From NCBI RefSeq assembly GCF_000004825.1, contig NW_008805071.1:310001-374000 (forward strand): 64,000 bases of DNA. The letters are read 5' to 3'. A program made the translations under genes and the position numbers. The notes below the pieces were generated by a model. It was not told the DNA's origin. It saw only the letters and a program-made list of their open reading frames with translations, and did not search any database. Positions 1-64,000 of the stretch are shown one piece after another. The stretch is from Heterostelium album PN500. Its lineage: Eukaryota; Evosea; Eumycetozoa; Acytosteliales; Acytosteliaceae. Each line of letters starts with the position of its first letter. The first letter of the stretch is position 1.

Positions 1-2874
1 GACTGTATGAAATGCTTGGTGTATCTTGGTGGTAGATTTGCAAACTTCTTAAATGATTCGAGACGTTTGTGAGCCTCGGGATACGAGTATACAATCAACT
101 CTACGACACGTGGTGTGTGGAACAACTTGTAGAAACTTCCATCCAACTCGATAATGTCATAGAGTTGCTTGGTGTTGAATCCCGGAAGCACTGTTAACTC
201 TGGTAGTAGTACATCGTAGAACTCGTTGGTCCTTGTCACACCGATGTACTCGAGAAGGTCGAAAACATCGATTTGTTGTTGTTGTTGTTGGCGAGTCAAA
301 CAATAGAGTTTGAATCCTAGTTTCGTAATGACTGCACGCTTCTTTGCTTGTGTGGTTTTCAATGTCTGATACAATTGCTCTGCCTTTGCAATATCACCAC
401 GCTTGATCGCATACCAACAGTCGAGCAGCTCACAGATATTGTTGTTTGCATTGGCTTGTAGTTTGAATCGTTCGTAGTCATCGGGATCCATTTGAAACTT
501 CTCGTCGATAATCTGACTGGCGAGTGCACGGTAGCAACGCTCCGACGACATACCGTAGCCAATCGAACTGAATAGCTTCATGGACATTGAGAACTCACCT
601 GCCCACAACAATTGCTCGAGAATTGCATTCTTGATATAGGAATAGCGGTTGATCATCTCGTGTGGAAGATTGTCAAGGAGCAGAGCAACACCGTCATTAC
701 AATTGCTATCGATTGCCAATACATAGTAGTTGGGATTGTTGAGCCAATATCTTGTCTTTTTGGTGAACGACGACCACAAACTTTTGAAATCGTCCTTTGT
801 CAATCCGTAATACAAAAGCTCGACACATTGCAACAGGATACCGAAATTCAATTGTACAAACTCTTGGCTGCACACCTGATCCAGTGTCTTTGCCATTCGA
901 TGCAGACCGTCCGACTGTTTCGATAGTTCCATTCGCGGGAGGAATGCCAACTCTGAGAGTTGTGCCATTAAACTTTCTTCGGCATCGCTGTTGGAACGCT
1001 TGTAAATTGTATTGTTGTACTTGAAGAGATCTTCGAATGGCGTAGCGTATTGGCCACGCTCTTTAACATACTTTCGATAGATACTGTTGTCGTTTAGCTG
1101 CTGCTGTTTGGCGGAGGATTCCATTGAGATACCCCAACTCTCACGCAGTAGCTCTCTCCAGTAGTTTTCCAGCTGTCGACTGGAGTTGGCGATGGGATCA
1201 CAAAAGTGTCTGGCTATCAAGTAGTCGATCTCCTGTGATGGCGTTTCCAACAGTTGTCGCCAATGTAGTACACGGTTGATTCTACCGATATGCAAGTTGA
1301 TATAGATGACACGCTCAACGATCTTTTGCTGTGTTTCCCTACTGGATTGGCCGAACATCTCCATCATTCGCTTGACAGCCAAGCCATTATTGGCCAACGA
1401 CTCGCCATACGCAATGATAATCGATACCTGCTCGAGATTGTCACGAAGCAACGAGAGGATCTGATAGGAAGGTGAGTCGTAGCTCTTGATTCCAAAGAGA
1501 TAGATCAACGGTGCACTGTAGATTCTGCCCTGTCTGAGCAACCACTGTTCAACGACATCGATATAGCTCGCAGTAAAGTCAAAGTGTTGCGCTTTGAAGA
1601 ACTCGTGATGATACTGGTCGAGATTTGCCTTGTTGACAAGCAGCTTACTGTAGAAATCCAACGATTTCTCCACGGAACTTACTGTATCCAGCAGTGAAAC
1701 ACCGATCTTTTGAAGTTGTTCCGCCGGGATACTGTGAATGTGTTTCTCTATCAACTCGATGATACGACCGTCCATCGAAGGTATCTTCCTACAGACCTTG
1801 AAGAATGAGATGAATGCCGGCGACGACAAGTACTCTGGACAGTAGCTGAGTTGGTCGGTCAGGAACTGATAGGCACCTTCGTACTGCTCGTTGTCCATCT
1901 GATACTTTAGCAGAGTGTTGAGCGATTGGATCTGAGTGGTGTTGTCGGCATTGGGCAACACCACTTCGGTGTAGAGTGACAGTGCACTCTCAGAGTCGCC
2001 GACCATCAGCATTGCCTCCATGATAGTTTGCAGCAGTATGGGATCACTTGTATAGTCGAGCTGAGACTCTGCCAGTTCCTCCATACGCTGTTTCACCTGC
2101 GAGTGTTCCGCACGGCAATTGATGTGAAATCTCAGCACCATATTGAATGTCTTCAAGTCATACTTGATGCGATGCTCCTGAAAGCTATTGAGAACTTTCT
2201 CCACTCTTTTCTCTTCGCTCACCGATATATAAAAGTTTAAAAAGTAATTCAATGTCTTTGTCTCCAAATAGGGTGTATTTACTATCCAATCGAAAATATG
2301 ATCTATATTATGAATAGATTTACTCTTATATACTTCAGATATAATAAAACTTCTTAATCTAAAAAAGTACTACTATTAATATGAATTCAACCAACAACAC
2401 AAGATCATTATAAATCTAAATAGCTAACCGATATACATACAATCTTCTTGCTTCAGCTGGTTTATTATTTGAATAGTTTAAAATGATTGTATTTAATATC
2501 AATGAATCATCGTCACCAGAGATAGGTTTAGCCTTTTTCTTTGATGTATGATGTTTGAATATAGTTGCTCTTGATGTATCAAAGTATTGTAAATTATTAT
2601 TATTTTCATTTTTATGATTATTATTACTACTATTACTATTATTATTATCTAAAGTTATATTATTATTTTTATTATTATTATTATTATTATCTAATTCATT
2701 AGATGTATCAATATTATCTGATACTAAACTGGTTGTTGAAGAAGTTGATGTTGAAAATGACATCAAAAGATCATTGCAATAGCCTCTAAATGATTTATGT
2801 AAATAACTATTTCCATTCTTTATATTACTACTACAACTATTAACTATACATCTTGATATTCTATTTGTTAACAT
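1..2874 (-). CDS. Mitochondrial helical-repeat (PPR/TPR-like) protein, 3' end cut off
   Basis: Two exons are visible on the minus strand: 2874-2441 and 2358-1, joined over an 82-nt intron with a GTATGT donor and a TTTTTTAG acceptor; the frame stays open to the window edge, so the stop lies outside. The start is the ATG at 2874, because the upstream in-frame codon is only TTG. About 930 residues are visible. The N-terminus (MLTNRISRCIVNS, then Ser/Thr and an Asn-rich linker) looks like a mitochondrial presequence. The rest is all-helical with repeated 30-40 residue helix pairs (for example KTLNYFLNFYISVSEEKRVE, then KTFNMVLRFHINCRAEHSQV), resembling PPR or TPR arrays that bind organellar RNA or protein. 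I recognise no catalytic motif. The PPR assignment comes from texture only. Confidence 0.6.
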
Positions 2875-3107
2875 TTTATAAAGCTTAAAAGAGTCAGTCT
2901 GACAAAGAATAACCCCAGTAATATAATATAACAAATGTTTATAAAAAAAAAAAAAAAAAGTTTAATAAAAAGAAAAACGAACGAAAACTTGCTAATTGTG
3001 TCATTACCATCAATCAAGATTACTCATTACTTGGTAAAAAATATATGATATGATATGAAATGAATGTACAATTATATTTTATTTGATTATTTTACTTATA
3101 TATTACT

Positions 3108-4826
3108 TTACATATTTAATAAATAGTCTGCTATTTTTTGATATCCAAACGCTTGAGCTTGAGAGATAATATGTTGACCTGAAAATCCTTCAGTTCTATT
3201 CTCGTTTAGCCATTTGACGCAATTGAAGTGTCCATGAACTGCTGCTTTGTCCATAGCCAAGGTAGACGCACCTTCAGTACGATTGTTATGGAGCCATTCG
3301 ACGATGTCTAGTCGGCCAAAACCTGCTGCATCGTCAATAGCTTTTGTTGTCGCGCCTTCAGTTCGATTGTTGTGGAGCCATTGCACGATCTCGAAGTGGC
3401 CTGACGATGCTGCATTGTCCATGCAAAGCGTTGTACAACCTTCACTACGATTCTCATGGAGAAACTGCACCAGCTCCAAACTACCTTGATTGGCAGCTTC
3501 GTCCATCGCGTCGGTCGAACAACCTTCACTACGATTGGCATGCAACCATTTAACTATATTTATTCTTTTGTTGTAACAAGCACGATCCATAGCATCGGTA
3601 GAACATCCTTCGGTACGATGCTGATGTAGATATATTAGAACATCGAGGTGACCATTACTAGCGGCATAGGACATCGCTTGTTGTGTACATCCTTCACTGC
3701 GATTCTCAGTTAGGAATCGAACGATCTCCAAACTACCGAATCGTGAAGCACCATCAATTGCCAATGTAGTGCATCCCTCGCTTCTATTCTCATGAAGGAA
3801 TCGTACTACAGGGAGAAATCCATTGGATGCAGCATAGTTCATTGCTTTCACAGTGCATCCCTCTGTTCGCACCTGGTGTAGGTACTCAACGACATCGAGC
3901 AGCCCATTGCTCGCAGCAAGATCCATTGCATTTACTGTGCAAGCAGGTGTTGTATTCTCATTCAGCCACTTGACAATCGAGAGAGAATGCTTGGCGGCAC
4001 TGTCCAACTTTATAGTGAATGTATCTTGTTGTTGTTGTTGGTGCAGATTGTTACAAAACCATTTTACCATCTCTAGATTCTTTGACGCCAGTTCAAATAG
4101 ATTGGTATTCAACTTTAACTTTTCTAGGCTCTCTCTCTGTAAGAACTCTAGAACATGTAACTTATTTCCAGAGACAGCATGTATATACATGTTACTTCCT
4201 TTTCGCCATTCCGATCGGTTAGCAATTAGCCATTCAATGATCTCCATGATACCAATGGATGCAGCAATTTCGAACACCACTTTCATACGAGAAGGTACTA
4301 CTACAGTTGTTCTACCACCACCGAAAACAGTGTCAAGTCGGTCGCTGAAATGTTTGACAATCCCCAGGCTACGAGAGATCGGCGACATAATGAATACCTC
4401 TGGATAGTCCCAGTGGGCGATGTCGTTCATCGATTCCAGGTATTCAATGATTGCGAAATCAGCTACCTCCACTGCAACACCCAATAGTTTACAATCATAC
4501 ATTTGATTACCGATGAACGGTCTACTGAACATATTGAGTTCATCCACTAGATACTTTAGAACTGGTAGATGTCTTTTAGCAACTGCCTTTGTCAACAATC
4601 GCTTGAACAAGAAACTATCATATTTTAAAGTAGGGTTTCTCTTTTGGTATAACTTTAACAAATCTAAATAACCATAAGATACCAAAGTAATAGGTGACTC
4701 GTTCAAATCATTCCATCTCTTTGATTCATTACCATCGATAATTCTATTTATTAAATATACATAATTAAATATTTTTTGATTCAATATCTTATTATTAAAT
4801 ATATATATAAATAAATCTTTATTCAT
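3108..4826 (-). CDS. Ankyrin-repeat protein of the dictyostelid NRTEGC family
   Basis: A single exon of 572 codons, with the start placed at the ATG at 4826; the in-frame codon at 4853 is TTG. Residues about 1-80 form an F-box-like or helical head. The rest is 12 or more ankyrin-like units of about 33 residues with the signature NR(T/S)EGCTTxAMDxAAxxGH(L/F)E(I/V)VxFLHE. The units are regular, and those at 3250-3900 are most alike, pointing to recent internal duplication. Such proteins form large lineage-specific families in dictyostelids; their partners are unknown. It probably acts as a protein-binding scaffold. A second member of the same broad family lies at 21828-23495. Confidence 0.8.
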   Translation of the reverse strand: MNKDLFIYIFNNKILNQKIFNYVYLINRIIDGNESKRWNDLNESPITLVSYGYLDLLKLYQKRNPTLKYDSFLFKRLLTKAVAKRHLPVLKYLVDELNMFSRPFIGNQMYDCKLLGVAVEVADFAIIEYLESMNDIAHWDYPEVFIMSPISRSLGIVKHFSDRLDTVFGGGRTTVVVPSRMKVVFEIAASIGIMEIIEWLIANRSEWRKGSNMYIHAVSGNKLHVLEFLQRESLEKLKLNTNLFELASKNLEMVKWFCNNLHQQQQQDTFTIKLDSAAKHSLSIVKWLNENTTPACTVNAMDLAASNGLLDVVEYLHQVRTEGCTVKAMNYAASNGFLPVVRFLHENRSEGCTTLAIDGASRFGSLEIVRFLTENRSEGCTQQAMSYAASNGHLDVLIYLHQHRTEGCSTDAMDRACYNKRINIVKWLHANRSEGCSTDAMDEAANQGSLELVQFLHENRSEGCTTLCMDNAASSGHFEIVQWLHNNRTEGATTKAIDDAAGFGRLDIVEWLHNNRTEGASTLAMDKAAVHGHFNCVKWLNENRTEGFSGQHIISQAQAFGYQKIADYLLNM

Positions 4827-5149
4827 TTTTGTAAATATATAAAATTTGAACAACTAACTTTCTAAATTAAGATATTTCTAAAAAAGGGTTTGGTCCAAAA
4901 CCCTCGCCTCCAAAAAAGCCAAAAAAAAAAAAAAAAAAATATACTAAGTTTTTTTTTTCAAAGTTAATTTATAAATTATACATATATTATTATAATAATA
5001 TATGTATATGTGATAATTGTTATAATACAAGTTTATAACTATGTGTATTTTATTAAGATAATATTTTTTGGATTTAATTTATGAATAATGATTGATTATT
5101 ATTATTTATTTTTGGTGTGTTTGTCAGAAATGAGCTGATGAGCTGGAGC
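4827..5149. other. Intergenic, A+T-rich
   Basis: About 320 bp between two minus-strand genes. It holds a short inverted segment (GGTTTGGTCC / AAAACCCTCGCC), poly-A and poly-T tracts and an ATATGTATATG-rich stretch. It would serve as promoter of the ankyrin gene and 3' region of the desaturase. I see no other gene. Confidence 0.5.
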
Positions 5150-7425
5150 TTATTGTTGTTTTGATTTGTATTGAGCAATACGGAATTGAGATAGAAGATT
5201 TCTAGCGGCGTTGGAATGACCGTAGACATCACCCTTGAACATCTTGGTAGCATCCTTGCCAAGACCCATCTTGATGTACATTAATCCACCTGGATGTTCA
5301 TCGACGAACGACTCGACGTCGTGTACGATGTCATCGATGATGATAAGCTTACGTCCTTGGTTGTGGAACTGTTCAAACTCTTCGTGAGTCATGATCGGGA
5401 GTTGATCGACAGCAACACCCCAGTGAATGCTCTCGGTCATCTTGTTGGCCTCCTTCAACTGCATCTGTACCATACCCTTTTGGATCTCGTTCTGATCGAA
5501 AGTCTTTAGGCTGTGGGCTAGTCCGAGAATTTCGCATATCTTGATCATCCACTTGGTTGGATCGTATCCAAAGGTGGTGAAGGCGTTACGGTAGTCCGAG
5601 GGGAACTCGTGGTGGAAGTTGTGATAACCCTCACCGAATGTGAGAACGGCAGTGATGATACTGTCTCTTGGTGTGTGATTGTCGTCGTATGGCGATGTTC
5701 CGACAAAGTGAGCGAGTGAATTCACCATGAATGTAGAGTGGTGAACAAAGACGAGACGTGCGATGGCAGCGTAGAAGTAACCACCCATCCAATCACCCCA
5801 ACCCAATCCAGCGACCAAAGTTGGCAAGAGGATACCCATGAAGAAAGCGACCTTGACGTAGTTCTTGTGTTGCCACATGACCCAAGCATCTTCGTTCAAA
5901 TCTTCGATGTGAGACTTACCGATCTTCTTTGGATCCTGCTTGATGAACAACCAACCGAGATGTGACCACCAGAATCCGTGGTGTGCTGAATATGGATCCT
6001 TGTCGGTGTCGGTGTAACGGTGGTGAGCACGATGGTCACGTGACCACCAACGGCATGAACCTTCGATAGCACCGGCTCCAGCAAACAACAAGTAAACCTT
6101 GAGTGGCAACGAAGCAGAGTATGCACGATGAGCAAAGAGACGATGGTAACCAGCGGTAATACCCATACCGGTGATGTGGTAGTAGATCACTGACCATATG
6201 AATGTTGCTCTGCTGAGTGGCACTGTGAAGAAACCGATCAGAGCGATGATGGGGGTCGATGTTAGGAGGATGAAATGAATCCAGTTGATGTTGGCGAGGA
6301 ACTCAGAGACGGAACGCGATGGACGGTCAGCTGGAAGTTCTTGCTTTGGTTGCTTTGGCTTGGCGAGTGGGGTGTTGTCGAATGGCGAGAAGATTTCTTC
6401 AGAGAAAGTTTGGCTCTTGGAAATCAACTCACGGAAAAGATCCAACTCGAAAGTGCACTCGTAGATGTACTCACTCCATTGCTTCTGGAAGGAGTCGTAT
6501 GCCTTACGCAAGTTGTAATGTGGGATGGAAACGGCGATGTGACGTGGCAAAGCAAAGTTGATGTCCTTGACGACAAACTCGAACCACTTTGGATAGGTGA
6601 TGTGCACGTGGTAACGCTTGTCCTTCTCCTCCTCAAAGAATGGAATCGCTGGGAGGAAAGTAAAGGTGGAAACCAAGAAGTGGTAGATCAACCATGGAGC
6701 CAACCAGTAGTTGAGGAATCCGCTGACACCAAAGAACTTGAATACCAATGGGAAGAAAATACCGGCAAACACGTAGACCAAGACGATTGAAGTGAGTGCC
6801 TTCTTCTTGTCGTTCTTGTCTTCGACCTTCTTCAAATTGAAATAGTTCTCAGCCCAGTTGGAGATGGACAACAACCAGAAGAGCTTACCAGTGGCCCATG
6901 ATCTGATCAACGATGACTTGGACTTTGAGAGATTCATTCTTTCAGTGATCTTCCATGATTGGAATGGATAAAGCAATGGAAGCATAACAATTGTACCAAC
7001 AATTGAATTTACAAGTGGTGATTTCGAGAATGATTTATGATTACAATCATTTCCAATTACAAATAACTAAATGAAAATAATAAGGAAAAATTAATATTAT
7101 TTTGGAAAGTTTAAATTGTTTTTTGCTTTTTAGATTTACTTACACCGGTGATGGAAGCACCTCCGAGGAACCAACCAACTGGATAGAGATAGGATGGTAC
7201 TTTATTGATAAAGATGATGGAACATGCGATAAAGAAAATGGTGAGCAAGAGTGATGATGCTGATTTCAATCCACTCTTTTCGAAAACTTCCTTTGGTAAT
7301 GAAGCTACAATCTGTTCCAATGTAATAGTGTCTGGAATAGTTTTTGGTGATTTTCTGATAGTCTTGATGTTCTTGTATAAGACTGGTGGGTAGTTTTTAG
7401 TGACTGTGCCACTTCCTCTTCCCAT
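5150..7425 (-). CDS. Fusion: eroded DesA-like domain + Delta9 acyl-CoA desaturase + cytochrome b5
   Basis: Exons 7425-7144 and 7066-5150 join in phase 0 (GTAAGT donor, CATTTAG acceptor), giving about 732 residues. Residues 1-330 follow the cyanobacterial/plastid Delta12 (DesA/FAD6) fold: LPKEVFEKSG near the start, YPVGWFLGGASITGLFVIG, LLYPFQSW, PWLIYHFLVSTFTF and ITYPKWFEFVVKDIN. The catalytic histidines are lost: HDCGH reads NDCNH, the HDxHH box is replaced by TERMNLSK, and the third box is weak. Residues about 350-620 are a complete Delta9 (stearoyl-CoA) desaturase with boxes HRLFAH (402-407), HRAHH (439-443) and HNFHH (576-580). Residues about 650-732 are cytochrome b5 with HPGG (685-688) and a second haem His in VYGHSN. 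Expected activity: Delta9 desaturation of acyl-CoA in the ER, with its own electron donor. The role of the N-terminal domain is unknown. Confidence 0.88.
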
Positions 7426-9350
7426 TTTTTATTTTCTATTTTTTAAAAAAAAATAAATAATTAAATAATTAATATAAGTAATTGATTTTTCTATTACAAC
7501 AAAAAAGTTTTAAAAAATAAAAAAAGGTATTGATTTTTATTTGAAACAAAAACAATAGTAAAAAAAAGAAATCAAAAATAAAAAGTAGAGTAGGTGTGAT
7601 CTCGTTTATTCAATATTGAATCATCATTCATTACATTACACTACTTTACAGTAATTTATTTATATTATTGGTATTTTAGAGTTCATCATTAATTTATAAA
7701 TCCCAATATAAATCTGAAATAAATTTATAATGAGCACATGTTTTTAGATAAAAAGCTATGGGTTGATGGGATATCCCTAAATTTAGGTAACAAATAGGGG
7801 AGTGTGTTTTTTTTTTTTTTTTTTTTTGCTTTTTGAAAAGGATTTTGCTTTTTTTTTTCTATTTTGAACTAACTTCCATTTATCGACAAAATTGAATCCG
7901 AATATAAATTGATAGACTTTTGAATAAATAGTTTGAGGTGTGGGTGATTATTACTGATTCTTATCTATCTAAAAAAGACAAATCAATAAACCTGTGTGCT
8001 TAATAATAAACTGCTGAAATCTATAAAACAAACAATATCACAAAGATGAAGATGTATATAGGGATCTAATGAAGAAGAAAGGAAATCAACACAAAAAACA
8101 AACAAACAAAGAAATTGAATTGAATTGAATTGATTGTTGCCAATAAATAATTAATTTGTGATTTAATGTTTAAAAATCTGACACTGTCTCTCTGTTTCCG
8201 TCTCTGTTTTGTTTTTTTTATTTTGTTTTATTACATTAATATATTATATTATATTACTTACTTTTTGGTCTGGTTTATGATAATGATTTGTAAAATGAGA
8301 GTATCGCAGTATAAAGAACACTTTACTCGCAACTTCCTAGCTCTCTTCAGCAGCAATGCACCAAAAAAAAAAAAATTAAAATCAAAACAAAACAAAACAA
8401 ACAAAATAACAATAATTAAAAAATCAAGGTCCTCACTTCACACACACAACAAATCACTCTCACACAACAAAAATACATTTTCTACTCGCAGTGACCTGAC
8501 CCAATCATTCGGCACTTTCTTTCTCTTTTGGTCAAAATATTGATTACTTTTTTTTGCAACATTTAATCAGAGATATTTATTTTTAAACAATATTGCTGAA
8601 AATTTTTGTAATTCGAAAAAAAATGTAGAAAACAATGTGGTCCACAGTCATCAAAGGGTAGGTGTTTCCTATTAATTTCAATTTTTGAGCTGTAAAAATA
8701 AAGCTGGTTTTCAAGACGTACTGATGATCATTGATTGCCGACCTTTGAATTTTCTATTTACTATTTTTTGATTTTTATTTTTTGATTTTATAATTTTATG
8801 TTTTTAATGATTCATGACGAATAGAATAAAATACATGGTTTTTTTTTTTTTTGCTTTTAATGAAACTTTTGATTAAACAGTTTTATTGCACACTTCCACA
8901 CTCTAATTTATTTTTATATTGGTTGCGATTTCTTTTTTGTTTTGATTTGTTTTGATGCCAAACAACGACACATTGGTATTTGAATTCTCAAAAATCCTAC
9001 AATTTCCTTACATGCAAATACCTACCCAGAGATTCTTTTAGCGGAGATTATAACCCATGAGTAACGATAATTTCGAAATTATCATTGTTATCTATAATTG
9101 TATTACAGAAAAGGTAATCAATGACATTATAATATTAAATTTTCTTTCATCTTATTCTTCTCTTCAATTGGTAATTGATCAAGTAATTAAATCTTGATTA
9201 TTTAAAAATAATGATTTAATATATTTGTATTATTAGAAAACTCATAGACAAATTAAAAAAGCATAAAAATACAAAATAATAATTATTAAATAATGTATAT
9301 ATTATAATAGGAGTATGAATTATCTTTTTTTTTATGTTATTTTAAATTGT
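7426..9350. other. Long intergenic region, no gene found
   Basis: About 1.9 kb between the desaturase start and the CFDP1-like stop. It contains poly-T (7807-7827), a purine/ACAAAC-rich stretch near 8090-8115 and a T-rich block at 8200-8250. A 125-codon open frame at 8166-8543 has only low-complexity composition (FF, LL, KKK, NK) and no family resemblance. The 5' part is presumably the desaturase promoter. Confidence 0.5.
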
Positions 9351-10286
9351 TTATTTCTTTTTCGAAAGATTTTTAATAGTATTTGCCAGATTTTGGTCGG
9401 TTCTCTGTAAAAATGCTTGTTTCTCTAAATAACCGTTCTTTGCTTGTCTCTCCATATCGTTCTTCTCTAAAATATTGCTATCCTTATAGCTATCCCAATC
9501 GAGCTGTGATTTCTGAAGTGTTGTTAGTTTCTTTGGTTTACCACCCAAGTTTGATAGAACACTATCTAATCCAGGTTTTTTCTTTGCGATTCCAGCTGCT
9601 GGTTTTGGTACTACTACTTCACGTCTAAAGTTGTTATTGTTGAGTTGAGTTGTGTGTAAATAAAACTTAGTCAGTCAAGACCAATCAAATATATAAATAT
9701 CTGAATTATAACATACTCTTTAACTACTTTTTGTCCAGCGAATTCGAATACCTCTACAGTCTTTTCTTTTACCAATTCCGTGGTTTCCGCTGACTTTGGA
9801 GTGGTATCTGGAATTTCATTCATCATCTCTTCGAGAGTTTTCTCTTTCTTCTCGCCATCTTTGCTATCTTTATCGTCAGTCTCTTTTTCACCATCTAAAT
9901 CTACAACAACTTCTTCTTCTTCATCTACAGCTTCTGCTTCTTCATCCTCTTCCTCCTCTTCATCTTCATCTCCTTTTTTCTTCTTTCTATTAAGTAAGTT
10001 AAGATTTAGTTTTAATATTTATATAGACCGTTTTTACTTTTAAAACACTTTAATAGTTTGTTACTACTTACTGTTGTTTCTTTTTTGGTTGTTTTGCTTT
10101 TGTAGCTAGTTTTCTCTTTGACTTTTTTTCATCTTCTTTTGTATCGTTTTCAGCTAATTCTTGCTCACCTTCTGAAGGTTCATAGTCATCATCGTCCTCT
10201 TCGTCTTCAGAGTATGCATCCTCAGCTTGTAGCTTTGGGATTACAACATTTGCACGAGTTCTACTTCTAATAACACTATCACTCAT
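9351..10286 (-). CDS. cfdp1: CFDP1/Swc5 (BCNT) family chromatin-remodelling subunit
   Basis: Three exons: 10286-10072, 9986-9717 and 9624-9351 (donors GTAAGT and GTATGT), 252 residues. The N-terminal two thirds is very acidic with Lys-rich patches (AYSEDEEDDDDYEPSEGEQE). The C-terminal 80 residues are the BCNT-C domain: KKLTTLQKSQLDWDSYK, then NGYLEKQAFLQRTDQNL. In yeast (Swc5) and animals (CFDP1) this domain belongs to the SWR1/SRCAP complex, which deposits histone H2A.Z in nucleosomes. Length and layout match the family. The start is the ATG of MSDSVIRSRTR; upstream codons are A+T-rich leader. Nuclear location is inferred from the family. Confidence 0.9.
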
Positions 10287-10558
10287 TTTATAATATAATA
10301 TAATATATTTGTATATTGTAACTATAATATAGTAGTTAAAATCAATCAATCAACTAAATTTTTAAATGAAAAAAAAAAAAAAAATATATCCGTTAAAATT
10401 TTCCAAAAAAAAAATAAAATAAAAAAATTAATTGTAAAAAAAGATATCTAACCTAGATATATTACTTTTTTATTTTGTTTGTTGTATTGAAAAATCAATA
10501 GAGTTTTCAATTGACTTATTATTTAATGAGAAAATCAAGAGAATGAGATTTATTTTTT

Positions 10559-10740
10559 TTATTTTTTTGGTAAAGAATTAAGATCATTGGGATTTGATCG
10601 ATTTTTTTGTTCGCCCAAATACCATTCAAAAGGATATTCTGTATTTTTATAGATTTTTTTTAATTTTTCTAAATTCGATGGATTGAAAAAAAAATAAACA
10701 GGTTTTGTAAAGAAAGACCAGGCATTGGTGATTGTTACAC
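10559..10740 (-). CDS. Terminal exon of an unidentified small protein
   Basis: An open exon follows a good acceptor (TTTTTCATCAG) and ends with TAA at 10559. It encodes about 60 residues (VTITNAWSFFTKPVYFFF, then NLEKLKKIYKNTEYPFEWYL and a polar tail). The exon begins in phase 1, so at least one 5' exon is needed. Candidates at 10770-10990 are too short to choose among; an ATGAATATTTT start near 10971 is possible. The FYFFF and WYLGEQ segments suggest a small membrane-associated protein. I recognise no family. Confidence 0.35.
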
Positions 10741-11076
10741 CTGATGAAAAATTTAAACACACAGAATCAAGTAATTCACAAACATAACACTACACTTCAA
10801 CTTTGATCATTGATCACACTCATAATACATAAACACACATACACATACACAAACAAAAGAGTTAGATCAAATTTAAAACATACACAAGATTTAAAAAAGT
10901 AATTTGACAATAATATAGATCAATAATCACATTATTATTTAAATTACAATAATCAATTTTAAAATATTCATAATATATAAGTTTACTCTACTTAGGAATA
11001 AATTTATAAATTTAAAAATAATAATAAATATAGATATAGAAAATAATAATAATAAAAAAATAAAAAATAGAATAAA

Positions 11077-12756
11077 ATGGTTGAAAATATAAATAATAAT
11101 AGTAAACCATGGTCAAGATCATATCTTACTCTTACAAGTTGGGATAAGATTGCACCGTTTGAGACAATCAATCCATATGATTTAGAAGCAGGTACCATTG
11201 TTCATAGGGAGCCGCTATTTCCCATTGACCATAATATCAACTCAAAGATGGTGTTTTGGATTGGTGAGGTGTGGCGTCTCGATGTCGGCTCCATCGTATA
11301 CTCAAATAATACCACCGTAAAGAGTCAGAGTGATTACCAATCTGGATTGGCTCACCACATATTTCTGCACGGTGGTCGTGACATGGTGAATGAAGTGAAG
11401 CAAGCTGGCGAGTGCAGAATCGGTGAGGCAATCCAGACGACCGCTGGCCAACTGCCTTGCAACTATGTGATCCATACATTCGTTCCAACCTATAATCCAC
11501 GATACTTGTCGGCCGCTGAGAACGCGCTGAACTCGTGCTATCGTTCTGCACTCGGACTGGCCAGCGAGTGCAACAGTCGAACGATTGCATTCTCGTGCTT
11601 GCACGCCAACAGCAAAAAATTCCCACCCGAACTCGGATGTCATGTGGCGCTGCGTACACTTCGTCGTCACCTGGAGAAGCACTCCAGTCAGTTGGCAACG
11701 GTTGTTCTGTGTCTGGAGAACGAGGCCGATATTGAGAATTACAAACGTTGGATGCCACTTTACTTCCCGCGTAACGAGAGTGAGCTGCAACTCGGACAGA
11801 TTCACCTCCCAGAGGATTGCGGAAATATGTTTGGTGAGAAGGAGTCTGAGGAGCGAAAGATTAGAATCGACAGTTTAAATTCACAGATTTTCAGAAACTT
11901 TGACGATGACTACGTGGAGACTGAGGAGGATGACCGACTTTCATTCACCACCAACGCCGTCCAAGCAAAGACATTGGTTTACAAAAAGGAAGATCCAGAT
12001 ATTGTAAAGATTAAAAGTGTTGAAAAGAAAACAAGTAAGTTTGACAAACTGATCACAGTGATAAATAGATGATGAAAATATTCTCAGATATTAACATAAG
12101 TTGATAATTATCAGGTGAACAAATTCAACAGGAAAAGATTGAAGCAATGTATTTAGGTTATTTGGAAAAGTTGAAAACAGTCGATCTAGCAAGAATTGCA
12201 CAATTGAATTTCGTATATCAATCGACATCACCCGATAACAAACCGATCGTAGTTGTTATTGGATCGCATTTGGATCCAAAGAAAGAAGATATGGAGAGTG
12301 TTTTGCTCTACTTTATAAGAATTTTCGAAGCTATTGGACCACGTGAGTTCTCTATCATGTATTTCCACTCGAACATGTCATCGGTACCATTACCGGATAT
12401 CTCATGGTTCAAAAAGTTATTACAAATTTCCGTTTTCAAGTATGAAATAATAGTTTGTTATTTAGATTGTTTTCATTTTTTTGTATTAACTAATTAATGA
12501 TTATTATATTTATAATAGATATTCAAAGTATGTGTCAAATCTACATGTAATTCATCCAACATTCTTTTTAAAGGCAACATTCAAAGTATTGAAACCTATC
12601 TACGATATCGTAAATACAAAGATCACCTATCATGACAATTTGAACCAATTGAAACCAGTTATCGGTAGAATCAATCTTCCAAAATCAGTATTCTCCTATG
12701 AAATCAAAATTAACAACATCGATAACTTTTCATTTGAATCTATTGATGCTGCTTAA
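11077..12756 (+). CDS. gdap2: GDAP2-like protein (macro domain + CRAL-TRIO-like domain)
   Basis: Exons 11077-12034, 12115-12439 and 12519-12756 join cleanly (GTAAGT and GTATGA donors) to 506 residues. Residues about 40-250 form a macro domain of the ganglioside-induced differentiation-associated protein 2 type: IGEVWRLDVGSIVYSNN, HGGRDMVNEVKQAGECRIGE, CNYVIHTFVP and RTIAFSCLHA. After an acidic linker, the C-terminal 180 residues match the Sec14/CRAL-TRIO-like part (PIVVVIGSHLDPKKEDMES, FKYSKYVSNLHVIHPTFFLK). GDAP2 orthologues have exactly this two-domain layout. Macro domains usually bind ADP-ribose and the Sec14 part may bind lipid; its role in amoebae is not known to me. Confidence 0.92.
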
Positions 12757-12783
12757 ACATTGATTGGTGAGTAGTTGTATCAA

Positions 12784-12859
12784 ACCAACCAACCAACCAA
12801 CCAACCAACCAACCAACCAACCAACCAACCAACCAACCAACCAACCAACCAACCAACCA
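12784..12859. repeat. (CCAA)n microsatellite
   Basis: A pure CCAA tetranucleotide run of about 76 bp lies directly downstream of the gdap2 stop codon, probably in its 3' UTR. The remaining DNA to 13103 is A-rich with no gene visible. Confidence 0.97.
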
Positions 12860-13103
12860 TATTTATTCAATTCTCAACAATTAACAATCAAAAAAGCAAA
12901 AAAAAAAACTAGCTAAACAAACAAATAATTATAATATTAAAGTTTAACTCTAAAGTATAGTGTTTACATTAATATTATAGATATTAAAATCAATCAAAAC
13001 AACTCCACTCCCTTCCCAAAATTCCCCAAGTTTGGATTAATCAAAACATCCGATAATAAAATAACAAAATACTTATCATCTAAATAATAAAATGTTATTA
13101 ATA

Positions 13104-14290
13104 TTAGTTCTTTATTTGATTATTATCATCATCTTCTACATCATGTGAATTGTTTTTTATCTTTTTGTTCTCTTTGTTCTTGTTTGTAGTTGTAGTTGTA
13201 TTTGTTGAACTTTTATTTTTATGATCGACATCATCATCATCATCATCATCGGTGCTTGTTTCCCTATCAGATAGTTCACGATCGGAATGATGTTGATCTT
13301 TTTCTCTTTTATTGCTAGTATTGACACCACTACTATTCTTAATATTGCTATTGCTGTTGTCATTATTATTGTTATTTGATTGATCAGAGTTACTAGTCTG
13401 TGGGTCTTCACCTCTTTGGTTAAAGGTGTTGCAGAATCTGCATCTAAATTCTATTTAAATTAAATTTGTTGAAAGAGAAGATATTAGTTTAAACCAAAAA
13501 GGAAACAAAGATTTAAAGAAACCTACGAATTGAAGAAATCTCATTGATTGGTACATAACCATTGTGATTATGACATTTCTCGCAGATCAAAGGTGATCCA
13601 TACTTTGGACCATCGGAAATGATATAATCAACGATCTTGTCAAGCCAACTTGGTTTCCATTGTTGTTGATTGTTCTGTCCTTGATATTGTTGTTGTTGTA
13701 CTATTGGTTGTCTATTTGGACTCATCATCATACTATTATTATTGTTTGAGGTTGATGGTTGTCTTGCATTTTGTTGATTGTTGCTAACAATATTACTATT
13801 AACATTGCTATTTAATTGAGGTGATCCACTCGGTGATTGTGATTGATTATTAGTACCAGTGGTGACCTGTCTATTTCTAATGGATTGTTGTTGTATCTGA
13901 GATTGAATAGAATTGTTATTGCTATTACCGGTAGCTACGTTGCCACTACCACTTCCAGTGTTACCAGGTGTACTAGTTCTCTTTGGTGAGTTTCCAGTTA
14001 CCTGTCTCTTTGGTGAATGTTGCTGCTGTTGTTGTGTTGGTGAATTTTCATTCTCTCTTTTCTCTGTTCAAAATCGATAGCAGATTCATTGATTAGTATT
14101 TGTTTGTTATTCTATTCTCATTTTCATTCTCATTCTCATTATAAAATGTATAACATACTCTTCATCAATTTATCATATCTATCGATGATCTTTTGTGTAT
14201 TTTCATAATCAGTTTCTTTCTTTCGTTCGTCGATTCTAGTTTGTAATTTAGCTTTCAATGAATCCAATTTCTTTTCTATAATTTAGATTG

Positions 14291-14323
<33 letters not shown>

Positions 14324-14910
14324 TGTGAGTAACAAGTTTGAAAAGAAGAGAGATTGATTCTAATATATTGCTTGAAATGATAGTTACGATTTCTATGAAT
14401 AATTTGTTTGTATAATGTATTAAATAATTTAGTGAATATATAGACTCTGTTTAAATATATTAATATTGGATTGCATTATAATAGCCAACCGATCGGTTTG
14501 GAGATAGATAATTAGTCAAGTTTTGATAATAAAATTTAGTTTTTGTTGATTCTTACACTAATGGGAATAATATTAAAAAGGAATAATTAAATAGTTTTTC
14601 TTGTTGTACAGTTATTGATCTCGTTCTAAAGTATATGCCAATAAACAATAGTATCTCCAATATGATACTGTAGATTATTATCTTTGAAAAGACATTGTGT
14701 TGCGTCAATCTTGTCTTTGTTATATAATCTTCATAATGTATAATCTTATCTTCTAAATCTGCAAGTTCCTTCTCAAAATTTTTCTAAATCAATAGTAATT
14801 AGAACGATAGTTAATAATCAAACTAATTGAATTGATTACACTACAAATAAAATAAAAAACAATAGATAGTTATATTAACAATTTACCTTTTTAGAAAAAA
14901 AAGATCCCAT
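13104..14910 (-). CDS. lnpk: Lunapark family ER three-way-junction protein
   Basis: Six exons: 14910-14887, 14783-14557, 14446-14388, 14275-14159, 14063-13527 and 13450-13104. All phases agree, giving 436 residues. The first exon is only 8 codons (MGSFFSKK). A coiled coil (ELADLEDKIIHYEDYIT) precedes two membrane segments (FSKIIIYSIILEILLFIGIY; FNYSFLILFPLVVYIFTKLF), then a second coiled coil (KLDSLKAKLQTRIDERKKET). A Gln/Asn/Ser-rich linker leads to the lunapark zinc ribbon: WLDKIVDYIISDGPKYGSPL, CEKCHNHNG and FRCRFCNTFN, that is CxxC...CxxC. Lunapark stabilises three-way junctions of the tubular ER. The tail is acidic and Asn-rich with an Asp run. Confidence 0.93.
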
Positions 14911-15424
14911 ATTCTTTTCTTATATTACTTTTTATATTTATTCTTATTTATTAAATAGTACTATTATTATTATTATTATTTCAACTGAAGAAATGAATGA
15001 TAATCGAATCAAAAAAACATTAATCAATTGATATCTATCTATCTAATTTATTTATTTATATAATGATATTAAATTTTTGATTGATTTATAAACGTGAAGA
15101 GAGTGTTTCTCAGTTGATATTAACGATTGATGTTTACACTATAATAAGCTAATTTTATTTTATTTTATGCAGTCTTTATCAATTTTCAAACTTTACTATA
15201 TATTGTAAATTAATAAAAATAGTGCTGTTCATTCGCACTCAAAACTTTTTATTAAAAAAAAAAAAAAAAAAAAAATTGTTTGTTTGACCATTCAAAATTC
15301 AAATTCTGACTTTTACAATTAAATAAATAATTAAAAAACATTACACACCACCCACTTATATGATATTTTAATCGATTCGTTGTTGGATAAGACGATACAA
15401 TTTATTATATATTTGATATTTTAA
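14911..15424. other. Intergenic, A+T-rich
   Basis: About 510 bp between the lunapark start and the Herp-like stop, including poly-A at 15255-15275. It would hold the lunapark promoter. I see no coding or RNA gene. Confidence 0.5.
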
Positions 15425-15458
15425 TTATTCTACAAGATCTTCTTCGACTACAGGTTGT

Positions 15459-15489
<31 letters not shown>

Positions 15490-17176
15490 GATTATTATTA
15501 TTTGGTTGTTGAATGTTATTGTTATTATCATCATTATTGTTGTTTTCATTATTGTCATTATTATTATTGTTTTCATTGATAATCTGAGGTTGATGATTTT
15601 CCTGAGGTCTCCAATTTGGTACTAAAGAATAGAGTAATGGCAAGAAGAAACTAAGTATCTCTGATATTAAATCTGTATTTCTTGGTTGTGCTACTACTGG
15701 TGCTTGTTGTTGTACATTTTCATTGTTATTATTATTATTATTATTTACTTGTTCATTATTATTATTTTCATTATTATTATTTTCATTATTATTATTATTC
15801 TCATTATTATTTGCTTGTTGATTATTGTTATTATTATTATTGTTGTTGTTGTTGTTTGGTGGTATAACTGGTGGTTGTTGTTGTTGTTGTTGTCTTGGTG
15901 GTGGTACACCAGGTCTATTTGCAAAGTATTGATAGAGTAGAACGACAGCAGCTATACCCATGAGAGTAAGAGATCTCTCGATCGAACCACCTTTGAGGAA
16001 GATACAGAGTAGTACGATTTTGAAGAGCCAATTGAAAAGTGCACCCCAGTTGATTCTTCTGCGAACGACTGCACGCACTTGGATGGGTGGAACCGGGGCG
16101 GCGGCAGCAGCAGGAGCTTGTTGTGCAGCGCCGGCAACGTGATGATGATGATGTACAGCGGTTCGTGCAGCTACCACAGCATTGATGGCGGTGTTTAACT
16201 GTTGTTGTAACATGAGTTGTTGTAGCAATTGGTTTGTAACATTGAGATTATCGATGATCACTTGAATCAAGGTGTTGTCTGTCATTGTAGAGTCTACTGT
16301 TGTTGCTCCAGAGTTGTCACTGGTACCATAGATTCTACTACGTGGATAGAGAGAAGCTGGTGGTGGACCGTACAATGAGAAATTATTATTTCCCGAAATC
16401 AAGTTGTTGTTGTTGTTAAAAGGTTGTCCATTTGCACCGCTGAATAGAGGTGAGTTACTATTGCTACTGTTACTAGACAAAGAGTTTGGAAGTAACATTC
16501 CAGATGTCATTGTATGTGGCATTTGTATATTAACATTTCTAAAGTTGAAAGGAACTGCAAACGATGCACTACTTGTTGTAGTTGTAGTTGTAGTTGTTGG
16601 TGGTATTTTTGTTGTATTTGAAGTAAATGAATTTGTTATATTATTATTATTATTATTGTTGTTAATGATATTGTTTGGTAATAAAGTTGTGGAAGTTGTT
16701 GTTGTTGTTGTTGGTAAAGCTGAAGATGTAGAAGTAGATGAGGTAGAAGTAGAAGAAGAAGATGATGATGAAGATGAAGATGAAGATGTATTTACTGCAT
16801 TGTTATTATAATCTAGATTATTGTTGTTTGTTGGAGGGGATGTAGATGTTCGGGTGAAAGTGTTGTTGTTGGTTGAGAGAAATTGTGGAGTGTTTGAAGA
16901 CGATGGTAATGGTTTGCGAAGTATTAAATGAACTGGCTGTGCAGATGTTAAATCACGTTGCTTGAATACGTTTGATAACAGATGAGTGTCATCCAAACAC
17001 TTTCCAGAGAATATAAGTTTTTGGGTGGTTGGATCCGGTTTCGATTGATGTGACTGACTGATCGCTTGTTTTAAATCGCCGACGGTCTTGTCCAACGCTA
17101 AGTCGACTGACAGTGAGTTATCCTCACCAAATACAATCACTTTGATTGTAACTGTATTTAAACTCTTGTTGCTCAT
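15425..17176 (-). CDS. herpud: Herp-like ubiquitin-like-domain ER membrane protein
   Basis: A single exon, read from the ATG at 17176 (MSNKSLNTVTIKV), 583 residues. An earlier in-frame ATG at 17317 would add 47 residues of Val/Cys-rich leader, which I take as 5' UTR. Residues about 8-85 are a ubiquitin-like fold: TIKVIVFGEDNSLSVDLAL, TVGDLKQAISQ, TQKLIFSGKCLDD. After Ser/Thr/Asn-rich low-complexity sequence come two hydrophobic segments (LFNWLFKIVLLCIFLKGG and LMGIAAVVLLYQYFANRPGV), then very Asn-rich sequence. This is the layout of HERPUD1/2, which serves ER-associated degradation by assembling the HRD1 ubiquitin ligase. The length is inflated by Asn and Ser runs. Family call good, orthology less certain. 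Confidence 0.82.
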
Positions 17177-17582
17177 TATTCTCTCTTTCTTAATACTACA
17201 ACAACAGCTACCTACTACTACTACTACTAGTTCTATCTGATAAAATAAAAGACTAATAAAAGTGTGTACAATAAATTTAAATGAACGCGTTTTGTCTGAA
17301 AAAAATATTCTATTCATGAACTTTGCATCGTCACACCTTTTTGTCTATTTTGTTTATTTTTTATTTCAGTTTTTTTTTTTTTTTTTTTTTTCTTTTTCAT
17401 TTCCTGCAAAAAATATTGCCATACAGGAAACTTGCAAACTAGATGACTCATCATATTCACCAACACAAAATAAAATAGACAATTGTATTTTAATATTCTA
17501 AAAAGAGTTGGCTTGATCAAGAAAGAATAGTACAATTTTCGAAAAATAAACAATATACATATGGCTGTTGCTGCATAGGTTG

Positions 17583-18118
17583 TTATTGCTGCTGCATAGG
17601 TTGTTGTTGTTGTTGTTGTTGTGAATGTTGCTGTGGATGTTGTTGCTGTTGTTGTTGTAATTGGAAAGGATTGATTGAAAGTTGTTCGAATCCAGATACA
17701 AGGATATTGTTTGAACTAGGCATCACTGGTGACTGTGGAAGTGACAAACTAGTATTGGATTGCGGTTGTTGTTGCTGCATTGGCTCTTGCTGTTGCATAG
17801 GTTGCTGTTGTTGTAAAGTCTGTTGTTGTTGCGGCTGTTGAGCTTGCATTGGTTGTGGTTGTAGCTGCTGTTGCTGTCTTTGTTTCTGTTTTGTTATAAG
17901 AGCCATTGACAGCTTGGCTAGCGATTGAATATATTTCTCTTTCTAAACAATATTTATTGTATATCTTGATAGTTAATGCTAAAATGTAAATACTACCTGT
18001 CTGATAAAAACATATATATAATTACAGAATCAAGTTTCATATCAAAAATCTTTTTCTCTAGATAGTTAGCTCTTTCAAATAGATTTCCATCATCTTTTTC
18101 ATCCTTTAACAAATGCAT
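17583..18118 (-). CDS. Small Gln-rich protein with a helical N-terminus, function unknown
   Basis: Exons 18118-18026 and 17942-17583 join in phase 0 (GTAATT donor, TGTTTAG acceptor), 150 residues. The first 50 residues are a charged helix (LFERANYLEKKIFDMKLDS, then KEKYIQSLAKLSMALITK). The remainder is a Gln/Pro/Met-rich tail, mostly CAA/CAG runs, with an island SLPQSPVMPSSNNILVSGFE. Mediator or other transcription-complex subunits can look like this, but I cannot name one. It diverges from the TM9 gene, whose start lies 133 bp away, so a shared bidirectional promoter is likely. The start could lie further upstream if another exon exists. Confidence 0.6.
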
Positions 18119-18250
18119 CCTAATTGTAACAATTCAAACATTAGTAAAACATTTTTTTGGGTGTCGGGCAAATTGGACTACTAAATCCCTCATTTGTATT
18201 TTTTGATTAAAAAACAAATGATCGTTCATTAATTAATTAAACAGTTATAA

Positions 18251-20521
18251 ATGAAATCAAATAATAATATTTATATTATTGTTTTAGTTATAGTATTGTT
18301 TATTCTAACAAACGATGCTTTACAATTAGAGAAAAAAAAAACATACAAAATAGGAGATCCTCTGCCGATCTATGTGAACAAGTTGATTTCGCAAGACAAA
18401 ATCTTCTCTTATTCATACTATGATTTACCATTTTGTAAACCTGAAAACGGTTTATCGTCTCAAGAAACTATCGGTCAAGTTTTAAATGGTGAAAGAAAAC
18501 AACTCACTCCTTATAATGTATGTTTTATTTAGAAGTTATTTGTTATAAAGTGTTAGTTTATAATTAACTTATTATTTTATATTTAGGTAACATTTTTGCA
18601 ACCAACATCAGGTTTTCAAGTGATCAATAAATACTCTGGTTGTGATATCTTTAGTTATCGAAATACCAACGATAAGTTGGCAGAGTTTATCAAAGCGGGT
18701 TACTGTATGGAGATGGAAATCGATGATCTTGTTGCCTACACTTGGAGTGGAGTTTCAAACGACAATGCAATCAATATCGGAGATTACTGGTTCGATCGAG
18801 CAAATAATCAGGAAATATTGACAATCAACAACCATTTATATTTCACAATTCAGTATAACAAGGTTAGCGAAGATGAGTATACAATCGTTGGACTCCGTGT
18901 TTTTCCACAGAGCAGACAATTCAACTTGCAAAACTATCTATATTACGGTTTGTCAGCTCTAATGGCAGCGCCCAATATCTAGATAGTGACAAAGAGTTTC
19001 TGTTGTACACCTACGCGATCGCCTTTGAGGAGAGCAATTTCACATGGGAACATCGATGGCATCAACTGATTGACCGTGAACTTACCAGTGTGTTAGTTGG
19101 TGCTAGTACAACCAAAATTATTTTGTTAATCTATATCATTATCTTGATAGGTATTGCAACATATATGCAAATAAAGCGAATTCTAAGTGCACAGACGTTG
19201 GAAGAACTCTCGAACGATGTTGTCTACAAGAAAGTGCCGCTTTGTTTGAGAAAAAGAATGCTTGACTATCAAAAGATTGCAATTTCATTACAAGCTGTAA
19301 GACATGATGTTTTCAGAACACCAAAGAATCCGATGATCTTGTCAAGTTTGGTTGGTGGTGGATTCCAGTTGTTCATCACAGTATTAATCACTTTGATATT
19401 ATCGAATATCATACCACCATATTCAAACAGTGGATCTCTTCATTCCAATCTTTTGTATTGTTTTTTATTCACTGGGTAAATATAACAATCATAATTATAA
19501 ATTAACATACTTTCAACTAACATTTTTATTCCACGAAAACTTAATTATACCAAAATAGTATTATTTCAGGATATACATCGAAAAGAGTTTATCAATCAAT
19601 GAGTGCAAAGAATAATGGATTAAAATTTGATATTCAATTCTCATTTTTAGTAAGTATTTTTAATGAATCATTATTAGTGTTTGATTTATTAAAAAGTCAC
19701 TTATTAACATGAGATTTTATAGATATCATTTTTAATTCCAGGTATTCTATTTTCATACTATATCTTGTTTATGTTGTCTGTTTCAAATTCAGTTGGAGCA
19801 ACAAACACACCATCCTTTAAAAACATGGTTGTTTGTTTTGTAATATGGATATTTGTTCATACACCAATGGTATTCATTGGATTGTTTATTGCCAACAAAC
19901 AACCATATCCGGAAATACCAATTCAACCTTCAGCATCACCACATATCTATCCTTCAAGTAAATTAGGAATTACATTCTTAGTAATCGTGTTTTTCGGACT
20001 CACCATTTCCATAGAATTTAACTCTCAGTTTTTTACCTACGACTATGCCAACTACTCACGATTTACCTATTTCGATATTTACAGCTATGTATCAACTGAA
20101 TATATATTTTCAGCTCTCTTTGTTGGTGCCGTTGCTCTCTATCATACTTTTCTAATGTATTCAATTGTTGGATTTTCTTTTTGAAAAAGATCTTTTACTC
20201 TTACTGTTATCATTTTTTTTATTTTAAACTTAGATTAACAATTGGAATTGGAGAGTATATGAAATGAACACTGGAACAATAGTATTCTTTATCCTATATC
20301 AGTACTTCATCTCTAGTTTATATCATATTTCATTTGATGATTCAACATTAAAATTCTATTATTTCGCAGTAACAGGATTCAGATCGTTAATCATTTATTT
20401 CCTCAATAGTTCCATCTCTTATCTTTCATCTTATCTATTTGTAAGAGTTTTATACAGTAAAAAATATCTTGGTGGTAAACCTCTTTTCAGAGAAGAGAGT
20501 ATGTCTTTAATTATTGCTTAA
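18251..20521 (+). pseudogene. TM9 superfamily (nonaspanin/Phg1) gene, apparently damaged
   Basis: Exons 18251-18517, 18587-19475, 19559-19649, 19723-about 20182 and 20234-20521 spell a TM9 protein. There is a signal peptide (IYIIVLVIVLFILTNDALQL), YKIGDPLPIYVNKL, SYYDLPFCKPE, LLYTYAIAFEESNFTWEHRW, HDVFRTPKNPMILSSLVGGG, LFTGIISGYTSKRVY and about nine membrane segments. Two lesions show. Within exon 2, near 18940-18975, the frame changes by one base: the protein reads in one frame up to NLQNYLYYGL and in another from NGSAQYLDSDKEF. At the end of exon 4, where the conserved NxNWxW block demands a splice at 20182, the bases are TGAAAA rather than GT, giving an immediate stop. TM9 proteins sort membrane proteins and affect adhesion and phagocytosis. 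This copy is divergent; sequencing error cannot be excluded. Confidence 0.65.
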
Positions 20522-20705
20522 CCAAAAGAATTTTTAAATAAAACTTTGAATATTTCGAAATATTGTTTTAAATTCAAGTCGTTTTAAATACTTAAACAGG
20601 TTGAGTGTTGGTGAACAGTGTGAAGTGGTGGTTGGTTTGATAAAATGTAACCAATAGGTTTTCCCGCTATTTATTATTTATTTATTTATTTATTTAAATT
20701 TATAG

Positions 20706-21184
20706 ATTGGATATCAAGATGGTCTTGAAGATGGAAACAATCAATATTACAAGGTGGATTTAATGAAGGTCTGAAAGAATCGTCAGAGATTGCCTACAAG
20801 TGGTCATTGCTCATCGGTGCCATCAGCTCACTCGATGTGTTCTATCATCATAGCAAATCAATGGTCATTGAGGAGCAATCGAAACTCATCACATCGTTGG
20901 AGGATATGCAATCAAGACTCAAAGCTATATTGAACCTACATTGCTCACCACCCACCATAGATATGTTAAAAGTGAAATTCAACAGCTATAGTCATACTGA
21001 AACAACTGAATCAGATCTATCGACCCACCTATCAAAGACAACCATTACAAGCAACAATGTAGATTCCTGTTGTAGTAGTTGTGAAGATGGTGATGATAGT
21101 GGTTGTTGTGGTGGAACACTGAACAAAATCAAATATAATATATTCGAGTGGAGTTGGATCATTTTCGAGTTTTTCCAATTTTAA
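20706..21184 (+). pseudogene. Yae1/LTO1-like domain remnant
   Basis: After an acceptor-like TTTATAG the sequence reads IGYQDGLEDGNNQ, then in a frame shifted by one base LQGGFNEGLKESSEIAYKWS. The 4-residue spacing GYxxG...GxxxG...GFxEG is that of the Yae1/LTO1 motif, found in the adaptor pair that inserts an Fe-S cluster into ABCE1. The rest is a helical region (SKSMVIEEQSKLITSLEDMQ) and a Cys/Asp-rich tail (CCSSCEDGDDSGCCGG). No 5' exon with a start codon is visible upstream, and the one-base shift at about 20748 breaks the motif, so it is probably a remnant or a mis-sequenced gene. Confidence 0.45.
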
Positions 21185-21827
21185 AAATATTGATTGCTCT
21201 ATTGATTTGTTTCATTCCAAATTCCTTTTCACCACTATCAATAAGATCATCTAAAAACCTAGCGAAAATAATAAATTGGTTCCCAATACTATTTCTTCCT
21301 GATCTGTTGATGGCCAAACACTCCAGGTATATAATTGAAATAATTTTAAACATAGGTATAAAATATATTTAATATATGTATGAAAAAACAATAAAAAAAA
21401 AAAAATAAAAAAAAGTTGTGCAAAAACTACCAAAAAACAATCACTTTTTTTTGCCAAAATGCTCAGATTCCCAAATTGCTGATCCTTACAGTTTTGGGAA
21501 TTTGGAAAAAAAAGAAATCGTGATAAGCAACAAGATAAGAAGATACAATACAAGAAGCAAAACAAGAAACAAGAAACAAAAAAAATAAAACAAAATATTT
21601 ATTTTTTAATATTATTCTTACTTTTCAATACCTTCGATACCTTCACAATAAATCTATCTATTTATCTTTTTATTTTATTAAGAACCTTTTACCTTAGTTC
21701 TTTATTGTGAACTCTGTTCATCTTTTAATCAATGTGTATCAAATCTTTTTTGTAAAAAAAACAAAAAAAACCTCTTTGTATGACTTAAAAAAATTAATCA
21801 TAAATATCTATCAATAAAAAACAAACA
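21185..21827. other. Intergenic region
   Basis: About 640 bp. A hydrophobic open frame at 21148-21372 and overlapping minus-strand frames are short and resemble nothing I know. A short inverted pair at 21470-21505 (CCCAAATTGC / TTTTGGGAATTTGG) and long A-runs follow. The 3' part is the leader of the downstream ankyrin gene. Confidence 0.4.
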
Positions 21828-23495
21828 ATGATACAAAATAAAGAATACACAACGATTTTATTTAAGAGATTACTTCATTCAGTAGTTTTAAGAAACAAGA
21901 TATTTCAGAGTGTTAGAGATATTCATGATCAACTTGCAATCAATTCATTGAGATGTGATTGGTATGATCTTGCTTGTTTCCCAGATCAGCTGATCAAGTT
22001 CAATTATATCGAAAGATATAAACAGATATGCAATACATTAATTAGAAATAAAATAGAATATAATAATCATATAGAGGAAGGTCGCATTGTTTTGAATACA
22101 ATCAGAAAGTTTAGACAATTATATTTAGATTCATCGAGGAATGCATTCGATGTTGGAAATCTAGATGTTTTAGAGTTCATTCAAAAGTTATTCCCATTGA
22201 ATGAATTAGAATATACTCTTTACGTCAATAGGGATCACTACATGAATAATCTAGAGATCATTCAATTCCTTCATAATAAAGCACCGCGATGGTTCAAATC
22301 ACAAGGTTCAAGAGTATTGAATAATGTTGCACTTGGTAGTTTTCAAGTATTCAAATGGCTTTACGAGAATAGATCAGAAAGACCTGCGAGTCTCACATAT
22401 TTCAATGCTGTCAGTAGTGGAAATCTTGAAATTATAAAGTATTTGAATGATAAAGAGAAACAAACGAAAACACCAAATAATTTAATATTAAATGCAGCTG
22501 TGAATGGACAACTGGAAACACTCAAATATCTACACGAGAACATGAAGTTACAGTGCGACAGTGACATTGTTGAACAAGTAGTTGGAGTTAATGAACAAGT
22601 TGAAGGTCATCTTGCTATAGTCAAATACCTCATGGAGAACACCAAGCAACAACTTCCAAATACGTTGATTGATGAAGCTGCCAAGAATGGTCAGATTGAA
22701 CTAGTTAAGTATTTAGTTGAGAATACGACTGCCAAGTTAAGTAGTATTACAATGGATGCTGTTGCTTGTCATGGTGATCTAGAGTTTCTCAAACAACTTC
22801 ACAGTAAACATCATATTAATTGCACATCTACAGCAATGCACATGGCAGCAGTAAACGGACACGTTGAAGTGGTCAGATTCCTTAATGAAAACAGAACTGA
22901 AGGTTGTCGAAAAGATACAATGAAACGTGTTGCAATGAATGTTCATTTCGAGACATTCAAATATCTTTTTCAGAATAAAAAAGAATTAGATATTCCAACT
23001 AACTCGATCGACTTCTTTGCCAAGTATAAAGATATCAGTGCACTTCAATGGTTCAAAGACAATACAACTCTACAATGTTCACAGTATGCTTATAGATATG
23101 CAATACGTCAAGCAAATCTACCAGTGATCGAATGGATTCGTGATAATACAAGTCTTCCATTTCCATCGAATTCATTGGAATATGCATCAAAGTTGGAGAA
23201 TAGTGATCTCAGAATCGTTCAATATCTTCATGCCAATGGTGAAACCTGTTCAGTAAAAGAATTGAAAAGTTGTCATAAACTTTCAATATTTAAGTTTTTA
23301 TATTATACCCAATCTTTGAAATCTGACAAAGAAACATTGAAAAGTGCAATTGAAAAGAATAATGTTCCAATTATCAAATTCCTTCTTCAAAATAGTACAG
23401 ATGAATATTTGGATTATTCGCAACAAAGTTTAAAAGACAACAAAACATTTGACTATCCATCCAGACTTAAACTTATAAAACAATATGGTCTTTAG
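21828..23495 (+). CDS. Ankyrin-repeat protein
   Basis: A single exon of 555 residues from an ATG in an A-rich context typical of dictyostelid starts (AACAATG). The N-terminal 100 residues are a helical F-box-like head (TILFKRLLHSVVLRNKIFQS). About a dozen degenerate ankyrin-like units follow, best seen as AAVNGQLETLKYLHEN, AAKNGQIELVKYLVEN and AAVNGHVEVVRFLNENRTEG. The units are more diverged than in the 3108-4826 gene, so the two are distant relatives. Broken copies of this gene, or of a close paralogue, lie at 23701-24190. Function unknown; probably a protein-interaction scaffold. Confidence 0.82.
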   Translation: MIQNKEYTTILFKRLLHSVVLRNKIFQSVRDIHDQLAINSLRCDWYDLACFPDQLIKFNYIERYKQICNTLIRNKIEYNNHIEEGRIVLNTIRKFRQLYLDSSRNAFDVGNLDVLEFIQKLFPLNELEYTLYVNRDHYMNNLEIIQFLHNKAPRWFKSQGSRVLNNVALGSFQVFKWLYENRSERPASLTYFNAVSSGNLEIIKYLNDKEKQTKTPNNLILNAAVNGQLETLKYLHENMKLQCDSDIVEQVVGVNEQVEGHLAIVKYLMENTKQQLPNTLIDEAAKNGQIELVKYLVENTTAKLSSITMDAVACHGDLEFLKQLHSKHHINCTSTAMHMAAVNGHVEVVRFLNENRTEGCRKDTMKRVAMNVHFETFKYLFQNKKELDIPTNSIDFFAKYKDISALQWFKDNTTLQCSQYAYRYAIRQANLPVIEWIRDNTSLPFPSNSLEYASKLENSDLRIVQYLHANGETCSVKELKSCHKLSIFKFLYYTQSLKSDKETLKSAIEKNNVPIIKFLLQNSTDEYLDYSQQSLKDNKTFDYPSRLKLIKQYGL

Positions 23496-23700
23496 ATTTC
23501 ATCTATAAATTAAAAATAAATCTCATGTATTTGTATTCTTATAGTTATTTTAGTTTTTAAAAGTTTTTGTTTTTAGAAAGAAACCTAGCCATAGAAAGGA
23601 TCTCGGTGAATTCGATGATGTACTGATCGACAGAATTGTTTTTTTTTAAGAGAGTGTTTTAAATTTTCTTTATTTAAAGATTATATTGTTTTATTAGTTT

Positions 23701-23995
23701 AAGTCTAGATAGATAGTCAAACCTTTTGTGGTTATCTACATCGTATAGACTATAATTTGTATCTAAATGTTCAGTTCTATTTTGTAAATGGAATTTGATG
23801 ATTTGAACATTTTCATTTTCAATTGCATTTGCCAGTGCTTCTGATCAACATCTTTCTGATCGATTAAAATGTAAATATTCTAATATAGAAAGTTTATGAC
23901 AATTGTCCATTGCACTTTCAGTATAATCTACACCATTATCCAGCAGATATTGAACGATTCTGAGATCACTGTTTCCCCAGCTACGTAAAAGAGGA
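23701..23995 (-). pseudogene. Ankyrin gene fragment (3' end of a paralogue), inverted
   Basis: Minus-strand translation reads NSDLRIVQYLLDNGVDYTES, CHKLSILEYLHFNRSERC, a stop, then ALANAIENENVQIIKFHLQN and FDYLSRLKL. This parallels the last 100 residues of the 21828-23495 protein (NSDLRIVQYLHANGE, CHKLSIFKFLYYTQ, KFLLQN, FDYPSRLKL). It is in the opposite orientation and carries at least one stop, so it is a dead duplicate. Confidence 0.8.
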
Positions 23996-24009
23996 ATATT
24001 ATATAAAAA

Positions 24010-24190
24010 ATCCTGAGATCATGAACAGTCCAATGCTGTCAGAAGTGGGAATCTGGATACTTTAATGTTCATCTTAAACTATAGGCATCCCACCGAGAAC
24101 CTAATGATACTAGCTGCCGTGAATGGACATCTGGAGACACTCAAGTATCTACACGAGACTGTGGATTTACCAATTTCAAATACTTTTGTA
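24010..24190 (+). pseudogene. Ankyrin gene fragment (middle part)
   Basis: The plus-strand DNA matches the middle of the ankyrin gene at about 22395-22545: AATGCTGTCAG(A/T)AGTGG(G/A)AATCT and GTGAATGGACA, then ACACTCAA(A/G)TATCTACACGA. It is truncated on both sides, with frame breaks. It starts only a few bases from the inverted 3'-end fragment and ends about 70 bp before a DNA transposon. Confidence 0.75.
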
Positions 24191-24258
24191 AATAAATAAT
24201 AATTTCTTTTAATTAATTTTTGTTTTTTAAAATTGTTTTTTTTTTTTTTTTTTTAATT

Positions 24259-24482
24259 CAAAACAAAACTGGCTCCCAACAACTTTCGCCTGCGCATTAA
24301 TTTTGTGAAAAATGTAAAAATTAAAAATTAGTGGGGTTAATTAAACAAGTGCAAAACCAAATAATTCAACAAAATTACAAAAAAAAAATAAAATTTCAAA
24401 ATTTTTCAAAATTTTTTACAAAAAAAAATTTATTTAAATGTAAAATTTAAAAGTAAAAATCAAGTTAGAACTTTATTTTATT
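24259..24482. repeat. Left terminal inverted repeat of the DNA transposon
   Basis: Outer block 24259-24275 and inner block 24341-24482 each pair with the right end. The inner block includes GTGCAAAACCAAATAATTC and AATCAAGTTAGAACTTTATT. The spacer between the blocks is not matched on the other side. Confidence 0.85.
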
Positions 24483-25306
24483 ATTTTTAATATAGTTTTT
24501 GTTTTTTAGACACAGTGGAGGTCACTCCCAAGTTGGCCTTGACGCATTGGCACTCAACCACGAAGAACTGATCGTTCTTTAATAATTGGAACTTGAACAA
24601 TTTCATTACGTTTTCCAATCGGACTGGAACCTTTACAATTCTTCTTTTTGGAAGTTCTAGTTCACTTCGTGATTAAAGTCTATTAAAGAAGCCATCATCT
24701 AAGCCATCCCAGCTAGTGGAGTTTCAAATTATTTTGCGTACATTAATTTATTAATAATAGTGTATTAATTATTAATAAGTGCATTATTTATTTCTCAATA
24801 GGGCAATAAGAATGCCTGCAAAAAAAAATGTTTGTGTTTGGTTTCAAGCAAAAAACTATGTCAATGATGGTAAATTGGGGTTAATGAGTGTACTTTTTTT
24901 ATTCATGAAAAGATATACGAATTCAATACTAATATTTGGGTTGAAGTGCAAAAATGGGGTACCCATAATGAAAAAATTTTACTTGTGTTGAATTTGTGTG
25001 GTAATATGAAATTTTTTCAAGAAAAGATATGAAAATGTATTAAGATTTCAATGTTTGCATGTATATATTTTTGATATACTTTAGTTTTTTTTAAATCACC
25101 ATGTTAGATCGAAGATTATCATCTTAATAATTAAACTACAAATTTAGAATGAAAATAATAAGTGTTAATTAGTATTCGTGAGTGAAAATAAATTATAATA
25201 TCGATAGAAGCTTCACAAAAGTGAAACAAACAACCAAGTATTTATTTATTTAAGTATATAGTTAAATAATAATATAGAAAAATGTTAAATAAGAATACTA
25301 TTATAG

Positions 25307-26342
25307 ATATAAATTTTATCTATCAACATTAGAGATTTATTGTGGTGTTAGCAAAACAACATTTGACCACCTCTATTCTATGATTAAAGATCATTTTCAA
25401 ATTCAAGAAAAACATTTACTTTGGTTCTTGGTATATTTAAGGCAGTACAATTCATTAGATATACATGCTGTCAACTTTGGAGTCTCAGTTAGAACTTTTA
25501 AGACCTGGGTTGACAATTGTTTCGTGGCATTTAATATTGTACTTAAAAATAAGTTGAAAGAAGATGTTCTATTAGTAAGTAATAAATTTAACTTTTCTAT
25601 TTCTAAAATCATAACTAAATTAATCTTTTTATATGATAAGAATCCAAATATTCTAGATAACTTGGTCATTAAAGAGTATTCTTTTGGTTCTGGTGATGCC
25701 ATTCAAACTAAACTTGTAAACTGTGCTGTTGATACTACCCTTCTACAAATCCCAAAACCTATTGATGGATATTTGTACAAATCATTATATTGTAGTATGT
25801 ATTATAAATATATAAATTTAATAATTTTATTTAGCTAATTTTAAGAATTAAAAATTGTAGCAAAACATAAAATACATGGCTATAAATATGAAGCTGTAGT
25901 AGGTTTGAAGGGGGAACTACTATCACTAAGAGGTCCATTTCCTGGTAGTCAACATGATGCCAGTATTTACTCGTCTATTGGGAATGAAATTGATCATTTA
26001 CTATCTCCGTCATATTGGATGCTGGGAGACAAGGGTTATATTGGTGGAAATAGAATTTTTGCACCAAATAAGAAATTGTCAAGGAAAGAGCCATCAATAA
26101 GAAACCCAAACAAAACTATGAAAGTCAAAGTTCCGTTTACACCAGAACAGAAAGCAGAAAATTCTTTTATCAATTCCAATCGTGCTGTTGTAGAAAATTA
26201 TTTTGGGAGAATTAAAAAATTCCATTGCTTGAAAAGGCATGGAGGGGCTCAAAAGAAAAATTGGATTTGGCTTTCTTGGTTTGTTAACTATATTGTAAAC
26301 ATTGATATTCAGCTGGGAATGAAAAAAGCTTTTAGAGAATAA
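25307..26342 (+). CDS. Transposase, DDE_Tnp_4 superfamily
   Basis: Exons 25307-25794 and 25861-26342 join through a 66-nt intron (GTATGT...TTGTAG), which restores the line YKSLYC-T-KHKIHGYKYEAV. The frame enters at 25307 after an acceptor (ATTATAG), so a short 5' exon with the start codon is missing from this call; about 340 residues are visible. N-terminal part: YKFYLSTLEIYCGVSKTTFD and a helix-turn-helix-like VNFGVSVRTFKTWVD. Catalytic core: first Asp in VDTTLLQIPKP, LSLRGPFPGSQHDASIY, second Asp in MLGDKGYIGGN, Glu in NRAVVENYFGRIKKFHCLKR. All three acidic residues and the surrounding motifs are present, so the enzyme looks whole apart from the unresolved start. It would cut at the flanking inverted repeats. 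Confidence 0.85.
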
Positions 26343-26550
26343 TAAAATAAAGTTCTAACTTGATTTTTACTTTTAAATTTTACATTTAAATAAATTTTTT
26401 TTTGTAAAAAATTTTGAAAAATTTTGAAATTTTATTTTTTTTTTGTAATTTTGTTGAATTATTTGGTTTTGCACTTGTTTAAATGTGATCTGAGTGGTTT
26501 TTTTTTATTTTATCGATTTATGGTTACAAGCAAGAGCCAGTTTTGTTTTG
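26341..26550. repeat. Right terminal inverted repeat of the DNA transposon
   Basis: The inner block 26341-26482 begins at the transposase stop codon and includes the element's 3' UTR. The outer block is 26534-26550. Only 73 bp separate its end from the next gene's ATG. Confidence 0.85.
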
Positions 26551-26623
26551 TAAAAAATGATCATTTTTTTCTAACAAAATTTGAAACCCAAACATTTTAT
26601 CTTGATATTTTTCTAATTAAATA

Positions 26624-28542
26624 ATGAATAATCAAACAGATAAAATAGTAAATCTATCACATTTAATATTAAATAAAATTATTAGTTATGTGTATGATAA
26701 CATTGATCGCATTTGTTTCAGTTTAGTTTGTAAGAGATGGTACAACGAAAGAGATAAATATTTAATATTCAACTCTGATCGTATCAAATTATTTGCACTT
26801 AATAGCACTGATACGAAAAAAAATCATAAACATTTCAAATTACCATCATATAATAATATCTTTAAGAAATCAATTCAATCAAAGACTGTTAGTTCACTTT
26901 TTGTTGGCGATAGAGATTATAGAAATTGCGATTATTATTTTTTTAGTAAGTATTTTAGCTCTATAAAGATCATTTTGTTTTAAAACTGACTATTTTAATA
27001 AAAGATGATATTAGAAAACTAAATAGTATTCCCAACAATGTTTCAAATATCGAAATTGGTATTGCATATGAATTATTTGAAGATGATCTGAAGTATCTCT
27101 ATCAATTAATATCAGAATCACAATCAGTAACAATGTTGAAAGGTTGTAGCACATTGAAATATGGATTACCAAAGTCAATCAAAACCATTAGATTTAGTAA
27201 TTTCAATGAACCACTTATTAAAGAATCACTTCCCAATTCAATAGAAGAGTTACTTTTCAACAGTGATTTCAAACAAGAGATTCTACCAGGTTTACTTCCA
27301 GAAGGTTTGAGTAAACTTATTATATACAGCTGTAGTAGCTACCAATATGAAATTCGACCAGGTGTACTTCCAGTTAGTTTACTTGAATTTGCTATTCATA
27401 ACTATCATTATGAAATTCACCCAGGTGTACTTCCAGCTAGTTTACTTAAATTTACTTTCAACCGCTGTCAAGGTGAAATTCGACCAGGTGCACTCCCAGA
27501 TGGTTTACTTGAATGTCATCTCAATTACTATGAATTCGAAATTAAACCGGGTGTACTTCCAAATGGATTGCTAGAATTTTCTCTTGAAAGCAATAACTAT
27601 CGATATGAAATGCAACCAGGAGTACTTCCATTGTCTCTTGAATGTTTATCTCTTAATAGTCATCCATCTGAGGATCAATTACCACCAACCCTAGGAGATC
27701 AACAATATCCGGTGGCAACATGTTTACCAATTTCATGGTTACAAGCGATATCATCACTCCCCAACCTTCAAAACCTTTATGTTTATTTTTCCTATGATGT
27801 TAATGAAGATACTATACTCAATCTCGAGTACCTCCCACCAACTCTAGAATATTTAGCATATTTATTACCAAGAACGATATTGAAAGGAACAATGCCCACA
27901 TCTTTGAAAAGCATTGACCTTGATGAGTGTCAATTTAAGATCGATGAAATATTCCCAGAAACATTACAATATCAATTGGAGATGTTTCAATATCGAAATA
28001 AGATTATACATTCAATTCCATCAAACGTAAAGATCGAAACATTATCAATGACTGGAAATTCAAGTGAACCAATGATAACTCTCCCATCAGGTGTTGAAAA
28101 CATCTATCTTTCATTAGATTGGACAAATTCAGGTGAGAAGATAATTGACTTTGGTGGAGATGGTAATACCGATCAACCATGTTCATTAAGAAAAGTGGCA
28201 TTTTCGCAATTCGACAATGGAACACCACAAGTTAAACTACCAAACACCGTCGAATTTCTAGATCTTGGTTTTAATTATCTCAATGATAATATATTACAGT
28301 GGGTACCTTCATCAGTAAAAACTCTTAAAACTCCTAAAATCAATATCACCATTCCCAATATCAAATCAATAACCAATATCATTATTGGAAATTTTATTCA
28401 TTTCCAAACTATTCGAAAGTTGGATGAAAATTATTATTTAATCTATGGTGACAATGAAAGCATAGATGATTCAGTAAACATAATTGCCAAGATATTTCAT
28501 CACTCTAAACTTGAGCAAATCTTGGGAACAAAAATAGAATAA
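26624..28542 (+). CDS. F-box and FNIP-repeat protein
   Basis: Exons 26624-26945 and 27005-28542 join across a 59-nt intron (GTAAGT...AAAAG), 619 residues. Residues about 8-45 form an F-box (VNLSHLILNKIISYVYDN, ICFSLVCKRWYNERDKYL). From about residue 170 come FNIP-type repeats of about 22 residues with the core PG(V/A)LPxxLLEF: EIRPGVLPVSLLEF, EIHPGVLPASLLKF, EIRPGALPDGLLEC, EIKPGVLPNGLLEF. FNIP proteins are a large dictyostelid-specific group thought to act as substrate receptors of SCF ubiquitin ligases. The five central repeats are so alike that they probably arose by recent tandem duplication. The promoter is squeezed against the transposon end. Confidence 0.88.
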
Positions 28543-28748
28543 AATTATTGGTGTTTCAATCAATCTATAGATTGTTTCTTTAAAAATAAAATTAATTTTG
28601 TAACAGACGCTGTGTCTTTTGTTTTTTTTAATTATTATTTTGATTTATCTGATGTTACAATTTTGTAAAGTTATTTGATTGTATTTATTGTAATTGTGTT
28701 GTAATTGTTGTAATTTTGTAATGATTCCAATTATATATGGTTTTTGAT

Positions 28749-28893
28749 TTATAAATCTTCATCGTCATCTGGAACTAAAGGGAGTACCATTGCTCTTTGT
28801 AGTTCTTCTTTGTATCTTCTTAGTTGATCAGGATCGATTGCAACTGATGGAATATCTAATAAGGGTGGTATTATCAATGAAACTTGTTTATTT
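28749..28893 (-). CDS. Terminal exon of an unidentified small acidic-tailed protein
   Basis: Following an acceptor TTTGTTTAG, an open exon encodes about 47 residues (NKQVSLIIPPLLDIPSVAID, QLRRYKEELQRAMVLPLVPD, DDEDL) and ends with TAA. The composition is more protein-like than the flanks and a charged helix precedes an acidic end, so I think it is real. The upstream exon (it must end in phase 2) could not be fixed in 28900-29100. Function unknown. Confidence 0.4.
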
Positions 28894-29172
28894 CTAAACA
28901 AATAAATATCAATGAAAATGATAATATTTAAAAAGATAATAAAATAAAGATTATACAATAAAGATTGTTAATAATTATCTTATTGGAATTATTCTTTTTC
29001 AAGTTGATACAAATAAATCAATTTGTTAACTCTCTTATCTTGCTTTTAAATTGAAAATCATTTCATTTTTTAAGTGAATATTAATCATCATTTAATTAAT
29101 TAATATTTTAAATAGTTTTTATTTATTAATACTTAAATCCTAGAACCTATTAAAAATTATTTTTTTTTTTAA

Positions 29173-29646
29173 AGTATTCTCATATCTTGAAGAATACTAA
29201 AATGGTTTTTATTTTTATTTGTTTATTTGCTAGTGAGGTGGGATGGAGTTGGGAAGTTCCAGGTTTGGTGGTTCCAGATGAGTTTGAATTCGTCTAGATT
29301 CTTCAGCCATTTGGATTGATATTATTGAATGTTTGAGTTGTTTCGACCGAAGTCTTGTTTTGATTTTCTGATTAGTTTGTGGTATTCTAGTTTAGCTAGT
29401 CTGTTAATGTTGTTGCGTGATAGAAGTTGGTGGGTGTGATGAGGGAGTTTGCAGTGGAGAATCCAGACCTGGTGCAGTACGATAGCTATTACGTTATAGT
29501 GTAGCTCGTTTTTGCTTCTCATCTCCACTGAGGATGTCCAACTCCCAGTTGAGAGTTTCCCCTGTGAATTTGTGAATGATCCTTTATATGATAGGTTTAT
29601 AAAAATATGTTGAAGTATTCACATATCTTGAAGAATACTCAAATGG
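29173..29646 (-). mobile_element. Possible retroelement remnant between direct repeats
   Basis: Two direct repeats of about 33 bp, AGTATTCxCATATCTTGAAG... at 29173-29205 and 29614-29646, enclose about 410 bp. Each repeat folds as a short hairpin (AGTATTC/GAATACT). Between them the minus strand has a 68-codon open frame (LHYNVIAIVLHQVWILHCKL, NNINRLAKLEYHKLIRKSKQ) with the feel of the C-terminus of a non-LTR reverse transcriptase. It lies upstream of a tRNA gene, the usual target of dictyostelid TRE elements. The family call is weak. Confidence 0.35.
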
Positions 29647-29910
29647 ATTTTATTGCTTAGTTTGAGATGGTTTGGAATGGTTAATTGCTTAGTATTGAGA
29701 TGGTTGAGATGGTTGAGATGGTTGAGATTGTTTGGATTGGTTAATTACTTAGTATTTAGATGGTTTGAGGTTGTTTGGATTGGCTTGGCTAATTCCTTAG
29801 CCTGAGATGGTTGAGATGGTTTGAGATTGTTTGGATTGGTTAATTGCTTAGTATTGAGATGGTTTGAGATGGTTTGGCTTGGCTAATTGCTTAGCCTGAG
29901 ATGGTTATTA
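29641..29910. repeat. Imperfect tandem repeat (GAGATGGTTTG / TTAATTGCTTAG units)
   Basis: The segment is built from repeated blocks GAGATGGTT, GATTGTTTGGATTGG and TTAATTGCTTAGTATT or CTAATTGCTTAGCCTGA in a roughly 65-75 bp higher-order period. No open frame is conserved across units. Confidence 0.8.
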
Positions 29911-30235
29911 TGGGTTTGATTGGTCAGACACAGCACAGGTTTGGATTTTGGCTCCATCGGTTCGGCGTTCTCGGTAAATGGGAAACTTTTCCTTGCTCTT
30001 GTAGATTAGTAGGTGAATCTAAGAACTTTGGTCATCCAATTGTTAATCTATTGGAGTGCAAGGGCGGGCATGTAGGTCTCCACTCCTCATGGTTAGCGTC
30101 TAAGCAGGTTCAGCAAACTCCTGCCTGTAAGAAGCGTCGCTGCCACTTGGCCAGACTGGGATATACGCGTACGCATATCTTGACATAACAGACCTGAAGA
30201 AAAAGAGGTAGAAAAGGGGAGCTTTATAAAAATAG
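29911..30235. other. G+C-rich, non-coding-looking island upstream of tRNA-Leu
   Basis: About 320 bp with near-balanced base composition, for example GGGCGGGCATGTAGG and AAGCGTCGCTGCCACTTGGC, amid DNA that is otherwise mostly A+T. A 95-codon plus-strand frame covers it (29901-30188), but its protein has no family look. Possibilities are a structured RNA gene or an old retroelement piece. I cannot decide from sequence alone. Confidence 0.4.
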
Positions 30236-30260
30236 AATATTTAATTTTTGATTCATCAAA

Positions 30261-30343
30261 GTACTCTTGGCCGAGTTGGTCTAAGGCGTCAGTTTAAGGC
30301 ACTGATTTCTTCGGAAGCGTGGGTTCAAATCCCACAGAGTACA
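30261..30343 (+). tRNA. tRNA-Leu, anticodon AAG
   Basis: It folds fully. The acceptor stem is GTACTCT/AGAGTAC with discriminator A, the D arm is GCC...GGC, and the anticodon stem TCAGT/ACTGA closes the loop TTAAGGC (anticodon AAG). A long class II variable arm follows (TTTCTTCGGAAGC), then the T arm GTGGG-TTCAAAT-CCCAC. The long variable arm fits Leu. No intron. The A box (TGGCCGAGTTGG) and B box (GGTTCAAATCC) are intact. It decodes CUU (and CUC through inosine). Confidence 0.97.
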
Positions 30344-30442
30344 CTTTAGCTAACCTAGCCCGCTTGCGGATTCAATAAAATTTGTCATCCAACGAAGCCC
30401 TCCAACCGATGGTAAACTAAGAGTATAAATACCCGAGAGATA

Positions 30443-30953
30443 TAGCAGGCTTATAATAGGTGAACAAGCCCAAGCCTCTTTGGCCAAGTTTGTCCATTAG
30501 TAGTCCATAGAGGACTTAGGGTCGTGGGATCGACAAAAATTTTTCCGACTTGAAAGGAGCGCAACACGTACTAATCTAGTATTCAATACTATCTTGGACC
30601 CCATGAAGTTGACACCGACAATAACTAGCAGGCTTATCATAGGTGAACAACGAGTGGTTTACACACGTACCCGCTTAGAATTCTAAGTGGCTTAAATACT
30701 CAGTCTGCCAAACCAAATCAATGGGAACATCATCCCTTTCTCAAAATGATGGCCACCTCAGCCGGCCTGTGGCTGAACTGCTCCAACAATAAATAAATAA
30801 AACACGAACTGTAGGGTAATATCAAGCTCTACACCTTGACTATCAGTAATGGTAGTACAAGGATAATTTTAAAAAAAAAAAAAAAAAAAAGGTGAACAAC
30901 GAGTGGTTTACACACGTACCCGCTTAGAATTCTAAGTGGCTTAATTACTCAGT
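30443..30953. mobile_element. Retroelement-like debris with poly-A tail downstream of tRNA-Leu
   Basis: The stretch holds a 25-bp motif twice (TAGCAGGCTTAT(A/C)ATAG... at 30443-30467 and 30626-30650). It also holds a 63-bp direct repeat (30642-30704 and 30891-30953, one mismatch) around a 186-bp insert that ends in 20 A residues (30871-30890). A poly-A tail at the junction and duplicated flanks are what target-primed insertion of a short retroelement copy leaves. Its place just 3' of a tRNA gene fits dictyostelid tRNA-targeting elements. No protein is encoded. A faint tRNA-like stretch (TTTGGCCAAG ... GTGGGATCGAC) lies at 30478-30535. Confidence 0.55.
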
Positions 30954-31516
30954 TTTGTAAAGTTGTACATGTATATCCATTAAATAAAGAAATTTTTAGA
31001 AATTAAAAATATTAATTTATTTTATTTTACAGTGGATTATCTGTTAATTTAATAAATAAATACTACTCAAAATATATATTTAGAATTTCCATTAATTTTA
31101 TTTAACGGTTTTTTAAAAGTTTAAAGATGACTATATAAAATTGTTTATCAAACTCAATCCAATTCAATTTGTACAGATATTCTGTATATGTTAAATAATT
31201 GAAAAATAATCTTTATTTAATTGGAACCTCTATTCTATTCTAGTACTGAGAAGGATTTGTATTTTAATGAATAAAAATAACCATAATTTATTAACTTTTG
31301 GGACAAAAAATTAAAATATGTTAAATAAATCTAATATACATTTCAAACAACCAATAAATAAACTAATTTTAGAAAGAAAGAAGACAATTAATTTATTTTA
31401 TAATAGATTATCTGTTTTTTAATGGAATTAAAAAAAAATCATTTTTACATTCATTAACAAAAAAATTAATTATTTATAAAATTAATTAGAATTTCCAAAA
31501 TATTTAATAGTTAAAA
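30954..31516. other. Intergenic, A+T-rich
   Basis: About 560 bp of A+T-rich DNA with no gene. The last 200 bp are the promoter of the Cys-rich secreted protein gene. Confidence 0.5.
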
Positions 31517-31903
31517 ATGTTGAAAATCATTGCTTTACTTGCTATCTGCATTTCAGTTACTTTGGCCTCTACTTGTGCCACCACTGGTTGCCCCGCAGAC
31601 CGTGGTTGCTATGGTACTATAAATGCTACCCCTGCCTGCTATAAATATGGTAATTGTGGTATCGTACCTTGTCCACACGGTCAATCCTGTTTGGTAATTG
31701 GTGGTCATGCTCAATGTGTAGTTCCAACACACTGCCCAGCTTGCAACTCAAACCAAGCGTGTGCTTTTGCTTCTGGAAATTGTGGAATTGTTCCTTGTTC
31801 ACCTGGTTGCTACACTTATGGAAATTGTGGCATCGTACCATGTCCACACGGTCAATCCTGTTTAGTTATTGGTGGTCACGCACAATGTGTTCATGCTCTC
31901 TAA
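31517..31903 (+). CDS. Secreted Cys-rich protein with internal duplication
   Basis: 128 residues, single exon. An 18-residue signal peptide (MLKIIALLAICISVTLAS) precedes a mature chain with about 20 Cys. The unit YGNCGIVPCPHGQSCLVIGG, followed by HAQCV, occurs twice (residues about 44-67 and 103-126); a shorter GNCGIVPC copy lies between. The two full units are almost identical at DNA level, so the duplication is recent. Dictyostelid secreted Cys-rich proteins of this kind are often extracellular matrix, slime or spore-coat components, but no known domain is evident. A decayed paralogue follows at 32095-32260. Confidence 0.8.
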   Translation: MLKIIALLAICISVTLASTCATTGCPADRGCYGTINATPACYKYGNCGIVPCPHGQSCLVIGGHAQCVVPTHCPACNSNQACAFASGNCGIVPCSPGCYTYGNCGIVPCPHGQSCLVIGGHAQCVHAL

Positions 31904-32094
31904 AATTAAAATCATATTCTTTTCAATATGAGTTTATTCAAATAATTAATAAACTCATATTATTATAATTTTATTTCCAAAAATCAAAATCTTATTATAA
32001 TTATGTTTATATTAATTCAAATTATAGATACTACCATGTACATACAAATTAAAAATTTATAAAATAATTTAGAAATTCCAAATATTTAATAATA

Positions 32095-32260
32095 TTTTAA
32101 ACTATTGCTATCTGAATATCAATTACTTTAACCTCTACCTGTTGTCCTCCAGACCAATGTTGTTATTGTACTTTAAAAGCTACTGCCTCCTGCTATAAAA
32201 ATTGAAATTGTGGTGTGTAATTCCAATAGTTCCTTTTGTACACCTGGTTGATGTCCAAGA
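32095..32260 (+). pseudogene. Decayed copy of the Cys-rich secreted protein gene
   Basis: Reading frame pieces parallel the start of the 31517 gene: AI-stop-ISITLTSTC (cf. AICISVTLASTC), CCPPDQCCYCTLKATASCYK (cf. TPACYKYGNCG), then N-stop-NCG. Two in-frame stops and loss of the signal start show it is dead. The upstream 60 bp (TTAGAAATTCCAAATATTTAATA) also match the leader of the intact gene, so the promoter was duplicated with it. Confidence 0.75.
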
Positions 32261-32438
32261 GAAAATACCATCACCTATATCACAGGTTTTTCTCTTTGTA
32301 AATTTTTATTTGATTTCTATGAGAATGTACACACTATTAAACATTAAGAATTTATATATTCGATTATAATTTATGATTATGTTTTTTTACAATAAATTTA
32401 TTTAATTTTTAATTACAAAAACAATTGATTGTTTAAAT

Positions 32439-35400
32439 TTATACAACAGCTTCACTACTTGATCTAGCTTGTTGTCTTGTTGGTTTCTTTCTAAAGAAGT
32501 GAGCCAATAACAGCACTAGTGCCAAAATAATTAATATGTAAGGATAAAGATATTGAGGATTGATGTTGTGATTGGTGTCTGGAGGATAGGTTGGATACTC
32601 CGATGGTAAGACGTGAGCACGATTGCTCCATGAGAGATTATGATACTTGTGGTGACTCTCCCAGTAGAATTTATCTTCGTTCACTTGGAATGGATGAGAG
32701 CTACACATGTCACCCTGTAGATCTTTGCTATGCATGACCTGCGAGAGCTTCTCCATCTCTGAGAGATCGCTCGGTCTCTTTGGAAGTGACCAACTCGTTC
32801 TATCGTTACCCTCGTATGGCAAGAGGTGACCTTCGATCTGAGTGAGTCCAGGGAACAGTGTATTTAAGTCCTTTCCCTCCTGAGTCACCTGAAGTATGTT
32901 ATCGAGCAACCAGTAGCAGTCGTCGACATATCTAGCGCCTGCCTTTTGTATTGCCTCGTCGAGACACGAAGAATCACCAAACACTACGATCTTTCCTGGA
33001 TTCTGGTCCTCCTCGCTGCTGGTGCTACTCAGCTCATCTTCCATGGAGAGAGTCTGGTAGAATCCGAGAATCGGTACTCTTGCCGTTCCCGAGAGTGACA
33101 TCAAGATTTGACGATTCAAATTAGAGAGGGTAGTGTACAAAAGACGACCACCCTTTGGGAAACCAACGATACTGGTACCGGATGAGTAGTAGCCAGTACG
33201 ACTGCCAATAGTGAACTCACCGTTGTAGATGGTGTCACCAAAGTAGATACCGAAATTCGAGAGGAAATCATTGAGCGCCGGAATATTAGAGGCACCAGTC
33301 ACAGGTGTGCAATCCTTCTTGGTGTTGGGGTCAAGGAATTTGATCTTGTTCATCACCTGGACGTTGTACCAATCTGCGAAAACAATGAGATTCAAACCGT
33401 TGGCTCTTACATCCTCCTCGATCTTTTTAATCTCTGATGGGAAGAACTCTTCCTCCGGATCAACAATTAAAAGGGCACCATAGGATTTAGGATCAAAACA
33501 GGTCAGTGGTGAATTCAGTACCTCCAAGAAGTAGCCAGACTCACGAAGTCGTTGGTACATCGCACGGAAGTTGGTGTGTGGATGGTCACCATTCCAATCG
33601 AATGGCTCGTCCATATCGAGTGCATCCTTTGGCAGGAAACCAGATGGATAACGCAGACTATGATATTGATCCCAGAGGATACGCTTGGCGCGCGGTGGTG
33701 TCGGAATAACCTGGACACGAACCGGCAACATCATCGATTGGAATCTTGGCTGTTTCTCGCCGAGACGTGGCGGTGAAGTGATATTGACCTGTACGAAACC
33801 CTCTATTATACCCTCAAAGTTGGCAGCTGCCTTGGTGGCAGACAAGTGCAGACCCAGATGACCGGTCCACGGCCAGAGCAATTCCTGATAGCTGAAACCA
33901 ACGTGTAGCAGATTTCCATTCTTTCCGGGTATCCACTTGGGTGGTGCGATAAACTGTCCCGATACATCCATACCGTTGATGATGGTGACGTTGACAATGG
34001 TTGGCAGACCGTCGTGATAGATTGGCTGCGAACAGTATGGCCAAAAGTATGGACAGTCCGTAAAGTCAACGGAGGACGGTGAGAATGAAACCTTGGCAGT
34101 GTAACGCTGGAGCATCTTGAAGGCATCGACCAGATTCAACTTGCCATTGCCCTGTTCGAATATGTTGGCATCGCCAATACGTTGCGACGACTCTATCAGC
34201 ACCTGCTTGATACTGGCGGGGTTGATGAGGTGTCTGCGATCCTGTGGTACACTACTCATGAGCAGCGCGATAGCACCTGCCACAACCGGCGAAGAAACAC
34301 TGGTACCAGAGAGAGTTCTACACTTTGTACCCAACTTTGGTAGATTACTACCAAGCACTGAACTACCGTAGGTAACGATATCCGGTTTAACTCTACCGTA
34401 TCCATGAGGTAACTCCCAAGTTGTCATTCCTCTCGATGAGAATGTCGATAGTTTATCGAATGAATCGATACTTCCAACTCCAATAACATCCGATTGATCA
34501 GCTGGATTACTCAATGTTCTGGAAAAAAAATAAATGATCAATTGATTGATTAATAAAAATGATTTACTAATATTAAAAATAGCTATATATAAAAGATAAA
34601 TACCCATAAGTTGGACCATCATTTCCAATTGCTGATACTACTACGATGTTGTTTGCGCTCATTTCATAGATTTTATCGACGAATGGACGATCCATAAAAT
34701 CGTGTCCACCAATAGAGAGATTGAGTACGTCGATTCCAATGTGTATGGCATAGTTGAATGCATCCAAGAACCAAGAGGTGAATGACAGTTTGTCTTTGTT
34801 AAAGACACGGAAGATGTAGAGTTCGGCGTCTGGCGCGAATCCCGGACATCCTTCGTAGTCGCTCGCGATAATGCCAGCTACGAAAGTGCCGTGACCGATG
34901 ACATCGTCCGACTTTTCATCGTTGGTATAATCGATCGCTTCCCTTACGTTTCTAAAGTGAGGATGGTCCCGTGAGAGACCAGTGTCAAACACCGCCACCT
35001 TGATGCCCTTGCCCGTGTACCCGTTGTCCCAGAGGACGTGAGCACCGAGCATCTCCACCGATTGCACATTCTTTGTCGACTGCAACTTCCGGCTGAACGG
35101 CTGTTGGTCGGCCAGGTCCTGATCGAGATGCGCAAATCGGTTCATATTAGTAAAGTCATCGATATCGGGAATGGTATCGTGAAATCTGCCCTGAGGCTTG
35201 CGACCGAGATTGTCTGGGTCGACGAGCAACTCGCTGATGGAGTGCGACTTTTTCAAGCCGTCGTTCTTGTTGGTCTGCCAGCCCTTGAGCGCATCGTAGA
35301 TTCGCCGCTCCGGCACGACGTGTCTGACGAGCGAGCTGTTTGCACGCAGCTTATCGAGTACGTTCACAAACAACTGCTGGTCGCTCGACGCGATCGAAAC

Positions 35401-35817
35401 CAGAGCGAAATCCGATGGGAATTTCGATGCCGAGTTGTTTCTCGGTATCACTTGCCACTGCAGCAGATCACTCTTACTGTACTCATCCAACAACGATTCT
35501 ATCAGACTATAATGCTCTTTCTGATCGTAATACTTATTAAACATAACAATGTATTCATTGTTACTTTCAAAACTTTGACTATTTATTTGATATATTATTT
35601 CTTCTTCATTACTATTATTATTATTATTAAATGTATTATTACTATAAATATTATTATTATTATTATTAAAACTATATATACTATTAAAACTACTATTACT
35701 ACTACTAATACTACTACTATTACTATATGATAAAACTATTGATATAAAATAAAATAAATAAAATAATAAAATATAAAACCTCGTTTTATTTTTATATAAA
35801 TATTGTTTAAGTTTCAT
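32439..35817 (-). CDS. mbtps1: Site-1 protease (MBTPS1/S1P), subtilase family
   Basis: Exons 35817-34604 and 34518-32439 join in phase 2 (GTATTT donor, TTTTCCAG acceptor) to 1097 residues. An N-terminal hydrophobic signal (FYILLFYLFYFISIVLSYS) and Asn/Ser-rich stretch are followed by a propeptide and a subtilase domain: Asp278 in VAVFDTGLS, His309 in IGHGTFVAG, Asn399 in SAIGNDGPTYG and Ser478 in LSGTSVSSPVVAG. The lines ADQSDVIGVGSIDSFDKLS and [20 protein letters not shown] are specific to the S1P branch. A large lumenal region and a C-terminal membrane helix (PYILIILALVLLLAHFF) complete it. S1P cleaves membrane-bound precursors such as SREBP/ATF6-type factors in the Golgi. Length matches the family. 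Confidence 0.95.
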
Positions 35818-36490
35818 TTTTTTTCTAATTGATGATGATTTAACTCAAATTATTACTATTTACTATGACTACTACTTCTTCTTCTTCCTCTAATCATAAA
35901 TTTGATTTATTATGCTAATCTGTGTATGATAATATTGATCAATCTATTCTACTATTGTTTTGTTAAATTATTATTATCTTTTCTTATCTTTCTATCATTA
36001 TTATTTTTGATTTATTTTTTATCTATATTTATATCTATATAGTTTGCTTTATTTAATTATATTATTTAATTTCAGTGTAATAACAAAAAAAGATCTTAAT
36101 TATTATAATTTTATCAAACAGTTGTTTGTTTTCTTTTCTATTTTTTTTTTTAATATGTGATGTTTTTTCTTCTTTTTTTGTTATTCTGTTTTTTTTTTGG
36201 GATGAGAATTTTGCAATTTATTTTATTTAAATAAATCTTGTTTTTTTTTATTTTATTTTTTTGCAAAACAAATATTTTGGAATAAATCATTTTGTAAAGA
36301 GAGAACTCATATGTTTGTTTTTTTCTTTGAACTTTGAAGATTGATTAATTTATTTAATTTGGTTTGTTTGTTTTGTTTTATATAATAATAATATATGTTT
36401 TGATGAACAACAATAATTGGTTTTTTTTTTGTTTTTTTTTTTGATTTGTTTTTGTTTTCTTTTTCTCTCTTTTTTGAGATTGTTGATCAG
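35818..36490. other. Intergenic, T-rich
   Basis: About 670 bp between the divergent-side start of S1P and the AP beta stop, with many T runs and TTTGTTTTG tracts. No gene seen. It contains the S1P promoter and AP beta 3' region. Confidence 0.5.
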
Positions 36491-39400
36491 TTAATAGTTG
36501 ACATCGTTGATTAACATATCGATGGTATGTTCGAAAAGTGGGGTGAATTCGGTTACAGTTGATTTTGAGGTGAGTCTGGCAACACGTTGGCCAACGGTGA
36601 AGGTTAGCTCCGCCAAGATGTATACAGAGTTTTCGGTCTTACAGGAGAGGAACGATACGTCTTGGTTTTGTGTTCTCTTTCGCACGATTTCGAAAAGGTT
36701 CTTTGAGTGTAAACGTCGGAGTATGGTGTCGGGATCAAAGTTGGGCAGTTGAATTTGAATGTCTCTGGTCTTTTTCGTTGGCCTCTGGGATCGATTTTCG
36801 CATGGAGAGGTACGCTTCACGGTCGAGTTGTCCTTGCTCTGTGAACAACAGGTGGAATGGAAGGTTCATTTGGAAGTAGAATTTAGCTTGTGAGGGTAGC
36901 ACCATCATGGCCATCTTGATGGCTTCGGCCAGCGGTTGTGATGGCTGATCTTTGGCGTGCAGTGGAATCGAGACGTCCAGCGATTGGCCATTCTCGATGG
37001 CTCCGCACTGAAGGATCGATTCGATCGGTGAAATACCAAAGCTGTTCTGGTAGAATTGGATCTTGAACTTTTGCATCTGACTGCCGCTGACGTTGAGCAG
37101 TGTCAATTCGAGTGAAAGACGACCGTTGTAACGTGCGAATGCACCGCTGATTTGGATTCCTTGACCCTTGTCTTGACCGAGGAGGATCTGCTTGTTGACG
37201 TGCACTTGTGGAGCTCCACCGGCACCACCAGAGTTTAAGAAAGAAAGGTCGTTTGGATTGCCACTGAATTGTGGTTGTTGTTGTTGTGGTGAGAATGGTT
37301 GACCACCACCCATGCTATTGTATGGACTGGAAGTCTGTGGCAAAGCACCACCAAGATCTGAGAGATCCAAATCAATGAGATTACCTGATCTAGTTTGTTG
37401 TTGTTGTTGAAGTGATTGTTGTTGTTGATTTTGTTGTTGATGATGTCTATTTCCATTGTTTTGATTCTCATTATCATCATCGATGTAATCTGGTTCCTCT
37501 TCGTCGTCGTCGTCCTTACGGAATCCACGCTTGGAGAGACCCTTGAGTTTGGCGACAAAGGTTTCGGGTGGTTTGTGATAGACGGATGAGAGTGTCGATA
37601 TATTGGAGATCAACTCGTTGAGTAATCCCTCTTCGAGTTGCGAGGTGGTGTCTGTAATCAATGGTTTCTCAGAGAGAACAACGGATTTGGCAGCTTCAAA
37701 GTCGGTGGAAAGCAGACGCCAGTAGACGAATCCACGGTCACGCAAATCAGGATTGTCCGACTCTTGTGTGGACAATGAGAGGACGGTCTGAACCATTTGT
37801 TGAGCATCCTTGGGACGCTTCAAGAAGAGCTTGACGATGGCTGTCAAGAGTTGGAGTTGCACCTGACTGTTCTCATCCTTGAAGCCCTCGAGGAACGAAG
37901 CGAGCAGTTCGTGGGCGTTGTCAATACGCTCGGCATACTCACCGATGATCCAAATCATCGATGCCTTTGCTTCGGGCTCGTCGAGTGACTCGAGATTGGC
38001 ACACAGTGTAGCAATGATACCTTCGTACTTGTTTGGATACTTTCTAAAGATGTCCTTGATGACGATGATTGCCTCCTGCACGACATAGTTGACCTTGGTC
38101 TGGATCAAGTCCAACAACACCTGAATGCAACGCTCTGAAGAACGATCGATCTTGATAGCACAACGACCGATAGCTCTAACAGCCTTTCTTACAAACTCAA
38201 CATCGACCTCAGTGGCGTACTCCTTGAACTCCAGTAGCACCTCCTCGATGTTCTTCTCGTTGGCCAACATAATCATGATCTCCAACTTCTCCATCTTCAC
38301 ATAGATTGGATCGTTGTACTTACAGAAGAACACCTTCATCTCGTACTGAAGAATCTCTGGACGCTTCTGCACGATCAAGTTGATATTTCGCAGTCCGAGG
38401 AACTGGATCTCTGGCTCCTTCGAGAGCAGTGTCACCAAGGGTGGTGCCATCTTCTTGCAATAGAGCTTGACAAAGTCCGATTGTTGCACGTAGTTCAAGT
38501 ACTTCATGAGCACCTTGACGGCGGACAACACAACGGCAGAGTTGGCGTGTTGCAGACGTGGAGCGACACGCTCACATACCGACTCGGATTCACGCGAGTC
38601 ACGTGGATTATACTTACAGAGTGCATTCAAAATGAAGACCTGTCCCCACTCAGTGCACTCGTTGAGCGCGGCCAACAACTTGTTGATATTGCCACCGTGG
38701 ATTCTAAAGACTTCGTGCTTGCTGACCTCGTCGATCTCTGTGAGCGAGGCGACGGCGTTGGCGACCACCATTGGATTGGAGTCACCGAGCATATCGTTCA
38801 AAATATCGAGGAATCCCTGATTCTCGACCAACTCTGGGTTGATATCGTACAGCTTTGCAACACAGACAGCGGCGGTCTTACGCACGTATGGATCCTGATC
38901 CTTCAAGCAGAATCGCAATGGCTCACACAAATACTCTGTAATATTATCGACTCTGATACATCCCATCGTTCTAATAGCCAAAGCTCTAATCAATGGATTG
39001 GTTGGATCAGATGCATCCTATAATAATAATATACGTTAGGTTAATAGATGTACATCTATGTGTGAATGTGATGTGTTGTTTAAGTTTATCATCAAGATAA
39101 CTCACCTTTTGGAATGTATTTACAGCCAAGATAGCACGATCTGGATGATTCTTTGCGTAGTTCATAACATAGAGATAGACCAACTTTTTCAACTCCAAAT
39201 TGTTGGTTTGCATGCAATTGAGAACATGAGTGAACAACATACTGACATCCTTTCCAACAGTCATTGCTGCAATAACCTTCTTAACAGCCTCCTTCTTTTT
39301 ATCCTCTCTTTGTGAGAGTAATTCTTCTTTCAATTCATGAATTTCACCTAAAAAAAAAAACATTCATTTCATACAACATTAATGATTAGAAATCTAGTAC

Positions 39401-39671
39401 TTTTATTATGCAATCTATCGATATATATATATATTTATCTATATATCCATTTATCTATCCTATCTTTCTTCAGTTTCTATCTTAACTTTCTAACTAGTTA
39501 CAATGTTATTATTTTTAATCATAACCATTTTTTTTTTTTTTTTTTTTTTTTAATTGATGTTGTTTGTATGTTCACTCCTCACTTTATCTTTGCTATACTA
39601 ATGACTATTATAAAGTAAATCGATTGAAACCTACCTTTCTTGGTTGTTTGAAAGTATTTTGAATCAGACAT
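36491..39671 (-). CDS. ap1b1: AP-1/AP-2 complex beta adaptin, with one frame break
   Basis: Exons 39671-39635, 39347-39106 and 39017-36491 give about 934 residues if read across one break. The trunk is classic beta adaptin: [80 protein letters not shown] and [21 protein letters not shown] Gln/Asn hinge with [10 protein letters not shown] and [12 protein letters not shown] (clathrin-box-like) precedes the ear ([20 protein letters not shown]). Near residue 840 the frame shifts at a run of five A (36772-36776): the open frame ends early at 36735, while conserved sequence ([20 protein letters not shown] to the stop at 36491) continues in another frame. In such an essential gene a homopolymer sequencing error is the simplest explanation. 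The product sorts cargo into clathrin coats at the Golgi, endosomes and plasma membrane. Confidence 0.93.
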
Positions 39672-40453
39672 TTTCTTTTAACTATATATATATCTACTAT
39701 TAAATTTGAATAGTGTCTGAATCTATCTATCTATATATTATCTATGTTATCTTGTTTAAAGTTATCTTTTTTCTTTTTTATGTCTATCTATTATACAATT
39801 ATATATTTATATTACTAATTTAACTTTGATGAATTAAATCTATCTTCAAAGCAAAAAAAAAAAAAAAAGAAAAGGTAACTACAACCAGTATGATTATTAG
39901 TTTAGTTTTTAATTGTGTTTTGGTGATAATAATTAACACAAAAAAAGTTTTTGAAAAAATCAAAAAAAAAAATTAAAAAATTTTCAAAAGAACTTGTTGG
40001 TGCTTGCAAGGTGTTTTATTTGATTTAAACAATGAAATTTTATAAATATGTTTAAATAGGTTACACATACATGATTGATCTTGATGTAATTATTCATTCG
40101 CTGAATGATATTTTTTTTTAAAAAAAAAAAAAATTAGAATCATTTAATAAAGAAAAATATTTTTTTATTTGTTCAAAATTGATATAATCTCATAAAAAAT
40201 AAAATAATAAAAAGATAAACAAAACAATACAATTGATTTATTCTCTTGAAAGAGAATAAATTAGATTTTGCTACAAGTTAATAAAATAGTAATAATCAAC
40301 TGATTGCCAATTTTTTTTTAATACCTAAACATTCGTCAAAAAAGCTTTTTTTTTTTTTTTTTTTTTTTTAACTAATTTTTTTTTTTTCGATTGTTTGAAT
40401 ATTAATATACATTTATTAAAATATCATATTCAAACATTTATATATAGATAGAC
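39672..40453. other. Intergenic between divergent genes
   Basis: About 780 bp separating ap1b1 (minus) and pam16 (plus), with poly-A at 39852-39868, poly-T at 40348-40369 and TATC/TATA-rich tracts. It serves as a bidirectional promoter. No gene seen. Confidence 0.5.
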
Positions 40454-41088
40454 ATGGTATGAACTATCATCATTATTTGTTATTATTGTTTATTATTATC
40501 TAATTCATTATTTTTTTAATGTTATTTTAGGTTCTCAAGATATTTGCAAATCTTTTGATTACAACCGGTACTGTGTTCGTAAGATCATTGTCATTGGCAT
40601 ATAAACAAGCTATTGCAAGTATGTTAAAAGTTGATAGGTTTATCATCGTGCATGATGATTGTGAATAATAATAATAGCTAATTAGATATTCAATAATGAT
40701 AAATAGGAGCTGAATCTACAGGTGCAAAAACAGCATCAGACTTTGCAAAGTCTGAATCATTTTCAGGTACAATGACACCAATCGAAGCGAAAAAGATTTT
40801 AGGTTTAGATAATGTACAGACACTGACTATAGAAGAAATTACAAAGGTAGCTATATATTAGATTTACGTGTGTTTAGATTATCTAAACTATAAATAAGCG
40901 AGCGCACAATACTAATAATTGATGATCATCAACCAATGAATGAATCAATCATTATGAATTTACAGAGACATGCAGTTTTATTAGATTTAAATAACCCAGA
41001 GGATGGTGGATCAAAGTTTATACAGAATAAAGTTATTGGTGCAAAGAGTTGTTTAGAAGAAGCTATAAAATCTGGAAAAGAGATATAG
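40454..41088 (+). CDS. pam16: Pam16/Tim16 (Magmas), mitochondrial import motor subunit
   Basis: Four exons: 40454-40456 (only the ATG), 40531-40618, 40707-40846 and 40966-41088. All phases fit, giving 117 residues. The first exon is three bases long, followed by a GTATGA donor. Sequence: MVLKIFANLLITTGTVFVRS (hydrophobic N-terminus), LAYKQAI, then a degenerate J domain (MTPIEAKKILGLDNVQTLTI, NPEDGGSKFIQNKVIGAKSC). The HPD motif of true DnaJ proteins is absent, as expected for Pam16, which binds Pam18 and holds it at the TIM23 channel in the inner membrane. Length matches the family (about 110-130). Confidence 0.92.
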
Positions 41089-41325
41089 TAAATAATAAAT
41101 AATAATAATAGTAATATCAATTTTTAATAAATAATAATAGTAAAAACAACAAACAAAAGAAAAGAAATCAACTTATATATGTATTTACAATGGTTGATCT
41201 GTATATTTATTATAGTTAACTAATTATAAGTCTGGAACAATTGTTGTATAACATATCGCGCTATGTTATATTATTATCAAATTTGATAAGTGATATCATT
41301 TATCATTTATCAATTATAGTCATAA

Positions 41326-41950
41326 TCATATCATTGGAGTTGTAGAAATAGGTTGATTCACATGATGCTTAACAACGAATACAGGAATTGGTGAATGATG
41401 CACTAGATATTCACTGACGGAACCAAGCATAATTCTATACATTATCAGCAGCAGATATTAATATATGACAGAATTAGAAACTGTTAAACAGTTTCATTTT
41501 AATAGTATTATACAGTGTACATACTTTTTGAATATACCCAATCCTCTGGAACCAACGATGATCATATCTAAAGGTGTACTATGCTCCTCTATATATTTTA
41601 AGATTTCTTCTCTAGTATCACCGTACAGTATTTTCGTTGTAGTATTTCTAAACTATTTATATTGAATTTGGACTTTAGTTATCATTGAATGTTATGTTAT
41701 GAATTATAATTAAAAAACATACACCTTTCTTTATACATTGTTGTTGATCTCTTTCAAGTATTTGTACTGCAATCTCTTGTAGTTCCTTGAGATTGTCTAT
41801 GGGTGCTACCAAATCCTCTTGCGGTATGGATTGCTCGTCTATCACCGTGATGATATCGATGGTGTCTCTTTCTGTCTTTAGCATTTTAAATGACTCTGTG
41901 ATTGCCAAAGTTGAACAATCACTTCCATCCACTGCAATAACTACTTTCAT
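41326..41950 (-). CDS. Universal stress protein (UspA) domain protein
   Basis: Exons 41950-41723, 41652-41525 and 41434-41326 join to 154 residues (GTATGT donors). It is a single UspA fold: MKVVIAVDGSDCSTLAITES at the start, TIDIITVIDE, TTTKILYGDTREEILKYIEE, then the ATP-binding signature [31 protein letters not shown] split over two exons (Gly-Ser-Arg-Gly-x9-Gly-Ser-Val-Ser). The ATP-binding type is therefore likely. The cellular role of USPs in amoebae is unclear. It converges with pam16; the two stops are about 240 bp apart. Confidence 0.92.
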
Positions 41951-42410
41951 TTTCTTTCTTTAGGAAATTTAATAAATAATAAACAAAAAATAATAAATAT
42001 TTCTTTAAAAGATTTAAAAATATTAATGATAAAATGTAAAAGATAAAAAAAGTATATTACTTTATTTAATTAATTAAAAGTTTAAAATAATAATCAAATT
42101 ACTTTTAAAAAAACCAATAAATAATAAGAATTTAATAGAGATAGTTATTTATTTCCAAAAAAGTAAATATATTTAAGTAAATTTGAGTTTGCTTTGTGTG
42201 TTCAAATTAATTGGGGTAATTTTTTTAAAGTGTGTTGTGGTGTTTTTAAAAATATTAAACACAACGAGGTCACATCTTACCTCACCCTATTAGATATATT
42301 GTTGTCTTTTGAAGTTATATATATATATATATTTCTTTCGTAATTGGAACAAATAACATAACAATTAATTATTTACATATATACAAATAAAAAGAAATAT
42401 ATAATTATTA
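41951..42410. other. Intergenic
   Basis: About 460 bp, A+T-rich except for a short GAGGTCACATCTTACCTCAC stretch near 42266-42285, with an (AT)n run at 42319-42331. Promoter of the USP gene and 3' end of the MGMT gene. No gene seen. Confidence 0.45.
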
Positions 42411-43241
42411 TTACTTAGTTGTTTTTGTTGTCTTTTTAGTTGATGTTGTATTTTTTGTAGTGTTGTTGGTTGTTGTTGCTGTTGTTGTTGTTGAAGTTGT
42501 TTTTGTTTTGTCATTTTTGGAGGTGAGTGATTTAAGGTATTTTTGTTCGTGGGCATAGAGATAATGTTGTTTTGGTATACCACCTTTACCGATGTAACCA
42601 ACTACCTCACCACTGACAGAGACGATACGATGACATGGCACGATGAGAGGATACTTGTTGAGACGACACGCAGTGGCAACAGCACGTGGAGCAGTACCCA
42701 TTTTATTGGCAATCTCAGAGTAGGAAACAGTCTCACCATATTTGACATCGAGCAATGCATTCCACGCACCCTTTTGGAAGTCGGTCGCTTCATTATAGTC
42801 GATCGGTGTCTCAAAGTCCGCCCTCTCACCGGCAAAGTACTCGACCAACTCATTCTTGAAAGAATCGGTAGTCTCGTTGGTATTCATCTCATCGGTGCTC
42901 TCATACTTTGGATAGAAACTGATCAGTGTAAGTTTCTTCTTGTCGTTGGCATAGAATTCGATGGTACCGATCGGTGATTCGTATTGGTCATAATACATTC
43001 TATTGGCAGGAGTCTTCTCAGTTGGCTTCTCCTCAATTGTTTTCTTTGAATAAGGTGTTGTTGTTGTTGTTGTTGTTTTAGTGGTGGAATTCTTTGATTT
43101 ACTTCTAATAGGAGGCATCGTTATCGTTGTCGTTCTTATTGATGTTGTGGTGGGTGTGATTGTGCAGAATGAGTTATTAAAATTGTTAATAATAAATTGG
43201 TTAAAGTATCTAAGATTGTTTGATTTTCGTGCGATAAACAT
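42411..43241 (-). CDS. mgmt: Methylated-DNA-protein-cysteine methyltransferase (MGMT/Ogt)
   Basis: A single exon of 276 residues from the ATG at 43241. The N-terminal 40 residues (MFIARKSNNLRYFNQFIINN) look like a mitochondrial presequence; a second ATG at MPPIRSKSK (43118) could give a nuclear form, so dual targeting is possible. The DNA-binding/methyltransferase domain spans about 82-230: FQKGAWNALLDVKYGETVSY, Arg186 in TAPRAVATACRLN and the acceptor Cys203 in LIVPCHRIVS, followed by GYIGKGGIPKQHYL. It repairs O6-alkylguanine by irreversible transfer to Cys203. The tail is a long Thr/Lys-rich run, typical of the genome. Confidence 0.95.
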   Translation of the reverse strand: MFIARKSNNLRYFNQFIINNFNNSFCTITPTTTSIRTTTITMPPIRSKSKNSTTKTTTTTTTPYSKKTIEEKPTEKTPANRMYYDQYESPIGTIEFYANDKKKLTLISFYPKYESTDEMNTNETTDSFKNELVEYFAGERADFETPIDYNEATDFQKGAWNALLDVKYGETVSYSEIANKMGTAPRAVATACRLNKYPLIVPCHRIVSVSGEVVGYIGKGGIPKQHYLYAHEQKYLKSLTSKNDKTKTTSTTTTATTTNNTTKNTTSTKKTTKTTK

Positions 43242-43342
43242 TTATAATTAAAACTCAATTCGCAGATGCACAAACAAACCTTTTAAAAAAAAAATTATAT
43301 GTGGTTAAATTTCAATTTCTTGGAAATTATACTTTTTTTCTC

Positions 43343-43553
43343 ATATCATTCAAACCTTCAATCCAATAAATTATATGATTCCAGAAGATCTTCTTTGATA
43401 TCAAACATTATTCTACTAATAACTATATTATTATTATTATAATATTCACAAAATAAACAATAAAAAGTAGAGTATATACTTGATTATTTTTGTTTATATC
43501 TAAAACAAAGACTACTAATTACTAATTTATTGGATTGAAGGTTTGAATGATAT
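43343..43553. repeat. 31-bp perfect inverted repeat, MITE-like
   Basis: The arm ATATCATTCAAACCTTCAAT... (43343-43373) is exactly complementary to 43523-43553. The 149-bp interior is A+T-rich and non-coding. It sits in the 645-bp intergenic space between the MGMT gene and a coiled-coil gene. No target-site duplication is evident beyond A/T bases. Confidence 0.85.
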
Positions 43554-43886
43554 TAGATAAAAATAAAAATAAAAATAAATTAAAAAAATATAATATATCG
43601 ATCTTTTTTTAATTTATGCGTTAAATTATATTAAAAAGAAAAAAAGTAATTCTTATGATTGTGAAGTTTGCAATTGTTGTTAATGCAGAAAAAAAAAAAA
43701 GATTAACTATGTAAACAACGATTTGTAATTCATTTATTTTTTTTAATTTTTATTTATTTATTTGCTTTTTTTTTTTGTATTTGTTTACTTAGTTTATCTG
43801 TAGACACCTTTACGTTAATCTGTTATCAAAGCTTTGTTAGTTGTATATCGATTAGCACACTACTCCTTTTTTAAGCATTGTGAACA

Positions 43887-44887
43887 ATGAACGAATATAG
43901 ATGTCCTAGCAGAGAAGACTGGGTTACACTTGCAAATATATTTAGTTTAGAGTATGAGAGTTGTAGTATTAATGAAAACAAGGATTATAAAAAGTTAATG
44001 CATAAGTTTTCAGAAGATTCTCCTGCTATTAGATATTCAAAACAGTTTAGTATCGATCCAAACAATATTCTTAAATGTCTTAAACTACCTAAAACTCGAT
44101 CATTATTAATGCTAGTTGTAAGTATGCCTTTTAATCTATATCTATTGTATTTTTATTAATTTTTTTTTTAAAAAAAAAAAAGAAAAAGCCTAATGATCAA
44201 ATCAACATATTACAACTAAACAATCTTTGTGAAGAGTTAAACACCAGTCTTTCAAATCCACATCCAAAAAGAAAAAGCAAGCAGGAACTGACAAATGCTA
44301 AAAAGAAACATAGGCATACAATAACAGAACTACAACAACAACTAAATAATAAAGATCATACAATAACAGAGCTACAACCACAACTAAACAATAAAGATCA
44401 TGCAATAGCAGAGCTAAAGCAACAATTAAATAATACAGTAACAGAACTACAACAACAACTAAACAATAAAGATCAACAAATAGAATCATTAAATATAGAA
44501 TTAAACAATTTAAGACAAAAGTATCAAGAGTTGAGTCAGCATTTTGAAGATTTCCGAGATTCTGTTGAAGGGTATATCGCTCGAGATATCAATATGAAAT
44601 TCAGCAACAACCCAGGCAAAGTTAAAGCAGTTGTAGTTGGTAAGTAAACTATATAGTTATATTTTATTCATAAAACTAATCATATTTTTTTAGAACCAAC
44701 AAAGGAGAGAGATGAACTCGTTGTAAAGATTGAAACCCTTCTAAAGAAAAGCCCTGGTCTCAAGGATACTATTTTCTATTCTCTGCTGTCTGATCAGATT
44801 GATACCTTAATCAGTAAAAGAGGTACGTGGTCTGTCAACACTTCTATTTGCACAGACGCTGAAGCATCATGGAAAGAAGCTAATTAA
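43887..44887 (+). CDS. Uncharacterised coiled-coil protein, probably decaying at its 3' end
   Basis: Exons 43887-44117, 44189-44639 and 44694-44887 give 291 residues. The N-terminal 77 residues are globular (CPSREDWVTLANIFSLEYES). Then comes a long coiled coil with three to four near-identical heptad blocks (TITELQQQLNNKDH, TITELQPQLNNKDH, AIAELKQQLNN), a domain FEDFRDSVEGYIARDINMKF, and EPTKERDELVVKIETLLKKS. Beyond codon 270 a plausible continuation lies in another frame (GLSTLLFAQTLKHHGKKLIK, GGIPFLLFRQSF) and another after it (LDYINSQPEEQLGSTLHTVF, to 45207), so the 3' part has probably suffered at least two frame changes. No family recognised. Confidence 0.55.
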
Positions 44888-45289
44888 GCTGTTGAGTGGT
44901 GAAAAGAAATCCAACTATAGTTATGGAGGCATTCCATTCCTTCTCTTTCGACAATCCTTCGTTTCTCTGACGCAAGAAACAAAAAGTGCAAGATGATTCA
45001 TTGGATAACCATATCAAGAAGTACAGTTCCAGTTCTGACTGAATTGTGCGAAACTTAATATTTGTATTCCAAAGAAAATCTTGAAACAAGATGTCATCTT
45101 TTTGGTGCTGGATTACATCAACTCCCAACCTGAAGAACAGCTAGGATCAACTTTACATACTGTTTTTTCTCAACTCGATAACATTAAAGAACTCTGCAAA
45201 AAATAAAAAAAAATAATATCAAATATTTATTTAAATTTTATTAAATTATGTCTTTAGCTTTGATTATTATTAGTTGTTGAATACACAAA

Positions 45290-46022
45290 AGGCAACCAGC
45301 ATAACGACGAGAGGCAACCGGTAAAGTAACGAAGAGGAAACCGGCATAGCAACGAGAGGCAACCCTCATAGTAACGAGACAACCAGCATAACGACGAGAG
45401 GAAACCGGCATAGTGACGAGAGGAAACTGGCATAACTACGAGAGGAAACCGGCATAACGACGAGAGGAAACCGGCATAGTGACGAGAGGAAACCGGCATA
45501 GTGACGAGAGTCAACTGGCATAACTACGAGTGGAAACCGGCATAACGACTAGAGGAAACCGGTATAGTGACGAGAGGAACCGGCATAACTACGAGAGGAA
45601 ACCGGTATAGTGACGAGAGACAACCGGCATAACTACGAGTGGAAACCGGCATAACGACTAGAGGAAACCAGCATAACGACGAGAGGAAACCAGCATAGCT
45701 ACGAGAGGAAACTGGCATAACGACGAGCTGCAACTGGCATAACTACGAGAGGAAACCGGCATAGTAGCGAGAAGCAACCGGCATAGCAACGAGAGACAAC
45801 CGGCATAACGACGAGACAACCGGCATAGTGACGAGAGGCAACCGGCATAGTGACGAGAGGCAACCGGCATAACTACGAGAGGCAACCGGCATAACTACGA
45901 GAGGAAACCGGCATAACGACTAGAGGAAACTGGCATAACGACGAGAGGAAACCGGCATGGTAATGAGAGGCAACCGGAATAGCAACGAGGCATCACTCAT
46001 AGTAAGGAGGCAACAGGCATGG
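45290..46022. repeat. Minisatellite A, 22-bp unit GAGAGGAAACCGGCATAACGAC
   Basis: Roughly 33 imperfect units; variants carry GTGAC, CTAC or AGCAAC at the end. Minus-strand frames translate as repeats of MPVSSRHYAGFLSSLC in all registers, because 22 is not a multiple of 3; I do not regard them as genes. It directly abuts the left inverted arm. Confidence 0.95.
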
Positions 46023-46034
46023 TAAAGAGGACTT

Positions 46035-46469
46035 GGAAAAGAAGAAAGAGATAAAAAGAGATAAACAAGAGTTAGTAAAACAAAGATATAAATAAGTTAA
46101 AGTTATAATTAATAGTTATTACTTACAAAATTATTTGTATTTGAAAAATAATGAAAAATGACATTGTGAATGAAATTATAGGTTTAAATAGTTTTAAATT
46201 TGATTCGTTTACTTACAGTTTGAACTCAAAATTGGCGGCAACAGTTAAGCGCCAATTAAAAGTATGAATTAATATTCAAATTTGAAATATAAATATTAAA
46301 ATTAATTAAATAATTCATTTTATTATAATATAATACTCAAAAATAAAAAAAACAGGCGATCATTACCAATGAAGAAACAACAAGCTTAATTTTCAATTTT
46401 ATTATTTTATTGAATTTGCAACACCCCACTTTTATTTGACAAGTTCATCTTTTTTTTTGTTGCAAAAAT
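46035..46469 (+). repeat. Left arm of a long inverted repeat (about 435 bp)
   Basis: Matches the complement of 53698-54150 almost base for base, with about ten small differences, mostly in A/T runs. Landmarks: GAGTTAGTAAAACAAAGATA at the outer end, AAAATTGGCGGCAACAGTTA in the middle, GCGATCATTACCAATGAAGA and CAACACCCCACTTTTATTTG at the inner side. There is no open frame of note. Confidence 0.95.
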
Positions 46470-47190
46470 TATTAAAATTAATTAAAATTTTAATTTTTGA
46501 AAGATATGATTAATAATAAAGATACAATAAGATATTCTATATGTTATAAATATCTCTTTCATTTATAAAAAGAATAGATATTAGATTCTTTTTAAAATAT
46601 CTAAAATCATTATTTTCATTAATTTATAATATATTAAATTTAAATAGGTTGAATGGTTTCACTTCACTGTTATAATTAAATTAAATCAGTTATTTCCGAA
46701 TTAAGTTCTTAAATACTCAGACATCAAATAAAATTATTAAAGTTTTTATAATAAACATTTAGACAATAAAATACAACTACCAACTGATCAACAACAACAA
46801 ATAATTTCATCAACACCTCATTACCAGAAATATTTCATAAATTTGAGGTTGATGATGTTGTTGGATTAGTGGTAGTAGAATGACATTTGCTACTTCTGCT
46901 CCTGGTCAAGTAATTTAACATTTATGAGTGTTTGGATTCAACAAAATTACTATTTCAAAAAAATTTTAAACTACCATTATATTTATATTTTGATTTTATT
47001 TTATCGATTTGTGAAACTGATGGTAAGGAGTAGATGAGCAGATGGACATTGAGAGTGGTGAGTTCATCGGTAACCGAGTTATGGAGTTGATGGGAATTGA
47101 GTTGTAGAGTTGATCGAAACTAAGATATGTAGTTGAGGTAAGTATCAATAGTATCTGAGTTGTGGAGTTAACGGAAACTCTGGCTTCGGG
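46470..47190. other. Non-coding DNA inside the inverted repeat
   Basis: About 720 bp of A+T-rich DNA with a short Gln-coding-like piece (46770-46900, CAACAACAACAAATAATTTC) that has stops in all frames. No gene seen. Confidence 0.4.
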
Positions 47191-47194
47191 CAAC

Positions 47195-48130
47195 TAAGTA
47201 TGGCAATTGAGTCAACTGAGTCAACTGAGTCATCAACTCAGTCCAGTTACTGAGTTAACTAAGTCAGACCGGTATCTAAGTGGAATCAACTGAGTCTGGT
47301 AACTAACTAAGTCCGGTAACTCATAATTCAGTCGGTAACTGATTCAACTAAGTCATCAACTGAGTCCGGTAACTGAGTCAACTAAGTTCATTAACTAACT
47401 GAGTCCGGTAAATCAGTCAGGTAACTGAGTTAGGTAACTGAGTCAGGTAACTCTGTCAGGTAACTCTGTCTGGTAACTGAGTCCGGTAACTAATTCAATC
47501 TGGTAACTGAGTTTGGAAACTAACTGAGTCCGGTAACTCAGTCTGGTAACTCAGTCTGGTAACTGAGTTCGGTAACTGAGACCGGTAACTCAGTCAGGTA
47601 ACTGAGACCGGTAACTGAGACAGGTAACTGAGTCAGGTAACTCAGTCCGGTAACTCAGTCTGGTAACTCAGTCAGGTAACTCAGTCTGGTAACTCAGTCA
47701 GGTAACTGAGTCCGGTAACTGAGACAGGTAACTGAGTCAGGTAACTCAGTCCGGTAACTCAGTCTGGTAACTCAGTCTGGTAACTCAGTCTGGTAACTCA
47801 GTCTGGTAACTCAGTCTGGTAACTAACTAAGTCAGGTAACTGAGTCAGGTAACTAAGTCAGGTAACTGAGTCAGGTAACTCAGTCTGGTAACTGAGTCAG
47901 GTAACTGAGTCAGGTAACTCAGTCTGGTAACTGAGTCAGGTAACTGAGTCAGGTAACTAAGTCCGGTAACTGAGTCAGGTAACTGAGTCCGGTAACTCAG
48001 TCCGGTAACTCAGTCTGGTAACTCAGTCCGGTAACTCAGTCAGGTAACTGAGTCCGGTAACTGAGTTAACTAAGTCAACTTACTCAGTCCGGTGACTAAC
48101 TCAATCCGGTAACTCAGTCCAGCAACTAAG
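47195..48130. repeat. Minisatellite C, 14-bp unit GGTAACTGAGTC(A/C)
   Basis: About 65 imperfect units, with CAGTC alternating with GAGTC and frequent C/T exchange. The unit contains the near-palindrome ACTGAGT/ACTCAGT, and neighbouring units can pair with each other. It is entirely non-coding. Confidence 0.95.
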
Positions 48131-48408
48131 TGGAATCAACTTTGTTAAAAGAATAATTAAAGAATTTGAAAGATATCAACTTTTTATTTAAAATTTGGTT
48201 GATTGATATTGTTGTTTTAAGTTTTAATTTATGAGTGTGGGGTGTGTATTATGTTATCAACAAGGAAATAAGTAGTATTATTATTAATAAAAGTAGAAGT
48301 AGGTGAAGAAAACAATGTTGTTATTATTATTATTAGCTACATGTTTGTTATATATTGATTGATTGATTGATTGACAATGTTAACTTAATTTTATGTTAAT
48401 CTTCTCAT

Positions 48409-49080
48409 TTATTTCTTTGGAGAGGTTGCAGCAGCTTCCTTCTCTTCATCTTTCTCCTTTTCGACTTCATCTACCAACTATTCGACTTCGGATTCCTTGA
48501 ACAATTTAATTGGTTCATTTCATTTATTGATAGCAATTTCAATATTCTTAATTCCTGATTCTACAACCTATTTATTTGTTAATATCACAATAGTATTAAT
48601 AATAATAATAGTTAGTCATAGTTGTTTACTATATTTATAGTAATAAATGAATAATATATTATTACCTCAAGCAATGCTCTAACAGCCAATTTAATTGAAG
48701 CAGTATCACTCTCATCTGTAAAGTTCTTCTCTAAAAATTCACTGACAGTCTTTGAGTTACGTCCGATGGCGGCTGCCTGTTCCTTCAATGAACCGGGTGA
48801 TCTGTTTGAAAAAGTTTTGGTGTACCGTCTGAATCGAAACCGACAATCAATGTAGAAATACCGAATGGTCTAACACCACCACTTTGTGTATCTCTATAAC
48901 AATTGTTTAAAATTCATTAAATTAGTATCAATATTTAACTCGATCGCTATAATCTTTTTGTTTTGTTCAAAGTATATTTACTTGTTGAATTCCAGCGATA
49001 TATTTAGAGATATTCTACAGATGGTACACCATCCAATGATAATCTATATGATTGACACTCAACAAGAGCCTATAATAAAA
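48409..49080 (-). pseudogene. psmA7: Decayed proteasome alpha-7 (PSMA7/alpha4) gene copy, introns retained
   Basis: Minus-strand pieces spell the C-terminal two thirds of the alpha4 core-particle subunit: ALVECQSYRLSLDGVPSVEY, KYIAGIQQ, an intron, [20 protein letters not shown] then [12 protein letters not shown], a frame change, [30 protein letters not shown], an intron, GIKNIEIAIN, then EKEKDEEKEAAATSPKK and a stop. Defects: one-base changes after EYL and after LFQTD, and two in-frame stops (after AIN, and within SEVE-stop-LVDEV). Splice-like boundaries remain, so this was a DNA-level duplication, not a reverse-transcribed copy. The N-terminal exon is not seen. A functional copy must exist elsewhere. 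Confidence 0.88.
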
Positions 49081-49084
49081 TCTA

Positions 49085-49491
49085 AATAGATATTAAATAT
49101 ATAAAAATGTATAAATGTGTTAATGCTAATTAATTAGTTAGAGTAAAGTATTTATAAATAATGATGATAATGATGATTATTATTATTATGTTTCATAAAT
49201 GATATTAAACTTACCTTATTATATCTAAATAGTGTTAATTAAAAATATATATAAATATGAATAAATAGATTGATTGTTACTTTAATTAAAAAATTAATTA
49301 TGTGTGTGTTTGACTTTGGTGAAAAAAAAAAAAGTGAAAAAAAAAAAAAGTGAAAAAAAAATTTTGAGTTGTGCTGTGTGGTGAGTGTGGGTGTGAGTAT
49401 GAGTGTGGTGGGTGAAGTGTGGGTGATCCAAGATCAAAGTTAACATCGATCGATCGAAAGCTGCAAAGATTAAAATTTAGACTCTCTCAGC
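49085..49491. other. Non-coding, with poly-A and GTG-rich tracts
   Basis: About 400 bp: A+T-rich to 49310, then runs of GTGAAAAAAAAA units (49318-49360), then a GTG/GTGAGTGTGG-rich stretch to 49425 and a GATC-rich patch (CATCGATCGATCGAAAGC). No coding frame. Confidence 0.45.
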
Positions 49492-49584
49492 CTCATGGAT
49501 CGATAAGAAAATATTTTTTAATTTTAAACATATTTTACTATATAAAAAAAAAAAAAAAAATTTTAAATCTTATCGATCCATGAG
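49492..49584. repeat. 16-bp perfect inverted repeat around a poly-A loop
   Basis: CTCATGGATCGATAAG at 49492-49507 is complementary to 49569-49584. The 61-bp loop is A+T-rich and contains an A17 run. It marks the sharp border where base composition switches to G+C-rich. Confidence 0.9.
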
Positions 49585-50175
49585 TTTCCGGTGCCAACCA
49601 CGTGGAGGTGGAGTCTACTGGCACCTAGAGACCCCGATGGATTTATTGCCACAAACCATCGGCAGCATCTTTAATTGTTGTTGTTCCTGATCGACAGCGG
49701 AGTTAGAAGCCGAAGCAAATAAAACAACTTCGAAGAGGCAACAAAGAAAGTGATAGCTGTGGCGTTGCCTTCTGTACAGAGATTGTCGCCTCCATCTGCT
49801 CTGTGTCGCCACACCCGAAGATGCGACAGACTAGCAGCGTATGTATCACCTGCTTTCAGACTATATGAAGCCGTAACATGTGTTGGAGGTTTCCCTACCC
49901 TTGACCCAGTGCCATGCATCCTGTAGATCAACACAGAGGTTACCATGTGCAAGACCACCTGCAAGCAAGTGCGCTCATCCCAGCTTCGTCCGTCCACAGG
50001 CAACCGCTCACAACAATCTCCCCAACTGGCGGGTCGGGTGTACAGGTCGCCAGGTTTCTCTAATAACTAGGCTCTCATCAGAGGGTTCACTGATCGAGAC
50101 ATGCCGTCACGCTTGATAAGAGAGGCAAGGATCACAAGCAATGACACCCAGTTATCCCAGACCCTGGAAAGAAAA
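49585..50175. other. G+C-rich island, structured but with no recognisable gene
   Basis: About 590 bp with near-balanced composition. It opens with a strong hairpin-forming stretch (GGTGCCAACCACGTGGAGG ... CTACTGGCACC). Minus-strand frames of 65-110 codons exist (49671-50003) but show unusual Arg/His/Trp composition unlike local proteins. It could be an inserted foreign or RNA-coding segment. Confidence 0.45.
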
Positions 50176-50518
50176 AAAAAAGGACGAACCCATTGAAATG
50201 GATCACTTGGAATAGCTTGATTGTTATATTGGAAAATAGAATAAATAAAAAACAAAGTAGTCAGTTGTTAGTATTAATTAATGATATAAACAAATAATAA
50301 ATAAATAAATAAAGAACGAATACAAGAATAATTAAAATTAAATATAAATAAAACGAATATATTTATAAAATTAATTTATAATTATATTTATCCATTTATA
50401 TTTAATTTCAATCATATTTGTATTCGTTCCTAAATTATTTGATAGACCTACAAAAAAAACCTAGAGCTTCGTTAACCTGAATTTTACTTTATATTATTTA
50501 AATATAGAAAACAGATAT

Positions 50519-50739
50519 GATATTAATAAATAAACAACATTGTAAATAAATAATAAAAATAAATTTATAATAATATATTACCTTTTCAAAGATCCTTCGG
50601 CCGTGCCCACCCTGCCACCCATGCATCGACCAGTACCACCATATAGCCAAGACCATGACCAAAGAACCAGACTCTTTTAACATTGATCTACTTTTTACTT
50701 ATAATATACCAATATAATATTAATAAATAAACAACATTG

Positions 50740-50771
<32 letters not shown>

Positions 50772-50840
50772 ATATTACCATAACAAATATCCTTCGATCG
50801 TGCCCACCCTGCCACCCATGCATCGACCAGTACCACCAAA
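50519..50840. repeat. Direct duplication of about 125 bp
   Basis: 50519-50643 and 50716-50840 share ATAAACAACATTGTAAATAA, then ATCCTTCG(G/A)(C/T)CGTGCCCACC and CATGCATCGACCAGTACCAC, with an expanded TAAA run in the second copy. A minus-strand frame in the first copy (WWYWSMHGWQGGHGRRIFEK) followed by a GTAATA donor may be a former exon. Confidence 0.85.
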
Positions 50841-50888
50841 CCCAGAACCTAGAATCCAGATCACCATTCCATCCTGTTATTATAATTA

Positions 50889-52028
50889 TTATTTACTTTT
50901 ATTACTGGTTATTCTGAATTGGTAGGTATTATTATTTGGTTTTGGTTTGTTTTTGATATTGTTAATAATGTTTAAAATGTAATTGGCAGTGTTGTCAATG
51001 TTGGTGTTGATTTTGATGATTTTGTTGTCGTTGTTCTCTTTCCAATTAGTTGGTCTTCTAAATTGGAAGGTATTTTGGTTTGGTTTTGATCTGTCAATGA
51101 TTTTTATTTTGTAGTTTTGAATATAATATTTAATATTATGAATGTAATCAATTTTGTTTATATTGTTGTTATTTATATTGTAATCTATTTTATTTTGATT
51201 AACTGGAATTCTAAATTGATAGGTATTTTGATTTCCTATTGATTTAGTGTTATTGTTGTTGTTTTTCTTATACTTTATATTATCGTTATCATTGTTATTG
51301 TTGTTCTTTATAGTTGGTTGTTGCTGTTGCTGTTGCTGCTGTTCCTGTTGCTGCTGTTCCTGCTGTTGCTGCTGTTGCTGTTCCTGTTGTTGCTGTTGCT
51401 GCTGTTGCTGCTGTTGCTGTTCCTGTTGTTGCTGTTGCTGTTGTTGCTGTTGCTGTTGTTGCTGTTGCTGTTGTTGCTGTTGCTGTTGTTGCTGTTCCTG
51501 CTGTTCCTGTTGTTGCTGTTCCTGCTGTTGTTGCTGTTGCTGTTGTAATTGCTGTTGTTGCTGTTGTTGTTGTTGTTGTTGTAAATGCTGTTGTTGCTGT
51601 TGTTGTTGTTGTAATTGCTGTTGTTGATTTTGTTCTCTGGCTATTCTAGATCTTTCTTTGGAAAAGTACAAAAGGAACAGATTTCGATCTGACTCATCTT
51701 TAATCTCGAGTTTCTTTTGGTTGTAAACTGTTACTAAATCCAGTGATAAACTTGTGACTGGAAAGCTTTGGATAACTTCCTCCAGCGACTTATAATTAAC
51801 AATATTATTATCTTGTTGTGGTTGTTGTTGTTTGTGTTGCTGCTGTTGTTCATCGAATTCCCTTTTGACTCGAGTGAATTCATGGATAAAGTAATAAAAG
51901 AAACTCATTTGATCTTCTTCATCATCGAGCTCAGCCTTCTTTTTGAAATAAACACCAACTAATTCCCACGAATAGCTGGTAATTGGAAAATTATCTATCT
52001 TATCTTGAAGTTGTTGTGACATATGCAT
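50889..52028 (-). CDS. Polyglutamine protein with a tandemly duplicated N-terminal module
   Basis: A single exon of 379 residues from an ATG at 52028. Residues 7-60 and 82-133 are two copies of a helical module: FPITSYSWELVGVYFKKKAE...FFYYFIHEFTRVKRE and FPVTSLSLDLVTVYNQKKLE...LFLLYFSKERSRIARE. A Gln run of about 100 residues (51318-51623; CAA/CAG mixed, some Glu) follows, then Asn-rich sequence in which a box N(Q/N)NT(Y/F)QFR(I/R)P occurs three times, the last at the C-terminus. I know no domain with these features. It lies inside the region bounded by the long inverted repeat. The frame is uninterrupted, which argues for a functional gene. Confidence 0.72.
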   Translation of the reverse strand: MHMSQQLQDKIDNFPITSYSWELVGVYFKKKAELDDEEDQMSFFYYFIHEFTRVKREFDEQQQQHKQQQPQQDNNIVNYKSLEEVIQSFPVTSLSLDLVTVYNQKKLEIKDESDRNLFLLYFSKERSRIAREQNQQQQLQQQQQQQQHLQQQQQQQQQQQLQQQQQQQQEQQQQEQQEQQQQQQQQQQQQQQQQQQQQQQQQEQQQQQQQQQQQQEQQQQQQQEQQQQEQQQQQQQQPTIKNNNNNDNDNIKYKKNNNNNTKSIGNQNTYQFRIPVNQNKIDYNINNNNINKIDYIHNIKYYIQNYKIKIIDRSKPNQNTFQFRRPTNWKENNDNKIIKINTNIDNTANYILNIINNIKNKPKPNNNTYQFRITSNKSK

Positions 52029-53697
52029 GATTTATTTAATTTATAAAAATAATGAAATATATTTATGAGAGTGTATATTGATTATGATGTAAAAAAGATT
52101 TAAAAGCTAATATCTAAATTTATAATATCTATATATGTATATTTATGTAATTTAAGAATACTAATTTATTTGGAAATTTTTCACCCATTATATTTTTTAA
52201 TTTTTTTTTTTTTCTCAATACAGTATTGTTTTTGATTGTATTGGGACATTGATATGATACTGATATTATTTCTTTTGTTTATTCAAAAGGTTTCACTAAT
52301 CACTAGTAGTGATTGAACACTTTCAATTGTATAAGTGGCAAAACAACAATTTTATGACAATAATTGAAAACTATCAATAATAAAATGAAAAAGTAAATAA
52401 AAAAAAAGATAAGTTCTTTAATTGAAATTAAAATTAATTTATTTCTTATTTTTAAATGAAGAGAGTAAATGAGAAATCAACTATCTCTTTATTATTATCA
52501 ATGATCACTATCTAAAACTATATTTGATAGAAATTTGAAAGAAATATGTTAGTTTTGATCAATATTTTTCTTGAAAATATTGTGATATTAATAAAACTTA
52601 CTTAGAAATAACAAATTAATATGAATATTGCTTATATTGAAAAGCAAAATTTCGATATTAATAGTATTTACTAATATATTATTATTTAAATTAGATTTAA
52701 AAATAATCAATAATAATAAGAAACCGCCAAATTTTGAAATAATTAACGTCATTTTATCCGATGCTCTCAATTAAATAGAATAATATAATAAAAAGATGTC
52801 TTAAATTTAAAAGTTTGGTTGATGTTTTTTTGATTGGCAAAAAGAATAAAAATAAAAAAACACACAATCAGTGCAGAACACCCACACTTGACATTGTCAT
52901 TCAATTCCAATAAATCGTGAATCAAATCAATTAAATTGTGTTTCACTTTTAAATAAACAAACAAATATAATTTATTTAGATTTATTTTGGTAATATATTT
53001 ATCTCAACATAAAAGAAAGATTACTATATTATTTAAATATTTTATTCAATGAATACAACAAGTTGATATTTAAAATTAAAACAAAGTAATTTTTACTTAA
53101 AACTTTCAATTTTTTATTTATAATCAATTTATTTATTTGTTAAAAGTATAAAAGATAATTTATTTAATTCTTAGTTTAAAAAAATTAAATAAAAAAAAAC
53201 TAGAAAATAATCAAAATAAAAGTGTACATTCCTTTGATTTTCATTAATTTAATATTTCACCTTAACTCAACTTAAAAAAATAACAAACTAATAGTAATCT
53301 TAAGATGAGTGTGATAATAGAAATATCTTGATAATCATAATAATAATATAATACAGATAAGAAAAAAGTTTAATCGTTCAACTTGGTTTTATTCAATTGA
53401 AGAGTACAAACTATCAATACTTACAATTTTGGAAGTACGAATTATCAATATGCTATGAAAGAGATGTTTAGAATGATGAATAAGTTGAACACTTTAATCT
53501 AACTATACAATTCAATTTGAAATTTTCATTTTATAGTAAATCACTTCTATTCTAGTACTATTGTAATTATTGTTTTCACGAATCAATCCATTACTATTAC
53601 ACAATAGAATCATCTTACAATTTAAATATTTAATTATATACTACAATAATAATATTCTTCAATTATTATATTTAACAAAAAACAACAATATTATAGT
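52029..53697. other. Gene-free A+T-rich DNA
   Basis: About 1.67 kb, including the promoter of the polyglutamine gene. Only short frames with Ile/Leu/Asn/Phe composition occur (52588-52964). There is a small palindrome AATCACTAGTAGTGATT near 52298. I see no gene, RNA or element. Confidence 0.5.
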
Positions 53698-54150
53698 ATT
53701 TTTGCAACAAAAAAAAAAAAGATGAACTTGTCAAATAAAAGTGGGGTGTTGCAAATTCAATAAATTAATAAAATTGAAAATTAAGCTTGTTGTTTCTTCA
53801 TTGGTAATGATCGCCTGTTTTTTTTATTTTTGAGTATTATATTAAAATAAAATGAATTTTAATTAATTTTAATATTTATATTTCAAATTTGAATATTAAT
53901 TCATACTTTTAATTGGCGCTTAACAGTTGCCGCCAATTTTGAGTTCAAACTGTAAGTAAACGAATCAAATTTAAAACTATTTAAACCTATAATTTCATTC
54001 ACAATGTCATTTTTCAATATTTTTCAAATACAAATAATTTTGTAAGTAATAACTATTAATTATAACTTTAACTTATTTATATCTTTGTTTTACTAACTCT
54101 TTATTTTATCTATTTTAATCTCTTTCTTCTTTATCTCTTCTAATCTCTGT
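53698..54150 (-). repeat. Right arm of the long inverted repeat
   Basis: Inverted partner of 46035-46469. The inner end starts TTTGCAACAAAAA and GATGAACTTGTCAAATAAAA; the outer end finishes in ATCTTTGTTTTACTAACTCT and a CT-rich tract. Small differences include an indel in TTAATTAA(AT)AATTC and different A-run lengths. Confidence 0.95.
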
Positions 54151-54159
54151 CTCTCTCTT

Positions 54160-55265
54160 TGTCTACCATCTCTCGGTTCATACAACCTCTGTCGGTCCAT
54201 TCCTGTTTGCCTACCATCTATGTCATTGCCTACAATCTCTGTCATTGCTCACAACCTCTGTCCTTCCATCCTCTATCATTGCTCACCATCTCTGTCCGTC
54301 CATACAATCTCTGTCATTGCCTACAACCTTTGTCCGGCCACCCAACCTCTATCATTGCTCTCTATCTATGTCATTGCCTACAAACTCTGTCATTCCTCAC
54401 AACCTCTGTCATTTTCTCTGTCATTGCCTACCATCTCTGTCCGTCCACCCTCTGTCATTCCTCACAATATCATTGCCTACCACCTCTGTCATTATCTCTG
54501 CTATTGCTCACAATCTCTGTCCGTCCACCCACCCTCTGTAATTGCCTACAATCTCTATCATTGCCTACCACCTCTGTCATTCCTCACCATCTCTGCCGTC
54601 CACCCTCTGTCATTGCCCACAATCTCTATCATTGCCTACCACCTCTGTCATTCCTCACCATCTCTGTCCGTCCACCCACCCTCTGTAATTGCCTACAATC
54701 TCTATCATTGCCTACCACCTCTGTCATTCCTCACCATCTCTGCCGTCCACCCTCTATCATTGCCCTACCACCTCTGTCATTCCTCACCATCTCTGCCGTC
54801 CACCCTCTGTCATTGCCCACAATCTCTGTCATTTCCTCTGTAATCGCCTACAATCTCTGTCCGTCCATCTCCCATCCAATCTCTATCATTGCCTACAACC
54901 TCTGTCATTCCTCACAATCTATGTTCGTCCACCCACCCTATGTCATTGCCAAAACCTCTGTCATTGCTCACCATCTCTGTCCGTCCTTTCAACCTCTGTC
55001 ATTGCCTACCATCTCTGTCCATCCATCCAATCTCTGTCATTACCCACAACTTCTGTCCGTCCAACCAATCTCTGTCATTGTCTACAATCTATGTCATTGC
55101 CTACTATCTTTTTCCGTCCGTCCAACCTATGTCATTGCCTACAATCTATGTCATTGCTCACCATCTATGTCCGTCAATCCAATCTCTATCATTGCCGCAA
55201 CCTATGTCATTGCCTACAACCTCTGTCCGTCCACCCAATCTCTGTCTGCTCCTTCAATCATTGTC
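54160..55265. repeat. Minisatellite B, 19-bp unit CTCTGTCATTGCCTACAAC
   Basis: Nearly 60 imperfect units, with variants CCGTCCACC, CCTCACCAT and CCTACCAC. All three plus-strand frames stay open for up to 369 codons (ISVIAYNLCPS-type repeats) because 19 is not a multiple of 3 and the unit lacks stops, so I do not call them genes. It directly abuts the right inverted arm on its outer side. Confidence 0.95.
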
Positions 55266-55670
55266 TAAGTTTAACTCATTTAAAAACCAGATATCTGTTT
55301 TTTTCAATTTGCTGATTATATTCTTTAAATAAAAGATTAACAATATATAGTTAAAAAATAAAATTAATAAATTTGAATGTTGAGATTAAAAATAAAATAC
55401 TCGTATCTCAAATTGTAAATGATTTTAATATTAACAAATTTATTTTATATTGTTAATCTTTCTTTTCTATCAATAATTTATATTATTGTTGTTTTTTTAT
55501 TTGAGCAAGCTGTTCTTACAATTGATATAATAATTGTTGTTTGGAATGGTGATCGAATTTTTGTGTGCAGGTGCTTACTACTAACAAGTGTTGAATCTTT
55601 TGTCCTGTGTCATTGCTGATCTCACTGAAATGGCTCTACTGTAAATATTGAGATCGTTGTTTGTTGATTA

Positions 55671-55871
55671 TTAAGTTGATGCTGATGATGATGATGAGTT
55701 AATGATTTGAAACATCGCCAAGTTTTTTTCTTGTAACACCGAGAGGATTGCTTCATGAGTGTCGACCTGTTGCTTTTGCATCAGTGCAGCTATCGCATCG
55801 GCCTCTTCTCCAACTACTCAAAGTTTATTCAATAACAACACTGCATGTTTAGTTGTGATATCTTTTTTGAA
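55671..55871 (-). pseudogene. Fragment of an unidentified gene
   Basis: The minus strand reads FKKDITTKHAVLLLNKL, a TGA, then VVGEEADAIAALMQKQQVDT, HEAILSVLQEKNLAMFQIIN, a Ser run and TAA. The helix-rich, charged composition is clearly protein-like, but a stop splits it and no start is visible. The rest of 55266-56164 is A+T-rich and holds an (AT)n run near 55931-55952; no other gene seen. Confidence 0.45.
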
Positions 55872-56164
55872 TGTATATAATTATTACCATAAAAATAATC
55901 ATTAACTATCCACTATAAAGCTTCTATTAAAATATATATATATATATATATATTTGATAAAAAACAATGAATACTTAATAAAAACCAATTAAATAATTAT
56001 TAAAAAACCAATTCTGTTTTGTTTATCTAAGTATTCATTATTCTTTCTTTTTGTTAATTTTTTTTTATGTAAGTTTTTTAAAAATTTTTATCTATATAAT
56101 AATAATTAAATCTCTTTTTTTTAAAAATATAATATTTAATTATTTGTTTATTAACAAAACAATA

Positions 56165-57601
56165 ATGATTGATTTTATTAAACTATTTTTTGCAGTGCTA
56201 GTAATCGCAATTTCGATCAAGTGTTTTCAAAAATATCAACAACAGGTGTCAGAACCACCAAAGCAGCAAAATTTAATACTTCGAAATAAACAAACAAAAC
56301 CAAGCTATATAAATAAGAATTATCAAAACAAAGAAATGTCGGATGAATCACAATCAACAAAATCAACAACAACAACAACAATGGGTAACTCTTTAAGTTA
56401 TGATAGATCAAAGAGTATTGGTAATAACTTTGCTGATGACGATGTTGATAAAACACAACAAGTAGATACTACTACTAGTAACACAAATAAAAATAATAAG
56501 AATAAATTTGAACAAAATGAGAACGAAGAGAAACAACAATCGCAACAACAATCACAAGAACAAGAGGAATCACCTGTAAAACAACAAATCTATAAAAAGA
56601 CCAAGAAAGAGAGTTATAGATCGTTTAAGACATTACAGGAGTTTGGTTATTTCTATAATGATGAAGGTCAGTTGCGTTCGATCGACAATCCCAATGACAA
56701 GTTTAAGTTCATCGATCAGGAGCACTATGAGATATTTGGTGACTTTATCGCTCAACATGTACAGCTGCTAATGAAAACAGAGTTCAATTTGGATGAAATC
56801 GCTATTCCACTGAAAGAGACAGAGGAAGACAACATCGACCTGAATATCAACCACAGAGAACTTCACAATGAAAACAGAAAAGATCCAAACACTGCACACT
56901 CAAACATCTTCCTCTCACAGGATTTCTATACCAACAGCAAGCTGATGATTATCATCTGTGGAAGTGGACAGGTTCGTGCGGGTCAATGGGCAAGAAGCCT
57001 GTGTATAAACGATTGTCTTGACTCGGGAACAATCTTGCCATACCTACGCGAAGCACGAGCACGTGGTTTCGCGTTTATCATCTTAAATCCCAATCAGACA
57101 ACCGGCAAAGCGAGCAACGGTCAAACACAGTATGTGCGTGGCAGCGAGACACCGTACAACCACGTCAGTTACGTCGAGCGCTACTTCCTAAGTCGGTCGC
57201 CAGCCTCGCAGATTGTGATTGTCGCACACTCATTCGGTGGTCAGCTAACCATGAACTTGGTAGCCGGCAACCGAGCACTGCTACCGAAGCTGGTGGCGAT
57301 CGGTCTAACAGACAGCGTGCACGGCAGAACCAAGATGTCAGAGTCGGCCAAAGCATTCCTCGCCGAGAACTGTTGCAACTGGGTCATCTCTCGCGATCCA
57401 CTCGACACCGACTTTGGCCAGCGAAACCACTGCAAGGCAGTGTCGGCCGGCACCACCGTCCACGAGCGATCCTCAGCATCCTGTATCAACTCACTATTTA
57501 AATTTATAGATCAACGTTTAAATCAACAACAAACGACTCAAACTACTACTCAAGATGAAATAGATGAAGATTCTACACAACCTTCATCATCAAATTATTA
57601 A
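56165..57601 (+). CDS. FAM172/Arb2-domain protein
   Basis: A single exon of 478 residues. I take the ATG at 56165 (MIDFIKLFFAVLVIAISIKC), which gives an N-terminal membrane anchor; upstream in-frame codons begin with TTG in A+T-rich leader. After a Gln/Thr/Asn-rich linker the domain begins at about residue 150: FKTLQEFGYFYNDEGQLRSI, EHYEIFGDFIAQHVQLLMKT. The conserved core follows: IIICGSGQVRAGQWARSLCI, DCLDSGTILPYLREARARGF, a nucleophile-elbow-like VAHSFGGQ, LTDSVH and NCCNWV. These are hallmarks of FAM172A/Arb2, an alpha/beta-hydrolase-like fold linked to Argonaute/chromatin silencing in yeast and splicing in animals. Whether it is an active hydrolase is unknown. Confidence 0.9.
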   Translation: MIDFIKLFFAVLVIAISIKCFQKYQQQVSEPPKQQNLILRNKQTKPSYINKNYQNKEMSDESQSTKSTTTTTMGNSLSYDRSKSIGNNFADDDVDKTQQVDTTTSNTNKNNKNKFEQNENEEKQQSQQQSQEQEESPVKQQIYKKTKKESYRSFKTLQEFGYFYNDEGQLRSIDNPNDKFKFIDQEHYEIFGDFIAQHVQLLMKTEFNLDEIAIPLKETEEDNIDLNINHRELHNENRKDPNTAHSNIFLSQDFYTNSKLMIIICGSGQVRAGQWARSLCINDCLDSGTILPYLREARARGFAFIILNPNQTTGKASNGQTQYVRGSETPYNHVSYVERYFLSRSPASQIVIVAHSFGGQLTMNLVAGNRALLPKLVAIGLTDSVHGRTKMSESAKAFLAENCCNWVISRDPLDTDFGQRNHCKAVSAGTTVHERSSASCINSLFKFIDQRLNQQQTTQTTTQDEIDEDSTQPSSSNY

Positions 57602-57838
57602 CATGTAATTTGTTTATTTATGCAAAAACCAAAAAAAATAAATGATGAGTGTAACGTTTTTTTTTTCACATAGCACTGACCAAAAAAATGAAAATTTTAT
57701 TTTTTGGGTGTGTGATCAGATTTTGCTTCGTTTTTTTAATTGATTAGAATATCATACATTAGATCAATCAAATTGTAAATTTAAATTTACTGTTAATATT
57801 ATTATTAATAAATAGTAGATTATCAGTATTTTTACAAG

Positions 57839-59424
57839 ATGTCAAACATTTTACGTGGTAGTCAACAATTACTGAGATCGTCGGCATCGCTGATGATCAA
57901 GAACACCAGTAACACTTGCAACAGATTGGTTTCAAACAACAGCAATAACAGCAGAGTCATTCGTTTATATAGTAGCACTAGCAATAATGTTGCAACCAAA
58001 ACCAACACCCTAGAGTATATAGATAAAGTTGAAAAGTCATCGATTCCATTTCAATTCCTTTCCATTTCTAAAGATCAATGGAGGTATGCATATTCATATA
58101 TATATATATATTCATTATCTATAAAGTAATAATATTAAATAATATATTATATATATTATGAATGAATAGCAAAAATATAGGTAAAGAAAACATCTCAAAA
58201 GAATTAAAATCACATTTCGATAGAATCGGAAAAGAAAAAGACAGATCGACATTGTTGAGAGAACCGGTGTTCAAGGTGATCGAATGGATGAATAGAATGA
58301 AGCAACAGCAATTCGAGAAGAACTCACCGGAGGACTACTGTATGTTGGTCGACGGTAAGCGTGGATCGGGCAAGTCGGTCACACTCTCACAGTTGGTCTT
58401 CTGGGCCAAGCAACAAGGTTGGTTCGTCTTCTACGTGCCATCCGTCCACAAATTCATTCACACCGGTTCATTGACCCCGTTCGTCGAGAACCCAATGCTC
58501 TTTGAACAACACGAGCTCTCCACTCACCTACTCAACCAGATGCTCGAAGTCAATGGTGATCTAATGAAGAAGATTCCATTGAAAACAAAGTTTAGAGTAA
58601 GTATAGTTTACACTTATTAAAGTTTAGCTCGTTAGTTAGTTAGTTTGCTAACAAATAGTTTTGTTACAATTTACTTACATATCTTATATTATTATTATTT
58701 TTGTTTAGATCCAATTTAATAACTTTAAATCATCACCAGAGAAAACATTGTATGATTTGGTATCTTCATCACTTTTCGATTGTAGCAGTGAGGTGTTGTA
58801 TCACTTTAAGCGTGAGATGGATTGTATTGTTGAATTCCCAGTTTTGATTGCACTCGATGGATACAATCATTTCCACCGTCTCTCAGAGTATGGTGACATG
58901 TACGACGCCAAAACATTCATGGGAACTCTCCCAACCGACAGACTATTGGCATCACATCTATTCAAACCACTTTTCAATCATAGTTTGGTAAGCAATCAAT
59001 CAATCGATTAACCACAAACAAAACATAACAAAACAAAACAATAACTAATCAAATATTTATTAAAAATAACAACAATAGTCAAATGGTGTTGTAGTTGCAT
59101 CTACAACTGACGATGTTAGCAAGGCACAGATTTTAGAGGAATTCAAGAATGAAAATCAACTCGTTCACATTCCAAAGTTCACTCTCTACGAAATGAGATT
59201 GTTGTTAAACTATTTAGTTGAAATTAAATATTTAGAGAAAGGTATGAAATGAAATGAAACGAAACAAAACAAAACAACTATTATAAAAGTAAGAGATCAA
59301 ATTACTAACTAAATATCGATCAAATTATCAATGAATAGTTCCATCACAAGAGACAGTTCAATATTTATGGCAAATGTCAAGTGGTAATGCAAGAGATGTT
59401 TGGAAGTTTGTATCTTTGCTCTAA
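57839..59424 (+). CDS. dap3: Mitochondrial small-subunit ribosomal protein mS29 (DAP3)
   Basis: Five exons: 57839-58083, 58170-58596, 58709-58987, 59079-59241 and 59339-59424. All phases agree, giving 399 residues. The N-terminus (MSNILRGSQQLLRSSASLMI ... RLYSS) is a mitochondrial presequence. The P-loop is YCMLVDGKRGSGKSVTLSQL. Other family blocks are FYVPSVHKFIHTGSLTPFVE, FPVLIALDGYNHFHRLSEYG, GVVVASTTDDVSKAQ and IPKFTLYEMRLLLNYLVE. DAP3 is a GTP-binding protein of the mitochondrial 28S-type subunit head; animal forms also take part in apoptosis signalling. Confidence 0.94.
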
Positions 59425-59844
59425 ACAACCGATCGATTGTTCATATATATATGGAGTATCTGAAACAGACATTGATTGGATTTCTTATAACAGCAACAAC
59501 ATTAATAATAATAACAAATTAAAATCAAATAAATAAATTACTTTTAGTATAAAATCAAAAAGATTGAAGCATAAATATATTTAAGCTTGAATAAAGAGGA
59601 AAAAGAGATGATTTATGATGAGCTTTGTATTTAAATATACATTTTTTTGTTTATTTTTGTTAATGACAACTGAACAAGTTACATTAATTTAAAAAAGAAA
59701 GTACTATTTTATAATAATAATTGTATTAGTTATGTTATTCAATCAATTTAGTTAATAATATTTAAATTATTTACTTAACTTACTTTTTTTGTTTTTGTTT
59801 TTTTTTTTTTTTTGAAAAGATACAGGTGCAGTGTAGTTAACAGT
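59425..59844. other. Intergenic between convergent genes
   Basis: About 420 bp of A+T-rich DNA with a T15 run at 59799-59813. It holds the 3' ends of dap3 and the Cys-rich peptide gene. No gene seen. Confidence 0.5.
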
Positions 59845-60027
59845 TTATTTACATCTTGTACAACAGTTTGATTCATCAGCTGGATAAAAGGTAAGACCCA
59901 TTTTGGCGCATGATTCTTGGGTGTATGTATACTGGCATCTGCACAGTCTGTCGGTTTCTCCCATAGCAACTGCAATGCAACCAAAGATAACAATAGCAAT
60001 CAACAAGTAAAAGAATGACTTATTCAT
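59845..60027 (-). CDS. Small secreted Cys-rich peptide, cluster member 1
   Basis: 60 residues, single exon. Signal peptide: KSFFYLLIAIVIFGCIAVAM. Mature part: CxCx8Cx14CCxxC (LCRCQYTYTQESCAKMG, then PADESNCCTRCK). The same frame with identical spacing from the second Cys onward occurs in 61091-61315 and 61718-61918. It is transcribed away from the other members. At under 40 mature residues it resembles disulfide-rich signalling or antimicrobial peptides, but this is inference from form only. Confidence 0.75.
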   Translation of the reverse strand: MNKSFFYLLIAIVIFGCIAVAMGETDRLCRCQYTYTQESCAKMGLTFYPADESNCCTRCK

Positions 60028-61090
60028 TTTATAGTTTTTAGATAGTTTTTATATAAAGGTAAAAGTTATAACTTTTTTTTTATCTATTTAAATGATATAC
60101 GATTAGTATTTGTAATTGAAAATAAGGTTATTCTTTCAAACAAAGTTTGTTTTTATATTATTAATTCAAAGCAAGAAAATGTCTAATATTAATCAATTTA
60201 AATAATCAAAATATTCATTCTTCTTTTTTATTTTAATTATCTCTAATTTAGTTGTGTATTTTGTTTGTTGTTTGGTTGTTGTTGTTGTTTGTTATCGTTT
60301 TGGTAATCAATAACATAACCAGGGAAGTGATTGTGGTGTATGTGTTTAAAAACAATTTCTAATGCACTGTTTAAGAAGTAAGATTAGTGGTAGTGTTTAA
60401 TACCATCATTCAAACACACTAAGAGTTTTTACACAATATAATTAATATAATGGTATCACACTATTGCGTGTCGAATAATAATACTATGTAATACATTAAT
60501 AATATTATTATGTATATGTATGAATGAATTATTGAGATCGAATTATTTTAAAAATAGTATCTTTAAGATATATAAAACAAAATGAACATTTTTTTGCAAA
60601 TTTAAAATATTTGATAACAATAACTTCAAAATTTAATAATAACAACTTTATGATGAACATTATTTTTTTTTTTGTTTCCAAAATTAGTAAAGTGGTTTTA
60701 GAGTAATATTGATAACCAGTGATAAAGATTTACTATTTTGGTAACCAGGATTGGATAAAAAAAAAAAAGAGTAAATTATGATAATTTGATTAGATATCTG
60801 ATTGGAATACAAAACATACCTGGTAATATTTACAAATATTTAATTTTGTGTTTAAAAACAATAAATTTATTTATTTAAAACTGATCAACAAACTTACAAT
60901 TTAAATAGAAATTATTTTTTTTTTTTGCAAATATATTTTTTTTTTTGAGTCATCCCCACATAGTCACTAAAATGACTCGACAAAAGCCTAATCATTCAAG
61001 ATAAGACTTGTCACCATTGTAAAGAATAAATAGAAGATGTGATTGATAAACATGAACTATTCTTATTTTAAAATATAATTGATAGATAAA
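60028..61090. other. Intergenic in the Cys-rich peptide cluster
   Basis: About 1.06 kb, A+T-rich. It has TTGTTGTTTGG repeats near 60260-60290 and T-runs. A 30-bp segment at 60674-60703 (TTTCCAAAATTAGTAAAGTG) recurs upstream of the gene at 62289, and there is a small hairpin AGTCATCC...GACTCGAC near 60948-60980. No coding frame seen. Confidence 0.5.
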
Positions 61091-61315
61091 ATGAAACTAG
61101 GATTGTTATTTCTAGTTTTTGTTATATTTGGTATTGTTGTTGCCAATTTAAGCTTAGAAAAGAGTAGTAGTGAAGATTTAGATTTGCAAATTGATGTAGA
61201 GCCAAAGATTTGCACAGCCACCTGTAAACTATACCTCCCTGAAGAAGCATGTACCAGTCAAGGCAAGGTGTTAGTTCCAATCAGTGACACTGTTTGTTGT
61301 CCCTATTGTAAATAA
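61091..61315 (+). CDS. Small secreted Cys-rich peptide, cluster member 2
   Basis: 74 residues, single exon. I start at the ATG at 61091 because the in-frame codon at 61079 is TTG. Signal peptide: MKLGLLFLVFVIFGIVVANL. An acidic spacer (EKSSSEDLDLQIDVEPK) leads to the Cys module Cx3Cx8Cx14CCxxC: CTATCKLYLPEEACTSQG, then PISDTVCCPYCK. The last 30 residues are close to those of member 3 (YLxxxxCTSxGxxxVPISDTVCCPYC), so the two are tandem duplicates. The acidic spacer could be a propeptide. Confidence 0.8.
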   Translation: MKLGLLFLVFVIFGIVVANLSLEKSSSEDLDLQIDVEPKICTATCKLYLPEEACTSQGKVLVPISDTVCCPYCK

Positions 61316-61717
61316 TAGATCAATCAATTAACAACAGTGTCAATCAACAACAACAACATCATCATCAATATCACCGGGCAATTGTTATGCATAAATGAAG
61401 TGTCAATAGTAAGTTTTATTTAACCACTTACTAACATTCAAATAAAATTACGATTAAATTACTAACTATCATTTTTATATTATAGATTCATTCTTAACTC
61501 CAATAAATAGTGGTCACATACTCTTTATTCAATTTCAAACCTTAATAGATTCACACTTACATACATTCATTCACTATCATATCTTACATACATTTTTACA
61601 ATTATTTTTAATTATATATTAATTATTAAATAGCATTTTACTATTATCATTTCTACAAATTATTTTATTTTCTTATAACAACTACGTATATTGATGTTGA
61701 TTGTTCAACATAAGAAA

Positions 61718-61918
61718 ATGTTGTATAGAAAGTTATTGGTTGTAGCTTTGTTTGTTATTTTAGGTTGCTATAACTCTTTTGCAATGGCAGAGGTAGCAAA
61801 GAAGTGTGCTGTCTATTGTAGATTATACTTGGATCCAGCAGAATGTACAAGTAGAGGTCAGATCTATGTTCCAATAAGTGATACTGTCTGTTGTCCGTAC
61901 TGTGCCAACCCACTATAA
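61718..61918 (+). CDS. Small secreted Cys-rich peptide, cluster member 3
   Basis: 66 residues from the ATG at 61718 (MLYRKLLVVALFVILGCYNS); an in-frame ATG at 61694 would add eight residues before the signal peptide. Cleavage is likely after FAMA. The mature part CAVYCRLYLDPAECTSRG, then PISDTVCCPYC, has the cluster spacing Cx3Cx8Cx14CCxxC. The 61316-61717 gap and the 61919-62288 gap around it are A+T-rich; a second copy of the 60674 motif lies at 62100-62130. Confidence 0.8.
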   Translation: MLYRKLLVVALFVILGCYNSFAMAEVAKKCAVYCRLYLDPAECTSRGQIYVPISDTVCCPYCANPL

Positions 61919-62288
61919 ATCTAATGATACAATGTTCATTGCCAATCATTCAATAAAATTTAAATATAGAATAATAATAACTAATCTAATTATTTTAAAA
62001 TATTTAATAGTATCTTTAATATAAAACAATTGAAATTTTATGATTGAAGAGATAAAATATTTAACTTTAAAATCTGATGAAGATCATAAATAATATATAG
62101 TTTCCAAATCTAGAAAAGTGGTTATAGAATCTATTTATTCGTATCTAGTCAGGATAAACTAAACTTGTTATTTCCATTTTTTTTTATTTTTTTTTAATCA
62201 AAATTTAATCAAAATTAGATTATTCCCATTCCCTGCAGTACAAAAAAAAAAAAAGTTAAGGTTAAATATACAATTAGATAAAGATAAT

Positions 62289-62522
62289 ATGAAAGTTATA
62301 GAAATATTAAAAAAAATTATAGGGTCCATTGCTTATATTATCTTAACCATTTTTGTTGTTGCATGTTTTGTAGCGAATTTAGATTCGGATTTAGATTTCG
62401 ATTTCGATTTCGATTTCGATTCAGATTCAACATCAGTTAATGAAGATAAAGAAACTTGCACTCCACCTGCAGACTCTACCCCAGCAAAGAAAAATGTACC
62501 CACCAAAGCAAAACTTCAATGA
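62289..62522 (+). CDS. Small secreted or membrane protein, possible degenerate cluster member
   Basis: 77 residues, single exon. A hydrophobic segment (IIGSIAYIILTIFVVACFVA) is followed by NLDSDLDFDFDFDFDSDSTS, an Asp/Phe run built from a GATTTC hexanucleotide repeat. A tail KETCTPPADSTPAKK has only one Cys. Position, orientation, size, hydrophobic start followed by an acidic stretch, and an upstream motif shared with the 61091 gene (62100-62130) suggest it descends from the Cys-rich family but lost the module. Alternatively it is unrelated. 62523-62922 holds no further gene. Confidence 0.55.
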   Translation: MKVIEILKKIIGSIAYIILTIFVVACFVANLDSDLDFDFDFDFDSDSTSVNEDKETCTPPADSTPAKKNVPTKAKLQ

Positions 62523-62922
62523 TCGAATCAAATAGCACTCAAACAGTTCTGTAAATCAATAATAAGAAAGAGTCGCATGTTCCACTTTCAATTACTTATT
62601 ATCTTTAAATTCTAAACAAAATAAAAATAACAATAATAGTAGTCAAAACTCTTTGTTCACTCTATCCTGAAAGCAACAACAACAATAACAATAACAAAAA
62701 TAAAATAAATAAAATAATAATATTCTAATTTAAACTAATAAAAGGAATATTAATTTAATTTCAAATAAATAAATATCTGTTTGATCAAATTTGACTATTT
62801 TGGAATTGGGTGTCTAATAAAAAAAGTTTTTCATTCGTTTTTTTTTTTTATCTCTGATCAGATTTTTATTAAATTTTATTTTTTATTTATTATTTAAAGA
62901 GTTTTTCATTTATATAAACAAT

Positions 62923-63421
62923 ATGTCATCAAAAGTAGCACCAATAACAACATCATCTCTAGTATTGTTTAGAAGATTGTTGAGAGAGGGACTGAGATAC
63001 CCTGCTATAAAACAAGATCGTTGGTGGCGTGCCAACGTCAGAGAGTCGTTCCGTGAGAACAAACATGTAAAAGATGAACAAGAAATTAAAATACTACAAG
63101 ATAAAGTTAAATCATATCGTTTCTACTTAAAAGCTGCTAAAGATTTACAAGTATGTCATTTAAATCAATCAAATGAATGATTCAAACTACAGATTTCAAT
63201 ATTAACAAATCAACCTTTAATGTCATTCTACTATATAGAATTTATTAGAACAATATAATATAGGTATACCAACAAGAGATAGAATTGTAAAGTCATCACA
63301 GAGAGTAGGATTACAGGTACCAGAGTGGCCAGAAGAAAGACACAAAAAGATCGAAGAAGAACGTCAGAAACTTAGAGATAAAATTGGACAATCTTACATC
63401 AAAGAGTCTGACCAACAATAA
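62923..63421 (+). CDS. Mitochondrial LYR-motif protein (LYRM9/FMC1-like)
   Basis: Exons 62923-63150 and 63239-63421 join in phase 0 (GTATGT donor), 136 residues. The N-terminal helix LVLFRRLLREGLRYPAIKQD corresponds to the LYR motif (here FRR), and WRANVRESFRENKHVKDEQE is the usual second helix. NLLEQYNIGIPTRDRIVKSS followed by QRVGLQVPEWPEE matches the conserved end of the LYRM9/FMC1 group (...VGLxxP). LYR proteins help assemble Fe-S proteins and respiratory complexes through acyl carrier protein in the mitochondrial matrix; FMC1 serves ATP synthase assembly. Exact subgroup uncertain. Confidence 0.8.
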
Positions 63422-63751
63422 ATGAATATAATAATAATTAGATATATATATATATATAAAGAGAATAATCAAAAAAGACAAAAAAAAAAAACAAAGATTT
63501 AATATTGAATGAATTATACACACAACACACAAACACAAGCACATTCATTGTCATATCATATTTTTAAGTGTTTATCTACCTATCTACTTATTAATGTATA
63601 CTATGAATGAATATATTATACAATATAGAATACTAAATCAATGTTGGAATGATAAACTATCTACTTTGAAATGGAAATACAATCTATCATTGTAATTATA
63701 TTCTATATACTTACTTTAATATGAATCTATATTATTTGATATAATACTTAC
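63422..63751. other. Intergenic
   Basis: About 330 b of A+T-rich DNA with (TA)n at 63441-63458. No gene seen. Confidence 0.45.
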
Positions 63752-64000
63752 ATGTATGACTTGTTTCAAAGAATATCTAAATTACATTATGAAATCATAC
63801 GATCTGGTATTAGAAAGAATATGAATGATATTATGTTTAGAGATATAACTTTGCTTCGACATCTATCATCGAAATACAATGTTATGCAATCAATTCATTC
63901 ATTATCTACTTCCATTGAAGCATTAGAACTGAGACTATCACAAATTAAAAACTATAATAGAAGTAATGATACAAATAATAATGTAATTTTATCATTTAAT
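63752..64000 (+). CDS. 5' part of an unidentified helical protein, cut by the window end
   Basis: From the ATG at 63752 the frame stays open for 83 codons to the window edge: YDLFQRISKLHYEIIRSGIR, NDIMFRDITLLRHLSSKYNV, STSIEALELRLSQIKN, then an Asn-rich stretch. The regular Leu/Ile spacing in SLSTSIEALELRLSQIK suggests a coiled coil. It is too short to identify. Confidence 0.5.
   Translation, partial: MYDLFQRISKLHYEIIRSGIRKNMNDIMFRDITLLRHLSSKYNVMQSIHSLSTSIEALELRLSQIKNYNRSNDTNNNVILSFN

What the first reader, a model, noticed from the sequence alone, without database searches (positions are those of the whole stretch)
45290..55265. 10-kb structure: two about 435-bp inverted arms, each bordered outside by a different minisatellite
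46035-46469 and 53698-54150 are nearly identical in inverted orientation, 7.2 kb apart. Directly outside the left arm is a 22-bp-unit array, and outside the right arm a 19-bp-unit array; a 14-bp-unit array lies inside. The arms look very young, yet the flanking arrays differ. A large terminal-inverted-repeat element that has captured host sequence (Pack-MULE-like), or two recent insertions of one repeat family that prefers minisatellites, would both explain it. No transposase is visible inside, so it would be non-autonomous.
Basis: seen in the sequence. Interest (0 to 1): 0.75.

Follow-up and report, generated by a model that had tools for sequence, protein, structure and literature searches.

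The report
Minisatellite-armed inverted-repeat element carrying a ribozyme
The 10-kb structure is one of about a dozen related copies, in what is probably a social amoeba's genome, of a large inverted-repeat element whose arms carry short tandem repeats, and its most conserved part looks like a self-cleaving RNA, which is unusual for an element in which no transposase or reverse transcriptase of its own was recognised.

Summary
In detail: two 97% identical inverted arms (46031-46469, 53698-54132), a 22-bp array left, a 19-bp array right, a 13-bp array inside. It is neither artefact nor two insertions: the genome has 8 inverted arm pairs 6.2-8.3 kb apart, plus single arms and fragments. Seven pairs share one core (mostly 85-98% per piece); the eighth, C12a, shares only an edge piece. 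The arrays belong to the element, not to its target. The layout matches Foldback-type elements, but no sharp end, target duplication or transposase of its own was found. The core has (i) a Q-rich 377-aa frame with signs of purifying selection, (ii) a captured proteasome-gene fragment in 4 copies, and (iii) a 0.7-kb block, 98-99% identical in 8 copies, with 2.8% variable columns against 11-25% beside it. Best reading: an old Foldback-like mobile family with a ribozyme; how it moves is unknown.

The parts
45208..45289 (+). Remnant of the 'A' flank that other copies carry outside the 22-bp array (outer boundary approximate)
   Evidence: 53 bp at 94% to C12b, similar tail in C7a, C17, C28, C25
45290..46030 (+). 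22-bp minisatellite array (unit like AGGAAACCGGCATAACGACGAG), outer part of the left inverted repeat
46031..46469 (+). Left arm (inner part of the inverted repeat)
46470..47332 (+). Core segment next to the left arm, shared by the copies (about 93% identity in 200-bp steps up to 47235)
47333..48114 (+). 13-bp minisatellite array (TAACTCAGTCAGG) inside the core; 13-bp arrays also in C3, C7a, C7b, C9, C11, C12b, C25, C28
48212..49221 (-). Captured, broken fragment of a proteasome alpha gene, apparently with introns; present in 4 copies (C10, C11, C25, C28), likely parent at C11:469.3-470.4 kb
49479..49625 (-). HDV-like ribozyme candidate: P1 7 bp, P2 6 bp, P3 3 bp, P1.1 2 bp, 17-bp P4 with AT-rich loop; predicted cleavage 5' of 49625
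49626..50190 (-). GC-rich non-coding block, 98-99% identical in 8 copies; no coding signature; on its own does not fold better than shuffles
50492..50838 (+). Two copies of a 150-nt repeat (197-bp spacing); arrays of about 200-bp period, 2.4-3.6 copies, in C7a, C7b, C9, C11
50889..52022 (-). Q-rich 377-aa reading frame with two ~50-aa N-terminal modules and repeated NTYQFR motifs; long frame also in 6 other copies (C3 lacks its first codons, C25 is shorter), broken in C9
53698..54132 (-). Right arm, inverted copy of the left arm
54150..55227 (+). 19-bp minisatellite array (TTGCCTACCATCTCTGTCA) outside the right arm; detected by the program from 54207
55265..55711 (+). 'C' flank, decayed homology (about 62-92% by piece) with flanks of C11, C3, C28 and C3:103 kb; outer boundary not sharp

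Best explanation
The structure is a full copy of an old, low-copy family of large inverted-repeat elements with the layout of Foldback-type DNA elements: outer flank, tandem-repeat zone (22-bp and/or 19-bp arrays), inner arm (435 bp), core of about 7 kb, and the same in reverse. Shown: copies at many places with different surrounding DNA, one shared core in 7 of 8 pairs, arrays tied to the arms, arms more alike within than between elements, the core in both orientations, a protein frame with signs of selection, and a much more conserved non-coding block with an HDV-like ribozyme fold. Inferred: the element spread as mobile DNA, the Q-rich protein acts for the element (perhaps by binding its repeats), and the ribozyme trims an element RNA on the strand of the Q-rich gene, 1,263 nt past its stop codon. 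How it moved is not known; it may have used an enzyme in trans or an RNA route.
For: Genome search: 27 arm matches, among them 8 inverted pairs; shared core in C10, C7a, C7b, C9, C11, C12b, C28, and in C3 and C25, each lacking one arm. In the flanks fetched (about 2-9 kb a side) DNA shared between loci fades within about 2.4 kb of the arrays, apart from isolated 100-bp bins. Arrays go with the family. The core lies with its 13-bp array towards flank A in 2 (C10, C25) and away from it in 5 (C7a, C7b, C28, C12b, C17; in C17 judged from the other end of the core) of 7 copies with a recognisable A flank: inversion between arms. Arms within an element 98.1%, between elements 96.4%. Q-rich frame: dN/dS 0.22-0.42 in the 9 of 21 pairs with dS above 0.3. 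Block 49626-50190: 16 of 565 columns vary against 116 of 585, 27 of 239, 115 of 910 and 48 of 194 in other core DNA. Ribozyme: Rfam RF02682 27.9 bits, motif in 8 of 8 cores that have the block, descriptor 1 hit in the window, 0 in 10 Markov-resampled windows and 0 in 400 resamplings of the segment. The published Foldback element Tetris has the same flank / tandem repeats / inner / middle order and no transposase was found for it (passages of PMC4079207).
Against: No crisp outer end and no target-site duplication in the copies examined. Three kinds of outer flank (A, B, C), A and B not inverted copies of each other, linked by a common 3.5-3.9 kb spacer in C12b and C28, fit a plain Foldback badly. 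No transposase was recognised: Pfam on 13 of the 27 frames of 60 aa or more in or overlapping the window's element found only a weak proteasome match at E 0.01 or less; 63 frames of 80 aa or more in 8 copies were judged by eye only; a broken DDE_Tnp_4 remnant lies in C12a, whose core is otherwise different, and C12b holds an inserted Ty3-type retrotransposon. The Q-rich frame is no more conserved in its bases than non-coding core (75 of 390 columns vary), and dN/dS reaches 0.78 in close pairs. The Rfam score is below the threshold of 44 bits; no covariation is seen (0 pairs with changes on both sides); the GC-rich body folds no better than shuffles (z -0.83). The descriptor was written after seeing the hit.
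Confidence: 0.5

Rival explanations
1. A fixed family of functional host loci, kept alike by gene conversion. In the strongest form these are inverted-repeat centromere cores, one main locus per chromosome.
For: The centre of the loci is the most alike (98-99%) and outer flanks fade (C flank about 62-92%) instead of ending sharply. The 8 full-length GC-rich blocks lie on 7 contigs. A paper reports DIRS-1, which may serve at D. discoideum centromeres, missing from the assembled P. pallidum, and supposes other ways of organising centromeres in most species (passage of PMC5006619).
Against: Two copies with both arms and the block lie 73 kb apart on one contig, C7. The window's locus is short and next to an Arb2-domain gene. 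A protein gene and a ribozyme are not expected in a centromere core. Chromosome assignment of the contigs, chromosome number and the species are not established here.
Confidence: 0.12
2. Chromosomal remains of a nuclear plasmid of the 2-micron/Ddp2 kind, a circle with two inverted repeats that flip its halves, integrated and broken at different points.
For: C12b and C28 show flank A and flank B joined by one common spacer, as in a circle or head-to-tail array; the core occurs in both orientations relative to A (2 against 5). D. discoideum has nuclear plasmids and the 2-micron plasmid has two inverted repeats (passages of PMC11962162).
Against: In the spacer I recognised no plasmid gene, only a broken zf-C3HC/NuBaID gene copy and a piece of a retrotransposon end. 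No replication or recombinase gene was recognised among frames of 130 aa or more (by eye). No circular form was tested. That Ddp2 plasmids have inverted repeats is recalled, not tested.
Confidence: 0.12
3. Pack-MULE or other classical TIR transposon with ordinary short-TSD insertion, the arrays being chance growths.
For: Long inverted repeats and a captured host gene fragment, apparently with introns.
Against: Core shared in 7 of 8 pairs; 22-bp array on 18 of 21 arms; no MULE transposase recognised; no TSD found.
Confidence: 0.08
4. Assembly artefact (false inversion).
For: Repeats this long can collapse or invert in assemblies; the ends of contigs C17 and C4 carry the same piece of an element.
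Against: The same inverted layout recurs at 8 loci, with different flanks and with sequence differences among arms.
Confidence: 0.02

Closest known systems
Foldback-type elements (Drosophila FB, Galileo, Tetris)
   Same: Long inverted repeats made of an outer flank, a zone of tandem repeats of variable number and an inner part, round a middle domain; few complete copies; transposase not found for Tetris (passages of PMC4079207; Galileo from the listing).
   Different: Outer flanks are of three kinds and not always inverted copies; no target-site duplication seen; a protein frame and a ribozyme-like block in the core; the host is not an animal or plant.
Pack-MULE
   Same: Inverted-repeat element with a captured host gene fragment.
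   Different: One shared core in 7 of 8 pairs rather than different cargo; no MULE transposase or 9-bp duplication found (these MULE features are recalled).
HDV-like ribozymes of R2, L1Tc and other non-LTR retrotransposons
   Same: Nested double pseudoknot with P1, P1.1, P2, P3, P4 and a C in the joining strand (R2: passages of PMC3774820; L1Tc from the listing).
   Different: No reverse transcriptase of its own recognised; the ribozyme lies downstream of the only gene, not at the 5' end of an RT-coding RNA.
2-micron and Ddp2-type nuclear plasmids
   Same: Two inverted repeats whose recombination flips a segment.
   Different: Copies are chromosomal; no replication or recombinase gene recognised; circular form not shown.

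Membership tests
Foldback-type DNA element | Long inverted repeats that contain internal tandem repeats round a middle domain | tested here: met
Foldback-type DNA element | Dispersed copies with the same architecture at unrelated sites | tested here: met
Foldback-type DNA element | Outer ends inverted and defined, with target-site duplication | tested here: inconclusive
   C3 and C11 have decayed inverted C flank on both sides (88% over 69 nt; 76% over 151 nt) but no crisp end or duplication was found; A and B differ from each other
Foldback-type DNA element | Autonomous relative with transposase | tested here: inconclusive
   Only a DDE_Tnp_4 remnant within C12a; its 9 other matches in the genome do not lie at arm matches
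Pack-MULE | Different captured cargo between the same inverted repeats | tested here: not met
   shared core in 7 of 8 pairs, C12a differing; the same proteasome fragment in 4 copies
Pack-MULE | 9-bp target-site duplication | tested here: inconclusive
   ends not definable
HDV-like ribozyme | Nested double pseudoknot P1/P2/P3/P1.1 with GG after P1' and C in J4/2 | tested here: met
   all pairs of P1, P2, P3, P1.1 standard in 8 of 8 copies
HDV-like ribozyme | Score above the Rfam gathering threshold | tested here: not met
   27.9 against 44 bits; 27.9-28.2 bits in 6 of 7 loci given
HDV-like ribozyme | Compensatory changes in the helices | tested here: inconclusive
   0 pairs changed on both sides; the 8 copies are too alike to tell
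HDV-like ribozyme | Self-cleavage in vitro | not testable with these tools
   needs an assay
Nuclear plasmid (2-micron/Ddp2 kind) | Circular autonomous form with a replication or recombinase gene | not tested
   no reads available; no such gene recognised by eye among frames listed
Inverted-repeat centromere | One locus per chromosome, CenH3-bound | not testable with these tools
   two copies with block and both arms on contig C7 speak against

The most novel reading that the evidence does not exclude
These loci are a selfish genetic element of a new type: inverted-repeat DNA that carries its own repeat-binding protein and an RNA whose end is made by an HDV-like ribozyme, and that keeps its dispersed copies alike by conversion rather than by a transposase or reverse transcriptase. 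In the boldest form, the inverted-repeat loci serve as the unknown centromeres of this dictyostelid.
Probability: 0.12. Interest if true: 0.85.

Novelty: new variant of a known kind. Interest (0 to 1): 0.5.

Why it matters
The Foldback-type elements named in the passages I saw are from animals and plants, and Tetris has no conserved gene (PMC4079207); here is a family in a probable social amoeba whose core has kept a gene and a block more conserved than the gene. If the ribozyme is active, it would be an HDV-like ribozyme in a DNA-type element without a reverse transcriptase of its own; searches of the held library for 'HDV-like ribozyme' with Polysphondylium and with Dictyostelium found 0 papers each. 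The family also gives a natural test of arm-driven inversion, minisatellite growth and gene capture in one genome, and its link to centromeres can be tested directly.

Tried and rejected
Rejected: independent insertions into minisatellites. Rejected: the 131-aa frame in the GC-rich block as a protein; its 15 variable sites fall 5/4/6 on codon positions 1/2/3 and Pfam finds nothing. No known RNA family explains the GC-rich block: at gathering thresholds the window has only a tRNA-Leu at 30261, and at E up to 10 the stretch 49300-50500 gave 5 weak matches, of which the HDV one was followed. No exact match of a ribozyme pattern in viral contigs or of one 24-nt block motif in prokaryote genomes. 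Plasmid records: 25 with a weak match, the 20 listed all within query 3-77 of 751, outside most of the GC-rich block. A structure model of the Q-rich N-terminus without an alignment failed (mean pLDDT 48), so no fold search was made. The search for target-site duplications and sharp ends at flanks A, B and C led nowhere. The DDE_Tnp_4 remnant in C12a was followed: 10 matches from 13 candidates, none but itself at an arm match. One search was a listing only; I saw no chromosome number for the species. The RNA model R1 was built but never used, see below.
Full report
Setting. The window is G000:C10:310001-374000 of a 32.9-Mb assembly in 39 contigs. N- and Q-rich proteins and a FNIP-repeat protein suggest a dictyostelid; the size recalls Polysphondylium (Heterostelium) pallidum, but that name comes from recall and no call tests it.

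Check of the observation. The arms, the 22-bp array on the left, the 19-bp array on the right and an inner array are there. The inner unit is 13 bp. The arms are 97% identical.

Family. A search with the left arm gave 27 matches from 25 scored candidates; the tool calls counts of repeats lower bounds. Eight inverted pairs stand 6.2-8.3 kb apart, on 6 contigs: C10 (the window), C7 twice (550 and 623 kb, here C7a and C7b), C9, C11, C12 at 734 kb (C12a, decayed) and at 1364-1373 kb (C12b), and C28. C12b and C28 have an extra arm each; C3 lacks the right arm, C25 the left; C17 has a partial arm near the contig end, and the start of C4 repeats the end of C17 (99.7% over 352 nt); C14, C27, C7:622 kb and C7:1.7 Mb have fragments. 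With long arrays masked, the core of the window matches C3, C7a, C7b, C9, C11, C12b, C28, C25 and part of C17 at about 80-99% per piece, mostly 85-98%. C12a shares only the arms and a short edge piece; its centre holds other sequence with a broken DDE_Tnp_4 frame. C12b has a Ty3-type retrotransposon in its core. So the copies are one element, not arms with varied cargo, with C12a the exception.

Arrays. Of 21 arms looked at have the 22-bp array directly outside, pointing the same way relative to the arm; C10 right, C11 left and C12a right have the 19-bp array there, and C11 right and the outermost arm of C28 have first the 22-bp and then the 19-bp array. A genome pattern search for the 22-bp unit gave 312 matches with at most one mismatch and 0 for the reversed control; 100 were listed, 98 of them at element loci and 2 at C3:93.3 kb; the other 212 were not listed. 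The 19-bp pattern gave 29 matches, all at C10, C11, C12a and C28. The arrays are thus part of the element.

Outside the arrays. Flanks are of three kinds. A and B are shared by several copies, at about 83-97% for pieces over 100 nt; C by C10, C11, C28, C3 and C3:103 kb at about 62-92%. In C12b and C28, A and B are joined by one common spacer with a broken copy of a zf-C3HC/NuBaID gene, whose likely parent lies at C28:326.6-328.1 kb (89%). Homology ends at different points in different copies; I found no sharp end and no target-site duplication. In the flanks fetched, shared DNA fades within about 2.4 kb of the arrays, apart from isolated 100-bp bins (the detailed list was cut by the output limit). 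The core lies in both orientations relative to A (13-bp array towards A in 2 of 7, away from it in 5 of 7, one of these judged from its other end), which speaks for inversion between the arms.

Arms. Within an element the arms are 96.2-100% alike (7 pairs, mean 98.1%), between elements 94.1-98.4% (84 pairs, mean 96.4%). In the tree the two arms of C9, C10, C7a and C11 pair up (4 of 7); those of C12b fall together with its third arm; those of C7b and C28 do not pair. This fits arm-to-arm conversion, so the likeness of the arms does not date the insertion.

Gene. On the minus strand, 52022-50889 encodes 377 aa with two ~50-aa modules, a Q-rich middle and repeated NTYQFR motifs. A long frame is open in 6 other copies (255-403 aa); in C3 the first codons are missing, in C9 the frame is broken. 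Over 145 of 411 codon columns (gapped and Q-majority columns dropped) dN/dS was 0.22-0.78 in 20 pairs, one further pair having dS 0; in the 9 pairs with dS above 0.3 it was 0.22-0.42. Against strong constraint: 75 of 390 columns of its N-terminal part vary, as many as in non-coding core. Pfam gives no match above a curated cut-off, and all 14 matches of the N-terminal modules in the genome lie in element copies, at the C4 contig start or in a relic at C3:1423.8 kb. Ten further frames of 60 aa or more of the window's element had no Pfam match at E up to 0.01.

Captured gene. 48212-49221 is 91% identical over 1,059 nt (93% over 701 nt of it) to a proteasome alpha gene at C11:469.3-470.4 kb; the likeness runs through the apparent introns; the likely parent has longer frames, the copy is broken. 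Within the family it was found in C10, C11, C25 and C28 (5 of 5 candidates with the parent).

Conserved block. 49560-50220 is 98-99% identical in the 7 other copies that have it whole. Over 49626-50190 16 of 565 columns vary; elsewhere in non-coding core 27 of 239, 48 of 194, 115 of 910 and 116 of 585. Variable sites show no codon pattern. Alone it folds at -188 kcal/mol on the minus strand, no better than 100 shuffles (z -0.83); the plus strand gives z +1.07. The longer stretch with the ribozyme gave z -3.66 against 20 shuffles, probably owing to the long P4 hairpin.

Ribozyme. Rfam's HDV-F-prausnitzii model matches 49625-49561 minus with 27.9 bits, E 0.0077 for 1.2 kb, below the gathering score of 44; of the 7 other copies given it matched 6, at 27.9-28.2 bits and E 0.38-0.45 (C12b missed). 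A fuller fold than the model's alignment is: P1 GGUGCCA/UGGCACC, P2 AGACUC/GAGUCU, P3 ACC/GGU with L3 UCCACGU, P1.1 CC/GG, a 17-bp P4 with an AT-rich loop, and GCUGAGA as the joining strand with a C in the catalytic place (the consensus is recalled and was compared with passages on R2 ribozymes, PMC3774820). All pairs of P1, P2, P3 and P1.1 are present and unchanged in 8 of 8 copies; P4 varies at three pairs, one a G-U, two unpaired in one copy each; there is no covariation. A descriptor with these features, written after the fact, finds this one place in both strands of the window, none in 10 Markov-resampled windows and none in 400 resamplings of the segment. Since the whole GC-rich block is conserved, the invariance of the ribozyme does not by itself single it out. 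Being on the strand of the Q-rich gene, cleavage would fall 1,263 nt past its stop codon; whether one transcript spans both is unknown.

Interpretation. The order flank, tandem repeats, inner arm, middle is that of Foldback elements such as Tetris (passages of PMC4079207) and this is the reading I hold most likely (0.5). It is not filed as a proven member, since defined ends, target-site duplication and a transposase source stay inconclusive. Rivals are a conversion-homogenised host locus, including a centromere (0.12), plasmid remains (0.12), and a classical Pack-MULE (0.08).

Noticed in passing
window 12783-12859: Perfect 4-bp repeat AACC, 19 copies, 100% matches.
   Followed up: no
window 27339-27630: 63-bp tandem repeat, 4.5 copies; its unit looks by eye like a coding FNIP-type repeat, not tested.
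   Followed up: no
L019 (C12:1363401-1373300), about 4738-8395: Ty3-type retrotransposon with integrase and RNase H domains inside the core of C12b; a 113-bp end piece is listed at 23 places besides the spacer that was searched with (40 of 72 candidates scored), two of them being its own ends.
   Followed up: partly
G000:C28:324300-328055: Two neighbouring copies of a NuBaID/zf-C3HC gene region, likely parents of the fragment in the A-B spacer.
   Followed up: partly
L023 (C12:731000-740900), 5700-8260: Relic core with a DDE_Tnp_4 (PIF/Harbinger-like) fragment; near relatives (81-88%) only at C5:911.7 kb and C3:117 kb.
   Followed up: partly
C17 end (1301413) and C4 start: Both contig ends carry the same 352 bp of an element copy, so C17 and C4 may be neighbours on one chromosome, or share a collapsed copy.
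   Followed up: no
G000:C3:90-104 kb: Scattered pieces of the A-B spacer, two 22-bp units and a C flank: probably another decayed copy.
   Followed up: partly
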